Virus record (IMG/VR): IMGVR_UViG_3300021425_003044
Location: 1-64,000 of that record
From: a virus
Strand: one strand, 5' to 3'
Length of the DNA stretch: 64,000 nt
Part shown: positions 1 to 64,000 of the stretch, piece by piece
Position numbering within the stretch: the first letter of the stretch is position 1
Layout of the letters: each line of letters starts with the position of its first letter
Translations under genes and position numbers: made by a program
Notes under the pieces: model-generated
Told to the model about the DNA's origin: nothing
Database searches by the model: none
The model's input: only the letters and a program-made list of their open reading frames with translations

Positions 1-98
1 TCGAAGCTATAGCTATATACTTAGCAAGCATCGGCATTGGTTGCCTTTGCTTTATATTTTTAATGATTTATTTAGTTTACACAGACTCACACAAATAA
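1..98 (+). CDS. C-terminal end of a small membrane protein (partial)
   Basis: The reading frame starting at base 3 is open from the window edge to a TAA at 96-98. The 31 visible residues form one strongly hydrophobic stretch, rich in Ile, Leu, Phe and Cys, followed by a short polar tail ending in DSHK. This looks like the last membrane segment of a protein whose start lies outside the window. The next gene starts 11 bases later. No family can be named from so short a piece. Confidence 0.45.
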   Translation, partial: EAIAIYLASIGIGCLCFIFLMIYLVYTDSHK

Positions 99-109
99 TA
101 AGAAAACAA

Positions 110-280
110 ATGATTACTTTAATTTTAGGAACTGGTTTAGCAATGTCTGCTTTTACAGGAGCTTGTGCTATTGTTTTTGTAATCTATAAGATGATTACAG
201 AATTACACCATGAATATTGGTGTCATACTGACTGTATAGACCCTGAACTAAGCCATGGCAACGCTGAGCCGCACATTTAA
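110..280 (+). CDS. small single-pass membrane protein
   Basis: Starting at the ATG at 110 gives 56 residues; the in-frame ATG at 41 is less likely because it would overlap the preceding partial gene. Residues 2-26 are hydrophobic with small residues (ILGTGLAMSAFTGACAIVF), a likely membrane segment. The rest is a short polar tail containing His, Cys and acidic residues (HHEYWCHTDC). I do not recognise a family. It belongs to a run of tiny membrane proteins at the window start and is probably read through from upstream. Confidence 0.5.
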   Translation: MITLILGTGLAMSAFTGACAIVFVIYKMITELHHEYWCHTDCIDPELSHGNAEPHI

Positions 281-289
281 TAGGATAAT

Positions 290-478
290 ATGTTTACAAA
301 CCCTGAATTTATGTTAGCTTTAGGCTTTGCTATTGGTATTATAGCAGGATTGAATATTGCACGTTTTTGTTGGCCAGATGAAGGTGTATGGAGAGGCAAG
401 TTTGCCGAAAAAGAAAAAGAATTATGGAATAAAGAACGTGAGCTTGAAAAACGTGAGCAACAACTTGAAAACAAATAA
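290..478 (+). CDS. small membrane protein with coiled-coil tail
   Basis: This 62-residue protein has one membrane segment (about residues 7-24, LALGFAIGIIAGLNIARF). A highly charged Lys/Glu heptad-like tail follows from residue 37 to the end, predicted to form a coiled coil. The layout resembles a small membrane-anchored spacer or spanin-like protein, but no lysis gene is adjacent and I do not assign a function. Its TAA stop overlaps the late-promoter-like ATAAATA at 475-481. Confidence 0.6.
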   Translation: MFTNPEFMLALGFAIGIIAGLNIARFCWPDEGVWRGKFAEKEKELWNKERELEKREQQLENK

Positions 479-481
479 ATA
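475..481 (+). promoter_or_regulatory. T4-type late promoter element ATAAATA
   Basis: ATAAATA lies 19 bases before the ATG at 500, with a good ribosome binding site (AGAGGAG) between them. It overlaps the stop codon of the gene upstream. T4 and its marine relatives use TATAAATA/NATAAATA as the -10 element of late promoters read by the gp55 sigma factor. Transcription would start near 487. Confidence 0.6.
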
Positions 482-499
482 CTCAAAAGAGGAGAAAAA

Positions 500-937
500 A
501 TGAGTATTCAAAGACCAGATAAAGTACCTGCAGGACCTACAGTGGGTAGAACATATTTTAATACATCAATTGGAGAATGCAGTATCCAGCTATATCCTAA
601 TTTTAAACACTTTGCAATCCGTGCAGTGTTAATCAGGGCTAATAGATGGTATGGGTCATTATTTGAGATGCACATAGGTTCGAGAGGAAATGGCTTTGAG
701 TTTGATTACTTTGATTTTATGTTCTTAAGATATTTCCTTAAACAATTAAATCCTAGTGTGTTTAAAAAATTATTAACTCCGCTCGCAATGCCTTGGAATT
801 TACTTGACAAAGGCATCAAAAATGTAGTACAATTAGATATGTGGAAAGAAATTAACAAGGCTGTTCCTACAGCACAGTCAATTAAAAATAATCTTAAGCT
901 GCAACAGAGAGATGACCTTAGAACAAGATCTAATTGA
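500..937 (+). CDS. conserved-looking hypothetical protein, late gene
   Basis: This 145-residue soluble protein has a strong ribosome binding site (AGAGGAG) and a late-promoter-like element just upstream. It is rich in aromatic residues in its middle part (residues 45-85, with EFDYFDFMFLRYF). No catalytic motif, signal peptide or membrane helix is evident. The promoter suggests expression with structural genes, but I do not recognise the family. Confidence 0.65.
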   Translation: MSIQRPDKVPAGPTVGRTYFNTSIGECSIQLYPNFKHFAIRAVLIRANRWYGSLFEMHIGSRGNGFEFDYFDFMFLRYFLKQLNPSVFKKLLTPLAMPWNLLDKGIKNVVQLDMWKEINKAVPTAQSIKNNLKLQQRDDLRTRSN

Positions 938-978
938 AATTAAAGAACTGCTTGATACAATAAACCATAAAGAAAAAA

Positions 979-1344
979 ATGAAGAAATACCTTTTAATGC
1001 TAGTGCTAGCATCTGGCCTAGCCGTCTGCACAGCTCCTCCAAGTCCGGCACAGGATTGGTCATTCATGAGAGGATGGAACGACGAGAAACGTGATACATT
1101 CACTGATTCTTGTGTAGATGCGCTAAGTAAGGATCCTGGCATCGTAGCAAAATTCCCTATTGAAAAAATAGGCGAAGCGTGTAAGTGTGTAACTGCATAT
1201 TATGAAGCTACTTACGATTATGATACTTTTAGATTTATGATGGATTCAGAAAACTTTAATTCTACAGAGTCGTATAAACAGGAAATGTTTCACATTTCAT
1301 ATCAATGCGCCCAATGGGTTTTAGGAGCAGGACAAGGAACATGA
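979..1344 (+). CDS. small exported protein with signal peptide
   Basis: The protein has 121 residues. Residues 1-24 look like a signal peptide: MKK, a hydrophobic core LLMLVLASGLAV, then a small-residue cleavage region near PSPAQ. The mature part has four to five cysteines (around C45, C69, C71, C112), which fits a disulfide-stabilised periplasmic protein. An alternative is a lipoprotein with the lipid attached to C17. The stop overlaps the start of purC (ATGA at 1341-1344), so it may be the first gene of the nucleotide operon. The function is unknown. Confidence 0.6.
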   Translation: MKKYLLMLVLASGLAVCTAPPSPAQDWSFMRGWNDEKRDTFTDSCVDALSKDPGIVAKFPIEKIGEACKCVTAYYEATYDYDTFRFMMDSENFNSTESYKQEMFHISYQCAQWVLGAGQGT

Positions 1345-2306
1345 TTGAAGGAAAAACTAAAAAAATTACAAAACTAGACCCTGCTATAGCAGGAAAGATG
1401 TGGAGTGCAAAAGTACCTCCATATCCGCATTTAGTTAACATCGAAACTAAAGATAGACTTACAGCAAATGATGCTGCTATTGATGCCACTGCAACTGTAG
1501 CGGCATATAAAACAAATCAAACCTGTGACGTATTCCGTTACTTAATGGATAAGGAAATTCCTACAGCATTTATCTCACAGCAAGACAGTTTTAATTTTAT
1601 TGCTCGTGAATGCGAAATGTTTCCGTATGAATGTGTAGCAAGACGCAGAGCATGGGGTAGTTTCCTAAAACGTAAACTGCAAATCCAACCAGGACATGTA
1701 TTTGGTAGAGCAACAGGCGGCAGGTATCAGGATCCACTAATTGAGTTTTTCTATAAACTTGCTGTAGCACCTAATGGTGAGATAATCACTGAAGATGAAG
1801 CTAGAGCTAGATATCTGCGAGACGGCAAGTGGACAGAAACTGTTCATACAGACCCTCTTGCTGTTTGGGAATGGAGTGATTGGCGAAAAGCATGTGACGA
1901 TGAAAATAGCTTTGAAGAATTTAAGCTAAAGCTTTATCCACCTAAGCAGCCAGGACCTAATGCTAATACAGTTTTAGCAACAGTACCAAGTGTTATTACA
2001 CCTGCTGAGTACAAGAAAATTTTCAGTTTAACTGCTAAGACGTTCATGGCACTAGAAGAAGCATGGAAACATTTTGACGTTGAACTGATTGACATGAAGA
2101 TAGAGTTTGGACGTGATTTGAATACTGGTGAAATTTTAGTTGCTGACGTAATTGATAACGACAGTTGGCGTATTTGGCCAGGAGGCGATCACGAGAAACA
2201 GTTAGACAAGCAAAGTTTCAGAGATGGTGAACCGTTAGATGAAGTTACTGAAAAGTATCGCATCGTAACTGATTATACTAAGCAATTTAATCACATAAAC
2301 AAATGA
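1341..2306 (+). CDS. purC: SAICAR synthetase (PurC)
   Basis: PurC joins aspartate to CAIR in purine synthesis using ATP. The 321-residue product starts with MIEGKTKKI, typical of the family N-terminus (usually E-G-K-T-K). It carries the conserved GSFLKR segment (about residue 105, ARRRAWGSFLKR) and the later signature LIDMKIEFG (about residue 255). An in-frame ATG at 1305 would overlap the upstream gene by 40 bases, so the ATG at 1341, coupled through ATGA, is preferred. It is longer than E. coli PurC (237 residues), mainly in the middle. It heads a purC - unknown - pyrD-like - purM operon with 4-14 base overlaps, which would supply nucleotides for phage DNA. Confidence 0.88.
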   Translation: MIEGKTKKITKLDPAIAGKMWSAKVPPYPHLVNIETKDRLTANDAAIDATATVAAYKTNQTCDVFRYLMDKEIPTAFISQQDSFNFIARECEMFPYECVARRRAWGSFLKRKLQIQPGHVFGRATGGRYQDPLIEFFYKLAVAPNGEIITEDEARARYLRDGKWTETVHTDPLAVWEWSDWRKACDDENSFEEFKLKLYPPKQPGPNANTVLATVPSVITPAEYKKIFSLTAKTFMALEEAWKHFDVELIDMKIEFGRDLNTGEILVADVIDNDSWRIWPGGDHEKQLDKQSFRDGEPLDEVTEKYRIVTDYTKQFNHINK

Positions 2307-2548
2307 CACAACTTACATCAACAGAATGGCGTCTTTTTCCTACTGTTACACGAACTGTTCTAAAGTCCGGTAAAGTTATCTTTAGGCCACGCAATGAGCA
2401 GGCTAGGAACATGCTTTATAAGATTGATACAATCCGTGCTGGGTTTAGAGAAAATGAAGTTAAGAACAAGAAAATGATTATCGTTGATGTAAACGACAAT
2501 GTTATCAGCTATAGTCGCAAAGCAGAACAGTTCCATAAAGCACAATGA
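2303..2548 (+). CDS. small hypothetical protein in the nucleotide operon
   Basis: This 81-residue basic protein overlaps the purC stop and the start of the pyrD-like gene by 4 bases on each side, so it is almost certainly translated. It has no visible membrane helix or catalytic motif. I compared it from memory with PurS, a subunit of similar size encoded in purine operons, and saw no match. Its position suggests a link with nucleotide metabolism, but that is inference only. Confidence 0.65.
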   Translation: MTQLTSTEWRLFPTVTRTVLKSGKVIFRPRNEQARNMLYKIDTIRAGFRENEVKNKKMIIVDVNDNVISYSRKAEQFHKAQ

Positions 2549-3249
2549 CTGTCTATATCGCAGCACCGTTTGGTAATTATATTAAAACTAAGAACACTAG
2601 GAGTGTTGTTGGTAGTTTTACCCTAGAGCGTAGAACAGGTTTACTACGCCAAATTGCTACTACGCTGAGGTATCGCGACGGTGCTTGGTATAATGCACTA
2701 GGACTTAGGAACCCTGGAATTGAATTTGGTTTAAAACATTATTATCGCAGCAAGAATGATATATTGTCGCTTGCTGCAATAAACGAAGGCGATTGGGAAA
2801 GACTAAGTGAAATTGTACCAGATAACATAGATTTAGAAATTAATTTAAGCTGTCCAAACATTGAACACTTTGACAACTATTCACAAGGTATTGACAATTT
2901 CCTTACAGGAAAACGTAAGGTCATTGTCAAACTCTCACCTCACGCTGAAGATGCGCTGATAGAAAATTTAATACAGAGAGGATTTAGCACTTTCCATGTT
3001 TGTAATACGCTACCTACAGAACATGGCGGAATGAGTGGTGAAAAGCTCGTGCCTTATGTTGTAAGGCTTTGTACAGTAATTAAATTTTATTCCAGTGAAG
3101 CAGAAATAATTGCTGGCGGAGGAATTTCTCAAATTGAACACATACGTTATTACGAAAATTTTGGAGCAACCAGTTTCTCAGTAGGAACTCTTTGTTTCAA
3201 TCCTGTACGATTTTATAAATTTTTAAAGGAAATAGATGGATTATACTAG
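2545..3249 (+). CDS. pyrD: dihydroorotate dehydrogenase-like protein (PyrD family)
   Basis: DHODH oxidises dihydroorotate to orotate with FMN in pyrimidine synthesis. The 234-residue protein shows the family landmarks in order: substrate-loop LGLRNPGIEFG (about 52-62), EINLSCPN (98-105) with the class 1-type cysteine at 103, VKLSPHA (about 128), CNTLPTEHGGMSG (about 148-160), IIAGGGIS and GATSFSVGT near the C-terminus for phosphate binding of FMN. It is shorter than bacterial enzymes (about 310-340) and has a reduced N-terminus, so activity should be tested. It overlaps purM by 14 bases. Confidence 0.82.
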   Translation: MTVYIAAPFGNYIKTKNTRSVVGSFTLERRTGLLRQIATTLRYRDGAWYNALGLRNPGIEFGLKHYYRSKNDILSLAAINEGDWERLSEIVPDNIDLEINLSCPNIEHFDNYSQGIDNFLTGKRKVIVKLSPHAEDALIENLIQRGFSTFHVCNTLPTEHGGMSGEKLVPYVVRLCTVIKFYSSEAEIIAGGGISQIEHIRYYENFGATSFSVGTLCFNPVRFYKFLKEIDGLY

Positions 3250-4168
3250 CTCGGGTGTAAATGTTGCACTAGCAGACAAACTTTTAGATAATTTAAAGTC
3301 ACATTCAGATCAGATAGGAAAATATGCAGCAGAATTTACACTGCCGATTGGAACGTCTACTAGGCTTGTAAGCAGTTGTGACGGTGTTGGAACTAAAGTC
3401 CTGCTAGCACTTGAGGCTAAGAAACGTTTTGGTAGATCACTTTCAAGCATAGGAGAAGATTGTGTTGCTATGGTCATTAATGATTTGCTATGTGAAAATG
3501 CAAATCCTCTTTTCTTTATGGATTATTTTGCGACAAGTTCACTTAACGAATCCGACTACAATGAGGTCTTGGCTGGAATTATAGCGGCATGCGGTAGCAT
3601 AGGAGTAAAATTGATTGGGGGAGAAACTGCTGAATTACCAGGCATGTTCCAAGAAGGCGCACTAGATGTATGTGGATTTGGTGTAGGTACGAAAGATTTT
3701 TTAGATTGGTATCCTGTAAAAGAAGGCGATGTTGTGATTGGTATTCACAGCACAGGAGTGCATAGTAACGGATTTAGCCTAGTAAGGAAAATATTAGAGC
3801 ACAATCCTGTAGACGATGAATTTATGTCTAAACTACTCGTTCCTACTCCATTATACAAAAAAGAACTTGACATTTTGAGATCAAATTATTATTTTATTAA
3901 AGCAGCAGCCCATATTACAGGAGGGGGTTGGAGTAATATCGATAGGGTGCTGGACGCTAAATACGATATAGCGTGGGAAGTTACTGAGACAATTTTACAC
4001 CAGCATGAAATATTCAGTTGGTTACAAACAAAAGGTAATCTTACAGATGAACAGATGCGAGATACTTTTAACTGTGGAATTGGAATGGTAGTAATACTTG
4101 AGAACAGGAATGTGGATAAACTTCCATTGTATAACTATACAAGATTGGGAACTGTAAAAACAAAATGA
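3236..4168 (+). CDS. purM: AIR synthetase (PurM)
   Basis: PurM closes the imidazole ring, turning FGAM into AIR with ATP. The 310-residue protein has the expected motifs: DGVGTK (49-54), GEDCVAMVINDLLC (73-86), GGETAELPGMF (128-138) and a glycine-rich ITGGG near residue 227. Host enzymes are about 345 residues, so this is a somewhat compact version. PurM is a known auxiliary gene of marine T4-like phages. It overlaps the pyrD-like gene upstream and the next gene downstream (ATGA). Confidence 0.9.
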   Translation: MDYTSSGVNVALADKLLDNLKSHSDQIGKYAAEFTLPIGTSTRLVSSCDGVGTKVLLALEAKKRFGRSLSSIGEDCVAMVINDLLCENANPLFFMDYFATSSLNESDYNEVLAGIIAACGSIGVKLIGGETAELPGMFQEGALDVCGFGVGTKDFLDWYPVKEGDVVIGIHSTGVHSNGFSLVRKILEHNPVDDEFMSKLLVPTPLYKKELDILRSNYYFIKAAAHITGGGWSNIDRVLDAKYDIAWEVTETILHQHEIFSWLQTKGNLTDEQMRDTFNCGIGMVVILENRNVDKLPLYNYTRLGTVKTK

Positions 4169-4557
4169 GCACACTACCTGCAGCTCAAGATTTTACAGAG
4201 CTTGCACTTACAGCAGTAGATGTACAAAAAAACACTTCACTTGGTGCAATGCAGCATCATGTTTCAGAACAAAAACAAAGGCTATTAGAACAGGCAAGAC
4301 TACTCCAAGAACAATTACAAGAAATAGAACAACGAGAAATTTTAGCAGAAAAAATTTATAAGGCAAATTACAATTTCACTCCTGTGCTACTTAAACCTTA
4401 CAGTTTATATGAACAAGATAACGTTACTACATTGAGTATGATTGCTCCACACGAATGGACAAATACAATTCCTTATGGTAAATTTGTCGGTTATGTTAGA
4501 CAGCTAGGAGACGGAACATGGGAACCAACTGAGGAAGAACAATGTGGAGTTATCTAA
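4165..4557 (+). CDS. DUF2452 / C1orf50-like protein
   Basis: The 130-residue protein has a helical, Gln/Glu-rich N-terminal half (residues 25-65, probable coiled coil). The C-terminal half contains PYSLYEQ...LSMIAPHEW...GKFVGYVRQL...TWEPTEEE. That pattern (LY - S(L/M)IxPxEW - FxGxYR - WxP) is what I remember of the DUF2452 family, found in bacteria, phages and as C1orf50 in animals, with no known function. It overlaps purM and the next gene. Confidence 0.6.
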   Translation: MSTLPAAQDFTELALTAVDVQKNTSLGAMQHHVSEQKQRLLEQARLLQEQLQEIEQREILAEKIYKANYNFTPVLLKPYSLYEQDNVTTLSMIAPHEWTNTIPYGKFVGYVRQLGDGTWEPTEEEQCGVI

Positions 4558-4727
4558 TGGATATGTATTACTGGCAAATTAAACATAATGATAAAGTTGT
4601 TGGGGAAACACAACCTTTTACTATACATCAAATGGATGATACCTGGGTAAAAGAGGAGAGGGATTATATTATGGATAAAAACACAGAAAATGACCACAAG
4701 CCAACAATGGAATTGAAAAGGCTTTAA
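4557..4727 (+). CDS. small hypothetical protein
   Basis: The 56-residue protein starts MDMYYWQIKHN. The ATG at 4557 shares a base with the preceding TAA (TAATG), which favours it over the in-frame ATG at 4542. It is charged and soluble. The first residues (YYWQIKHNDKVVGET) resemble the start of the next protein (MWQIRELNGFGETIG), so the two may be remote duplicates. The function is unknown. Confidence 0.5.
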   Translation: MDMYYWQIKHNDKVVGETQPFTIHQMDDTWVKEERDYIMDKNTENDHKPTMELKRL

Positions 4728-4951
4728 TGTGGCAAATACGTGAACTAAATGGGTTTGGAGAAACAATAGGAATAATTGATTTCGCCCACTTAAATAAAGT
4801 AAGTGGATTAGAAACCTATTGGAATACAAAAATAGAGAGGAAGGATTCCCGCTTGATTATTTTTGATTACAGTGAAGCAAAACGTGTTTATGAAATTTTA
4901 AATGAAAAACACGAGTGGAGGATTTTCGAATTAGTTAATCTACTTTACTAG
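4727..4951 (+). CDS. small hypothetical protein
   Basis: This 74-residue soluble protein starts at an ATG that overlaps the preceding stop (TAATG), which indicates coupled translation. It starts MWQIRELNGFG, loosely like the neighbour upstream. No motif is recognised. Confidence 0.55.
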   Translation: MWQIRELNGFGETIGIIDFAHLNKVSGLETYWNTKIERKDSRLIIFDYSEAKRVYEILNEKHEWRIFELVNLLY

Positions 4952-4959
4952 GAGATAAA

Positions 4960-5160
4960 ATGAAGAGGACACAAGCAAACAATGAGATTTACAAACAGGC
5001 AAAATGGTTGCGAGGAAAAGTGCCTTTAGACAGCAATGTGTATATACATTGGAAGGACGACAATCCTACCGTACTAGCCGATAAACAGAGTGGATATGAT
5101 CTAATAACAACTGTAAAACTAACTAGCATCTTGAGGAGACAGGTTTGGCTAACAGCGTAG
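4960..5160 (+). CDS. small hypothetical protein
   Basis: This 66-residue basic protein has a clear ribosome binding site (AGGAG at 4950-4954) before the ATG. No family is recognised. Its 3' end overlaps the TTG-start gene at 5145 by 16 bases. Confidence 0.5.
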   Translation: MKRTQANNEIYKQAKWLRGKVPLDSNVYIHWKDDNPTVLADKQSGYDLITTVKLTSILRRQVWLTA

Positions 5161-5315
5161 TATTTGAAGACGATAGAGAAAAGGATCTATACCAAAAAAT
5201 TGAGCAGGCACGGAATAGATACGACTGGGCAGCATATTATAAATTAATGGAAGAAATTTGCAAATATAACCTAGAAAAAAGAGGTTACAATATGATAGAT
5301 ATAGTGGTTGATTGA
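5145..5315 (+). CDS. small acidic hypothetical protein with TTG start
   Basis: Reading from a TTG at 5145 gives 56 residues beginning L(M)ANSVVFEDDREKDLY and ending in MIDIVVD. There is a ribosome binding site (GAGGAGA at 5132-5138) at a suitable distance, and the gene fills an otherwise empty stretch. The sequence is charged and helical (KIEQARNRYDWAAYYKLMEE), unlike random frames here. The function is unknown. The -35 box of the following promoter lies inside its 3' end. Confidence 0.5.
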   Translation: MANSVVFEDDREKDLYQKIEQARNRYDWAAYYKLMEEICKYNLEKRGYNMIDIVVD

Positions 5316-5336
5316 TAAGAAATTTTTTGCTATAAT
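5308..5336 (+). promoter_or_regulatory. sigma70-type promoter with extended -10
   Basis: TTGATT (5308-5313), a 17-base spacer and TATAAT (5331-5336), with TGC directly before the -10 hexamer (extended -10). It lies just upstream of the gene at 5370. Transcription would start near 5343. The same TGC-TATAAT arrangement recurs at 7441 and, as TGC-TATTAT, at 42371. Confidence 0.8.
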
Positions 5337-5369
5337 ATATTTTTGTCAACACTATATCCGAGGTATTAT

Positions 5370-5744
5370 ATGCGGCGCAAATTACGACTTAAAGAAAACA
5401 AGTTGACCAAACTGCAGCACGAGCATAACAAGTATAACAAGGAGATGAGACAGATAGGTTGCCACAAGCAACAGAAGACATTCGACGAATATATTGCTTG
5501 GAAATATGGAAGATATCAGCCTAAGCTTTCTGGTATTACTCCGAAAGAGGAACCTGTGTATCGTAGACCTGAGCAGTATGTACCTAGTCGTAACAGTGGT
5601 GTTTTTAATCAGTGCAGCAAGGCCAATGACCGCACATATACCGGCGAGCTTATTACAGGACTTGCTACTATGCACAAGAGCAATGTTGTGCCAATCTTCA
5701 ACAAAGATCAAGCACACGATCTAGCAACAATGAGGAGAGGGTAA
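5370..5744 (+). CDS. conserved hypothetical basic protein
   Basis: I start at the ATG at 5370 (MRRKLRLKENKLT, 124 residues). The in-frame ATG at 5343 sits on the predicted transcription start, and 5370 has CGAGG upstream. The N-terminal third is very basic and helical. The C-terminus YTGELITGLATMHKSNVVP... ending DLATMRRG resembles small conserved proteins of marine T4-like phages that I remember without a known role. It is the first gene behind the promoter at 5308, so expression is probably early or middle. Confidence 0.65.
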   Translation: MRRKLRLKENKLTKLQHEHNKYNKEMRQIGCHKQQKTFDEYIAWKYGRYQPKLSGITPKEEPVYRRPEQYVPSRNSGVFNQCSKANDRTYTGELITGLATMHKSNVVPIFNKDQAHDLATMRRG

Positions 5745-5998
5745 TGAGACGTTTCCAGATTGCAGGAGCGACTGATAGTGGTTTTGAATTTGATGCAGTT
5801 TACACTGAAAAGGATATTCTGCATAGTGATTGGGCAAAACGATGGTTAGTGTTAATGACTGAAACAGAAAGGTTTAGAGAAATTAGCGATGCAAACTGTT
5901 TGAAAGAATGGTGCATTTTCCATTGGGCGCAGGAGTTATTAGACAATGGTGAGTTAGTTACTCCAGATTTTATTAAAGATGAATATAACAGGTACTAA
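5744..5998 (+). CDS. small hypothetical protein
   Basis: This 84-residue protein starts at an ATG overlapping the upstream TAA. The middle part, DWAKRWLVLMTETERFREI, is helical and aromatic-rich. No domain is recognised. It is transcribed with the HAD phosphatase that overlaps its stop. Confidence 0.55.
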   Translation: MRRFQIAGATDSGFEFDAVYTEKDILHSDWAKRWLVLMTETERFREISDANCLKEWCIFHWAQELLDNGELVTPDFIKDEYNRY

Positions 5999-6339
5999 TG
6001 ATTATCTACGTAGACATTGACGGAACAATATGCAATGAGCATCCTGACGAAAAAGGTAATAAAGATTACACAAAAGCAGAACCTTATAAAGACAGGATAA
6101 GTTATTTAAACGAATTGTATGAAAAAGGACATACTATTACATACTGGACTGCTCGTGGTATTAAAAGCGGAAAAGATTGGTATGACTTTACGAAAAAACA
6201 GATTGAGGATTGGGGTTGTAAATACCACGATCTACAAGTAGGTAACAAGCCTCATTTTGACGTTTATATTTGTGATAAAAGTTTTAACAGTGAAGCTTGG
6301 TTTCATCATCAAAAATTACATACCGATATGCTTAAATGA
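5998..6339 (+). CDS. HAD-superfamily phosphatase
   Basis: HAD enzymes hydrolyse phosphoesters through an aspartyl-phosphate intermediate. The 113-residue protein opens with the motif I YVDIDGTIC (catalytic D6 and D8). Motif II is the threonine of ITYWTARG (about residue 49), a lysine lies in the middle region, and a late acidic motif is DVYICDKSF. At 113 residues it is a minimal, cap-less core, like phage PNK-phosphatase or KdsC-like proteins. The substrate cannot be told. It overlaps both neighbours. Confidence 0.75.
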   Translation: MIIYVDIDGTICNEHPDEKGNKDYTKAEPYKDRISYLNELYEKGHTITYWTARGIKSGKDWYDFTKKQIEDWGCKYHDLQVGNKPHFDVYICDKSFNSEAWFHHQKLHTDMLK

Positions 6340-6710
6340 GTCTTGAGGATATTCCGGAAGAAATACTTGCCGAGCTTAGATATCAAGAAGAAACTAAGTT
6401 TAGGTATGCTTTATATAAGCGTCCAGAATTTCCTTTTTTACAATCTACAGGAATGAAAAATATCTTTCATAGTTGTATGGTAAAAGATTATGGTTTTATT
6501 GGGTGTTTACATTTAGAGTATATTATAAATAATGACACAGGACCTTATTGGAAATCTAGTTGGAAAACAGAAATTGATCAAGTAATTGCAATTGCAGAAG
6601 ATATCCAAAATAAAAAAATTATAAACGAAGACCGTATTATAGATTATCATCTACACTATATGGACATGGTATACGGTAGGAAACAAATTGGAATAGTGAT
6701 GTTAAGTTAA
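6336..6710 (+). CDS. hypothetical protein
   Basis: This 124-residue soluble protein is coupled to the HAD gene by an ATGA overlap. It is acidic at the N-terminus (LEDIPEEILAELRY), with aromatic and His residues near the C-terminus (YHLHYMDMVYG). I do not recognise a family. Confidence 0.6.
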   Translation: MSLEDIPEEILAELRYQEETKFRYALYKRPEFPFLQSTGMKNIFHSCMVKDYGFIGCLHLEYIINNDTGPYWKSSWKTEIDQVIAIAEDIQNKKIINEDRIIDYHLHYMDMVYGRKQIGIVMLS

Positions 6711-6711
6711 T

Positions 6712-7425
6712 ATGCATATTATGTTAACAGGCCATAGAGGCTATATTGGATCCGAATTACTTAAAAGGTTGCGGACAAATAACAGCATTGTAGGTTTTGA
6801 TCTTGTTGACGGTCAAGATTTAGCCTCTATACAATTGAAAGAAAAATTTGATTTAATTATACATCTAGCCGGTAGGAGCGGAGTCCGAGACAGCTTGTAC
6901 AATCCTAATGACTATTGGTACAATAATTTAGAAGTTTTTAAAAGGTTATTAGATATCTATGGTAACAACACAAGAATACTGTATGCAAGTTCAAGCTCTG
7001 CTGCAGAGCCAGAATTAAATCCATATGCTGCTAGTAAATTTTTAATGGAAATTGCTGCAGCAAAGTACATAAACACATTGGGTATGAGATTTCATACTGT
7101 TTATTCAGCCAATCCTCGCAAAGGTATGTTTATGCAAAAACTTATTGACAATGAGTTAGAGTATACCACAAACCATTATAGAGATTTCATACACTTAGAA
7201 GACGTATGTGATGCGATAGAATTGTTAATACAATCAAATTTTACTGATGTAATTGATATAGGCACCGGTAATCCTGTTTTAATTTCTGAAATTGCTCCGA
7301 CTTATCCAGTAAAAGTTGCTACGTATGGCGAACGACAAGAAACAAAGGCCAATACATCAAAAATGGAATCTATAGGATTTAAACCTAAATATGAGATAAA
7401 AAAATTCCTCAAAATTCTCTCTTGA
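6712..7425 (+). CDS. NAD-dependent epimerase/dehydratase (extended SDR)
   Basis: The 237-residue protein has the Rossmann NAD-binding motif TGHRGYIG (6-13), HLAG (51-54), a serine-rich strand ILYASSSSAAEP and the catalytic pair Y105...K109 in NPYAASK. Further along are RDFIHLEDVCDAI and VIDIGTGNP, typical of UDP-sugar epimerases and dehydratases. It is shorter than cellular GalE-type enzymes (about 310-340). It probably modifies a nucleotide sugar, possibly for a phage-directed glycosyltransferase such as that at 11932; that link is inference. The next promoter's -35 box begins inside its stop region. Confidence 0.8.
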   Translation: MHIMLTGHRGYIGSELLKRLRTNNSIVGFDLVDGQDLASIQLKEKFDLIIHLAGRSGVRDSLYNPNDYWYNNLEVFKRLLDIYGNNTRILYASSSSAAEPELNPYAASKFLMEIAAAKYINTLGMRFHTVYSANPRKGMFMQKLIDNELEYTTNHYRDFIHLEDVCDAIELLIQSNFTDVIDIGTGNPVLISEIAPTYPVKVATYGERQETKANTSKMESIGFKPKYEIKKFLKILS

Positions 7426-7449
7426 CATTTTTTCCTATCCTGCTATAAT
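7422..7449 (+). promoter_or_regulatory. strong sigma70-type promoter
   Basis: Consensus TTGACA (7422-7427), a 16-base spacer and TATAAT (7444-7449), with TGC just before the -10. It drives the gene at 7488, which has the ribosome binding site AAGGAGAT. This is one of the closest matches to consensus in the window and suggests transcription by the unmodified host polymerase early in infection. Confidence 0.85.
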
Positions 7450-7487
7450 AAGTATTAGTTGAAACACACAACCCCAAGGAGATAACT

Positions 7488-8792
7488 ATGGCTATTGCAA
7501 AAAAGAAGCGAAATGTAAGAAATGCTGGTATCGCAGCAAAATCTGCTGTAAGAAATAAAAATTTAGAGCCCATTTGGACAGGCTGGGAGCAGATGACAGG
7601 AGAACAATTTTTCAAGCACAAGCAATCTAGCATCCGTTACTATTACACAACTTTTAAATTAGCCGATCTCCTTGCTAATGTGTACGGTTGGATGAAAGAA
7701 AACGATTACAGCAGAGAAGATATCCGTGCTGCAAAGGCTGCTAGCTCAGGTATTATCACTGCTACTGCTGCAATCCACGCTCGTATGCTCGCAAATGGTA
7801 TGCCAGATTTTAATCAAGAGGAGCAGAATTATTATGAGGAAATGCCCGGACTAGGAGATACAGTTGCTCCGGTTACAGATTATATCAAAGACCGTGTAAA
7901 AATGGCAATCCAAAATGGCAAAATAAATCTTGCTTTGAAAAAAGAAGAGGAGCCCGAAGAAGAAATGCCTGCTGCAAAGCCTTTTGTTCCTACAATACAA
8001 GAACGCATTGCAGAACAAGCTGGTTCAATGAGTGAGGATATTGACGAGTGGTTAGAAAGCTTTATGGACAATAAGAAAACTTTTGATCCAAACGGATTTG
8101 ATTTTAAGCGCCATTTCACTGCAAAAGGTGTAACACAAGCCCATGCTCGCAAGCTACGCAGGTTTTATGACGAACAATTAAATGATTTCCGTGAGCTAGA
8201 GCAAATGCCTACTGCAGGTAAATTAAAAAAGATGACCGAAGAAGAAATCGACCAGTGGGAACAACTTAAAGAAGCTTATAGTCATTTTTCTAAGAATGAT
8301 ATTAAAAAGTACACAAGTGCAATTGTAGGTGTAATTGAGGCACTAGATTTTGTAATCGAAGCTAGTAAAGCGCAACGCAAACCTCGCAAAGCAAAGCCTA
8401 AGAGTGCTACAAAATTAGTAGAAAAATTAAAGTATTGTGTAACAGACGACAAGTATCAAACTGCCAGTATTGCTCCAGAACTTATAATTGGTGCAGCAGA
8501 GCTTTGGGTCTTTAATACAAAAACCCGCAAACTAGGCAAATATGTTGCAGAAAATATTGATCCAACTGGACAGAGAGCAGACAGTGGTCTCAGTGTAAAA
8601 GGTGCTTCTATCATAGGATTTGATGCACATAAGAGTTTACAAAAGACTTTACGCAAGCCAGCTGAGCAACTGAAAGAGTTTAAAAAAGCAGGTAAGGTTG
8701 CCTTACGTAAATTTTTAGATGATATTACTACTACAGAAACTTTACTTAATGGTAGGTTAAATGATACAACCGTGTTACTCAAAGTAAATTGA
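7488..8792 (+). CDS. conserved 434-residue phage protein, basic and helical
   Basis: The gene has a very strong promoter and ribosome binding site. The product is lysine-rich at the N-terminus (AIAKKKRNVRNAG) and in the region around 300-310 (RKPRKAKPKSATK). It has acidic linkers (EEEPEEEMPAAK, about 150-160) and a C-terminal beta-rich part with LWVFNTKTRKLGKY. This domain pattern suggests a nucleic acid-binding protein. I recall similar long proteins of unknown function in cyanophages and pelagiphages but no assigned role. Expression is expected to be early and high. Confidence 0.7.
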   Translation: MAIAKKKRNVRNAGIAAKSAVRNKNLEPIWTGWEQMTGEQFFKHKQSSIRYYYTTFKLADLLANVYGWMKENDYSREDIRAAKAASSGIITATAAIHARMLANGMPDFNQEEQNYYEEMPGLGDTVAPVTDYIKDRVKMAIQNGKINLALKKEEEPEEEMPAAKPFVPTIQERIAEQAGSMSEDIDEWLESFMDNKKTFDPNGFDFKRHFTAKGVTQAHARKLRRFYDEQLNDFRELEQMPTAGKLKKMTEEEIDQWEQLKEAYSHFSKNDIKKYTSAIVGVIEALDFVIEASKAQRKPRKAKPKSATKLVEKLKYCVTDDKYQTASIAPELIIGAAELWVFNTKTRKLGKYVAENIDPTGQRADSGLSVKGASIIGFDAHKSLQKTLRKPAEQLKEFKKAGKVALRKFLDDITTTETLLNGRLNDTTVLLKVN

Positions 8793-8798
8793 TAAATA
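8792..8798 (+). promoter_or_regulatory. late promoter element ATAAATA overlapping a stop codon
   Basis: ATAAATA starts with the last base of the TGA stop of the preceding gene and lies only 5 bases before the ATG at 8804. A start of transcription 5-7 bases downstream would fall on or beside the AUG, and no ribosome binding site is visible, so the transcript could be leaderless. Confidence 0.5.
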
Positions 8799-8803
8799 TT
8801 TAC

Positions 8804-9931
8804 ATGGAAAATAAAATTAGAGAAAGTTTAGCATTGCTTGCTAATGCATTAGACGATGCACAAAGATCCAAACCTGACAAAATAGCAGACAGAGAACTTA
8901 GTGGAAATAAAATTCATGGAGGTTTAATAACCAAATTTGAATCACAAGGTATCCGAGATAGTGCCGATAGGACAATATTAGAAGTTTCTAACAATGGAAT
9001 CCGTGTACGGACAGCTGACATACGCGAGCTTACACATAATATTAAATTAGACGGGAACCTTACTGCAAATGGAAAAATAATTGCTGAAGAGTTAGAAATC
9101 TATAGTTCTATTAGAGCTAAACATCTAAACGTAGAAAAATTAGAAGTTTCTGTAATTAAAGAGGATAGCAGAATACAAAGATCGGATAGCCTAATTTTCC
9201 AAGCAGATACAAAAAAATTAAGCGGAAAAGGATTATTGTGGTACGACGATAATACAACTGCAAAACAGTTTATTTATAAAGCTCCGAATGATTTTTGGTC
9301 AAGCGAAAACATTGATTTACACCAAGATAAGGCTTATAAAATAAACGGAGTTCCTGTTATTGAAAAAGATAGATTAGGATCATCCATAACTTTAAGCAAA
9401 TTAACTACGTTAGGTAAAGTAAGAAACTTAGAAACATCCGGAAATCTTAGCGTCAATAATTATATTTTTTACGACAGTGGCTCTAATAGATTAGGAATAG
9501 GAACAGACTCACCAAATAGTATATTCAGCATAATAGGTAATAGCAAAGAATTTGGTATTGATTCTGATAACAATGGATTTAATATTGGGGTACATACTAC
9601 CGATTCTTTATCTATTCTTACTGATGGAACGCCTAGAATAAAAATCGCAAATACGGGTCAAATAACTTTAGAGAAAAATGTCTTAGTCAATGGTACATTA
9701 GGTATAGGTATTAATAATTTTGATAAAAACATTGATTTAGCAACTGCAGGTCCTGTAAGTTTCCAAAATAAAAAGTTTGAGGTTGGGAAAAATATTCCTA
9801 GCCAAGGATTTTACAATAGAGGAGATATTGTTTGGAATGCACAACCTATTTCAAACAGTTATGTTGGTTGGATCTGTATCAAAGAAGGAGCACCTGGTCA
9901 ATGGAAAGCGTTCGGACAGATACAAAATTAA
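8804..9931 (+). CDS. fibre-like virion protein
   Basis: The protein has 375 residues starting MENKIRESLALLANAL; a TTG five codons upstream is an alternative start. After a helical N-terminus it becomes beta-repetitive, with features of phage fibres: DSGSNRLGIGTDSPNSIF, short repeats of V.NGTLGIG type, and alternating D/N/G/S turns. The C-terminus (YNRGDIVWNAQP...GWICIKEGAPGQWKAFG) looks like a small adhesion or carbohydrate-binding tip. The late promoter upstream supports a structural role. The exact position (fibre, whisker or baseplate) is unknown. Confidence 0.6.
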   Translation: MENKIRESLALLANALDDAQRSKPDKIADRELSGNKIHGGLITKFESQGIRDSADRTILEVSNNGIRVRTADIRELTHNIKLDGNLTANGKIIAEELEIYSSIRAKHLNVEKLEVSVIKEDSRIQRSDSLIFQADTKKLSGKGLLWYDDNTTAKQFIYKAPNDFWSSENIDLHQDKAYKINGVPVIEKDRLGSSITLSKLTTLGKVRNLETSGNLSVNNYIFYDSGSNRLGIGTDSPNSIFSIIGNSKEFGIDSDNNGFNIGVHTTDSLSILTDGTPRIKIANTGQITLEKNVLVNGTLGIGINNFDKNIDLATAGPVSFQNKKFEVGKNIPSQGFYNRGDIVWNAQPISNSYVGWICIKEGAPGQWKAFGQIQN

Positions 9932-10206
9932 CACAAATTACTTTTTGGCAATGGATAGGCAGGATAGTGCCTATGATTTTGATTGTTGCTTTTGTATCCT
10001 TTTATATATATGGTGGTTCAGATCTAATTGGAAATACCATTGCAGGTATTTTAACTGCAATATCAATTATTCCTATTATTTGGTGGTGGTGGGCTATGGA
10101 TATAATGAAGTGGCTTTCTAGGCTGTATGGCGAAACTATTGAACATCAAACAAAAATCCTCGAAGAAATTAAAGATATCAAAAAAGAACTTTACAAACCT
10201 GAATGA
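9901..10206 (+). CDS. small two-pass membrane protein
   Basis: I start at the ATG at 9901 (101 residues), overlapping the fibre gene by 31 bases; starts further upstream would overlap much more. Two membrane segments are visible (about residues 22-38 and 46-65, the second with IIPIIWWWWAM), followed by a charged C-terminal helix ending KKELYKPE. The function is unknown; it lies just before queD. Confidence 0.55.
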   Translation: MESVRTDTKLTQITFWQWIGRIVPMILIVAFVSFYIYGGSDLIGNTIAGILTAISIIPIIWWWWAMDIMKWLSRLYGETIEHQTKILEEIKDIKKELYKPE

Positions 10207-10236
10207 TATAAGTACAATAAAATTTTAAAAGGTAAC

Positions 10237-10725
10237 ATGGCTAGATATTTTTCGACTAAAACATATGGCAATGATCGTGGCTTGAGTTGTTGCTTTAGAC
10301 AGTGGCGAGCTACACATTCACATTGCAGTTTATTACACGGTTATTCAATTGGTGTCAAATTAATTTTTGAATGTGAAGAGCTAGATGAACGCAATTGGGT
10401 AATGGATTTTGGAGGATTAAAGGAATTTAAAAATTGGTTAGAACATATGTTTGATCATACTGTGCTTGTAGCAGAAGATGATCCAAAGCTAGATTTGTTC
10501 AAACAATTAAATAGCATGGATGACGGATATAATGCAAAAGGTATTTGTGATCTTAGGATTGTACCTGGAGTAGGCTGTGAAAAATTTGCAGAGCTTTGCT
10601 ATAAGAAAATGGCAGAACTTTTAGAAGAAGACAAGAAAGCTACTCGAGCACTTAATCCTACAGTCCGACTAAAATCTGTAGAAGTATTTGAACACGGAGC
10701 TAATAGTGCAATTTACCAAGGCTAA
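10237..10725 (+). CDS. queD: 6-carboxytetrahydropterin synthase-like protein (QueD/PTPS family)
   Basis: QueD makes 6-carboxytetrahydropterin, an early step towards queuosine and 7-deazaguanine bases. The 162-residue protein has the family zinc/active-site region THSHCSLLHGYSI (26-38), MDFGGLKEFKNWL (56-68), the DHTVL element with catalytic Asp-His (73-77) and a C-terminal VEVFEHG. The usual HGH pair that holds zinc reads HGY here (Y36), so one ligand may be changed; I remember the same in cyanophage homologues. With the DpdA-like gene at 62121 it suggests modified phage DNA. It heads the operon running to 14750. Confidence 0.82.
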   Translation: MARYFSTKTYGNDRGLSCCFRQWRATHSHCSLLHGYSIGVKLIFECEELDERNWVMDFGGLKEFKNWLEHMFDHTVLVAEDDPKLDLFKQLNSMDDGYNAKGICDLRIVPGVGCEKFAELCYKKMAELLEEDKKATRALNPTVRLKSVEVFEHGANSAIYQG

Positions 10726-10730
10726 TATAA

Positions 10731-11945
10731 ATGATTAAAGATAAAATTAATGTTGTTGGGTCTGGCACTGCCGGATTAATGTTTGCTACCTACTTTAAAA
10801 AAATGATTCCTGATATTGAAGTGAATTTATATTTTGATAAAAATATAAAACCCTTACTAGTTGGTGAATCCTCACAACCTTACATATCAAAATATTTCGA
10901 CACTATTTTTGATTCAGATGAAGAGTGGATGAACAGTTGCAATTCCACATACAAATTCTATGTTAAACATGATAATTGGAATCATGAAGGTCATTCATGG
11001 ACCTTTCCGTTATGTGATGAAAGAAGTGATAATGTAAATTTTAACGACCTTTTCCTAAGTGAATGTGAATCTGAATTATTAAATTATACAAAAGATAATG
11101 TAGCACCAAGACAAAGGACGGCTTGGCACATGCAAAGTTCTAAACTTCAACCATTGCTTTTAGAAAAATGTGTTGAACTTGGAGTTAATATAATTTCTGA
11201 ATCTTATAAATTTGATAAATTAAAAGACAATGAATATACAATAGATTGTAGAGGATTTCATGGTCAAGATTCCATAAAACAAGTTTCTCCCGCAATTATC
11301 AATGATTATGCTATAGCAGGACATATACCCTTTGATCAAGAAAGATATTATACACAAACAATTGCTCATGAAGTTGGATGGAATTGGGAAATACCATTAC
11401 AAAATCTATTAGGTGTTGGAAGAGTGTTTTCAACAAAATACTTATCAATAGATGAAGCTAAACACCAAATGAACAAATGGTATGGATTAACCGATTTTTA
11501 TGAAGTTCCTTTTAAGTCTAGATACAATGATACTCCATGCACTCCAAATAGTTTAAAAATCGGAAGTGCCGCGGTATTCATAGAACCACTTGAAAGTACA
11601 ACTTTAATGTTAGTTACATTTATGGTAGAATCTTTTGTTGAATTATTAAAATCATTTGATTATAATATAAATAGAGATTGTTGTTATTATTACAATCGTG
11701 GTTATAGAGAAATGGTAAATAGTCAAGTTTCGTATATTGAAGGATTTTATTGTATATCAGAAAGAAGAAATAGTGATTATTGGAAAGAAGTAACTTCTAA
11801 TTATAATTGGTATATGAATAAATTAGAAAAAAATGGATGGCCGGAATATTATGGTAAATATGGATTTCAAAAATTTTTTGGAGGATTCAATAAAGAAAAA
11901 GAATTTGAGCATATTAAATTAAGAATTCATAATGAGCACTGTTAA
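10731..11945 (+). CDS. flavin-dependent tryptophan-halogenase-like protein
   Basis: The 404-residue protein matches the flavin-dependent halogenase layout. It has an FAD-binding GSGTAG (10-15), LLVGESSQPY (42-51) and a lysine at position 75 (STYKFYVK) aligned by eye with catalytic Lys79 of PrnA. The halogenase signature WxWxIP is present as GWNWEIP (216-222), followed by FIEPLEST (283-290) with the paired Glu-Ser near the chloride site. It is shorter than PrnA (538), close to the viral halogenase VirX1 described from a cyanophage. Substrate unknown; it could also be a non-halogenating member. It overlaps the glycosyltransferase by 14 bases. Both genes look more AT-rich than their flanks. Confidence 0.8.
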   Translation: MIKDKINVVGSGTAGLMFATYFKKMIPDIEVNLYFDKNIKPLLVGESSQPYISKYFDTIFDSDEEWMNSCNSTYKFYVKHDNWNHEGHSWTFPLCDERSDNVNFNDLFLSECESELLNYTKDNVAPRQRTAWHMQSSKLQPLLLEKCVELGVNIISESYKFDKLKDNEYTIDCRGFHGQDSIKQVSPAIINDYAIAGHIPFDQERYYTQTIAHEVGWNWEIPLQNLLGVGRVFSTKYLSIDEAKHQMNKWYGLTDFYEVPFKSRYNDTPCTPNSLKIGSAAVFIEPLESTTLMLVTFMVESFVELLKSFDYNINRDCCYYYNRGYREMVNSQVSYIEGFYCISERRNSDYWKEVTSNYNWYMNKLEKNGWPEYYGKYGFQKFFGGFNKEKEFEHIKLRIHNEHC

Positions 11946-12648
11946 TATTTTATGTTTAAAGCACGGTAGTAAATACAGTTCTGATTATGCAAACAAATTA
12001 TATTATGGTGTTAAAAAAAATCTTACACTTTCATTTAACTTTTATTGTCTTACTGAAAATACTACAGCATTAGATCCTAACATAATACCTCTATCCTTAC
12101 CCAATGAAACCTTAAATGGTTGGTGGTACAAGCCGTATATTTTTTCGAATGATTTACCAATAGATGGCACTATCCTTTATATAGATTTAGATGTAGTCAT
12201 TACAGGATCTCTCGATAAACTTTTCTCCTTTGCACTAAAAAAATTTTGTATCATTAGAGATTTCAACAGGATTTTACGGCCCCATTACGATAGATTTAAT
12301 AGTAGTGTGATGCGATTTGAAAGAGGAATGCTTGATAACTTATGGATAAATTTTAATAAAAATAGTTCTCGTATTATGAGTAAATATTTTGGAGATCAAG
12401 ATTATATATACGCAGAAAAGAAAGGTCAAGCAGAATATTTTCCTGACAGATGGATCCAGAGTTGGAAGTGGGAAATTAGAAAAAATAAAAAATTTGCACC
12501 AGGTGGATTGCGTGGAAGAAGAAAACTTGCTACAATAGAAGATGTTACACCTCCTGAAGATTGTTGCATTGCCGTCTTCCATGGAGATCCTAATCCGCAC
12601 TTATGCGATGACCCTTACATTAGAAAAACATGGATATACAAAGAATAG
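11932..12648 (+). CDS. glycosyltransferase (GT8-like, DxD)
   Basis: The 238-residue protein has the core of a GT-A fold: N-terminal beta strand with CLKHGSKY, WWYKPYIF, and the metal- and nucleotide-sugar-binding motif ILYIDLDVVI (D85, D87). DQDYIY and a final FHGDPNPHL with a His supply the usual C-terminal metal ligand. No membrane segment is seen. It overlaps the halogenase upstream and the UV endonuclease downstream, so the three are made together. The acceptor could be DNA, a virion protein or a host surface; the sequence does not say. Confidence 0.72.
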   Translation: MSTVNILCLKHGSKYSSDYANKLYYGVKKNLTLSFNFYCLTENTTALDPNIIPLSLPNETLNGWWYKPYIFSNDLPIDGTILYIDLDVVITGSLDKLFSFALKKFCIIRDFNRILRPHYDRFNSSVMRFERGMLDNLWINFNKNSSRIMSKYFGDQDYIYAEKKGQAEYFPDRWIQSWKWEIRKNKKFAPGGLRGRRKLATIEDVTPPEDCCIAVFHGDPNPHLCDDPYIRKTWIYKE

Positions 12649-13649
12649 GTTTTGCATGCAAGTATATGCATCCTGACCAAACATTAAAAAAGCAGCAGTT
12701 AGAAGAATGCCAAAGACCACTAAATACGAAATGCACCACTGTTGCGTGGTTGAATAGACAAGAAAGGAACGTAGCAGAACAGCGTCTATGGGATATTATG
12801 GTCCATAATATTAAATCCTTAGAATTGCTAATCCGTTACGTAGGAGGTTTACCAGATGAATTACGAATGGTTAGGCTTGGTAGTGACATTCTGCCTGTAT
12901 ATACTGAGCCCAATTGGAGTTATTATTGGCGGCGTACTGATGTACGTGACTATGCAAAAAATGAATTACGAAAAGTTGGAGAAATCAGTCGTGCGTGTGA
13001 CGTGCGCCTATCTATGCATCCTGGCCAGTTTACTGTACTGGCAAGTGATAATGCCGATATTGTTGAACGTAGTATAGAGGAGTTTGAATATCATGTGGAT
13101 ATCGCACGTTGGTTGGGCTACGGTAAAAGATTCCAAGACTTTAAAATCAACGTACACATTGCAGGTAGACAAGGTCCGGCAGGCATCAAAGCTGTACTGC
13201 CAAGATTATCCCCAGAAGCAAGGAATACCATCACAATTGAGAATGACGAAAACTCGTGGGGACTTGAATCAAGCCTTGAGCTCGAAAAAGACCTCGCACT
13301 CGTACTTGACATACACCACCACTGGATTAAAACAGGTGAATACATCCAACCCACAGATGATAGATATAAACGTGTAATAGACAGTTGGAGAGGTTTACGT
13401 CCTACCATACATTATTCTTACAGTCGCAATGAGCATTTACCAGCAAATTTTGTACACAACGATTTTCCTAATATGGAACAATTACTCGCACAAGGTTGTA
13501 AGAAACAAAAACTGCGAGCACATAGTGACTACTATCCTAACCCTGTTGTTAATCAATGGGCTGCTAGTTTCAGAGAAACAGCAGACATCATGTGCGAATC
13601 TAAATGCAAAAATCTTGCAAGCATTGAATTTTATGAAAGTATAACATGA
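12630..13649 (+). CDS. uvdE: UV damage endonuclease (UvdE/UvsE)
   Basis: UvdE nicks DNA 5' to UV photoproducts. The 339-residue protein shows the TIM-barrel family motifs: N-terminal IGFACKYMHP, LRMVRLGSDILP, a strand with RLSMHPGQFTVL (metal-binding His), INVHIAGRQG, ITIENDENSWG, LALVLDIHHHW and IHYSYSR. These contain the His, Glu and Asp residues expected to hold the metal cluster. Length fits bacterial enzymes (about 300-400). It repairs UV damage in surface waters and is a known gene of marine phages. Confidence 0.88.
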   Translation: MDIQRIGFACKYMHPDQTLKKQQLEECQRPLNTKCTTVAWLNRQERNVAEQRLWDIMVHNIKSLELLIRYVGGLPDELRMVRLGSDILPVYTEPNWSYYWRRTDVRDYAKNELRKVGEISRACDVRLSMHPGQFTVLASDNADIVERSIEEFEYHVDIARWLGYGKRFQDFKINVHIAGRQGPAGIKAVLPRLSPEARNTITIENDENSWGLESSLELEKDLALVLDIHHHWIKTGEYIQPTDDRYKRVIDSWRGLRPTIHYSYSRNEHLPANFVHNDFPNMEQLLAQGCKKQKLRAHSDYYPNPVVNQWAASFRETADIMCESKCKNLASIEFYESIT

Positions 13650-14467
13650 ACGATGAAATTACCTTTTTAGGCATTCAAATGGATTGCACACCAGATCCTT
13701 TACACAATGCAAAAACTATAGCAAATGCTATAGATGAAAATCCCCAAGCTGAGTATGCAGTAACTCCTGAATGTGCTTTAACAGGATATTCTAATCTTTG
13801 GCAAATGAATGCAGAGGAAGCATTAGATATTGTAGCTCAGGCTGCTCGCAGAAATCAAACAGCAGTATTTTTAGGAGCTATTTGGAAATTTGATCAAATG
13901 CATCCAGAAAATACTTGTTTAATTTTAGACAAAGATGGTGGCATCGTAGATCATTATAGTAAAACTTTAATAATTTCTTTAGATCAACGTTTAGGCATTG
14001 TTCCCGGAAATAAACTCCAAACAATTCCTTTGCCAAGTCATCCTGATATTAGAGCAGGCATAATGATTTGTAATGACTTCTGGGGATCTCCTATGATCAA
14101 TGCACCTACAATGCCGACACAACACGCTCAACTCGGCGGCGCAAATATATTCATTCATTTAACGAATGGTGATAGAGGCATTGGCAAAACCCACGACAAA
14201 GTATATTGGGATTGGCATACTGCCTGGCTACAAATGATGTCAAGATATCATATGCTGCCTGTAATTTCAGTTGATAACAGTTGCGGCATAGATGGGCAAC
14301 CATACAATGGTCGTACTGCTAGTCCTAGCGGAGTTTGGATATTAGGGAGAAGTCAAGTTGAAGTACCAGATAAAGGGGAATACAATTTTACTTATGGCAT
14401 TCATAAATCATATCTTACATTCGATCCATATTCTAATCCTTTTGTTAACGCTAACCTAGAACTTTAA
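13646..14467 (+). CDS. carbon-nitrogen hydrolase (nitrilase superfamily)
   Basis: The 273-residue protein has the Glu-Lys-Cys triad in the usual order: E42 in VTPECALTGY, K106 in HYSKTLI and C142 in IMICNDFWGSP. A structural GGANIFIHLTNG and a late ISVDNSCG-type segment follow. Members cleave amides or nitriles, or use glutamine as ammonia donor. The substrate is unclear; resemblance is to N-carbamoyl/omega-amidase-like branches rather than NAD synthetase. It overlaps uvdE by 4 bases. Confidence 0.82.
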   Translation: MNDEITFLGIQMDCTPDPLHNAKTIANAIDENPQAEYAVTPECALTGYSNLWQMNAEEALDIVAQAARRNQTAVFLGAIWKFDQMHPENTCLILDKDGGIVDHYSKTLIISLDQRLGIVPGNKLQTIPLPSHPDIRAGIMICNDFWGSPMINAPTMPTQHAQLGGANIFIHLTNGDRGIGKTHDKVYWDWHTAWLQMMSRYHMLPVISVDNSCGIDGQPYNGRTASPSGVWILGRSQVEVPDKGEYNFTYGIHKSYLTFDPYSNPFVNANLEL

Positions 14468-14471
14468 CCAT

Positions 14472-14750
14472 ATGCAAAAAATAATCAAGTTCTTCAAGGA
14501 GAGCTATCAGGCAAGTCCGCTAGCAACATATTGCGAGCTGCTTGAAGCATCTTTTTTAATCGTAGCAAGTGCTATACTGAGTTTTACTATACTAGACCCT
14601 GCCACTACTATCTTTATACCACTTTATCTAGTGGGTAGCATACTGGCGGTTATAAGCACTTATATCCGTCGTAGCAGTGCGATTGTCTTATGCCTGTGGT
14701 TTACTGCTATGAACGGATGGGCTTTTATACAGTTGTTCTTTTTAGGCTAA
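14472..14750 (+). CDS. small membrane protein, paralogue of the protein at 57770
   Basis: This 92-residue protein has three hydrophobic segments (about 26-42, 46-63 and 70-90) and a charged N-terminus MQKIIKFFKESYQ. The protein at 57770 (MLWQKIKDFWIRSY...) has the same layout: IK-F-SY-A-Y-E at the start, a proline loop after the first helix, a Gly-containing second helix, then RR before the third. The pair is best explained by duplication. The function is unknown. The stop overlaps CTAAATA, a late-promoter variant. Confidence 0.6.
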   Translation: MQKIIKFFKESYQASPLATYCELLEASFLIVASAILSFTILDPATTIFIPLYLVGSILAVISTYIRRSSAIVLCLWFTAMNGWAFIQLFFLG

Positions 14751-14753
14751 ATA
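14747..14753 (+). promoter_or_regulatory. late promoter variant CTAAATA
   Basis: CTAAATA overlaps the TAA stop of the membrane protein gene and lies 27 bases before the ATG at 14780, with GGAG at 14765-14768 as ribosome binding site. It differs from ATAAATA at one base, so support is weaker. Confidence 0.4.
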
Positions 14754-14779
14754 AAGCAAAAAGCCGGAGCGTAGACCGA

Positions 14780-16198
14780 ATGCTATTAAGACAGTTATTT
14801 GAACAACAATTAAACGAAGCACAGTTAAGCGATATCACTATAGGTTTTGAAATTGAATGCGTCATAGACGGAGATATGATCAAAGTCTATAATGATCTTG
14901 CAAAGAAATATAATGTAGACGGAGGCAGTGATTCCAGCATTCAGCCTAATACTGTCTACGGAAATGAAATTGGAATGGAGTTTAGGATAGGTGCTTTAGC
15001 AAAAGGTGGACAGATGGCTGCTACCCCTGCTAATATTATGACCTGTGCAAACTTTGTACATGATATTTTTAAACTAGGTGCTTACACAAATCGAACATGC
15101 GGAATGCATGCACATTTTGGTTTAGGTCCTATCACTAAGATGAGTACTGTTGAGTCTAGTTGGGTTGCTGTGATGATGTTACAGAGTCCATTATTCGAAC
15201 AACTGTACACCACTTACAAAGGTCAAAACCTTTATGACAACGATTATGCAAATGTACAAACTGTAAAAGACAGTGTAGATGAAATTGTACACATGGCGCA
15301 AGAAATGAAAGGTGAAGGTGAAGACAAGGAAGAGATAGTTGAATATCTATTTGAAAATTTGTTTAATCGAGATGAGTTTGAAAAATATTCAGCACTCTTT
15401 CCGCATGGGCAAGGTACACTTGAATGGCGTGGGTTGCGTGGAGTACTCAACGATAAAAGACAAAACATTAACTATGAAACTATACTAGGGTTTTTTAAAC
15501 TTGCATTAAGTTTTGCTAGAACAATTAAAATGATAATGAACAAGTATAATGAACTTTCTATAGCTGGTGTTAAGATGCGAGACTTACAAGAACACGGTGC
15601 CAGCTACGGTATAGAAAAACAACAAGAAGTTAAATCAAACGTCATTCCGTTAATAAAAGTTTCAGGTCTTAACAACGGAATGCAAAAGATCTTTATTCAG
15701 CACTTTGCAAAGCAATTAAAGCAGCCTAGATATAAAAGAGAATATTGGGCTAGGGCAAATAGCGTTTTCAAAAACGATTTACGATTTGCTGCGCCTGTTT
15801 TAAACTACTTTTATGATAAATTCAAACAATATGATTTATCAATAAAAGAAGATTATCTTGTGTCAGCAGAATTTCCTATAGTTGCAAAAGAATTTATTAG
15901 AAGAGAAGATATTGTTATAGATGATATGTGGCGTAAAGGTAGAGACTTTGGAATTCTTTTAAGCTTTGTGTTTAAGCATTGTAATTTTATTGCGAAAGAC
16001 ATATCATTCTTCGAAAATCACGGCAGGATGCTTTTCCGTGTTCCTACCATAGACGAAACAAATAAAATAATTGTAAAAGACAAAAAAGACGAAGCTAAGT
16101 TAGACAAAGCACTTGCAATGGTAACACCGAAAAACAAAAGATTTATGGATGTAAGGAGGTTTGTTGAAATAGACCCGTCAAAGTTTACTAATGTCTAA
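14780..16198 (+). CDS. amidoligase-like enzyme with a virion-type leader
   Basis: Starting at the ATG at 14780 gives 472 residues; the longer frame from 14690 would overlap the membrane gene. Motifs fit the glutamine-synthetase-like amidoligase superfamily: GFEIEC (22-27), DGGSDSSI (47-54), GMEFRIG (65-71) and CGMHAHFG (107-114), which supply acidic and His residues for ATP and metal. Such enzymes form amide bonds between a carboxylate and an amine. The N-terminus MLLRQLFEQQLNEAQ is close to MRLRQLFEAPGK of the protein at 54290 and may be a capsid-targeting leader. Its 3' end overlaps the reverse gene at 16178 by 21 bases. Confidence 0.65.
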   Translation: MLLRQLFEQQLNEAQLSDITIGFEIECVIDGDMIKVYNDLAKKYNVDGGSDSSIQPNTVYGNEIGMEFRIGALAKGGQMAATPANIMTCANFVHDIFKLGAYTNRTCGMHAHFGLGPITKMSTVESSWVAVMMLQSPLFEQLYTTYKGQNLYDNDYANVQTVKDSVDEIVHMAQEMKGEGEDKEEIVEYLFENLFNRDEFEKYSALFPHGQGTLEWRGLRGVLNDKRQNINYETILGFFKLALSFARTIKMIMNKYNELSIAGVKMRDLQEHGASYGIEKQQEVKSNVIPLIKVSGLNNGMQKIFIQHFAKQLKQPRYKREYWARANSVFKNDLRFAAPVLNYFYDKFKQYDLSIKEDYLVSAEFPIVAKEFIRREDIVIDDMWRKGRDFGILLSFVFKHCNFIAKDISFFENHGRMLFRVPTIDETNKIIVKDKKDEAKLDKALAMVTPKNKRFMDVRRFVEIDPSKFTNV

Positions 16199-16465
16199 AT
16201 TGCTGCTTGCTGGCAAATCCCAAACTGCTTTCCGTTCTTGACCTTTCCGCTGTGCAAATCTCTTTGCATCACAATTTCCGCATACATGAAACACATTATT
16301 GTTTATCCTACTAGGATCCATCTTGCCTCTTTGGCGTGTAAAAACTTCATTACAACAATCACAGCGCATGACAAGGATTGTTGCTTGTCTATGATATGTA
16401 TGTTCTAATCCTGTTTTCGATTTCCTTATAAATTTGTTTTTTATAGTACGTTGCTCTATAAACAT
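16178..16465 (-). CDS. small reverse-strand zinc-ribbon-like protein
   Basis: The 95-residue protein has four to five cysteines arranged as CDCC (35-38) and CGNC (62-65), about 24 residues apart. That is a typical two-knuckle zinc site, with many basic residues between and after (RQRGKMDPSR, KRFAQRKGQERK). It is probably a nucleic acid-binding or nuclease-accessory protein; no HNH or GIY motif is seen. It is one of only two credible - strand genes and converges with the amidoligase gene. Upstream on its strand, TAAATAC (16470-16476) may be a late-like element. Confidence 0.6.
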   Translation of the reverse strand: MFIEQRTIKNKFIRKSKTGLEHTYHRQATILVMRCDCCNEVFTRQRGKMDPSRINNNVFHVCGNCDAKRFAQRKGQERKAVWDLPASSNLDISKL

Positions 16466-16502
16466 ATAAGTATTTACTACATTAAGATTACAAAATTAAC
16501 AC

Positions 16503-16509
16503 ATAAATA
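16503..16509 (+). promoter_or_regulatory. late promoter element ATAAATA
   Basis: ATAAATA sits 20 bases before the ATG at 16529, with AGAGGT between as ribosome binding site. It would drive the Fe-S carrier gene and the giant fibre gene behind it. Confidence 0.6.
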
Positions 16510-16528
16510 TATTCATAAGAGGTAAAAA

Positions 16529-16903
16529 ATGTCATTTGTAATTATCACAGATAAAGCAAAAGAAAAAATTAATCAATTGTGCAAAGAAAATAATGTATAT
16601 GCCATAACCTTAAATTTAAAAGGCGGTGGTTGTGCAGGATATCAATACGACTGGGGAGTAACTGATACTCCAACAAGACATGATGAAGTTATCAGCACAG
16701 GAGATGGAAATTTAGCAATAGGTAAAAAAAGTATGTTATTTTTAATGGGTACAGAAATAGATTATATAACCAGTATAGTAGGATCTAATTTTGACATACG
16801 AAATCCAAATGCAAAATCCAGTTGTGGTTGTGGTACCAGTGTAAGCTTTGATGTTAGTACCTTACCAACAGAGAAAAAACCAGTGTTTACGCCAACCTGG
16901 TAA
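16529..16903 (+). CDS. A-type iron-sulfur carrier (IscA/ErpA-like)
   Basis: A-type carriers bind iron or an Fe-S cluster through three cysteines and pass it to client proteins. The 124-residue protein has exactly this pattern: C35 in LKGGGCAGYQY and C99/C101 in SSCGCGTS, with the conserved KGGGCAG and FDIRNPNAKSSCGCG context. A C-terminal extension of about 15 residues (LPTEKKPVFTPTW) is unusual. It sits behind a late promoter and directly before a 2496-residue fibre gene, so it is made late, with the virion. Possible clients in this window are the ferredoxin or a metal-binding tail protein; that is inference. Confidence 0.82.
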   Translation: MSFVIITDKAKEKINQLCKENNVYAITLNLKGGGCAGYQYDWGVTDTPTRHDEVISTGDGNLAIGKKSMLFLMGTEIDYITSIVGSNFDIRNPNAKSSCGCGTSVSFDVSTLPTEKKPVFTPTW

Positions 16904-16920
16904 ACCAATAGGAGTAATGA

Positions 16921-19900
16921 ATGGCTAGACAAGAAGTTAACATAGGTGTAGAAGGAAATGACGGCACCGGTGATAGTATTAGACAATCATTTAGAAAAGT
17001 AAATGAGAATTTTGTAGAACTTTATGCAGTTTTTGGTTTAGGAGGAAGAATTGAATTTACTACACTTAGCGATACTCCTAATGTTTTAACTCCTCATAGT
17101 ATACCATTAGTAAATGCAGCTGGAGATTATATAAGTTTAGTTGAATTGGCAACAGATGAAACAAATTCAGTTGAATTTGAATTTGTGGATGGTGTAGGCG
17201 ATACGCCTGGACAACTAATAATTAAAGCTGGATTCACCAGGGTCGCAGATGACACAACGCCTAAATTAGGGGGATCTCTGTATGCATCAAATTTTGTTAT
17301 TGCTGGCAGTATAGTAGATCAAGATGCGCTAGATTTATTAAACATTCAAAATAATACAAATTTAACAGTAGATAATATTGTTATTACAAAAGGATATGCT
17401 GATTTACGATATATTACATCGGAAGCTCCTATTCCTATTAAAGATGAGCCAACTGGCATTGCTCAATATACATGGGAGATTTTTGATTATATTTCTACAC
17501 CAGGAGCTTATGAATCAAGTTTATACATTGTTTCTAGGAAAGATCCATTTACACAACAAGAGGTTATAGGAGGACACGGTTTAGACAGTGCTTATAACGG
17601 AACAGAAGTTACGTTTGTAGCTAACTTACAAGCACCTACTGCGTTGATTGATAGTACTACTATTACACCAGGCAATCCTACTGGTGATATTTTAAGCCCT
17701 TTGTATATACGTGTGATTAGTGATAATCATTTATGGCTTTTTACTAATAGAGAATTTGCTACTGCACAGGACCCTGCTATAGCTGCTGACAACAAATTAG
17801 ATATTACAACAGCAGAAATTGGTGAAGGAGACGTGCACACTATCACCCTTTCAGCACTCGATACTACCTTATCTGGAAATTTTTTATCTAATCAAGCTGT
17901 GCCACGTAAATCGGTAGTGCTTAGGGGTGGAGATACAATGACTGGACCTCTGTATTTGTCAGACCATCCTGGCGATATACAAGGATCAGGAACACCAAAC
18001 GGCATTGAAGATCTGCAGGCTGCTACAAAATTATATGTAGATCAAGGGGCTGCACATAGTTCTCCTGAAGTTCTATTTGTAAGCACAGGAGGTGACGATT
18101 CAATGCAAGGAGTACCAGCAGGTAAAGAAGGAACTGCTGATGCATATGCATTTAGAACTATCGGAGCTGCTGCTGCAAGAGCAGATGAAATGATTAGAAC
18201 TGCAGAATCAACCCCTGGACCATACATTCAAACCTGTACATATACAGATAATAATGTTACTTTAAAAAGCAAAGTTTTAGAAACATTTATAGATGGAGGG
18301 ACTCAGCAAGGAGGATACAATTTAAATTCAAGAACTTTACTACTACTTAATAGAAAATTTATCCAAAAAGAAACAATAAGCTATATAAACAAAACATATC
18401 CTAACTTCCAATACGATGTAGATTATTGTGAAAGAGATATAGGATTGTTAATAGATGCTATTAGGTATGACCTTTACCGTGGCTTGAATACAAATACTTT
18501 AACGTTCCAAGCTGCAGAAAGATATTATTCTTCAGTCAGTGGACGTAGAGCTATTACAGTTCAACAATCGCAAACTATTGCAGCAATTAATTTTGCATCA
18601 GCCCTAAGTGTTGATGTTTTAAATCAACAGCAACCATTTCGAATACTTGTCCAAAGCATAAATTTAGGAAGTCCTGCTCAATTAACAATTAGTTCAGCAC
18701 TTTCAAATGATTACAACGACGGAGATTTAATAACCTTTCTAGGTATACCTGAAAATGAATCTATGAGTGTTTTAAATAATGAAGCATTCTATATTAGGAT
18801 TGATGAAGATAGGTTAATAATCTATCTTTACACAGATGAAGATTTAATTAATCCATACAGCACAGAAAATATAGGAAGTGCATATGTCAACACAAGTGAT
18901 TTTGCATATTTTGGTAAAATATACCAAACAGAAGAAGAACAAATATTTGACGAAACTGTAGGAGATGTAACATTTGCTGAGATCAGTGCTGTAGAAACAA
19001 AATGGACATTAATAACTGATATTATTAAAGATATCGATTCACCGTTGCTACCAGATATTAATTACGGTGCAGTTTACAAAGTTGTAGTAAGTAATGGCAA
19101 TATTGGATTCTTAGATCAAACATCTGATGTGAATTCAGATGCATTACCTGGTAAAGTATTACGAGGTAAACGATCTGAAGCAATAGGTAGGATAGTAAGA
19201 TTTAATAATAATGATATTTTAAATGCACAAGGCACAGAGCTTCAGCCTACCACTTTTGATTTGCATTTACTATCAGCCAAAGACTTTGAACCAGATGAAG
19301 AATTAGAATATGCAAATTATATTAAAAAGAAAGAAATTGTAATTAGAGTAGAAGCAGGAAACTATTATGAGGATTACCCAATAAAAATTTCAAATAATGT
19401 TTCTTTAAAAGGAGATGAATTTAGACGTGTTATTATACAACCTAAAATAGAAGCACTTTCAAACCAACCTAGGATTTCGCAAAGTAAATGGGCAAATACT
19501 TATTTTTACAGAGATAGCTATTTTGATGGTTTAACATTAACAGCTAATGGTACAAGCCAATTTGTAAACCAATTAGGGGAAAATCAAGGTTGGTTTGGTT
19601 ATCATTATTTAAATGATCCTTCAACTCCTATTAACGTACATAATGGAATTGCAATTGAAAATCCTTTAGGCAATACAACTGCTGCTAAAATTTTAGAAAA
19701 AAATGAAGATTTCTTAGCAGCAGAAGTACTACATTTTGTAAATGTTACCTATCCAAGTTTAAATTATGATCAAGCGAAGTGTGAAAGAGACGTTCGTATG
19801 ATTGTTGATGCTTTATATCATGATTTAATTTACGGGGGAGAAGAAAAAACATTAGAAACACAAGGATCATATCATGGAAGTTCTTATCAAGAATCTAATA

Positions 19901-22900
19901 ATGTTTTAGAAGATAACCCCGGACAAGTTGATGCAACTATTGCGGCAATGATGCAATTAAAAAGTCTCGCTCAAAGTCTTTTAAGTGGAACAATTCCTGC
20001 TTATACAAATACAGCCGAATCTCCTGTAGAATTACGAAATGCAATTGGACAATTATTAGAAGGAGAAACTGACACTGTTGAAAATATTGGCAAAATGATT
20101 GATAAAATTTCTTTCGTATTTGACGCAGATTACAATCCTCCTAAAAGAACTGACGAAATGGATGTATTCCTACTTGGAGATACAACTATTATAAGAAATG
20201 TTACTTGCAGAGGCCATGGTGGATTTATGTGTGTTTTAGATCCAGATGGACAAATACTCACAAAATCACCATATACCCAAACGGCATCTAGCTTTTCTCG
20301 GAGTTTAAATAAACAAGTCTTTGCAGGCGGTATGTTTGTAGATGCTTTTGTGGGTAATCTTCCTGTAACAGTTATGCAAGATCCTAACATTGATCCATAC
20401 AAACTTTATGTCACAAGTGCAGCCGGGGAAGGTTTATTTATTAGACCGCCTCAATTACCTTGTCCTTTCTATTTGGACGGGATACGATATCAAGTAAATG
20501 CTATATCAAATTATGATCAAGCAGCAGGAACAGCGTACATTTACCTTGATAAAACATCAGGTGGTGGTGCTGGATTTAATGTTGGTACTATTCCTGTAGA
20601 AGGCGTGTCTATATTTTTACAAACTGCTGGAAATAGGTCCTTGCTTGCTAACGACTTTACACAAGTTAATGATTTAGGTTACGGATTAGTTGTAACAAAT
20701 GGTGCTTTCTCAGAACAAGTATCTATGTTTACATATTATTGTCATACAGCATATTATGCTTGTAATGGTGCAGAAATTAGGTCCCTTAACGGATCAAATG
20801 GCTATGGAAATTTTGCTCTCGTATCCGAAGGAGCAGATCCTAACGAGATTCCAGATCAAGTACTTCTTAAAAATACTATGGCTAGACCTGCTGAAATATA
20901 TGCAGGAATTGGTAGCACAAGTGGTGCAACATATAATGCTAATGAAGGCAGTAGTTTTTTAATACTTACCAATATGCTTGTTCCTCCATTACCTCAAAGT
21001 ATTATTACTATTGACCACGGTGGACAAACAAATGCTGCTGGAGAAGCATTTAACATTTTACATTATAGAATTGCAAGTGTTAGCAGTCTCACAGCTTTAG
21101 TAGGAGATGTGTCAACTGGTGCAGTAGATACAACTCTATATAGAGTAGAATTAAGAGCAGATGATGTTTTCGTTGAAGATTATTTCGGTTTACTTGCAAC
21201 AAATTTAACAAATGGTACATATGTAGATTATACAGATAATATTCAAAATTATTTTTACAATGTTGCTATTCCTGAAAGATTAGTTACTCGACCTAGTACA
21301 GCAATAAATTTTGATGAAAGTGACGAAATCACATATCGGAGTTTAGACTTCCAAACAGAAGATCCTTACGGTGCTTCTTTAGCTGCAGATGAGATAAGAG
21401 TTACCCTTGAACAAAATTTTGATTTTATACAACTTGTACCATACCAAGCAAAAACTGGACAGGGGTATAATCAGACAGGTAATACTTGGGCAGCAATAGA
21501 AACGCTACCTGCTGGAGGAACGTATACTGACGATGTAAGAATTATAGATCCGACTAGTCCTAAAGTTTTTTCATTCCAAGGTAGATCACATAGGATCGTT
21601 ACATATTCAGTAGTCCAAGAGGTACAAGGCTTAGCTACGATACCCGGTGTAACCAAAGACGATGATATTACCCAATCAAATGGATTTAGTGCTAAGGTGG
21701 CTTGGAATAATGGAGGCTATGACCTTGAACTATATAACGTTGTAGGAACATGGGATCCTAATTTAGCATACGAAATTAATACTGTTGCCCAACCATTAAG
21801 CACATCATCAACTTTTATTCCAACTACTGATTGGGCTGTTATACAGTTTACTGATGAATTTGATATTGTAGGGACAGGTACAGGTTTAGCAAATAATATC
21901 TCGGCAGACTACGAATTTATATTTGCAGGATTAGCTGCTAATTCTACAGCAGAAATCACAATTGCTATATCATTACTTAGAGCAACAGGACATGATTTTA
22001 CACAAATTGGTACTGGTGGTTACAACACAAGTAATTATCCGAATGTAATTTTAGGTGATCCATTAATACCGTTAACTGATCTTTATTGGACAAATGCTCC
22101 AGATGGACAGAGTTCAGCACAGGTATGGGAAAAACGCAAGGGGAGAGTATTTTGGGTTAGTACAGATCAATACGGATTTTTCCGAGTTGGTAGATTCTTT
22201 AGTGTTGACCAAGGTACAGGTGCAATCACATTTAGTGGAGAAGTAGGAATATCAAATGCAAATGCATTAGGATTCAAAAAAGGCGTTACGATTGACGAAT
22301 TTTCCGCTGACGAATCTATGATAGACGATAGCGGATCAGCAGTTCCTACAGAAAAAGCAATAAGAAGTTATATAACACAGGTGTTAGGAACAAACCCTCA
22401 TGCTAATCCTAGCTTTCCTGGATCAGGATTTATGCCTTTATCAGGACTGTCTACTTTGCCTACTCCTGTAGAAATGTCTGGCAATTTAGGATTAGGCGGG
22501 AACAAAATTGAAGATGTAGGAGTTCCGCAAAACGGCAATGATGCAGTAAATAAAAATTACGTAGATAAAAATATAGGTAACTTTGATTCTTTTGGCAAAT
22601 TAAAAGATTTTATGCCAGCCATAAGACAAGTTGATAACACATTAGGTGTTCCTTCTCCTAACAGTTTAGCACAACCAATCCAAGAAAATGAAATTTTTGT
22701 AAGCTCAGGATCTTACATAATTTACATTACAACAGACGACATTACAGGATCATTTGATGACGGAGCAGAAATAAGGAATGCAGCAAATCCCAGTTTAGCT
22801 AATGTTTTTGGAGATATAGTACAATCAATTGCTTATGCAGATCCGATATACGGTAACGTAAGAAAAATTGTTTACAATCTGCAGCCGGAAAGTGGTGTTA

Positions 22901-24411
22901 ATAATTTGCGCCCGATTGACAGTAATCAAGATACTAAAATTTACAGTGGTACATATGATGCCATAAATGGCACAGCAGCAAATGAAGGTATACTTTTAGT
23001 AGATCCAGTTAATACATTTTCTATTGGCGGATCTTATGCAGAAATTACAAATGCAGTCAATGGTCTTTCTACAGAAGGTAACGATATTCTTGTAAGCACT
23101 GTCCGAGAAACAGATAGTGCCAGATTGATTTTTGCCATCAGACCTGATAGTATCATAAACGCAGACGTAAACTCAAGCGCAGGGATCTTACAATCTAAAT
23201 TAAATTTAAATGCTGCAAGCACAAGAGCAAATGCAACTGGTATAACCCAAGCAAATTTAGGATTAGCAAGTTTTAATAATTATGAATTTAATTCAACAAA
23301 TGGTTGGATCCAACTTATAGATGCTGCTTCTACAACTGATTCAGAAGGTATTTTGACAAAAACGGCAGGAATATCTGCTAGTAAACTTGATCATATACCA
23401 AGTGGAACTTTATTAGGCAGATCTGCGACAGGCAATGGTGCAGTTTCAGCTATACCATTTAGTTCAGTAGTTGGAGGCGGGGGAGCTGTATTAAAAAGTT
23501 ACTTTACATCAAACGGAGCCTTAGTAAAAACAGGAGCAGATACTTTTTCTGTATTAGCGTATTCCACAACTGCTACAGCTGATAATTTAGCACAAAGAGG
23601 AAGCGGAGGAGAATTAACTGGGTCAGACTTAATCTTTACAAGTTCAGTAAAATTTAATCAAGCAGGAACAATTAGAAATATATTTACCAGTGGAGGTACC
23701 GGACAGATTAGGGTAAATGGAAAAACACCAACTTCTACTAATATTCAACCCTCAACAGAAGTAGGTTATGTTGCTGTATCTCAAATTTATACAGGGGGCA
23801 TAGCAAGTACTAATACCGACACAACTGAAGGTGCAAATATATATCTAGGTCCTGGAGGATCAACAAATGCAACCAATAATAGTATTGTGTTTTGGTCAAA
23901 TGGCGCCGATAGATATAGGATAGATGGAAACAATTTTATTCCATTTAACCAAGCCAATCTAGGAGATGCAGCGAATCCATTTGGAACCTGTTATGCAAAT
24001 GTTTTAAGTGGTTATGCAACAAAAGCAAAATATGCAGATTTAGCTGAAAATTACCTCGCTGATGAAAAATACGATAATGGCACTGTATTAGTGTTCGGTG
24101 GTGCTCAAGAAATTACTGTAACTAACACAAAAGGCGATAAACGTGTAGCAGGAGTAGTTAGTACAAATCCTGCACATTTGATGAATGAAGCACTAGAAGG
24201 AGAGCATGTGACTCCATTGGCACTACAAGGGCGTGTACCATGTAAGGTCATTGGTAAAGTTGCAAAAGGAGATATGCTTGTAACAAGTGCAATAGCAGGT
24301 TACGCAATCGTTGATAATGATCCAAGGATAGGAACTGTCTTAGGTAAGGCAGTAGGAGAAAAAACCGACGACGGGAAGGGCGTTGTTGAAATTGTAGTAG
24401 GAAGATTATAA
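16921..24411 (+). CDS. giant virion adhesion protein (2496 residues), beta-helix type
   Basis: The N-terminus QEVNIGVEGNDGTGDSI...FRKVNENFVELY (about 4-35) is shared with the proteins at 24411 and 35645 and probably anchors them in the tail. From about 390 the sequence is rich in short beta strands of right-handed beta-helix type (VLFVSTGGDD, VSLKGDEFRRVIIQP). Two modules start with CERD (C503 and C954) followed by (I/V)DA and a YDL/HDL-x2-G element. A segment near 1741 (GRVFWVSTDQYGFFRVG) and the last 130 residues (YADLAENYLAD...VAGVVSTNPAHLMN...GRVPCKVIGK) are also present in the 2921-residue protein, so the two giants are paralogues. Role: tail fibre or baseplate adhesin; ligand unknown. 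Confidence 0.75.
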   Translation: MARQEVNIGVEGNDGTGDSIRQSFRKVNENFVELYAVFGLGGRIEFTTLSDTPNVLTPHSIPLVNAAGDYISLVELATDETNSVEFEFVDGVGDTPGQLIIKAGFTRVADDTTPKLGGSLYASNFVIAGSIVDQDALDLLNIQNNTNLTVDNIVITKGYADLRYITSEAPIPIKDEPTGIAQYTWEIFDYISTPGAYESSLYIVSRKDPFTQQEVIGGHGLDSAYNGTEVTFVANLQAPTALIDSTTITPGNPTGDILSPLYIRVISDNHLWLFTNREFATAQDPAIAADNKLDITTAEIGEGDVHTITLSALDTTLSGNFLSNQAVPRKSVVLRGGDTMTGPLYLSDHPGDIQGSGTPNGIEDLQAATKLYVDQGAAHSSPEVLFVSTGGDDSMQGVPAGKEGTADAYAFRTIGAAAARADEMIRTAESTPGPYIQTCTYTDNNVTLKSKVLETFIDGGTQQGGYNLNSRTLLLLNRKFIQKETISYINKTYPNFQYDVDYCERDIGLLIDAIRYDLYRGLNTNTLTFQAAERYYSSVSGRRAITVQQSQTIAAINFASALSVDVLNQQQPFRILVQSINLGSPAQLTISSALSNDYNDGDLITFLGIPENESMSVLNNEAFYIRIDEDRLIIYLYTDEDLINPYSTENIGSAYVNTSDFAYFGKIYQTEEEQIFDETVGDVTFAEISAVETKWTLITDIIKDIDSPLLPDINYGAVYKVVVSNGNIGFLDQTSDVNSDALPGKVLRGKRSEAIGRIVRFNNNDILNAQGTELQPTTFDLHLLSAKDFEPDEELEYANYIKKKEIVIRVEAGNYYEDYPIKISNNVSLKGDEFRRVIIQPKIEALSNQPRISQSKWANTYFYRDSYFDGLTLTANGTSQFVNQLGENQGWFGYHYLNDPSTPINVHNGIAIENPLGNTTAAKILEKNEDFLAAEVLHFVNVTYPSLNYDQAKCERDVRMIVDALYHDLIYGGEEKTLETQGSYHGSSYQESNNVLEDNPGQVDATIAAMMQLKSLAQSLLSGTIPAYTNTAESPVELRNAIGQLLEGETDTVENIGKMIDKISFVFDADYNPPKRTDEMDVFLLGDTTIIRNVTCRGHGGFMCVLDPDGQILTKSPYTQTASSFSRSLNKQVFAGGMFVDAFVGNLPVTVMQDPNIDPYKLYVTSAAGEGLFIRPPQLPCPFYLDGIRYQVNAISNYDQAAGTAYIYLDKTSGGGAGFNVGTIPVEGVSIFLQTAGNRSLLANDFTQVNDLGYGLVVTNGAFSEQVSMFTYYCHTAYYACNGAEIRSLNGSNGYGNFALVSEGADPNEIPDQVLLKNTMARPAEIYAGIGSTSGATYNANEGSSFLILTNMLVPPLPQSIITIDHGGQTNAAGEAFNILHYRIASVSSLTALVGDVSTGAVDTTLYRVELRADDVFVEDYFGLLATNLTNGTYVDYTDNIQNYFYNVAIPERLVTRPSTAINFDESDEITYRSLDFQTEDPYGASLAADEIRVTLEQNFDFIQLVPYQAKTGQGYNQTGNTWAAIETLPAGGTYTDDVRIIDPTSPKVFSFQGRSHRIVTYSVVQEVQGLATIPGVTKDDDITQSNGFSAKVAWNNGGYDLELYNVVGTWDPNLAYEINTVAQPLSTSSTFIPTTDWAVIQFTDEFDIVGTGTGLANNISADYEFIFAGLAANSTAEITIAISLLRATGHDFTQIGTGGYNTSNYPNVILGDPLIPLTDLYWTNAPDGQSSAQVWEKRKGRVFWVSTDQYGFFRVGRFFSVDQGTGAITFSGEVGISNANALGFKKGVTIDEFSADESMIDDSGSAVPTEKAIRSYITQVLGTNPHANPSFPGSGFMPLSGLSTLPTPVEMSGNLGLGGNKIEDVGVPQNGNDAVNKNYVDKNIGNFDSFGKLKDFMPAIRQVDNTLGVPSPNSLAQPIQENEIFVSSGSYIIYITTDDITGSFDDGAEIRNAANPSLANVFGDIVQSIAYADPIYGNVRKIVYNLQPESGVNNLRPIDSNQDTKIYSGTYDAINGTAANEGILLVDPVNTFSIGGSYAEITNAVNGLSTEGNDILVSTVRETDSARLIFAIRPDSIINADVNSSAGILQSKLNLNAASTRANATGITQANLGLASFNNYEFNSTNGWIQLIDAASTTDSEGILTKTAGISASKLDHIPSGTLLGRSATGNGAVSAIPFSSVVGGGGAVLKSYFTSNGALVKTGADTFSVLAYSTTATADNLAQRGSGGELTGSDLIFTSSVKFNQAGTIRNIFTSGGTGQIRVNGKTPTSTNIQPSTEVGYVAVSQIYTGGIASTNTDTTEGANIYLGPGGSTNATNNSIVFWSNGADRYRIDGNNFIPFNQANLGDAANPFGTCYANVLSGYATKAKYADLAENYLADEKYDNGTVLVFGGAQEITVTNTKGDKRVAGVVSTNPAHLMNEALEGEHVTPLALQGRVPCKVIGKVAKGDMLVTSAIAGYAIVDNDPRIGTVLGKAVGEKTDDGKGVVEIVVGRL

Positions 24412-26564
24412 TGGCAAAACAATCCGTAAATATAGGAAGTAGCGAGAATAAAGGCGACGGTGATCCGTTAAGGACTGCATTCCAAAAGATTAATGAAAAC
24501 TTTGACGAACTGTATGTCCAACATGGATCTGACACTGGTGTTGTTGGCACAGAATCCACTGTAGACATAAATGTAAATGAAACTAAAATTGCAAGTTTTA
24601 CAAGCGAAGGATTGATTCCAGAGCTAGACGAAACTTATAATTTAGGCTCACCTGATAAAAAGTGGAATTCATTGTACGTAGCAGCAGAAACTATTTTCTT
24701 AGGTGACAAAACACTAAGTGCAAATAAGATACTAGATTTTGATCTAAATATCAGTCCGGAAATTTTAGAAATACAAGTAGATGAACCTACTGCAGGTCAC
24801 GGCACAGCATGGCTTTGGACATGGGCAACTAGCAGTCTGCCTTATGCAAGGACTGTAATTACAAACAATCCTCAAATAATTGTACCTTTATATATGCAAG
24901 GACAATATCAAATTAACAACTTTGCTAGCAGCATACACGGTGACATGACACAAACCCACAGCTTTAAATTAAAATGGGTAGAAGGTGCAGGAGATGATAA
25001 TCTTGTAGATTGGGTAAATTATGCAGAATTATCAAAAAGCCATCCAGATATAGATAGCGGAAATAGTCATACAATCACTGTGCTACAATTTACAGTGCCT
25101 GCAGAAATTACAGTACCAACTTTAAATCTTCCAACTGTTAATTATTATATTGAAGCAGGAATGAACGACGGTTCATTAAATTGGATGTTTATGCCGGACC
25201 CGGCAAACCCTACTGTGACAGGAACTGCACATGGATTTAACACAACTATAGGTCCTTGGTACAGAGGAGGAACTTATATAATCAATGTCAATGCTGCAGG
25301 TCATCCTTTTTACCTTACTACAGACGAAACAGCATTTGCAGCAGGAGAATACATAGGAGAATACACAACTGGTGTTACTGGCTCTAGGACTGATGTGGGA
25401 ACAGTAACTGTAGTTGTACCTATGGATGCACCAGATACACTGTACTATCAGTGTGGTAATCATCAAAGCATGCGAGGAGAAATAAGGGTAAAGGATCTAG
25501 AAGTTGAAACTAATGAAAACGGAAACTACATTATATATGGTCAACATAGCCAAGAAGAACATTTTACAAAAATTGAGCTTAGACCAATTCCTGCTCTTGT
25601 AGATCAAATGTGTTTGGTTTATGATCAAACTAATAACAAATTTGTACCGCAAGATTTAGCAACATATGTAGAAAGGACTCCTAGCTTAAAAAATAAGATT
25701 AAAGAAGTAGCAGGAACTGCAGGAACAACCACTACATCTACTGCCACAGCAACTGTAGCAGGAACAAGAGTTTTATATGATTCAAATTACTTACCTGTAA
25801 TCGGTAATGAACCAGGAGATACTGCTTTCACAACTGACACTGGTAAATTCTATATTTGGGCAAATAATAATTGGAATACTTCTGAAAGCAGAGGAAATTA
25901 TGAGTTAATAGATGAAGTTTCATTTGTACAGGCTACAGAAGCGGGTGTAACATTTGAAAATGAGTCTGATGTTCTAAATTACTCAGAGATTAAATGTACA
26001 TATGAACTTTCAGATTGGTATCAATCGCCAACACAATTAAATTATGACAACGGTAACTTGACAGGAGCTAGGATTCGGATCCAACCTTTTACAGGAAATA
26101 TTAGTTCACCGTCAGTGATAGAACATAATCACTATAGACTATATATAAACACAAACGGATCTCAGTACCTGGATTCAACTAAATGGACAGGTACTGATCT
26201 GTTCGTAACTAATTATGATGCAATAGCTTATCCAATTTTTAATAATACTTATTATCGTATTGCCGACGCTCTGGCACATAAATTGCAAGGATACATGAGC
26301 TATTATACAGGAATAGCAACTAATAACGATAATAATGGCCCATCCATCATAGGCGGTGAAAGTTTTACTACATATCCCAGTTATCGGCTAACATCACTAA
26401 ACTATATCAACATTCCGGGTTATTACATACGGTTTTACGATGGTGTTTATTTAAACACGAAACTCAACTTTACAGCAGAAAAAGTTCCGCATGGATTTAT
26501 ATTAAAAAACAATCCTGGTGAGTGGATGTCTGGAATATTTAGACTATACGGAAGAACAAGATAA
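24411..26564 (+). CDS. virion protein with fibre anchor and cupredoxin-like domain
   Basis: The 717-residue protein starts at an ATG overlapping the previous stop (TAATG). Residues 4-36 (SVNIGSSENKGDGDPLR...INENFDELY) repeat the anchor of its neighbours. Around 75-100 is a fibre-type strand pair (YNLGSPDKKWNSLYV). Residues about 285-360 look like a cupredoxin: H298 in AGHPFYL and C348-x2-H351-x2-M354 in LYYQCGNHQSMRGEI. This is the ligand set of a type 1 copper site with amicyanin-like spacing. The C-terminal part is beta-rich with many aromatic residues (YYIRFYDGVYLNT). Role in adsorption likely. Confidence 0.7.
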   Translation: MAKQSVNIGSSENKGDGDPLRTAFQKINENFDELYVQHGSDTGVVGTESTVDINVNETKIASFTSEGLIPELDETYNLGSPDKKWNSLYVAAETIFLGDKTLSANKILDFDLNISPEILEIQVDEPTAGHGTAWLWTWATSSLPYARTVITNNPQIIVPLYMQGQYQINNFASSIHGDMTQTHSFKLKWVEGAGDDNLVDWVNYAELSKSHPDIDSGNSHTITVLQFTVPAEITVPTLNLPTVNYYIEAGMNDGSLNWMFMPDPANPTVTGTAHGFNTTIGPWYRGGTYIINVNAAGHPFYLTTDETAFAAGEYIGEYTTGVTGSRTDVGTVTVVVPMDAPDTLYYQCGNHQSMRGEIRVKDLEVETNENGNYIIYGQHSQEEHFTKIELRPIPALVDQMCLVYDQTNNKFVPQDLATYVERTPSLKNKIKEVAGTAGTTTTSTATATVAGTRVLYDSNYLPVIGNEPGDTAFTTDTGKFYIWANNNWNTSESRGNYELIDEVSFVQATEAGVTFENESDVLNYSEIKCTYELSDWYQSPTQLNYDNGNLTGARIRIQPFTGNISSPSVIEHNHYRLYINTNGSQYLDSTKWTGTDLFVTNYDAIAYPIFNNTYYRIADALAHKLQGYMSYYTGIATNNDNNGPSIIGGESFTTYPSYRLTSLNYINIPGYYIRFYDGVYLNTKLNFTAEKVPHGFILKNNPGEWMSGIFRLYGRTR

Positions 26565-26573
26565 GGAAGAAAA

Positions 26574-26828
26574 ATGCAAGTACACACGTCAAAGGGCATT
26601 ATTGAAATACCAGATATGCCAACTGTAGATACAATTGAACATCTAAAACAAACACGCAAAGAAGAACGGAATCAATTATTAGCAGAAACTGATTGGATTG
26701 TAACAAAATCTTTAGAATCAGGAGAGGCAGTACCGGATGAATGGAAACAATACAGGCAAGCTCTCAGAGACATCCCTACACAACCTAACTTTCCAGATAG
26801 TATAGAATGGCCAACAAAACCAGAATGA
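26574..26828 (+). CDS. phage tail assembly chaperone-like protein
   Basis: The 84-residue protein ends with ERNQLLAETDWIVTKSLES...WKQYRQALRDIP...FPDSIEWPTKPE. This is the characteristic pattern of the phage tail assembly chaperone family PF16778 (LLAETDW - YRQALRDIP - WPTKP), usually found beside tail fibre genes. It is placed between two large fibre genes, with AGGAAG as ribosome binding site. It may help fold or attach the neighbouring fibres. Confidence 0.8.
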   Translation: MQVHTSKGIIEIPDMPTVDTIEHLKQTRKEERNQLLAETDWIVTKSLESGEAVPDEWKQYRQALRDIPTQPNFPDSIEWPTKPE

Positions 26829-26836
26829 GAACAAGG

Positions 26837-26843
26837 ATAAATA
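26837..26843 (+). promoter_or_regulatory. late promoter element ATAAATA
   Basis: GATAAATAC lies 9 bases after the stop of the chaperone gene and 27 bases before the ATG at 26870. It would allow separate late transcription of the 2921-residue protein gene. Confidence 0.6.
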
Positions 26844-26869
26844 CAAAAAGTAATTTAGGATTTTAAAAT

Positions 26870-29800
26870 ATGGCAAAACGATTTCCCCTTGTAGTTGACA
26901 CAGAAAATAATAATAGGATTATTGAACTTCCAATAGACGACTGTTTAGATTTAACTGGATCAGATATTTGCTCAGTTGAAAATATAACTGTTACAGGAAC
27001 AATAACACTACCAACTGGTTCTGTAACAAGCTTTACAGGTAATTATAGTGACTTAGCTGACGCTCCGTTTATTCCAACATCATTTTTAGATCTAGAAGAT
27101 ATAAATGACGGAGAAGCAAATACCTACTTAAAAACTGACGGTGCAGGTAATTTTTCTTTCCGACCGTTGTCGATGAGTTATCTAAACCTAACAGATGTTC
27201 CAGCTATTCCAACATCACTTACAGACTTACAAATTTCAGACGGAAGCGATGGACAATATCTAAGAACTGACGGAAATGGTAACTTTACATTTCAAAATAT
27301 TAGTGATATTAGTTTTGGTAATTTAATCATAGATAACAACACAATTTCAAATAGTACACTAAATCAGCCTATAATATTACAACCTAACGGTGTAGGCTCT
27401 GTAACAATTGCAAGTAATACAAGTTTAATTATACCTGTTGGTGATTCTAATACAAGATCACCAAATTTACAAGGCGCAATTAGATTTAATACAGACGGAA
27501 ATGTTTTTGAAGGATACAATGGAACTGGTTGGGCAAGCTTAGGAGGAGTAAGATCATTAGATGGAGAAACATATGTATTAGCAGAATCGGCTCCAGGTGC
27601 AGGCGATGACAAATTACTGTTTTATACCGACGGTGTTTTAAGATTAGAAATAACTAACAATGAAGTTAATTTTAACGATGCCCTAACTGTGAATATAGAC
27701 ACACTGAGTGTTACAAATTTACAACTAGAACAATCATTAGATTTATCAGGAGATGTAAGCTTAGGAGATTCAGCCGACGACACGTTAACACTGTACGCAA
27801 AAGTCGACGGAGATATTATACCAAAAATAAATGATACTTTTACAATTGGTAGCAAAGATTTCAATTGGAGAAATTTATTTGTAAGCGAACGTGCTTTTAT
27901 AAACGATTTTGAATTGCCATTGACAGATGGTAGTAAAAATCAAATTATGTCTACTAACGGTGAAGGTCAATTAAATTTTAAGAGCCCAGATTTATGGGGA
28001 GGTAATAGGGTTTACGTAAGCAGTATATACGGTAGTGACGAAAATGACGGCATAACTGCTCCAGTAAAATCTATTAAAAAGGCAATTCAAATAGCAGGTT
28101 CTATGGTTTTTGAACCATTGACTTTAGACGAAACTATTGAATTTGAAACAAGCAATCTAAGATTACAAAAAGAAAGTATAGCTGATGCAACAATAAAATT
28201 TATAGCCGATACCTATGGTAGTTCTTTCGGTTATGATACAATTAAATGTCGTAGAGACATGAGTTTAGTTATTGATGCAGTTTTGTTAGATCAAGCACTA
28301 GGCACAAATTATAATCAAGTTACTGCAGCAAATAGTTTTTTACGAGCAAATGCTACCTATACAAGTCAAAATGAATCTGCAAGAACTGTAATAGCCTTAA
28401 ATGAATTAATAAGTCAAATAACAAATTTAAATATTTGGAGTACAGCACTAACAGATATTACAACAGGTATCAACCAAGTTAAAACATATATTGACACACA
28501 AGATCCAAACACAATTAATCCATTAAACTATCCTATTCCAAGCGTACTACCAACTCCAAATGCATTAGAAGCCCATTTACGTATTGGTGGTAATTTACTT
28601 TTTATACAAGATGAAATCACTGCTTGGATTGCAGAAAATTATCCAGCATTGGTTTATGATAGCACAAAATGCAGGCGTGATATTAGTTACATAATTGATG
28701 CATTAAAACACGATATCCTATACGGTGGAAATTACGGATCTATTACAAACGCAAAAGCTTATTTTGTGGGAACTGCTGGGCAATTAGGAGTAGGACAAGA
28801 AACTGCGACTGCAGACGCTTATGTTCATATGGCTGAGATAGTTACAAAAGTAGTTTTGGGGCAAACGATAAGTCCAACTACTGGCAATAATACTGCACAA
28901 GATTTGACAGGATCAAATGCAACAAAAACTGAAGCATTGCGTCTAAAAGAACTTATTGGAATAATTATTGATGTAATTAATGATAATAGCATAGATAATA
29001 TTACAAGAATTATAATGCCTTCAAATTCTTGGACAGATATTAGGAGAAAAGATGCAACGAATATTATTAAAGAAAATGAATATGAAATAAAAAATAATGT
29101 TATAAATCATATAAATGTAACAGAAAATTTGTATGATAGCATCAAATGTCATAGAGATGTTCAAGAAATAATTGATTCTGTTATTTACGATTTACGGTAT
29201 GGAGGTAACAGTAGGACTGTTACGGCAGGAGAATCTTATTATGATGCAAATAATAATTTATACATAACAGGACAAGTTACAGAAACTCAAGCAGCAATAT
29301 CCTATGCCAAAACACTAGCCTTAAACTATGTTACTGGAACAAGGGCAACGGCTTTATCTGCAAGTATGGATCTAATCAATGATATAATTACAGACAAGAC
29401 AAATGCACCGGCAAAAGTTTTTGGTGATTATAAAATTAAAAATATCACAGTAATGATAGCAACAGGTGACTATATAGAAGATAATCCTCTTATTGTCCCA
29501 GATAATGTAAGTATAATCGGAGATAATTTACGTAGAGCTATTATCCGTCCAAAAAATGCTAATAGAGATATGCTACGTGTACGAAATAGCGTCTATGCAA
29601 CAGGAATAGTATTTAGAGATCATTTAGACGCAACTGGCACACCTGACTATACATTTAGATATTGTGTAAGTTTTGATAATCCATTAGATACTGCAACTAG
29701 TAGAGCAGGGTATGGTGATTTACCTGTTACAAGACCAAAAATATTTACATCTCCCTATATACAAAATTGTTCAATCATATCATTCTTAGGCGGTAATGGT

Positions 29801-32800
29801 GTAGAAATTGATGGTAATTTAGTAGATGTACCAAACATTCCACCAACAAATATAGAAGCGGAAAATCCTGTAGATCTAGCAGATGGCATTCCTGAACAAG
29901 GTAAATCAATGGTAGCAAATGCATTTACTATTTTATCCTTTGGAGGAAATGCGTGGAGGGTTATTAACGATGCATATGCTCAGATAGTAAGTTGCTTTGT
30001 GATATTTTGTGAAAACGGTTGTTTAACACAAAACGGGGGTTACCTTTCAATCACAAACTCAGCATCAAACTTTGGTTTATTTAGTCTTAGATCTACTGGG
30101 TATAGTCAAAACAGCTTCATATATGACAGAGGCTATATTTTCAAGCAATTTGAAGTTGAAGGATTTCAAACATTTGGAGTGTTAGGTTTAAAACGAGCAC
30201 CTTTAGAACATTATGTCCTAAGATTAAAAGACAACCTAGGCTCAAACGATGTAACCGATAGTTATCTTTTTAACGAGCAAAATAATTTAGTTTTTGCAGA
30301 AGCAATTGATCCTGATATAACGAATGTTTCTGGTAATCAAATTACATTTCCTCAAGCACATAATTTCCTAACTGGTGATTATGTTGAATATGATGCAAAT
30401 GGTGATGCTGAAATAGTGGGACTCTTAAATGAAGTAAAATATTATGTCTCAGTTCCAAATCCAACATCAATAATACTTTATCACGATGAAGACTTTGGAA
30501 AGCCAGTTAGAACCTTAGATGCATCTGTATGTACTGGTACTCATTATTTTAGGAAAGGTGACGAGTACGTATATGTAGAAGAAGTACTTGAAACACATAA
30601 CACATATCAAGATTGGCAACTTCCTATTACAGAAGGTGGACAAACTGTTAATTATGGAATTGTTGTAGGAAACTTTTTTAGTGCAACTAATACAAGTGGC
30701 AAAACAATTTTTGCTGGAGTCGCCGGATGGGACTTCGCTAATAAAGTGATGACAGTAAGTATTGAACTTGTTACAGAAGGTACTAATACTGTAAGAAATT
30801 TAGGAGATGCAGGAACAACAATTGCTAACGGACCGCTACATAGTTTTCCAGGAGGCAATATAACTGTTTTAAGTACAAGTCCTAGAACAGATTTATATAC
30901 TAGTGATTTTAAAATCCTAACTACTCAAAACCCAGGTATTATAGATATTGCAAACACAGTTACAAAACAAGTTTATTTCCACAGACCGTCGATTTGTAAT
31001 TCATCGGCCCATACTTGGGAATTTGCTGGTTCGGGTATTGACTATAATGCTCTTCCACAAAACGGCGGTTTGACCGATGAATTTTTTGAACAAGTTAGCA
31101 CAATACCAGGTAGAGTTTATAGTTCAGGAACCAATGAAATTGGTGACTTTAAAGTAGGTACCTTTGTCAGAGCCTATAATAGAACAGGAAACATTGATTT
31201 CAAAAACAAAGTAAACATTGGAGAATTAGATTCATTAAGTTTAAGTCTAAGTTCAGGTATTGTTGTTAGTTCAATATCAGGAGATATTGAACTTGGAGAT
31301 AATGAAATTGGTGGTCCTAGCAATAGCAGATTAATTACTCAGTTAGCTATTAGAAGTTTTCTAGAAAACAGACTTGGTGATTTTATTGATAAACAAGTTT
31401 CATCAAATGCAATACCTAGTTCAGTAGTCCAGCTTAATTCCTCAGGGCAAATAAATTCTGACTTAATCCCTCCACAAGGAAACTTTACTGCATATATAGT
31501 AGAAACTTTTAAAGGAAGATTAGAATTACACGAAACAATACCTGTAACAGATCTAAATGCCGGCGACATTGTTATTGAAGAATACGACGAAATAACACTT
31601 ACACTAACAGATGTTGTAAGTCTTGTTGAGGGAGAAACAATTACCCAAACAACTAATTTCGGAGCTGGCAGTATTATTGCAACTGGTGTTGTAAAACAAG
31701 ATTTTACCAACCAAACTGAAATTAAATTAATAGAACCATTTACTGGTACATTTACAGCAAACGTAACACAAAATACATTATCGGGTTCTACAAGTGGTCC
31801 TTTGTTAGACACGCAAACAGACGGCATTTATCCTCTAAGTGTTGCTGGTCCAGTAGAAGTTAGACAAAATTACTTTATAACAACAAGTAGAGCTAAACAA
31901 TATTTGATTACTGATCCTAGCCAGTCATATACTTTTACACAATTAATTTTAGACGGAACACAGATACAAGGAGCCGTTAGTAATGCAGTAGGCGTAATTG
32001 ATGAATATAAAGAAGGCGTTTTAACCGGTGTAGATATAATTAATGATTTGCCAGGGGGTACAGGATACACACCAGGAACTTATGTAGATGTTCAACTTGT
32101 CTATGGACCTAATAGCGGTGGATCTACATTAGGGGAATTTGCTTTAGCAGATATTGTAGTAGATGCATCAGGTGAAGTTACAAGTGTAGACCTAAAGCGT
32201 GGCGGGTATGGTTATGCAGAAGGAGAATTATTATCTGTACCAGTTAACCCAGGAGATGTTACATTACCAGGTGCATCATATGTACCTAGATCAGCAGCAG
32301 GAATTGATTTTGAAATCACTATTTCTAATATTGAAAATAGATTATACTTAACTTTAGACCAAAGTGCTGGTTTAGAATTTAATGCAAACAACACAAATTT
32401 GGACTTTATTGTAGATGATACAGATATAAGTGTAACAATCACACAAGGAACACAATTTACAGCAGGCTTTAAGGGCGATACAACAGGAGTTGATCAGGCA
32501 AATGATTACATTATTTTCCAAGCCCCTCATCCCTTTGTTAACGGAGATCATGTAAGATACAATTCGAATTCTAATCCAGTTGTACCAAATTTGGTTAATG
32601 GCGATACATATTATGTAAAAGTAATAGATCCTAATACGATCCAAGTATATACTGATTATGGTTTACAAGGACAAAACCTAGTTAATATTGCTGGAACTAG
32701 CGGCACTAATAACCACTTTTTTGAGACCGATAGCCTAGCAATAGATGTAGATAGATTTTATCTAGCAAGCCACGGTCTAAGCACAGGAGATGCTGTAAAA

Positions 32801-35635
32801 GTTACTGCCGCAGACGCACCTGTGGGAATGACCAGTGGAGAATTCTTATTCGTTGGTAGTGTTACACAAAATACATTTACATTACATGAGGCAAGAGGAT
32901 CTGCATTAAGCAGCACAAACGGCTTAGTTGTAGCTTCCCAAAATTATTTGTCAGCAGGTACAGGTGATATAATAATCCGTAAACAAACAGTTATAATTAT
33001 AGGAGATGCAAATACTAGTGGACAGTTAGAAACAAGTTGGAGTAACTTAACAACCACTACAATTGATGCTTCAAATATAATAAGTGGAATTATCGATCCG
33101 GCCAGATTAGGAACAGGAGCTGCAAATAACAGTACATATCTTCGAGGAGATAATTCTTGGCAGTATGCAGTTGCAGGTTTAACAAACACAACATTAAATG
33201 ATCCTATTACACTTACTGGCAATTTTTATAATGACGGTTTAAAAAACATATATTATGGTAACATTGATATCAAAGTTGAAAAGGCAAGTTATTTAAATCC
33301 TACAGCACCTATAGCTAACGAAGAAACATTAGGTGTAGCAGCATTTGCGTATGATTATTTTACAATTGGGAATAATGGTTTAGTAACAACAAAGCTCACT
33401 ACAGACGGTGGAAAAATAGATGCTCTTTATCTGTCACAACAACCTGCAAGCTATTACAGAAATCCTGTTAATTTATCACGAGATGTTCCTATAGAGCACG
33501 GCGGAACCAATAGGTCAACTTACACACAAGGTGATATCCTGTATGCAGAAACAGACTTACCAGTTGGAAACGCTTATTCATCAAGTTTACAAGTACTACC
33601 GATTGGAAATGAGCATGATGTAATGGTTGTTAACGGGACAGGACATCCGTCTTGGACTGGTAATTTGATCTTAAACGGAGCTACCATTGCAGATATACAG
33701 ATAGGAATAACAAATTCAAACGAAATAGATACTACAGTCGGCAATTTACTTTTAGATTCATTTACTGGTGAAACAGTAATTGATGATAATTTAACTGTCA
33801 CTGGAGATTTAACAGTCCAAGGAACTACAACAACATTAAACACTACTACTTTGGACGTAGAAGATCTAAACATTACAGTTGCAAAGGGGGCTGCAGATGC
33901 TACAGCAGCAGATGGTGCAGGTTTAACTGTTGATGTAGGTACAAACAATCCTGTAATTGCCAATCCCACAATTACTTATACAAGCACTGACGATCGTTGG
34001 AATATCAATAAAACATTCAGCGCAGGATCAAATACCTTTGTTTCAACAGCCACTGTAGGTTTTGTAGGGAACGCAACTTCCGCTGATAAGTGGGCAACTG
34101 CTAGAACAGTAACATTCCAAGACAATGGTGCCTCAGTCACTGGTGTAACAGGTTCATTCACAATAGACGGAAGTGCAAATGTTAATAATGTAGTGCTAAC
34201 ATTAGTAGATGAGCAAGTACAAGACATTGTAGGAGCAATGGTTAGCAGTAATTCAGAAAGTGGTATAGCGGTAACTTACAACGATACTTCCGGAACCTTA
34301 AATTTCGACGTTGAAGATCCAACAATAACTATAAGCGGATCAGTTTCAGGTTCAGCTCAAATGATAAATTTAGCAAATGTTGAAATTAGTGTATCTCCTG
34401 TCGCTGATGCAGTTACGCTAGGAACACACACAACTGGAAACTACGTAGCAACTGTAGGAATTGGAGAAGTAGATAGCACTGCTGGGTTAACATTAACAGG
34501 AGCAGCAGGAGAAGGAACAGCCGTTACACTTAGCCATGCAGATACAAGCAGCCAAGCAAGTACTACCAATGCCAGTCTAAATGTTATACAGAATGTAACT
34601 GTTGACACATACGGACATGTAACGGGTCTAAGTTCAATAAACGTAGAAATCGGGCTTAGTGGTATAACTTCAGTAGGAGCAAGTACTACAGATGCAATTA
34701 CTGTAGGTGGACTTACAACCACTGCTAATTTAGTAATCGATGGTGGAGATGCTGCACAGGATACATCAATAGGGTCGTTGATTTGGCGTTCAAACAATTC
34801 TGTTGCATCTGACTTTGATTATGCCTATATAGATACCATAATAACAAACAAAGGCACTACTGCTGAAGCTGGTAATTTACGATTTTATGCAAGTTCCAGT
34901 AGTTCTGCAGCATTAAGCTTTTACGCAACATCAACCACGTTAGAACCAGGAAGTACTAATTCAATAGATTTAGGAGCGCAGACTAACGTATGGGCAAATT
35001 TACACATTACTACTGTAAATGCAGTCAATGTAAATGCAAGCGGTGGAGTAGTTACTAGTGGATTGACTGCTACATCAACTACAAATTTAAATGGAGATGT
35101 CAATTTAGGCGATCAAACTACTGATACAATTACATTTAATGGTAGGATAGATAGTGATGTACTTCCAAGCACTAACAATACTAGAAGCTTAGGGTCATCA
35201 AGCCTTACTTGGAATACTATTTATGCAGGAGTATTTGCAGGAACTGCTACAAAAGCACAATATGCTGACTTAGCTGAAATGTATGCCGCAGACGACCATT
35301 ATACTCCAGGAACTGTAATGATGTTTGGAGGAGATAAAGAAGTTACTGCTGCAAAAGGATTAGGAACAACAAAAGTAATTGGGGTTGTCTCTACTGATCC
35401 TGCATATTTAATGAACAGTGAACTTGACGATGGTACTGCAATTGCACTAAAAGGCCGTGTTCCATGCTTGGTAATTGGAAAAGTAGAAAAGGGAGACATG
35501 TTAATTGCTAGTGATACAGCAGGAGTAGCAATAGCAACAAAAGAATTTATAGGCGGCGCTATAATAGGTAAAGCAATAGAAGCTAGCAATGATACGGAAA
35601 TCAAAGTTATTGAAATTGCCGTTGGTGTTTTATAA
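26870..35635 (+). CDS. giant virion adhesion protein (2921 residues), paralogue of the 2496-residue protein
   Basis: This is the longest gene in the window. It starts MAKRFPLVVDTENNNRIIELP, a different N-terminus from its neighbours, followed by small fibre repeats (FLDLEDINDGEANTYLKTDG type, three copies before residue 150). From about 380 a beta-helix region begins (VYVSSIYGSDENDG). Three modules start with CRRD/CHRD at C460, C601 and C760, each followed by IDA/IDS and a DLxYGG-like element. Further on are beta-sandwich-like repeats with GDxVEYDANGD and TYYVKVIDPNTIQVY, and fibre repeats. The C-terminal 130 residues (YADLAEMYAADD...VIGVVSTDPAYLMN...GRVPCLVIGK) match the end of the protein at 16921. 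Probably a long tail fibre or baseplate spike. Confidence 0.75.
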   Translation: MAKRFPLVVDTENNNRIIELPIDDCLDLTGSDICSVENITVTGTITLPTGSVTSFTGNYSDLADAPFIPTSFLDLEDINDGEANTYLKTDGAGNFSFRPLSMSYLNLTDVPAIPTSLTDLQISDGSDGQYLRTDGNGNFTFQNISDISFGNLIIDNNTISNSTLNQPIILQPNGVGSVTIASNTSLIIPVGDSNTRSPNLQGAIRFNTDGNVFEGYNGTGWASLGGVRSLDGETYVLAESAPGAGDDKLLFYTDGVLRLEITNNEVNFNDALTVNIDTLSVTNLQLEQSLDLSGDVSLGDSADDTLTLYAKVDGDIIPKINDTFTIGSKDFNWRNLFVSERAFINDFELPLTDGSKNQIMSTNGEGQLNFKSPDLWGGNRVYVSSIYGSDENDGITAPVKSIKKAIQIAGSMVFEPLTLDETIEFETSNLRLQKESIADATIKFIADTYGSSFGYDTIKCRRDMSLVIDAVLLDQALGTNYNQVTAANSFLRANATYTSQNESARTVIALNELISQITNLNIWSTALTDITTGINQVKTYIDTQDPNTINPLNYPIPSVLPTPNALEAHLRIGGNLLFIQDEITAWIAENYPALVYDSTKCRRDISYIIDALKHDILYGGNYGSITNAKAYFVGTAGQLGVGQETATADAYVHMAEIVTKVVLGQTISPTTGNNTAQDLTGSNATKTEALRLKELIGIIIDVINDNSIDNITRIIMPSNSWTDIRRKDATNIIKENEYEIKNNVINHINVTENLYDSIKCHRDVQEIIDSVIYDLRYGGNSRTVTAGESYYDANNNLYITGQVTETQAAISYAKTLALNYVTGTRATALSASMDLINDIITDKTNAPAKVFGDYKIKNITVMIATGDYIEDNPLIVPDNVSIIGDNLRRAIIRPKNANRDMLRVRNSVYATGIVFRDHLDATGTPDYTFRYCVSFDNPLDTATSRAGYGDLPVTRPKIFTSPYIQNCSIISFLGGNGVEIDGNLVDVPNIPPTNIEAENPVDLADGIPEQGKSMVANAFTILSFGGNAWRVINDAYAQIVSCFVIFCENGCLTQNGGYLSITNSASNFGLFSLRSTGYSQNSFIYDRGYIFKQFEVEGFQTFGVLGLKRAPLEHYVLRLKDNLGSNDVTDSYLFNEQNNLVFAEAIDPDITNVSGNQITFPQAHNFLTGDYVEYDANGDAEIVGLLNEVKYYVSVPNPTSIILYHDEDFGKPVRTLDASVCTGTHYFRKGDEYVYVEEVLETHNTYQDWQLPITEGGQTVNYGIVVGNFFSATNTSGKTIFAGVAGWDFANKVMTVSIELVTEGTNTVRNLGDAGTTIANGPLHSFPGGNITVLSTSPRTDLYTSDFKILTTQNPGIIDIANTVTKQVYFHRPSICNSSAHTWEFAGSGIDYNALPQNGGLTDEFFEQVSTIPGRVYSSGTNEIGDFKVGTFVRAYNRTGNIDFKNKVNIGELDSLSLSLSSGIVVSSISGDIELGDNEIGGPSNSRLITQLAIRSFLENRLGDFIDKQVSSNAIPSSVVQLNSSGQINSDLIPPQGNFTAYIVETFKGRLELHETIPVTDLNAGDIVIEEYDEITLTLTDVVSLVEGETITQTTNFGAGSIIATGVVKQDFTNQTEIKLIEPFTGTFTANVTQNTLSGSTSGPLLDTQTDGIYPLSVAGPVEVRQNYFITTSRAKQYLITDPSQSYTFTQLILDGTQIQGAVSNAVGVIDEYKEGVLTGVDIINDLPGGTGYTPGTYVDVQLVYGPNSGGSTLGEFALADIVVDASGEVTSVDLKRGGYGYAEGELLSVPVNPGDVTLPGASYVPRSAAGIDFEITISNIENRLYLTLDQSAGLEFNANNTNLDFIVDDTDISVTITQGTQFTAGFKGDTTGVDQANDYIIFQAPHPFVNGDHVRYNSNSNPVVPNLVNGDTYYVKVIDPNTIQVYTDYGLQGQNLVNIAGTSGTNNHFFETDSLAIDVDRFYLASHGLSTGDAVKVTAADAPVGMTSGEFLFVGSVTQNTFTLHEARGSALSSTNGLVVASQNYLSAGTGDIIIRKQTVIIIGDANTSGQLETSWSNLTTTTIDASNIISGIIDPARLGTGAANNSTYLRGDNSWQYAVAGLTNTTLNDPITLTGNFYNDGLKNIYYGNIDIKVEKASYLNPTAPIANEETLGVAAFAYDYFTIGNNGLVTTKLTTDGGKIDALYLSQQPASYYRNPVNLSRDVPIEHGGTNRSTYTQGDILYAETDLPVGNAYSSSLQVLPIGNEHDVMVVNGTGHPSWTGNLILNGATIADIQIGITNSNEIDTTVGNLLLDSFTGETVIDDNLTVTGDLTVQGTTTTLNTTTLDVEDLNITVAKGAADATAADGAGLTVDVGTNNPVIANPTITYTSTDDRWNINKTFSAGSNTFVSTATVGFVGNATSADKWATARTVTFQDNGASVTGVTGSFTIDGSANVNNVVLTLVDEQVQDIVGAMVSSNSESGIAVTYNDTSGTLNFDVEDPTITISGSVSGSAQMINLANVEISVSPVADAVTLGTHTTGNYVATVGIGEVDSTAGLTLTGAAGEGTAVTLSHADTSSQASTTNASLNVIQNVTVDTYGHVTGLSSINVEIGLSGITSVGASTTDAITVGGLTTTANLVIDGGDAAQDTSIGSLIWRSNNSVASDFDYAYIDTIITNKGTTAEAGNLRFYASSSSSAALSFYATSTTLEPGSTNSIDLGAQTNVWANLHITTVNAVNVNASGGVVTSGLTATSTTNLNGDVNLGDQTTDTITFNGRIDSDVLPSTNNTRSLGSSSLTWNTIYAGVFAGTATKAQYADLAEMYAADDHYTPGTVMMFGGDKEVTAAKGLGTTKVIGVVSTDPAYLMNSELDDGTAIALKGRVPCLVIGKVEKGDMLIASDTAGVAIATKEFIGGAIIGKAIEASNDTEIKVIEIAVGVL

Positions 35636-35644
35636 GGATAAAGA

Positions 35645-36358
35645 ATGTCTATTCAGAATATAAATATTGGTTATTTGGCAAATGATGGTACAGGTGATGA
35701 TCTTAGAGATGCTTTCATCAAAGTTAATAACAACTTTGATGAAATGCAACTTTTACTAGACAATGCTATAGTAGTAACAGGAGAAAGTGTCGGTCTTGGT
35801 AAAAATATTTTTAAACAAAAAATTGGTAATATTTTAGAATTTAAAACTTTAATACAAGGAAATAATGTATTACTAACTGAACATGGTGATAGCGTAACAA
35901 TTACAGCCGATAGTGGATTAGAACAAATTATTGTTTTAACAGAAGCAGGAAGTATAATTTTGCCTGGTGGTCAACAACTACTAAACATTTACGGCGGTAC
36001 AAATATTGGAACTGCTGTACAGGTAGACGGCACTGATTCTTATTTAAAAATTAATGTAAAAGGCGATGGATTACTAGAATTAGATACAGATCCACATCTT
36101 GGAGGCGATTTAATTGGTAACAATAAAAGTATATACGATGTCCATAACGTAACTGCTAATCGCTTCCAAGGAAATTTAGAAGGAACAGTTTATGGTATAG
36201 ATGTTAGACAAATTAATAACGCTTTATTAGAATTTGATTTTGGCGGCATTTATCAAACAGTTTCTAATATCATTGATTACGTATATCTTACTACAGATAT
36301 GGATTTTGGTACTATTACATCTCCTAGTGGTATTGTCGTAGATGAAGGAACATTCTAA
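35645..36358 (+). CDS. short fibre-anchor virion protein
   Basis: The 237-residue protein begins with the shared anchor QNINIGYLANDGTGDDLR...FIKVNNNFDEMQ (4-37). A beta-rich part follows with VTGESVGLGKNIF and LDTDPHLGGDLIGNNKSIYD, the latter a repeat typical of these fibre proteins. It lacks a large adhesive domain, so it may be a connector or trimer cap. It has AAGGA as ribosome binding site and follows the giant gene by 9 bases. Confidence 0.65.
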   Translation: MSIQNINIGYLANDGTGDDLRDAFIKVNNNFDEMQLLLDNAIVVTGESVGLGKNIFKQKIGNILEFKTLIQGNNVLLTEHGDSVTITADSGLEQIIVLTEAGSIILPGGQQLLNIYGGTNIGTAVQVDGTDSYLKINVKGDGLLELDTDPHLGGDLIGNNKSIYDVHNVTANRFQGNLEGTVYGIDVRQINNALLEFDFGGIYQTVSNIIDYVYLTTDMDFGTITSPSGIVVDEGTF

Positions 36359-36362
36359 TCCA

Positions 36363-36369
36363 ATAAATA
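36363..36369 (+). promoter_or_regulatory. late promoter element ATAAATA
   Basis: AATAAATAT starts 4 bases after the preceding stop and lies 17 bases before the ATG at 36387. The ribosome binding site AAGGAG (36377-36382) lies between. Confidence 0.65.
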
Positions 36370-36386
36370 TATTATAAGGAGTTGAT

Positions 36387-38912
36387 ATGGGGTTTTGGAA
36401 TAGACCTTCAGGTATAATATTAGCTGAGCTAGAAGAAAAACGAACTACATCAATATCGTTACCAATTGCAAGCAATTTTTTACCTATACAAGAAAATAAT
36501 ATAACAGTATCTTTACATTCTGGAAATCTTCCCCGTGGAATGTATTTAGAAAATAGGACTATCAAAGGCACACCATTTGAAGTTTTAATTGACACAGTTT
36601 ACACATTTGTCATTAGAGCAGAACAATATGGAGTAATAGAAGATAGGACATTTAAAATAATAGTGGTAGGTTCAGACGAGCCTGTTTGGTCCACGCCCGC
36701 AGGAAACTTACCTATAGGCGAAAATAATAGATATTTCATAATTGATAGCGAAATTGTAGACTTCCAATTAATTGCATACGATCCAGATACATCAGCAGGA
36801 GATGTGATAGAATATTACATACAGCCTGGTGACGGAGAATTACCTCCTGGATTAAGTCTTACTATCGATGGCAGGATTGTTGGCATTGTAGAACCAGTTT
36901 TAGCCTTAGAAAAGCAAGCAGGATCAGGTAATTATGACGCAGGCTTATATGGTTCTTTCCCATTTGATTTTGGAGGGGAAGTATCGGATAATGGTTTTGA
37001 TAGCTGGTTCTATGATACCGTTGTTTTTGATACAGAATTTCCTTCAGCAGTTCCGAGGAAATTAAATAGATATTACAAATTTTTAGTCAGTGTAGCTGAT
37101 GCAACCACAGTTGTAAAAAGAGAATTTACAATTTATTTAGTAGGAGACGATTTCCTAAGAGCTGATAACACAGTAATGAAAATTGCTAATGGAGTGTTTA
37201 CAGCTGACAATACACACATAAGAACGCCGGTTTGGTTAACACCTGCAAATTTAGGTTTCAAAAGAGCAAACAATTATATAACAATTTTTTTAGATGTAAT
37301 AGAATTAGATTCATTAGTTGGCATAATTACATACGAATTACTTGCTACAAATACTGATGGAAGTCCTTCCACTGTTCCGCCTGGATTAAAATTTGACGAG
37401 TATAACGGAGAATTAGCAGGAAGAGTACCTTATCAAAATGCAGTAACTAAAGAATATAAATTTACTGTAAGAGCAAAAAGAAGATTTCCTAATTCAACAG
37501 AAGAAACAATAAAAGATAAAACATTTTATATAAGTTTGCTTGGAGAAATAGATAGCAATATCCAATGGCTAACAGAATCAGATTTAGGATTAATTAGTAC
37601 AAATTTTGTAAGCGTTTTAAAATTAAATGCACAAACCACAGTTCCTAATGCAATTTTAATATATAATATAGAAAATGGGAATTTACCTCCAGGATTACGG
37701 CTTTCGCCCGACGGATCTATTGTAGGAAAAGTTAATTCTTACGGTGACAATCAAAATCCAGGGGTAACATTATTTGACACTGCAGAAACAACTTTAGATT
37801 TAAATACAACCACAATAGATAGAAAATATGAATTTACTGTAAAAGTAAGAGATCATGTTGGTTATTCTGCTATATCAAAAACATTCTATATACAAATTAA
37901 AGATCCAAGTGATAAAAATTTTAGCAATTTATATGCTAGACCGTTACTTAAAGAATCTTTACGCCTAGAATTTAAAAACATTATTAATAATCAAGATTAT
38001 TTTAATAATGAGTATATTTATAGACCTTATGATCCGAATTTCGGCATACAAAGGAATCTTAGTATGTTAGTGTACGCAGGCATAGAAACAAAAGATTCTG
38101 GCTATTATGTATCTGCAATTGCAAAAAATATTAAAAGAAAAAAATACATATTAGGAGATATAAAAACTGCAGAAGCTAAAACACCAGGCACAAATGATAT
38201 TGTATATGAAGTAGTTTATATAGATGTTATTGATTTAGGCATTGCAGAGCGTAAAGGTGTTAGAAAAGTTATAGAGGTAAATAAAAACAAGAAAATTACT
38301 GTTGACCAAAGTTTATTTAACCTAGATTTAACAAGTCCGCAAATAGCAAAATCTAGAGGCATACGTATAAAAACTAATTTGCAAGGAATAATAGAAATAG
38401 ATTTTGATCCAAATTTTATTATAGAAGCTAGGACTGGTGAAAATTTATTAATTGATATTAATCCTCTTACAATTAATGAAAAAGTTATTGCTGGTAACCA
38501 AATTCCGGGCTATAACGAACCTTTTAGGGTAAAACCTGATCCAGAAAACACAATTAAAACAGATTATAACGGAATAAGTGTAGATGGAAGTAATGCAACA
38601 AAAAGATACATTTCTAGTATAAATCATGTTAGAGAAAATATACGAGCAATAGGAGAAACTGAAATTGAATTTTTACCTCTTTGGATGCGTACTGCCCAAG
38701 GCAAAACTTTAGAATATCTAGGCTATACAAAAGCTATACCATTATGCTATTGTAAACCGGGCACAAGTAAAGAAATTTTAAGTGCATTAGAAAGAGATAA
38801 AATCTCATTTAAAAATTTTAATTTTGATATTGATCGATTTGTTATAGATACAACAACAGGAAATTCGAATGAGCAGTACCTAGTATTTCATAATTACAAA
38901 TACAACATTTAA
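36387..38912 (+). CDS. virion protein with Ig-like (He_PIG) repeats
   Basis: The 841-residue protein contains at least four copies of the putative Ig signature (L/V)P(P/R)G(L/M)x(L/F)...G.(I/L).G. They are LPRGMYLENRTIKG (about 48), LPPGLSLTIDGRIVG (about 151), VPPGLKFDEYNGELAG (about 330) and LPPGLRLSPDGSIVG (about 433). Such domains mediate weak surface binding in many phage virions. The last 300 residues are Lys/Asp/Asn-rich without this repeat and end in an unrecognised domain. The late promoter upstream and the fibre neighbours support a structural, adsorption-related role. Confidence 0.72.
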   Translation: MGFWNRPSGIILAELEEKRTTSISLPIASNFLPIQENNITVSLHSGNLPRGMYLENRTIKGTPFEVLIDTVYTFVIRAEQYGVIEDRTFKIIVVGSDEPVWSTPAGNLPIGENNRYFIIDSEIVDFQLIAYDPDTSAGDVIEYYIQPGDGELPPGLSLTIDGRIVGIVEPVLALEKQAGSGNYDAGLYGSFPFDFGGEVSDNGFDSWFYDTVVFDTEFPSAVPRKLNRYYKFLVSVADATTVVKREFTIYLVGDDFLRADNTVMKIANGVFTADNTHIRTPVWLTPANLGFKRANNYITIFLDVIELDSLVGIITYELLATNTDGSPSTVPPGLKFDEYNGELAGRVPYQNAVTKEYKFTVRAKRRFPNSTEETIKDKTFYISLLGEIDSNIQWLTESDLGLISTNFVSVLKLNAQTTVPNAILIYNIENGNLPPGLRLSPDGSIVGKVNSYGDNQNPGVTLFDTAETTLDLNTTTIDRKYEFTVKVRDHVGYSAISKTFYIQIKDPSDKNFSNLYARPLLKESLRLEFKNIINNQDYFNNEYIYRPYDPNFGIQRNLSMLVYAGIETKDSGYYVSAIAKNIKRKKYILGDIKTAEAKTPGTNDIVYEVVYIDVIDLGIAERKGVRKVIEVNKNKKITVDQSLFNLDLTSPQIAKSRGIRIKTNLQGIIEIDFDPNFIIEARTGENLLIDINPLTINEKVIAGNQIPGYNEPFRVKPDPENTIKTDYNGISVDGSNATKRYISSINHVRENIRAIGETEIEFLPLWMRTAQGKTLEYLGYTKAIPLCYCKPGTSKEILSALERDKISFKNFNFDIDRFVIDTTTGNSNEQYLVFHNYKYNI

Positions 38913-38917
38913 AAACA

Positions 38918-38924
38918 ATAAATA
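38918..38924 (+). promoter_or_regulatory. late promoter element ATAAATA
   Basis: AATAAATATT begins 5 bases after the preceding stop and lies 14 bases before the ATG at 38939. A GGAGA ribosome binding site lies just before the ATG. Confidence 0.65.
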
Positions 38925-38938
38925 TTAATGGAGAAAGC

Positions 38939-39496
38939 ATGTCAAGTATAGTTTCAATAGATATAAATGAAAATTTTCCTGTAGCTGGACAGGATAACGA
39001 TAGTCAAGGATTTAGAGATAATTTTAACATCATTAAAAACTCATTAGCAACTGCTAATGCAGAAATTACAATTTTAGAAAATAATACAGCAAAAACCAAC
39101 ACTGACAATAATTTTAACAATAACGAAATTCAAGAAGCAGTTCTTGTGAATACAACGCAAAAAACTACAACACAAGCAACAGCAACTTCTATTCCAATAA
39201 ATTGGACTTTTGGCCAGCACCAAAAAGTAATAGTTTCAGATGATGTTACATTAACTTTGGCATCCTGGCCTGCAAGTGGAACCTATGGTGAAATAATTAT
39301 TACTGTATTAGCCGATGATGTAGAAAGAACTATTTCTTGGGCAGCAACAGAGGGAAATAATATCAAATATACCACAGACGGTTTTTCTCTAAATTTCACT
39401 ACGCAATCTAGTACAAATCCAAAAATCTTTAAATTTTGGTCAATAGATGGAGGTGCAACTGTTTATGCTCAATATTTAGGAGAATTTGTATCTTGA
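38939..39496 (+). CDS. small virion protein with diverged fibre anchor
   Basis: The 185-residue protein begins SIDINENFPVAGQDND...GFRDNFNIIKNSL, a diverged form of the NIG...GDxLRxxFxKxNxNF anchor of the larger fibre proteins. A short helical linker follows, then a beta-sandwich-like C-terminal domain (QHQKVIVSDDVTLTLASWP, GEIIITVLADDVE). It could be a minor fibre or a decoration or attachment protein. Its stop overlaps the TTG start of the next gene. Confidence 0.6.
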   Translation: MSSIVSIDINENFPVAGQDNDSQGFRDNFNIIKNSLATANAEITILENNTAKTNTDNNFNNNEIQEAVLVNTTQKTTTQATATSIPINWTFGQHQKVIVSDDVTLTLASWPASGTYGEIIITVLADDVERTISWAATEGNNIKYTTDGFSLNFTTQSSTNPKIFKFWSIDGGATVYAQYLGEFVS

Positions 39497-39702
39497 CTCA
39501 TCCCTTATCTGGTAATTTATCTGCTTTTACAGATAAAGAATTATATGACAAATATAAAGAATTACAAAATAAATATTGGTCTGTTAGCAACATTTCTGTA
39601 AAACTTCAAATAGAAATGCTATTAGCAGATTATCATTTAGAAATAGAAAATAGAAAAGGAAAAGAAAATAAAGAACTTGACGAGTTAATAAAAGTAGTAT
39701 AA
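39493..39702 (+). CDS. small conserved phage protein, TTG start
   Basis: The TTG at 39493 shares TGA with the preceding stop and has AGGAGA upstream, giving 69 residues L(M)THPLSGNLSAFTDKELYDK. An in-frame ATG at 39436 would give an implausible Cys-rich N-terminus read from the other gene. Helical, with DKELYDKYKELQNKYW and IEMLLADYHLEIENR, it resembles a small protein (HPL...NLS..(D)xEL...Y.EL) that I remember from many T4-like cyanophages. The function is unknown. Confidence 0.6.
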   Translation: MTHPLSGNLSAFTDKELYDKYKELQNKYWSVSNISVKLQIEMLLADYHLEIENRKGKENKELDELIKVV

Positions 39703-39711
39703 AATAACTTT

Positions 39712-40203
39712 ATGTCAGAAAAAACAAAAGAAATAATGCATCTAATGTACTTGAATAATTTCGAAATTCTAAAAAAATTAGAGATTTCGCAAGACATAGA
39801 TGTAAAAAAATATAATAAACATGCATCTAAATTTAATGCGCCTATACTACAATATAAATCAGAACAAGATCTCCCACAAGAACAACAAGATAAAATACTT
39901 CAGAGTGCCTGGCTTATGCCAGCTAAATATAGTTTGATTAACATTGAAGATTTTTTAATTGCAAAATGCAATACAAGAGAAGAACAAATAAGAGTACAGG
40001 AAGAGTTATCAAAATACAAAGATCAGAACTTATTGCCATTATTACAATATATGATATTTCTTGTTGACACATTACGGCAAAATAATATTATCTGGGGTGT
40101 AGGTCGTGGATCAAGTGTATCTAGCTTTGTACTTTATTTAATTGGTATAAATAGAATAAATCCAATAAAATATAATTTAAATTTTCATGAATTTTTAAAA
40201 TAA
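39712..40203 (+). CDS. DnaE-like fragment protein (GRGSS motif)
   Basis: The 163-residue protein ends with LLPLLQYMIFLVDTLRQNN then IIWGVGRGSSVSSFVLYLIG and INPIKYNLNFHEFLK. This is the palm entry segment of bacterial DNA polymerase III alpha, where the pattern is YF.I..D.....N.I.VG.GRGSA..S.V.Y.LGIT.IDP.KY.L.FERFL. In the polymerase the next residues are PDxDxD, which carry the catalytic aspartates; this protein stops exactly before them. It therefore cannot polymerise alone. It is intact, has its own ribosome binding context and sits among late structural genes. A packaged, regulatory or decoy role is possible but unknown. Confidence 0.6.
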   Translation: MSEKTKEIMHLMYLNNFEILKKLEISQDIDVKKYNKHASKFNAPILQYKSEQDLPQEQQDKILQSAWLMPAKYSLINIEDFLIAKCNTREEQIRVQEELSKYKDQNLLPLLQYMIFLVDTLRQNNIIWGVGRGSSVSSFVLYLIGINRINPIKYNLNFHEFLK

Positions 40204-40213
40204 GGGAAAAACA

Positions 40214-40573
40214 ATGGAGAAAAATACAAGAGTAGCAGGCGGTGTATATCTTTCTGCTAAAGGAAAAAAAGTAGATATGGATAGCTTACGCCAACGAAAT
40301 GAGTTAATGCCAGCTGTAGGTAATATTCCCGTAAATGCAAGAGGTGACTTATTAGGGAAAGGCGGAAAAATTATTAAGACCCGAGAAACCATAATGAAAG
40401 AATATTATGAAAAAAGTAAAGGCATGCCCGAAGAACAAATTGAATATCCTCAAGAGATTAAAGTTGAGAATACCATAGATTCTCCACAGAAAAAAAATAA
40501 GAAAAAAGCAGAACTTAACACAGACAAATGGTTAGAAGACGCAGACGGAAATTTTATTCCTAAGGAAGCTTGA
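40214..40573 (+). CDS. conserved hypothetical phage protein
   Basis: This 119-residue basic protein contains KKVDMDSLRQRNELMPAVG and GNIPVNARGDLLGKGGKI, a segment I remember as conserved in marine T4-like phages. A Lys-rich stretch (QKKNKKKAELN, about 89-99) and a final WLEDADGNFIPKEA follow. No enzyme motif is seen. It overlaps the next gene by one base and may be a small structural or DNA-binding protein. Confidence 0.6.
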   Translation: MEKNTRVAGGVYLSAKGKKVDMDSLRQRNELMPAVGNIPVNARGDLLGKGGKIIKTRETIMKEYYEKSKGMPEEQIEYPQEIKVENTIDSPQKKNKKKAELNTDKWLEDADGNFIPKEA

Positions 40574-40815
40574 TGCGTAGATTTTTTGTTTATCATATAA
40601 CAAAAAATTACTGTATAGAATTAGATTTTTTTAAATCTTTTATTTCTTTAGGTTGGTTTGCAATATTAAATTACACAATGGACATTAGATTAAAAGGATC
40701 ACATAAAGGATTTTATTGGTCCTTTTATCTACTAGGTTTTAAAATTTTTGAAATAAACATTTACAATAAAAATCACGAAGAAGGTCGTGTTTACGACCCT
40801 ATAATAGATTATTAA
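40573..40815 (+). CDS. small hydrophobic hypothetical protein
   Basis: Starting at the ATG at 40573, overlapping the previous TGA, gives 80 residues. The protein is aromatic and hydrophobic (FFKSFISLGWFAILNY, FYWSFYLLGFKIF), so membrane contact is possible, but no clean transmembrane helix stands out. A TTG one codon upstream is an alternative start. No family is recognised. Confidence 0.5.
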   Translation: MRRFFVYHITKNYCIELDFFKSFISLGWFAILNYTMDIRLKGSHKGFYWSFYLLGFKIFEINIYNKNHEEGRVYDPIIDY

Positions 40816-40822
40816 AGGATAT

Positions 40823-41167
40823 ATGTACAATACAGTTAAAGGCAATTTAAAACCAGTTAAAGACAAGGTGCTTGTCAGTGAAATGCATTTTGGTGAGCAA
40901 GTCACTGCTGCAGGAATTATCTTACGTGACGACGACGGAAAAACACACGGCATACATCCTAGATGGGGTCGTGTATGGGCAAAAGGACCTACAAATAAGG
41001 AAGATTACGAAGTTGGTGATTGGGTATTAGTTGATCACGGACGCTGGACACATGGGATTAAATTAGAAACAGACACAGGCGAAATTACTGTAAGGATGGT
41101 AGATAATAAAGACATCTTAATGGCAAGTGAAGAAAAACCTGCAGACATTATTACAGGAGTAGAATGA
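40823..41167 (+). CDS. GroES-like co-chaperone (gp31-type)
   Basis: The 114-residue protein follows the Cpn10 pattern: LKPVKDKVLVSEM at the start, a mobile-loop region (HFGEQVTAAGIILRDDDG), GRVWAKGPTNKEDYEVGDWVLVDHGRWT and a final TVRMVDNKDILM. T4 gp31 replaces host GroES so that GroEL can fold the major capsid protein; the phage version here is expected to pair with host GroEL in the same way. It is coupled to a MazG gene by an ATGA overlap. Confidence 0.75.
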   Translation: MYNTVKGNLKPVKDKVLVSEMHFGEQVTAAGIILRDDDGKTHGIHPRWGRVWAKGPTNKEDYEVGDWVLVDHGRWTHGIKLETDTGEITVRMVDNKDILMASEEKPADIITGVE

Positions 41168-41574
41168 GTCAAATTGATTTAAACAAATACAAAGAATTTG
41201 TATCAGCAGTTACTTCAGCAGAAAGTAATGATACAAACGCTATGACAAAACGATTAAACAAAATTGAAAATGAAACTAACGTAAATATGGCACTACTTTT
41301 AACAGGTGCTATTGGACTCTCATCAGAAGGAGGAGAATTTGCAGAAATTGTTAAAAAATGCGTATTCCAAGGCAAGCCACTTGACCAGGATACTAGGTTC
41401 CATATCAAACGAGAACTTGGTGATATACTTTGGTATTGGATTAATAGTGTTCGTGCAATGGGGCTTGACCCGAATTCAGTGATTGAAGAAAATGTAAATA
41501 AACTTAAAGCAAGATATCCAGAGGGTGAGTTCGATGTATACTACAGCGAAAACCGTAAAGAAGGCGATTTATAG
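41164..41574 (+). CDS. mazG: MazG-like nucleotide pyrophosphohydrolase
   Basis: The 136-residue protein has the all-alpha NTP-PPase core: GLSSEGGEFAEIVKK (about 51-65, ExxE metal motif), RELGDILWYW (about 83-92, ExxD) and a final KL.ARYPEGEF typical of phage MazG. These enzymes hydrolyse NTPs or alarmones such as ppGpp. Many marine phages carry one, thought to modulate host metabolism or salvage nucleotides. A second, different family member lies at 42415. Confidence 0.8.
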   Translation: MSQIDLNKYKEFVSAVTSAESNDTNAMTKRLNKIENETNVNMALLLTGAIGLSSEGGEFAEIVKKCVFQGKPLDQDTRFHIKRELGDILWYWINSVRAMGLDPNSVIEENVNKLKARYPEGEFDVYYSENRKEGDL

Positions 41575-41597
41575 TGTTTTATTTTTCATCAAACGCA

Positions 41598-41615
41598 GTC
41601 TGCATTTTAGCAGGC
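41598..41615 (+). other. weak hairpin in the leader of the Bax-inhibitor gene
   Basis: GTCTGC and GCAGGC can pair (6 bp, one wobble) around the loop ATTTTA, in the 79-base leader before the ATG at 41654. No U-run follows, so it is not a terminator. It may be chance, or protect or regulate the mRNA. Confidence 0.25.
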
Positions 41616-41653
41616 GAGATAGCAAAAAGTAAAATTATAAAGGAATAATTGTT

Positions 41654-42343
41654 ATGAACACCCTATTTCAATCTAACGTAAACTCTATTAGACAAACAGA
41701 CGATGCTGGATTACAGCAGTTTATGACTACAATGTATAATCATACAGCCGCAGGATTAGCGGTAAGTGGTTTTACATCTTATATGGTGTATGCTACCGGT
41801 CTTATTAACATATTCCTAAGCGGTATTATGCTTTGGATTACAATGCTAGCTCCGCTCGGCATGATACTGTATTACAGTTTTAAAGGACAGGATTGGGATG
41901 TTTCTGCTATAACCAAATTTTATTACAGTTTTGTAATAGTCATGGGTATTGGAATGAGCAGTGTTTTTGCTGTATTTTCTAGCACCAGTATTGTAGAAGC
42001 ATTCTTAGCAACAGCATTAACATTTGGTGCTGCAAGTGCTTATGGTTATTTTACAAAAAGAGATCTAACCAGTTGGGGTAGCTTTTTAATTGTTGGCCTG
42101 ATTGGCATACTAATAGCTGGTTTAATAAATTTGTTTTTTGGTAGTCCGATGATTTCGTTTGTAATAAGTGTATTAGGTATAATTATCTTTACAGGCCTGA
42201 CAGCTTATGATAGTCAGCAAGCAAAGGAGATCTATCACACCACTGGAGATCCTAAATACGGTGTTCAATTTGCACTTAACTTGTACCTTAATTTTATCAA
42301 CCTTTTCCAAATGATCTTACATCTTATTGGCACTAGAGAATAA
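41654..42343 (+). CDS. Bax inhibitor-1 family membrane protein (YbhL/YccA-like)
   Basis: The 229-residue protein has about seven membrane segments and the BI-1 family signatures. The N-terminal GLQQFMTTMYNHTAAGLAVSG corresponds to bacterial GLRxYMxxVYxxMxxGLxxTG. In the middle, the sixth helix ends in FTGLTAYDSQQAKEIY with D186, and the last helix has ALNLYLNFINLFQMILHLIG. In BsYetJ a pair of aspartates forms the pH latch; the second is Asn here (N213), as in many proteobacterial members. Family members act as calcium or proton leak channels or protease modulators. A phage copy may tune membrane state during infection. It has its own leader and is followed by a terminator hairpin. Confidence 0.85.
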   Translation: MNTLFQSNVNSIRQTDDAGLQQFMTTMYNHTAAGLAVSGFTSYMVYATGLINIFLSGIMLWITMLAPLGMILYYSFKGQDWDVSAITKFYYSFVIVMGIGMSSVFAVFSSTSIVEAFLATALTFGAASAYGYFTKRDLTSWGSFLIVGLIGILIAGLINLFFGSPMISFVISVLGIIIFTGLTAYDSQQAKEIYHTTGDPKYGVQFALNLYLNFINLFQMILHLIGTRE

Positions 42344-42351
42344 TTTAACCA

Positions 42352-42379
42352 TTGACATCCTACTATAGTATGCTATTAT
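42352..42379 (+). promoter_or_regulatory. sigma70-type promoter nested in a palindrome
   Basis: TTGACA (42352-42357), a 16-base spacer and TATTAT (42374-42379), with TGC before the -10. It drives the operon mazG-like - gp44 - ferredoxin - thyX - dCMP deaminase. The palindrome at 42357-42390 covers the spacer and the start site, so it could also be an operator. Confidence 0.75.
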
Positions 42380-42395
42380 TATAGTAGGATTTTTT
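42357..42395 (+). terminator. intrinsic terminator-like hairpin overlapping a promoter
   Basis: ATCCTACTATA (42357-42367) and TATAGTAGGAT (42380-42390) are perfect 11-base inverted repeats around a 12-base loop, followed directly by TTTTT. This is a Rho-independent terminator layout for the Bax-inhibitor gene on the + strand. The loop holds the -10 hexamer of the next promoter. Confidence 0.6.
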
Positions 42396-42414
42396 ATGAC
42401 CACACGGAGACACT

Positions 42415-42693
42415 TTGCAACCTAGCCCTATTAACACACTACAACAATTGATGATTATTACCGCAGAAGAGTGCGGTGAACTTACACAAAGATGTAGCAA
42501 GATCATACGGAAGTATGCTACAATAGAAGAAATAGAAGAAGAGCAAAGACAAAAATTCGTAGAGGAAGCAGGCGATGTGTTGTGCATGCTAGAATTATTA
42601 GTAGCACACAAAATCACCAATTGGAAAGAGCTTAGACATCGTGTATCAATTAAACAGGATAAACTTAAAACTTGGAGTGAGTTAATCAAATGA
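42415..42693 (+). CDS. second MazG-like NTP pyrophosphohydrolase, TTG start
   Basis: Reading from a TTG at 42415 (ribosome binding site CGGAGA) gives 92 residues. The core ITAEECGELTQRCSKIIRKY (about 15-34) and EEAGDVLCMLELLV (about 50-63) supplies the ExxE and ExxD metal residues of all-alpha NTP-PPases. It is shorter than the gene at 41164 and differs in sequence, closer to dUTPase- or MazG-like house-cleaning forms. It is first in the replication and nucleotide operon and overlaps gp44 by 4 bases. Confidence 0.7.
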   Translation: MQPSPINTLQQLMIITAEECGELTQRCSKIIRKYATIEEIEEEQRQKFVEEAGDVLCMLELLVAHKITNWKELRHRVSIKQDKLKTWSELIK

Positions 42694-43604
42694 AAGAACT
42701 TTGGGTAGAAAAATATAGACCTAAGTCTGTAGAAGGATATGTTTTTAGAGATGAAGCACAAAAAAAGCAGATACAACAATGGATTAAAGATCAAAGTATT
42801 CCACATTTGCTTTTTAGTGGGAATGCAGGTATAGGCAAGACAACTTTAGCAAAATTACTGCTAAATGAACTAAATGTGAATGAGTTTGATATCTTAGAAA
42901 TAAATGCAAGTCGTACTAACTTAGTTGACGATGTGAGATTTAAAATTGTAAACTTTGTCCAAATGATTCCTTTTGGAGATTTTAAAGTTGTGCTTTTAGA
43001 CGAAGCAGACTATTTAAGTCATAATGCACAAGCCGCTCTTAGAGGTGTTATGGAGGAATATCATGAGTTTGCTAGATTTATATTAACATGTAATTATCCT
43101 AACAAAATTATTCCTGCTATCCATAGTAGATGCCAAGGATTCCATATTGCTCGGGTAGATCAAACAGAATTCACCGCTAGAGTAGCAGAAATTTTAATTG
43201 CAGAAAATGTAACACCAGATCTCGATATCCTTGATACATACGTCAAAGCTACCTATCCAGATTTACGCAAGTGTATAAATATGGTGCAAATGAATGTACA
43301 GGATAAAAGTCTACTTGCTCCACACGAAAGTGACTCTGGCGAAGCCGACTGGAAACTAGAGATGGTAGATCTTTTCAAAGCAGGTAAAATTGCAGAGGCT
43401 AGAAAGCTACTATGCGGCACAGTCCGTCCTGAGGAAATGGAGGGTATTTATAGATGGCTTTACGAAAATTTAGAATTATTTGGCGATGACGAAAAACAAG
43501 ATTCAGCAGTATTAATTATTAAACAAGGACTAGTTGACCACACATTAGTTGTTGACCCGGAAATTAATCTTGCTGCTGTACTAATTAAATTGAGTAGACT
43601 ATGA
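42690..43604 (+). CDS. 44: sliding clamp loader large subunit (gp44-like, RFC family)
   Basis: The 304-residue AAA+ protein begins [15 protein letters not shown], the RFC box of clamp loaders. It has Walker [10 protein letters not shown] (44-52), Walker [10 protein letters not shown] (101-109), the sensor 1 region ILTCNYP (131-137) and SRCQ (146-149). T4 gp44 forms the ATPase part of the gp44/62 complex that loads the gp45 clamp for replication and late transcription. The gp62 partner is not visible in this window. The downstream ferredoxin overlaps by 4 bases. Confidence 0.9.
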
Positions 43605-43972
43605 CATATATTGTAGATGACAACTGTATTAATTGTAAACACATGGATTGCGTAGAAGTATGTCCAGTAGACTGCTTTTACGAAGGAGAAAATACTTTAG
43701 TGATTAATCCAGACGAATGTATCGACTGCGGAGTATGCCAGCCAGAATGCCCTGTAGATGCAATTTGGCCTGACACCAAAGTTGATCCAGCAAAAAAGCA
43801 ATTTTGGATAGACTTTAACCATAAATGGTCGCAAGAGTGGCCAAATATTACTGTTAAACGAAAAGAAGATGTACCAGCGGATGCAGCGGCATGGGCATAT
43901 CGCCCAAACAAGTTAGAAGAACATTTTTCAGAAAAACCCGGAAAAGGAGATCAACCAAAGGAAGATGAATGA
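43601..43972 (+). CDS. fdxA: 7Fe ferredoxin (FdxA-like)
   Basis: The 123-residue protein has the full cysteine set of a 3Fe-4S/4Fe-4S ferredoxin: C9, C17 and C50 for the 3Fe cluster and C21, C40, C43, C46 for the 4Fe cluster, in [11 protein letters not shown] and [18 protein letters not shown]12 and C25 are additional. The tail ([18 protein letters not shown]) is typical of alphaproteobacterial ferredoxin II. It transfers single electrons. Sitting between gp44 and thyX in an overlapping operon, it may feed reducing power to phage enzymes; which one is unknown. Probably acquired from a host. Confidence 0.88.
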
Positions 43973-44649
43973 AAGTAAGATTAGTTAGTTACTCCCAACC
44001 TGCAGAAGATTTCGCAAAATCAGTAGAAGTATTACCCAATGCACAGGATTTAGTTGCATATTGTGCAAGGGTGTCTAATCCTTCTAATCAGATGAACACT
44101 GAAACAAGCGAACGATTATTAAAATATCTTATTAAGCACAAACATTGGAGTCCGTTTGAAATGGTAAGTGCTTGTTTAGAAATAGAAACTACTAGAGACA
44201 TCGCACACCAAATCGTACGACATCGCAGTTTTGCATTCCAAGAATTTAGTCAGCGATATGCAGATCCAGCTGAATTTGGAGATCAGTTTGTTATTCGCGA
44301 AGCTAGATTACAAGATGACAAAAATAGGCAAAACAGCATTGAAACAGACGATCCGGAATTAGAAGCACATTGGATACATAAGCAGCGAGAAGTTATTGCG
44401 GCTGCCAAAGCAGCATATGAATGGGCTATTGAAAACGGTATTGCTAAAGAGCAAGCACGGGTTGTATTGCCAGAAGGAAATACAAAGACACGCCTTTATA
44501 TGAATGGCAGCCTACGTAGTTGGGTACATTACATTGAATTACGTGGAGCAAATGGGACACAAAAAGAACACATGGAAATTGCCCACGCCTGTGCAAAAGT
44601 TGTAGCAGAAATCTTTCCAAACATAATGAGCTTTGTAGATGAAGGATAA
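43969..44649 (+). CDS. thyX: flavin-dependent thymidylate synthase (ThyX)
   Basis: ThyX makes dTMP from dUMP with FAD and NADPH. The 226-residue protein has the ThyX motif [14 protein letters not shown] (84-97; RHRx7S) and the C-terminal [11 protein letters not shown] region that binds dUMP. Length fits the family (about 220-250). It is coupled to the ferredoxin gene by ATGA and overlaps dCMP deaminase by 11 bases; deaminase and ThyX act in sequence. Confidence 0.92.
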
Positions 44650-45124
44650 ATTTATCCATGCATTTATGGACGTTGCGGAACGTTTTAGCAAATTATCTAG
44701 TGCAAAGCGACTGCAAGTAGGTGCTATTATTGTAAAGGATGATAGGATTATTTCTATTGGTTACAACGGTATGCCTAGCGGATGGGAAAATAATTGCGAA
44801 GCAACTATTTTTGTAACAAAAGCCGAAGCACAAGGCTATGATATGGTTGCTCAGGGCTACACTGAAACTGAAAAAGGTAACTGGACAAGATTAAAAACTC
44901 GGCCAGAAGTATTGCATGCAGAAAGTAATGCCCTTGCTAAACTTGCCCGCAGTAGCGAAAGTGGCGAAGGTGCAACAATGTTTATTACACATCAGCCATG
45001 TTTAGACTGTGCAAAATTAATTTATCAAAGTGGTATTTCTAGAGTATATTTTAAAGAGCCTTATCGGCTTGACACTGGATTAGATTTCTTACAAAAATCT
45101 AATGTTGAAGTATACAAAGTTTAG
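44639..45124 (+). CDS. cd: deoxycytidylate deaminase (dCMP deaminase)
   Basis: It converts dCMP to dUMP, the substrate of ThyX. The 161-residue protein has the zinc site HAE (93-95) and PCLDC (120-124), with an N-terminal KRLQVGAIIVKDDRIISIGYNGMP characteristic of phage dCMP deaminases. T4 Cd is of similar length. It is the last gene of the operon from 42415 and converges with phoH. Confidence 0.9.
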   Translation: MKDKFIHAFMDVAERFSKLSSAKRLQVGAIIVKDDRIISIGYNGMPSGWENNCEATIFVTKAEAQGYDMVAQGYTETEKGNWTRLKTRPEVLHAESNALAKLARSSESGEGATMFITHQPCLDCAKLIYQSGISRVYFKEPYRLDTGLDFLQKSNVEVYKV

Positions 45125-45142
45125 GGGCCTTTCGACCCCCCT
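45123..45142 (+). terminator. possible hairpin between convergent genes
   Basis: AGGGG (45123-45127) can pair with CCCCT (45138-45142) across a 10-base loop. It lies between the ends of the dCMP deaminase and phoH genes, where a two-way terminator would be useful. There is no U-run on either strand, so support is weak. Confidence 0.3.
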
Positions 45143-45156
45143 CCTTAGTTAATGGG

Positions 45157-45879
45157 TTATTCGTCTCCGTAGATAGCTAGTACTTCTTTAACTGCTTCGT
45201 GACGTTCAATGTCACGATGCTCAAAGTTTACTATATCTAACCGGGTTAAATCACGAGTGTACAAATGTTTTATGAATGACACTAAACCATTGTCTGTAAG
45301 TCTATCTGCTTGTGCTAGATCACCAGTAACTACCATCTTAGAACCCTCTCCAATGCGTGTTAATAACATCTTCATTTGATTAGGTGTTGCATTCTGCATT
45401 TCATCTGCTAGAATAAAACTGTTCTTAAATGTCCGTCCTCGCATGTATGCTAGTGGTGCTATTTCTATAATGCCTTCGTCGATCATCATAGTTATTTCTC
45501 TGGCAGTGAAATATTCTCTTATGACATCGAATATAGGTCTAGTCCATGGAGCCATCTTTTGCTCTAGCGTTCCTGGTAAAAATCCTAAGTCTTCATCGAC
45601 GCTAACTGCAGGACGAGTAACAATAATTTTTTCAACCTCACCTTCCTTAAACAGTTTTACAGCGATTTGTACTGCTAATAATGTTTTACCTGTACCAGCT
45701 GGACCTATTCCAAAGACGATGTCTTTATCTTTGTCTAGCAATTTTAACATGTAAGTTTCTTGATTTCTATTACGTGGTAGGACTCTAACTTGACGCTTTT
45801 TCTTATATGCATCAAATTCAACAACGTTATTAGTTGCTTCTTCATATTTCGGCTTGCGAGCCGAACGTCTTGCACCCAT
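45157..45879 (-). CDS. phoH: PhoH-like ATPase
   Basis: The start at 45879 (MGARRSARKPKYEE, 240 residues) has a strong AAGGAGGAAC ribosome binding site on the - strand; the longer frame to 45945 would run through the structured leader. It has Walker A GPAGTGKTLL (59-68), VTRPAVSVDEDLGFLPGTLEQKM and Walker B FILADEMQN, with the following TGD.AQ motif. PhoH is an ATPase related to RNA helicase domains, very common in marine phages; its role is unsettled (phosphate stress or RNA metabolism). It is one of two - strand genes here. Confidence 0.9.
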   Translation of the reverse strand: MGARRSARKPKYEEATNNVVEFDAYKKKRQVRVLPRNRNQETYMLKLLDKDKDIVFGIGPAGTGKTLLAVQIAVKLFKEGEVEKIIVTRPAVSVDEDLGFLPGTLEQKMAPWTRPIFDVIREYFTAREITMMIDEGIIEIAPLAYMRGRTFKNSFILADEMQNATPNQMKMLLTRIGEGSKMVVTGDLAQADRLTDNGLVSFIKHLYTRDLTRLDIVNFEHRDIERHEAVKEVLAIYGDE

Positions 45880-45899
45880 TAAGTTCCTCCTTGTTGGAT

Positions 45900-45940
45900 A
45901 AAAAATAGGGCTTAACCTTAACAGTAAGGCTGTTGCCCTA
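45900..45940 (-). promoter_or_regulatory. structured phoH leader with terminator-like hairpin
   Basis: On the - strand the leader holds TAGGGC (45940-45935), an inner hairpin AACAG-loop-CTGTT (45934-45920) and GCCCTA (45911-45906) followed by TTTTTT (45905-45900). An alternative inner pairing CCTTA/TAAGG excludes the first. The outer stem plus U-run resembles an intrinsic terminator placed 20 bases before the phoH start codon, as in attenuators. Confidence 0.45.
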
Positions 45941-45989
45941 CACAAATATTTAGCTGTATCTTTTAAAGCTAAACTTACCTTAAAATACG

Positions 45990-46009
45990 ATAAATAAAAG
46001 TAATAAATA
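45990..46009 (+). promoter_or_regulatory. two tandem late promoter elements
   Basis: ATAAATA occurs at 45990-45996 (GATAAATAAA) and again at 46003-46009 (AATAAATATA), before the ATG at 46024. The second has the better distance for a start near 46015; the pair is the only tandem case I see. They would drive the two conserved genes and possibly the lysis block. Confidence 0.6.
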
Positions 46010-46023
46010 TAGGATTATCTGAA

Positions 46024-46617
46024 ATGCAAGACATTTATGACGTAATAAAAAACGTAGAAAGAATATATGAAAGTAACACAGGTTTCCAAATCCTAAAAGA
46101 TTTCGAGCGTGTATTAGATGAATTAGACTTATATGTCTATGATAATTGGGAAGACGGTGAATTAGCCGAAGGTCCAATTATAGATAGACATTGGGTAACA
46201 TGTAAATTTTTCTGGGATAGGAATAAAATGCCAGATCCTATGGGAGGTAAGAGATTATTAGATTATGATTGCAAGATTAAGTATCAAAAAACTTATATGC
46301 TCAAACCTAGGAAAATACGCAAACCAGATGACATTAGACCGGGCACAAAAAAAGGGAAACTCGATCGTCGTCCTATTTGGATTGTAAGCATTATGATGCC
46401 TAAAAAATTATTAGCTGATATATATGGTAGCTACAAAGAAAAATGGGATTGGATAACAGATCCTGCAACAGAAGCAACAGCACCTGGTACTGAGCAACCA
46501 GCTGATGACCTAGCAGCAGGCGGAATGCCCGAAGGAATGGATATGGGTGGAGCAGCACCACCTGAAGCTGGAGCAGCACCACCTGAAGCTGGAGCAGCAC
46601 CAGCAGGAGCAGTATAA
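46024..46617 (+). CDS. conserved hypothetical phage protein with Ala/Pro-rich tail
   Basis: The 197-residue protein has an N-terminal helical part, then a conserved-looking core (KMPDPMGGKRLLDYDCKIKY, then MLKPRKIRKPDDIRPGTKKG and RRPIWIVSIMMPKKL). It ends in a low-complexity tail made of AGAAPPE repeats. I recall the core from cyanophage genomes without a function; the late promoters suggest a virion or assembly role. The next gene starts at an overlapping TAATG. Confidence 0.65.
   Translation: MQDIYDVIKNVERIYESNTGFQILKDFERVLDELDLYVYDNWEDGELAEGPIIDRHWVTCKFFWDRNKMPDPMGGKRLLDYDCKIKYQKTYMLKPRKIRKPDDIRPGTKKGKLDRRPIWIVSIMMPKKLLADIYGSYKEKWDWITDPATEATAPGTEQPADDLAAGGMPEGMDMGGAAPPEAGAAPPEAGAAPAGAV
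46549..46602 (+). repeat. 21-base tandem repeat coding AAPPEAG
   Basis: The unit GGAGCAGCACCACCTGAAGCT occurs at 46549 and 46570 and continues as a partial third copy. It encodes the Ala/Pro/Glu/Gly tail of the preceding gene. Such repeats change copy number easily. Confidence 0.8.
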
Positions 46618-47333
46618 TGAGTCTACATAAGCACGATTTAAAATATATGATGTATGATATTTTTGAAGTAGATTCATATACAAGCAAAATGGGAGAAGAT
46701 CAAGACATTGTAGTTGTAAGTTTTACAATGAAAGACAAGGCACCTGCAGACGATTTAGTTAAATTTTTAGAAAGCGGCTATAGTTTTATACTTGATGCAG
46801 ATGTATCAGCAGGAGAACTAAAAGATGGAAATTATAAAGTTTTTGTAGAAATTGAAAGAGATAGACATATAGGCGAAAACTTATATGAAATGCTTGACGG
46901 TGTTAAAAAAATAAGCGGAGTAAATAATTTAAAATTCCGTTATTATAAAAACTTTAACAGCAAAGAAGCAACATTAGAAGCACTTACAGAAACAATACCA
47001 ACAAGTGCAGATGATTACAGTGTAAAACTAGAACAAACAACAATGGAAAACTACAAGCATTTCTTTAGCAATAGTTATTGTGATAATATTGAGATGTTAA
47101 GCGAAACTATTGTATTACAAAAACCACACACAGAACGATTACAACTACGATTTTTAGATTTCGGTGACAAACAAGATGTATTTGATAGGTTAACAGAAAG
47201 TTTTAATCCATGGGATTTTGCAGAAATTATATATCTATCAAAATATATAGGCGATTATAATATTACCAAATATGGTAATAAATTGACGTTAGAAAACAAA
47301 GGAAAAACACTAGTTGTAGAACGCATTTCTTAA
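46617..47333 (+). CDS. conserved hypothetical phage protein
   Basis: The 238-residue protein contains IFEVDSYTSKMGEDQDIVVVSF, DLVKFLESGYSFILDADVSAGE and YKVFVEIERDRHIGENLYEMLDG, then KHFFSNSYCDNIEML. I remember this pattern from marine T4-like phages, always as a protein of unknown function paired with the previous one. Mixed alpha/beta, soluble, acidic. Coupled translation and late promoters suggest the pair works in virion assembly. Confidence 0.65.
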   Translation: MSLHKHDLKYMMYDIFEVDSYTSKMGEDQDIVVVSFTMKDKAPADDLVKFLESGYSFILDADVSAGELKDGNYKVFVEIERDRHIGENLYEMLDGVKKISGVNNLKFRYYKNFNSKEATLEALTETIPTSADDYSVKLEQTTMENYKHFFSNSYCDNIEMLSETIVLQKPHTERLQLRFLDFGDKQDVFDRLTESFNPWDFAEIIYLSKYIGDYNITKYGNKLTLENKGKTLVVERIS

Positions 47334-47343
47334 GGAGAACATA

Positions 47344-48195
47344 ATGGCAAAATCCGACTTTAAATTTGCATTTGAACCGCCAATGGTTAAAGAATTATTA
47401 CATGGAAATATTGAATGGAATAATTGGTATAATGCAATGTGTGAGATTTTGCCTCTTTGGGAAATTAACACTATTGACCGTGTAGCAGGATTTATTGCAC
47501 AATGCGGTCATGAATCTCGTAACTTTTCTGTACTAACCGAAAACCTCAACTACTCAGCAGCCGCACTTAATCGCATCTTCCCCAAATATTTTATCCGTGC
47601 AGGTAAAAATGCACAAGAATATCATAGACAACCAGAACGTATTGCAAATGTAATCTATGCTGATCGCATGGGTAACGGTGATGAGGCTAGTGGCGACGGT
47701 TGGAAATATAGAGGCGGTGGTATACTGCAGTTAACAGGTTGTAATAACTATACAGCATTTGCAAAAGAAATGGGAATTACTGTAGATGACAGTGTAAACT
47801 ATGTAAGGACAAAAAAAGGCGCCTTAGATAGTGCATGCTGGTTTTGGGACACAAACAACATAAACCGTTATTGTGACGATCAAGATATCGTGGGTATGAC
47901 TAAACGCATTAATGGCGGTACAATTGGTTTGGAAGATCGCAAGAAGCACTGGGAACATGCATTAGATGTGTTAGGAGGCGATCTTGATTCTCACAGTGTT
48001 GACCATAATCAAATTGTTAAAAAAGGCAGTAGGGGGGCATTAGTCACAGAAATACAAGAACGATTAGATATTAAACCTGCAGATGGTATATTTGGTCCAG
48101 GAACTGAAGAAATAATAAAAATTTGGCAAGAAGATAACGGACTTTATCCAGACGGTATAGTAGGTCCTAAGACAATTGAAAAACTATTAGGCTGA
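47344..48195 (+). CDS. endolysin: GH19 chitinase-like domain plus peptidoglycan-binding domain
   Basis: The 283-residue protein has a glycoside hydrolase 19-type catalytic region. AGFIAQCGHESRNFSVLTEN contains the catalytic Glu (E57), followed by LNYSAAALNRIFPKYF, YADRMGNGD, the GWKYRGGGILQLTG segment and TKRINGG. Residues about 222-283 (IVKKGSRGALVTEIQERL...DGIFGPGTEEIIKIWQ) form a peptidoglycan-binding domain 1. It cuts the glycan strands of the cell wall at the end of infection. No signal peptide, so a holin is needed; a candidate lies at 49587. Confidence 0.9.
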   Translation: MAKSDFKFAFEPPMVKELLHGNIEWNNWYNAMCEILPLWEINTIDRVAGFIAQCGHESRNFSVLTENLNYSAAALNRIFPKYFIRAGKNAQEYHRQPERIANVIYADRMGNGDEASGDGWKYRGGGILQLTGCNNYTAFAKEMGITVDDSVNYVRTKKGALDSACWFWDTNNINRYCDDQDIVGMTKRINGGTIGLEDRKKHWEHALDVLGGDLDSHSVDHNQIVKKGSRGALVTEIQERLDIKPADGIFGPGTEEIIKIWQEDNGLYPDGIVGPKTIEKLLG

Positions 48196-48197
48196 TT

Positions 48198-48710
48198 ATG
48201 GGTATTTTTGCTGGCATAAAATATGGCTTAATAGCACTTGTATTACTTGCTGGACTTGCAGCATATGATTATGTAATAGATTTACGTGTAAATTTAGAAC
48301 AAACAAAAGCTAACCTAGCAACATCCGAAGCAAACACACAATTGTTAGAAAATGAAATAGGTAAACAGCAAGAAGTGCTTGACCAATTACAAAAAGATTT
48401 TAAAGACATTACAGAAGCAAATAAAAAACTAGAAAATGTAAATCAAAAATTAGTAAAAGAGTATGCAGCACTTGACACAAAATTTAACAAGATTAATGCA
48501 AGTGGAGAAAAGCGAGACATTGGTAATCTTGCTGTACAAAAAACAAAAGCAATAGAAAAAATTGTTAATCGTGCAAGTGCCAATGCCTTAAGATGTGTAG
48601 AGATAGCTATGGGTAGTCCACTTACAGAAGAAGAAAAAAATGCAACAAAAAAATCACAGATCAATCCTGAATGTACTAGCATTGCGAATCCTAAATTCGT
48701 ACAGTATTAA
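48198..48710 (+). CDS. i-spanin-like protein (Rz type)
   Basis: The 170-residue protein has one N-terminal membrane helix (about 7-24, IKYGLIALVLLAGLAAYDYV). A long coiled coil follows (about 30-95, LEQTKANLATSEANTQLLEN and similar), then a Cys-containing C-terminal part. This is the architecture of inner-membrane spanins. It starts 2 bases after the endolysin stop and its 3' end overlaps a lipoprotein gene in another frame, the classic Rz/Rz1 layout. Confidence 0.72.
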   Translation: MGIFAGIKYGLIALVLLAGLAAYDYVIDLRVNLEQTKANLATSEANTQLLENEIGKQQEVLDQLQKDFKDITEANKKLENVNQKLVKEYAALDTKFNKINASGEKRDIGNLAVQKTKAIEKIVNRASANALRCVEIAMGSPLTEEEKNATKKSQINPECTSIANPKFVQY

Positions 48711-49071
48711 AATATTTGCATTAATATTACCCGTATTGTTTTTTGTAAACAGTTGTACAAAAGACATAACCCCTCCTCCTGTTAAAAAAATAGAAACAGT
48801 AACAAAATATATAGAAAAAACTCCCCTCAACTTAGACAAACCTGCCCCAGTAGAAATGAGTAAAGTAAACTGGATACTAATAACCGAAGATAATTACGCA
48901 GATGTATTTGCAGAATTAAAAGACAAAAATGCAGATGTTGTTCTTTTTGGTTTAACAGATGACAATTACGAAACCCTAAGCAAAAACTTTGCACAAATCC
49001 GTGCATACATAATCAAACAAAACGAAATAATAAAACAATATAAAAACTACTACGAAAATGTTACAAACTAA
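48640..49071 (+). CDS. o-spanin-like lipoprotein (Rz1 type)
   Basis: The gene starts inside the i-spanin gene (71-base overlap). The 143-residue product has a signal-like segment IKIFALILPVLFFVNSC, with a lipobox ending at C39 for lipid attachment. A Pro-rich ITPPPVKKIETVTKYIEK and an acidic C-terminal domain follow. Together with the i-spanin it would span the periplasm and fuse the two membranes in lysis. The C-terminal part is longer than in lambda Rz1. A start nearer the signal segment is possible. Confidence 0.65.
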   Translation: MQQKNHRSILNVLALRILNSYSIKIFALILPVLFFVNSCTKDITPPPVKKIETVTKYIEKTPLNLDKPAPVEMSKVNWILITEDNYADVFAELKDKNADVVLFGLTDDNYETLSKNFAQIRAYIIKQNEIIKQYKNYYENVTN

Positions 49072-49097
49072 CCAGATCTAATGTAACATTTGTATCG

Positions 49098-49104
49098 CTA
49101 AATA
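49098..49104 (+). promoter_or_regulatory. late promoter variant CTAAATA
   Basis: GCTAAATACT lies 23-29 bases before the ATG at 49127, in the 55-base gap after the o-spanin gene. It differs from consensus at the first base, as do the sites at 14747 and 61356. Confidence 0.4.
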
Positions 49105-49126
49105 CTATGTACGCCCGAGGGCGGTA

Positions 49127-49618
49127 ATGGGGGCAAATATGGATTTAGCACAACAAGTACAAGGTATGTCACACACTGAGAGTTTTCAGATGCTAGGAAT
49201 GCATCTAACTGACATGATAGTACCTTGGTTAGCAATCTTAATTAGTATAGCAGCAGCATTTTGGTTTAAAGATTTTGCACAAAATCTTGTAGCCGGTATG
49301 GCGTTTAAATATGGTGGCAACTTTCGTGAAGGCGATCAAGTCATCTTAGACGGACACGATGCTATGATTATTAAGATAGGCATGAAGGAAACTGTATTTG
49401 GTAGATACACGGACAAAGGTTACACCTGGCAATATGTACCAAATGAAAAAATTGAATACCACAAATTAGAGAAAATTGTACACAGAGATCTACACTTAGA
49501 TACTGATATAGAAAAAGGGCAACAGATAATGGAGCTGATAGCAAAAGCTCAATCAACATACAAAAAACCATTGGAGGTAAACAAAGATGCCAAGGGCACA
49601 TCCCCTCTCGAAGGATGA
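49127..49618 (+). CDS. MscS-like mini-channel protein
   Basis: The 163-residue protein has one clear membrane helix (about 30-47, MIVPWLAILISIAAAFWF). The pore-helix and beta-domain pattern of mechanosensitive channel MscS follows: KDFAQNLVAGMAFKYGGNF, REGDQVILDGHDAMIIKIGM, and WQYVPNEKI (MscS: N-AAG...F..GD.(I/V)...G....(V/I)..IG, then (I/V)PN..I). The charged C-terminal tail is short. It would be a minimal single-pass MscS core. Lying between spanins and a holin-like gene it may take part in lysis or in osmotic control. An ATG at 49139 is an alternative start. Confidence 0.65.
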   Translation: MGANMDLAQQVQGMSHTESFQMLGMHLTDMIVPWLAILISIAAAFWFKDFAQNLVAGMAFKYGGNFREGDQVILDGHDAMIIKIGMKETVFGRYTDKGYTWQYVPNEKIEYHKLEKIVHRDLHLDTDIEKGQQIMELIAKAQSTYKKPLEVNKDAKGTSPLEG

Positions 49619-49985
49619 GGAAACCAACATAGTAGAAAACAAAACTGAAACAGGATTTGACAAATACAAATATGACGAAGAAATTGCTGTTCCTGCTTCT
49701 GAAGGAAGGGCAACAAAACGGGTAAAATTAGATTTAGAAGTAGATGCAACAGCAAAAGACCTTGGTGTAAATCCTTTTGCAAAATGGATACATCTTGCCC
49801 ATGCTGTAGACAGCTGGCGAATTTTTCCACGTATCTTTATCCTAACCTATATTGTATTATTACATAAGAGTGTGCTATGGTATATGGAATTACCAAATCC
49901 TACTCTAGAACAATCTGGGCTTATAAGCATAGTAGTTGGGGCAGGTGCTGCTTGGTTTGGATTATATACAGGGAGTAAACGTTAA
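49587..49985 (+). CDS. holin-like membrane protein
   Basis: The 132-residue protein has a charged N-terminal half and two membrane segments, about 79-99 (IFPRIFILTYIVLLHKSVLWY) and about 109-127 (GLISIVVGAGAAWFGLY), ending in GSKR. The short charged end after the last helix, the spacing of the helices and the position right after endolysin and spanins fit a two-helix holin. I recall similar VVGAGAAWFG(L/F)Y proteins called holin-like in marine phages. It overlaps the MscS-like gene by 32 bases. Confidence 0.6.
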   Translation: MPRAHPLSKDEETNIVENKTETGFDKYKYDEEIAVPASEGRATKRVKLDLEVDATAKDLGVNPFAKWIHLAHAVDSWRIFPRIFILTYIVLLHKSVLWYMELPNPTLEQSGLISIVVGAGAAWFGLYTGSKR

Positions 49986-50058
49986 TGTTGGTGTTTAGCT
50001 ACGAAATTATGAACTTCTAATTAGCAAAGGTAATATTAAATTATAACTAAGTAGTATT

Positions 50059-50907
50059 ATGGACTACTACGATTTACTCGGGGTTAAGCGGTCAGCCTCG
50101 GCAGACGAACTTAAAACCGCTTATAAAAGACAAGCAATGAAAAACCATCCTGACAAGGGTGGCGATCCTGAAAAGTTTAAACAGATAAACGAAGCTTACC
50201 AGGCATTATCTGATCCGCGGCAAAAACAGATGTATGACCAGTTTGGTACAACTGATCCGCAGCAAGCACAGATGAACCAAGGTGGTTTCCATTTTACATC
50301 AGGAGCAGGAGCTGATTTTGAGGACGTATTAAGACATTTTGGATTTGGTGCACATTTTGGCAGAGGTTTTGCTAATCAACAAAGACGAAATAAAGATATA
50401 AAATTAAGATTGTTAATTAATTTAGTTGATATTTTTACAGGAAAAACAGATACAGTAACATATAAACTGCCGAATGGAAAAACTGAAATTATAGATATTA
50501 CAATCCCTCCAGGAATAGAAGATGGAGATGTGGTCAAGTTTTCAGGCTACGGGGACAACAGTTTTCCACAATTTCCGCGTGGAGACTTACTTATTCAAAT
50601 ACAAATAAAACCTGATCCAAATTTTAGACGCGAGGGTAGTAATATTTTTACAAGTATTAAAGTAGACATTTTTGACTTAATTATAGGTTGTCAAAAAGAA
50701 ATTGCTACACCCGATAAAAAGAAAGTAAGTTTAACAATACCTCCAACTACTTTACCTAATACAGTATTTAACATTAGCGGCTACGGCTCTCCTAGCAGAT
50801 CAACCAATCGCAATGGTAACTTGTTAGTAGAAGTAAAGCCAATCATGCCAAAATTAAATAGTAAACAGTTAGAGAGTTTGAAAAATTTTAAGAACAAGAT
50901 TACTTGA
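50059..50907 (+). CDS. DnaJ-type J-domain co-chaperone (CbpA-like)
   Basis: The 282-residue protein starts with a J domain, MDYYDLLGVKRSASADELK, with HPD at 30-32, which stimulates DnaK. A short Gly/Phe-rich linker follows (HFGFGAHFGRGF, about 93-105). The zinc-finger CxxCxGxG repeats of DnaJ are absent. Two C-terminal beta domains are present (DITIPPGIEDGDVVKFSGYG; VSLTIPPTTLPN), as in CbpA or eukaryotic type II. It probably recruits host DnaK for phage protein folding. Its 3' end holds the -35 box of the clpA promoter. Confidence 0.88.
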   Translation: MDYYDLLGVKRSASADELKTAYKRQAMKNHPDKGGDPEKFKQINEAYQALSDPRQKQMYDQFGTTDPQQAQMNQGGFHFTSGAGADFEDVLRHFGFGAHFGRGFANQQRRNKDIKLRLLINLVDIFTGKTDTVTYKLPNGKTEIIDITIPPGIEDGDVVKFSGYGDNSFPQFPRGDLLIQIQIKPDPNFRREGSNIFTSIKVDIFDLIIGCQKEIATPDKKKVSLTIPPTTLPNTVFNISGYGSPSRSTNRNGNLLVEVKPIMPKLNSKQLESLKNFKNKIT

Positions 50908-50932
50908 CAGCAAAGCAAAATTTATGTATAAT
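50904..50932 (+). promoter_or_regulatory. strong sigma70-type promoter
   Basis: TTGACA (50904-50909), a 17-base spacer and TATAAT (50927-50932). TTGACA overlaps the TGA stop of the dnaJ gene. It drives the ClpA gene at 50961, which has AAGGAT as ribosome binding site. Confidence 0.85.
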
Positions 50933-50960
50933 AATAGAAATCTATTTTTAAAAGGATAAT

Positions 50961-64000: not shown

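What the first reader, a model, noticed from the sequence alone, without database searches (positions are those of the whole stretch)
41654..42343. Phage-encoded Bax inhibitor-1 family protein
A complete seven-helix BI-1 homologue with D186 in TAYDSQQAKEIY and LYLNFINLFQ is clear. Bacterial members modulate calcium/proton leak or FtsH-type proteolysis. I know of no established role in T4-like phages. Placement before the replication operon suggests expression during takeover, perhaps to delay membrane collapse or block an abortive response.
Basis: partly seen in the sequence, partly recalled or inferred. Interest (0 to 1): 0.7.

Follow-up and report, generated by a model that had tools for sequence, protein, structure and literature searches.

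The report
Jumbo-phage gene for Bax-inhibitor-like membrane protein
A marine giant bacterial virus carries an intact gene for a membrane protein of the Bax inhibitor-1 family; related viruses gain and lose the same gene at one spot in the genome, which suggests an optional tool for managing the host cell during infection.

Summary
In detail: window 41654-42343 (+) encodes a complete 229-aa Bax inhibitor-1 (BI-1/TMBIM) protein (PF01027, E 1.3e-50; predicted fold matches B. subtilis YetJ, Z 18.7). It is not host contamination: a 99% identical copy lies in a second viral contig with the same neighbours, and diverged copies sit in the same slot in 14 of 68 related loci. In five close relatives the slot holds another small gene (four) or nothing (one); matching DNA resumes at the base after the BI-1 stop, or 8 bases on. 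On a clamp-loader tree, presence changes at least 8 times. Phage BI-1s form three phage-only groups (one origin not rejected), under purifying selection (dN/dS about 0.07); the nearest bacterial relatives are alphaproteobacterial, at about 50% identity or less. The phage is a fragment of a jumbo myovirus related to Pseudomonas phage Paride. BI-1 also occurs, unannotated, in the cultured Salicola phage SCTP-2. YetJ's two-aspartate pH latch is not kept (D186, N213), nor is it in E. coli YccA, the FtsH modulator. I favour FtsH modulation (about 0.4) over a pH-gated calcium leak. No function was tested.

The parts
41654..42343 (+). BI-1/TMBIM gene, 229 aa, seven transmembrane helices
41574..42343 (+). 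variable slot: stretch absent from close relatives L163, L165, L166, L167 (different small ORF there) and L164 (82-base spacer); homology resumes at 42344 (42352 in L164)
41633..42343 (+). part shared with L002, where a 104-aa ORF lies between MazG1 and BI-1; taken as the minimal cassette
42352..42379 (+). promoter-like TTGACA-16-TATTAT (11 of 12), also seen at the junction in L163 and L164, so part of the conserved right flank
42357..42390 (+). terminator-like hairpin (14 pairs, 3 G-C) with T-run, overlapping the promoter-like site
41164..41574 (+). MazG-like pyrophosphatase (MazG1), directly upstream
40823..41167 (+). GroES-like / head morphogenesis protein
40214..40573 (+). conserved block gene of unknown function (phrog_14844)
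39712..40203 (+). DNA polymerase-like fragment (phrog_11127)
42415..42693 (+). second MazG-like NTP pyrophosphohydrolase (MazG2)
42690..43604 (+). gp44-like clamp loader, used as synteny anchor
43601..43972 (+). ferredoxin-like protein
43969..44649 (+). thymidylate synthase (ThyX-type label is by eye)
44639..45124 (+). dCMP deaminase
50961..53198 (+). Clp-type ATPase: phage proteostasis gene in the same genome

Best explanation
A jumbo-phage accessory gene for a BI-1/TMBIM inner-membrane protein. Shown by computation: the gene is intact, under purifying selection, phage-borne, and present or absent as a unit at a variable slot. Inferred mechanism: made during infection, it inserts in the host inner membrane, associates with the FtsH-HflKC protease as E. 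coli YccA does, and slows degradation of FtsH substrates such as SecY and newly made phage membrane proteins. This would keep the translocon and membrane working until programmed lysis. The confidence given is for this mechanism; that it is a real phage BI-1 gene I put at about 0.97.
For: Family and fold. Phage-borne, slot-precise presence and absence. Selection: dN/dS 0.067 for window-L002 (2 non-synonymous, 8 synonymous changes), median 0.072 and maximum 0.218 over the 66 pairs with dS between 0.03 and 1.0. FtsH-type modulation is reported for two inner-membrane relatives: E. [quoted passage not shown] PMC7876416, passages). YccA, like the window protein, lacks the two-aspartate latch (E and S at the two positions). 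Precedent: lambda CIII, a phage-encoded FtsH inhibitor (PMC1838920, passages). The phage carries other proteostasis genes: GroES-like and a Clp ATPase.
Against: Only about 25% identity to YccA, and the YccA equivalog model scores 30.3 bits against a cut-off of 353. FtsH binding cannot be read from the sequence. One passage states that ion transport by YccA has not been demonstrated, so the missing dyad is weak evidence either way. The loss of the second Asp is shared with 94 of 150 bacterial relatives, whose function is largely unknown. The gene is absent from most relatives, so it is not needed in general.
Confidence: 0.4

Rival explanations
1. It is an ion (calcium or proton) leak channel or exchanger like YetJ and TMBIM5, adjusting host ion balance or proton-motive force during infection.
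For: Same fold as YetJ; D186, the equivalent of D171, is invariant in 129 of 129 phage rows; camelpox GAAP, a viral relative, forms cation channels (PMC4416878, passages).
Against: The second latch Asp (D195 in YetJ) is Asn in the window and in 97 of 129 phage rows; the position that the phmmer alignment pairs with the TMD2 Arg (R60) is K in the window but A in 75 of 129 phage rows, against R in 96 of 150 bacterial rows (alignment in this loop is uncertain). In viral GAAP the matching D219N change altered conductance, and that residue was needed for protection from apoptosis. A leak without pH gating remains possible.
Confidence: 0.25
2. It protects the infected cell against premature death: it blocks a membrane-acting abortive-infection system or delays membrane collapse before lysis.
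For: Patchy, repeatedly gained or lost distribution (at least 8 changes on the clamp-loader tree) fits a counter-defence role against varying hosts; eukaryotic viruses carry TMBIM proteins with anti-death roles.
Against: The slot's other annotated genes are mostly nucleotide and RNA metabolism genes (3'-5' exoribonuclease-like, MazG, NT5C, cytidylyltransferase-like) rather than known anti-defence genes; no link to any defence system was found, and none was searched for.
Confidence: 0.2
3. It is a captured host gene without a specific infection role: transient cargo that adds to the host's own BI-1.
For: 364 of 385 alphaproteobacterial genomes sampled already have a BI-1 match; many close phages lack the gene.
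Against: Phage-only groups with long internal branches and low dN/dS point to a function long kept in phages.
Confidence: 0.12
4. Host DNA wrongly assembled into a viral contig.
For: None found.
Against: 99% identical copy in the same order in L002; 14 of 68 syntenic loci; BI-1 in records of up to 382 kb, and gp23 or terminase in 9 of 16 BI-1-bearing records; GC 35.7% against 35.1% for the window.
Confidence: 0.01

Closest known systems
Alphaproteobacterial BI-1 family proteins (PF01027)
   Same: Same domain over the whole length; D186, N159 and LYLNF-type motif; up to about 50% identity
   Different: The window's nearest rows on the tree are all phage; MazG lies directly upstream in 57 of 129 phage loci scored but in 0 of 47 bacterial loci scored
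B. subtilis YetJ
   Same: Fold (Z 18.7 over 185 residues); D186 pairs with D171
   Different: N213 in place of D195; 22-24% identity
E. coli YccA (FtsH modulator)
   Same: Family membership of YccA is recalled and from papers; both lack the two-Asp dyad
   Different: 25% identity; equivalog model far below cut-off
Salicola phage SCTP-2 gp332 (ASV44347.1, annotated hypothetical)
   Same: PF01027, 98.7 bits, in a cultured 440-kb phage
   Different: 26% identity; E and S at the dyad positions, as in YccA; other genome position
TMBIM proteins of eukaryotic viruses (poxvirus GAAP, cytomegalovirus US12 family, giant viruses)
   Same: Virus-encoded members of the same fold family (PMC4416878, PMC6163359 and PMC12584671, passages)
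   Different: Eukaryotic hosts; 10-25% identity in the structural search

Membership tests
BI-1/TMBIM (PF01027) | Full-length domain above the curated score | tested here: met
   172.5 bits against 34.1, positions 1-206 of 207
BI-1/TMBIM (PF01027) | Seven transmembrane helices in the YetJ fold | tested here: met
YetJ-type pH-gated channel | Two-aspartate sensor (D171, D195) | tested here: not met
   D186 present, second position is N213
YetJ-type pH-gated channel | Arg in TMD2 (R60) that closes the latch | tested here: inconclusive
   K77 at the aligned position, but the loop alignment is uncertain
YetJ-type pH-gated channel | Calcium flux | not testable with these tools
   No assay possible
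YccA (NF007765, FtsH protease modulator) | Equivalog score above cut-off | tested here: not met
   30.3 against 353 bits; so it may work like YccA but is not filed as YccA
YccA (FtsH modulator) | Binding to and modulation of FtsH/HflKC | not testable with these tools
   No assay possible
Described phage protein family (PHROGs v4) | Match to a PHROG | tested here: not met
   Only a 25-residue match at E 0.046

The most novel reading that the evidence does not exclude
Jumbo phages carry their own lineage of BI-1 proteins, often behind a MazG gene, as an infection-time membrane-proteostasis and anti-death factor. That would be the prokaryotic counterpart of the TMBIM genes of pox-, herpes- and giant viruses, so that viruses of bacteria and of eukaryotes would both have co-opted one family to keep the infected cell's membranes working.
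Probability: 0.25. Interest if true: 0.75.

Novelty: new member of a known kind. Interest (0 to 1): 0.5.

Why it matters
BI-1 is best known as a suppressor of cell death in eukaryotes, and its bacterial role is poorly understood. A phage lineage that keeps gaining and losing it gives a natural test of what the protein does to a bacterial cell. The open question, FtsH modulation or ion leak, can be tested directly, and the cultured phage SCTP-2 has an unannotated member. The gene has no matching PHROG family, and all tblastn matches in the phage collection lie in records without annotation, so annotation pipelines built on these will overlook it.

Tried and rejected
Contamination: rejected. LYLNF as a phage-specific change: rejected, since bacteria share it. 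Paride_0063 as a divergent BI-1: weak profile match in the genome search (E 3.4e-5, below cut-off), but no Pfam match on its own and no profile alignment (probability 0.04%); not counted. Shorter N-terminal tail in phages (median 24 against 35 residues), as in the YccA11 mutant: not used, because bacterial start codons were taken as the longest ORF. Conserved MazG-BI-1 pair: MazG lies directly upstream in 57 of 129 loci (130 loci given), including 14 of 62 from L056-L081 and L256-L292 in other contexts (63 given; many near-copies, e.g. L068-L075), and in 0 of 47 bacterial loci scored (80 given, 33 lost by the ORF picker). But MazG is also present in most slots whether or not BI-1 is there (MazG1 in 41 and the 118-aa MazG-like type in 23 of 73 blocks), so the link is suggestive only. 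Phage-collection matches of BI-1 (6 records with the window protein; 9 with the L065 protein) are unannotated, mostly short records and were not followed. The second look at PDB matches below YetJ gave only background Z.

Papers: searches for the gene in phages were 'bax inhibitor'+bacteriophage+'auxiliary metabolic' (1 paper, on haptophyte viruses, listing only), 'bax inhibitor-1'/phage/YccA, two of three terms (91 papers, 25 listed), 'bax inhibitor'+'jumbo phage' (0), 'bax1-i'+phage (0), 'tmbim'+bacteriophage (6, none on the subject by title), 'bax inhibitor'+'viral genomes'+phages (3) and MazG+phage+'bax inhibitor' (0). Two jumbo-phage overviews hold no mention of Bax, YccA or FtsH (PMC7824862, PMC13282480; term search only). 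PMC10449902 (passages) shows the host FtsH-HflKC complex only. This covers only the open-licence library.

Full report
What is there. Window 41654-42343 (+) is a complete 229-aa ORF. Pfam Bax1-I covers 206 of 207 profile positions at E 1.3e-50. NCBIfam gives only sub-cut-off scores to YccA (30.3 of 353 bits) and MAG0110 (28.4 of 98), and PHROGs gives nothing of weight. phmmer aligns it with YetJ (E 3.1e-10). AlphaFold2 on 37 phage rows gave pLDDT 84.4 and pTM 0.78, with lower confidence (64-78) over about residues 131-180. The ten PDB chains at E <= 0.001 are all YetJ; VIA gives Z 18.7 over 185 residues, the next unrelated entry 7.1.

The genome. The record is a 66,258-base viral fragment. The clamp loader's best cultured matches are Pseudomonas jumbo phages of the PA5oct/Paride group at 56% identity, and the local order (polymerase fragment, unknown, GroES-like, clamp loader, PhoH, two virion proteins, Clp ATPase) is the same in Paride. 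Paride has no BI-1 there.

Distribution. With the window protein, 103 of 105 candidate stretches in the viral collection encode a relative; the best 80 were kept. Six of the records that hold these loci are 116 to 382 kb long. Of 16 BI-1-bearing viral records, 7 have gp23 and 9 terminase, 9 of 16 with either; the other 7 gave neither and may be fragments.

An accessory gene in a variable slot. Anchoring on the clamp loader instead of BI-1 (80 kept of at least 598, chosen by likeness to the window's clamp loader), 68 of the 80 loci had the block intact and 14 of these 68 carry BI-1 (in which Paride is a further block without it). Several of the 80 are near-copies of each other. Against L163, L165, L166 and L167 homology stops at window 41573-41574 and resumes at 42344, the base after the BI-1 stop; against L164 it stops at 41568 and resumes at 42352. 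Three states besides the window's were seen: a 104-106-aa ORF alone (L163, L165, L166, L167), that ORF plus BI-1 (L002), and an 82-base spacer (L164) (junction letters of L165 were not printed). On a clamp-loader DNA tree of 81 rows, with state known for 69 (15 with BI-1, the window included), presence changes at least 8 times, 6 forced by well-supported branches. Ten records from the clade whose loci lacked BI-1, of 58 to 165 kb, had no BI-1 anywhere (0 of 10; the same query rang in 8 of 9 records, the miss being that of L177, which is also among these ten).

Origin. A tree of 46 phage and 60 bacterial representatives (of 128 phage rows plus the window, and 150 bacterial rows) needs three label changes: phage groups of 20 (with the window; SH-aLRT 86), 18 (95) and 8 (91) rows. 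A single phage clade is not rejected (AU p 0.503). Matches occur in 364 of 385 genomes of the class of an Azospirillum genome (Alphaproteobacteria), 77 of 296 of the phylum of a Zunongwangia genome (Bacteroidota) and 328 of 398 of the phylum of the Azospirillum genome (Pseudomonadota); the best E-values are in the alphaproteobacterial set. Highest whole-alignment identity to the window is 47% in bacteria and 60% in phages apart from L002; local alignments reach 51%. The host of this phage is not established.

Selection and residues. Nei-Gojobori dN/dS (own script) has median 0.072 and maximum 0.218 over 66 pairs. D186 is D in 129 of 129 phage rows. Position 213 is N in 97 and D in 32 of 129 phage rows, and N in 94, D in 55 and T in 1 of 150 bacterial rows. 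E. coli YccA and SCTP-2 have E and S at the two positions. In YetJ the two Asp and Arg-60 form the closing latch; the GAAP change D219N, matching position 213, altered conductance, and that residue was essential for protection from apoptosis (PMC4416878, passages). So the YetJ latch in its known form is not kept in the window protein, although this is shared with many bacterial kin.

Expression. A sigma-70-like site (42352-42379) and a hairpin with a T-run (42357-42390) follow the gene and belong to the conserved right flank. The scanned region (39400-46100) had 39 promoter-like sites against 26.8 in shuffles and 6 terminator-like sites against 3.9, so single sites are weak evidence. BI-1 is more likely read with the GroES-MazG side than with the clamp loader; this is inference.

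Reading. Two inner-membrane relatives modulate FtsH-type proteases: YccA and mitochondrial TMBIM5 (PMC9379554 and PMC7876416, passages). Lambda CIII shows that a phage can gain from inhibiting FtsH (PMC1838920, passages). With the two-Asp dyad broken and other proteostasis genes in the genome, I rank FtsH modulation first (0.4), then an ion leak (0.25), anti-death or counter-defence (0.2), and cargo (0.12). All are untested.

Known or new. The family is known, and TMBIM genes are known in eukaryotic viruses (PMC4416878, PMC6163359 and PMC12584671, passages). I found no description in phages in the searches listed under Tried and rejected. In the phage collection the tblastn matches are all in unannotated records, and the SCTP-2 member is annotated as hypothetical. 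Hence: a new member of a known kind, in a new setting.

Noticed in passing
L371:1423-2094 (Salicola phage SCTP-2, 294582-295253): Protein annotated hypothetical (ASV44347.1) is a BI-1 family member with E and S at the YetJ dyad positions, as in YccA.
   Followed up: partly
L163:7339-7659 and equivalents in L002, L165, L166, L167: Alternative slot gene of 104-106 aa that begins like a lipoprotein (by eye) and continues in T/N/S-rich repeats; in L002 it sits beside BI-1.
   Followed up: partly
window 41574-42414 and the same slot in L163-L242: The slot between GroES/MazG and the clamp loader is a hotspot: 44 of 73 blocks hold a 3'-5' exoribonuclease-like gene, 18 an NT5C-like gene, 6 a cytidylyltransferase-like gene, and many hold small proteins that look membrane-bound.
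   Followed up: partly
window 42352-42390: Promoter-like site and a 14-pair hairpin with T-run overlap each other; how both could work is unclear.
   Followed up: no
window 49127-49618: Weak match to the mechanosensitive channel beta-domain (20.1 against a cut-off of 20.2 bits), close to the endolysin and spanin genes.
   Followed up: no
window 16921-24411 and 26870-35635: Two very long ORFs (2496 and 2921 aa), probably tail or fibre proteins (by position only).
   Followed up: no
window 10731-11945, 10237-10725, 3236-4168, 16529-16903: By eye these look like a flavin-dependent halogenase, a QueD-like enzyme, an AIR-synthetase-like enzyme and an iron-sulphur assembly protein; not searched.
   Followed up: no
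window 50059-50907: J-domain-like start (by eye), next to the Clp ATPase: part of a phage proteostasis set with the GroES-like gene.
   Followed up: no
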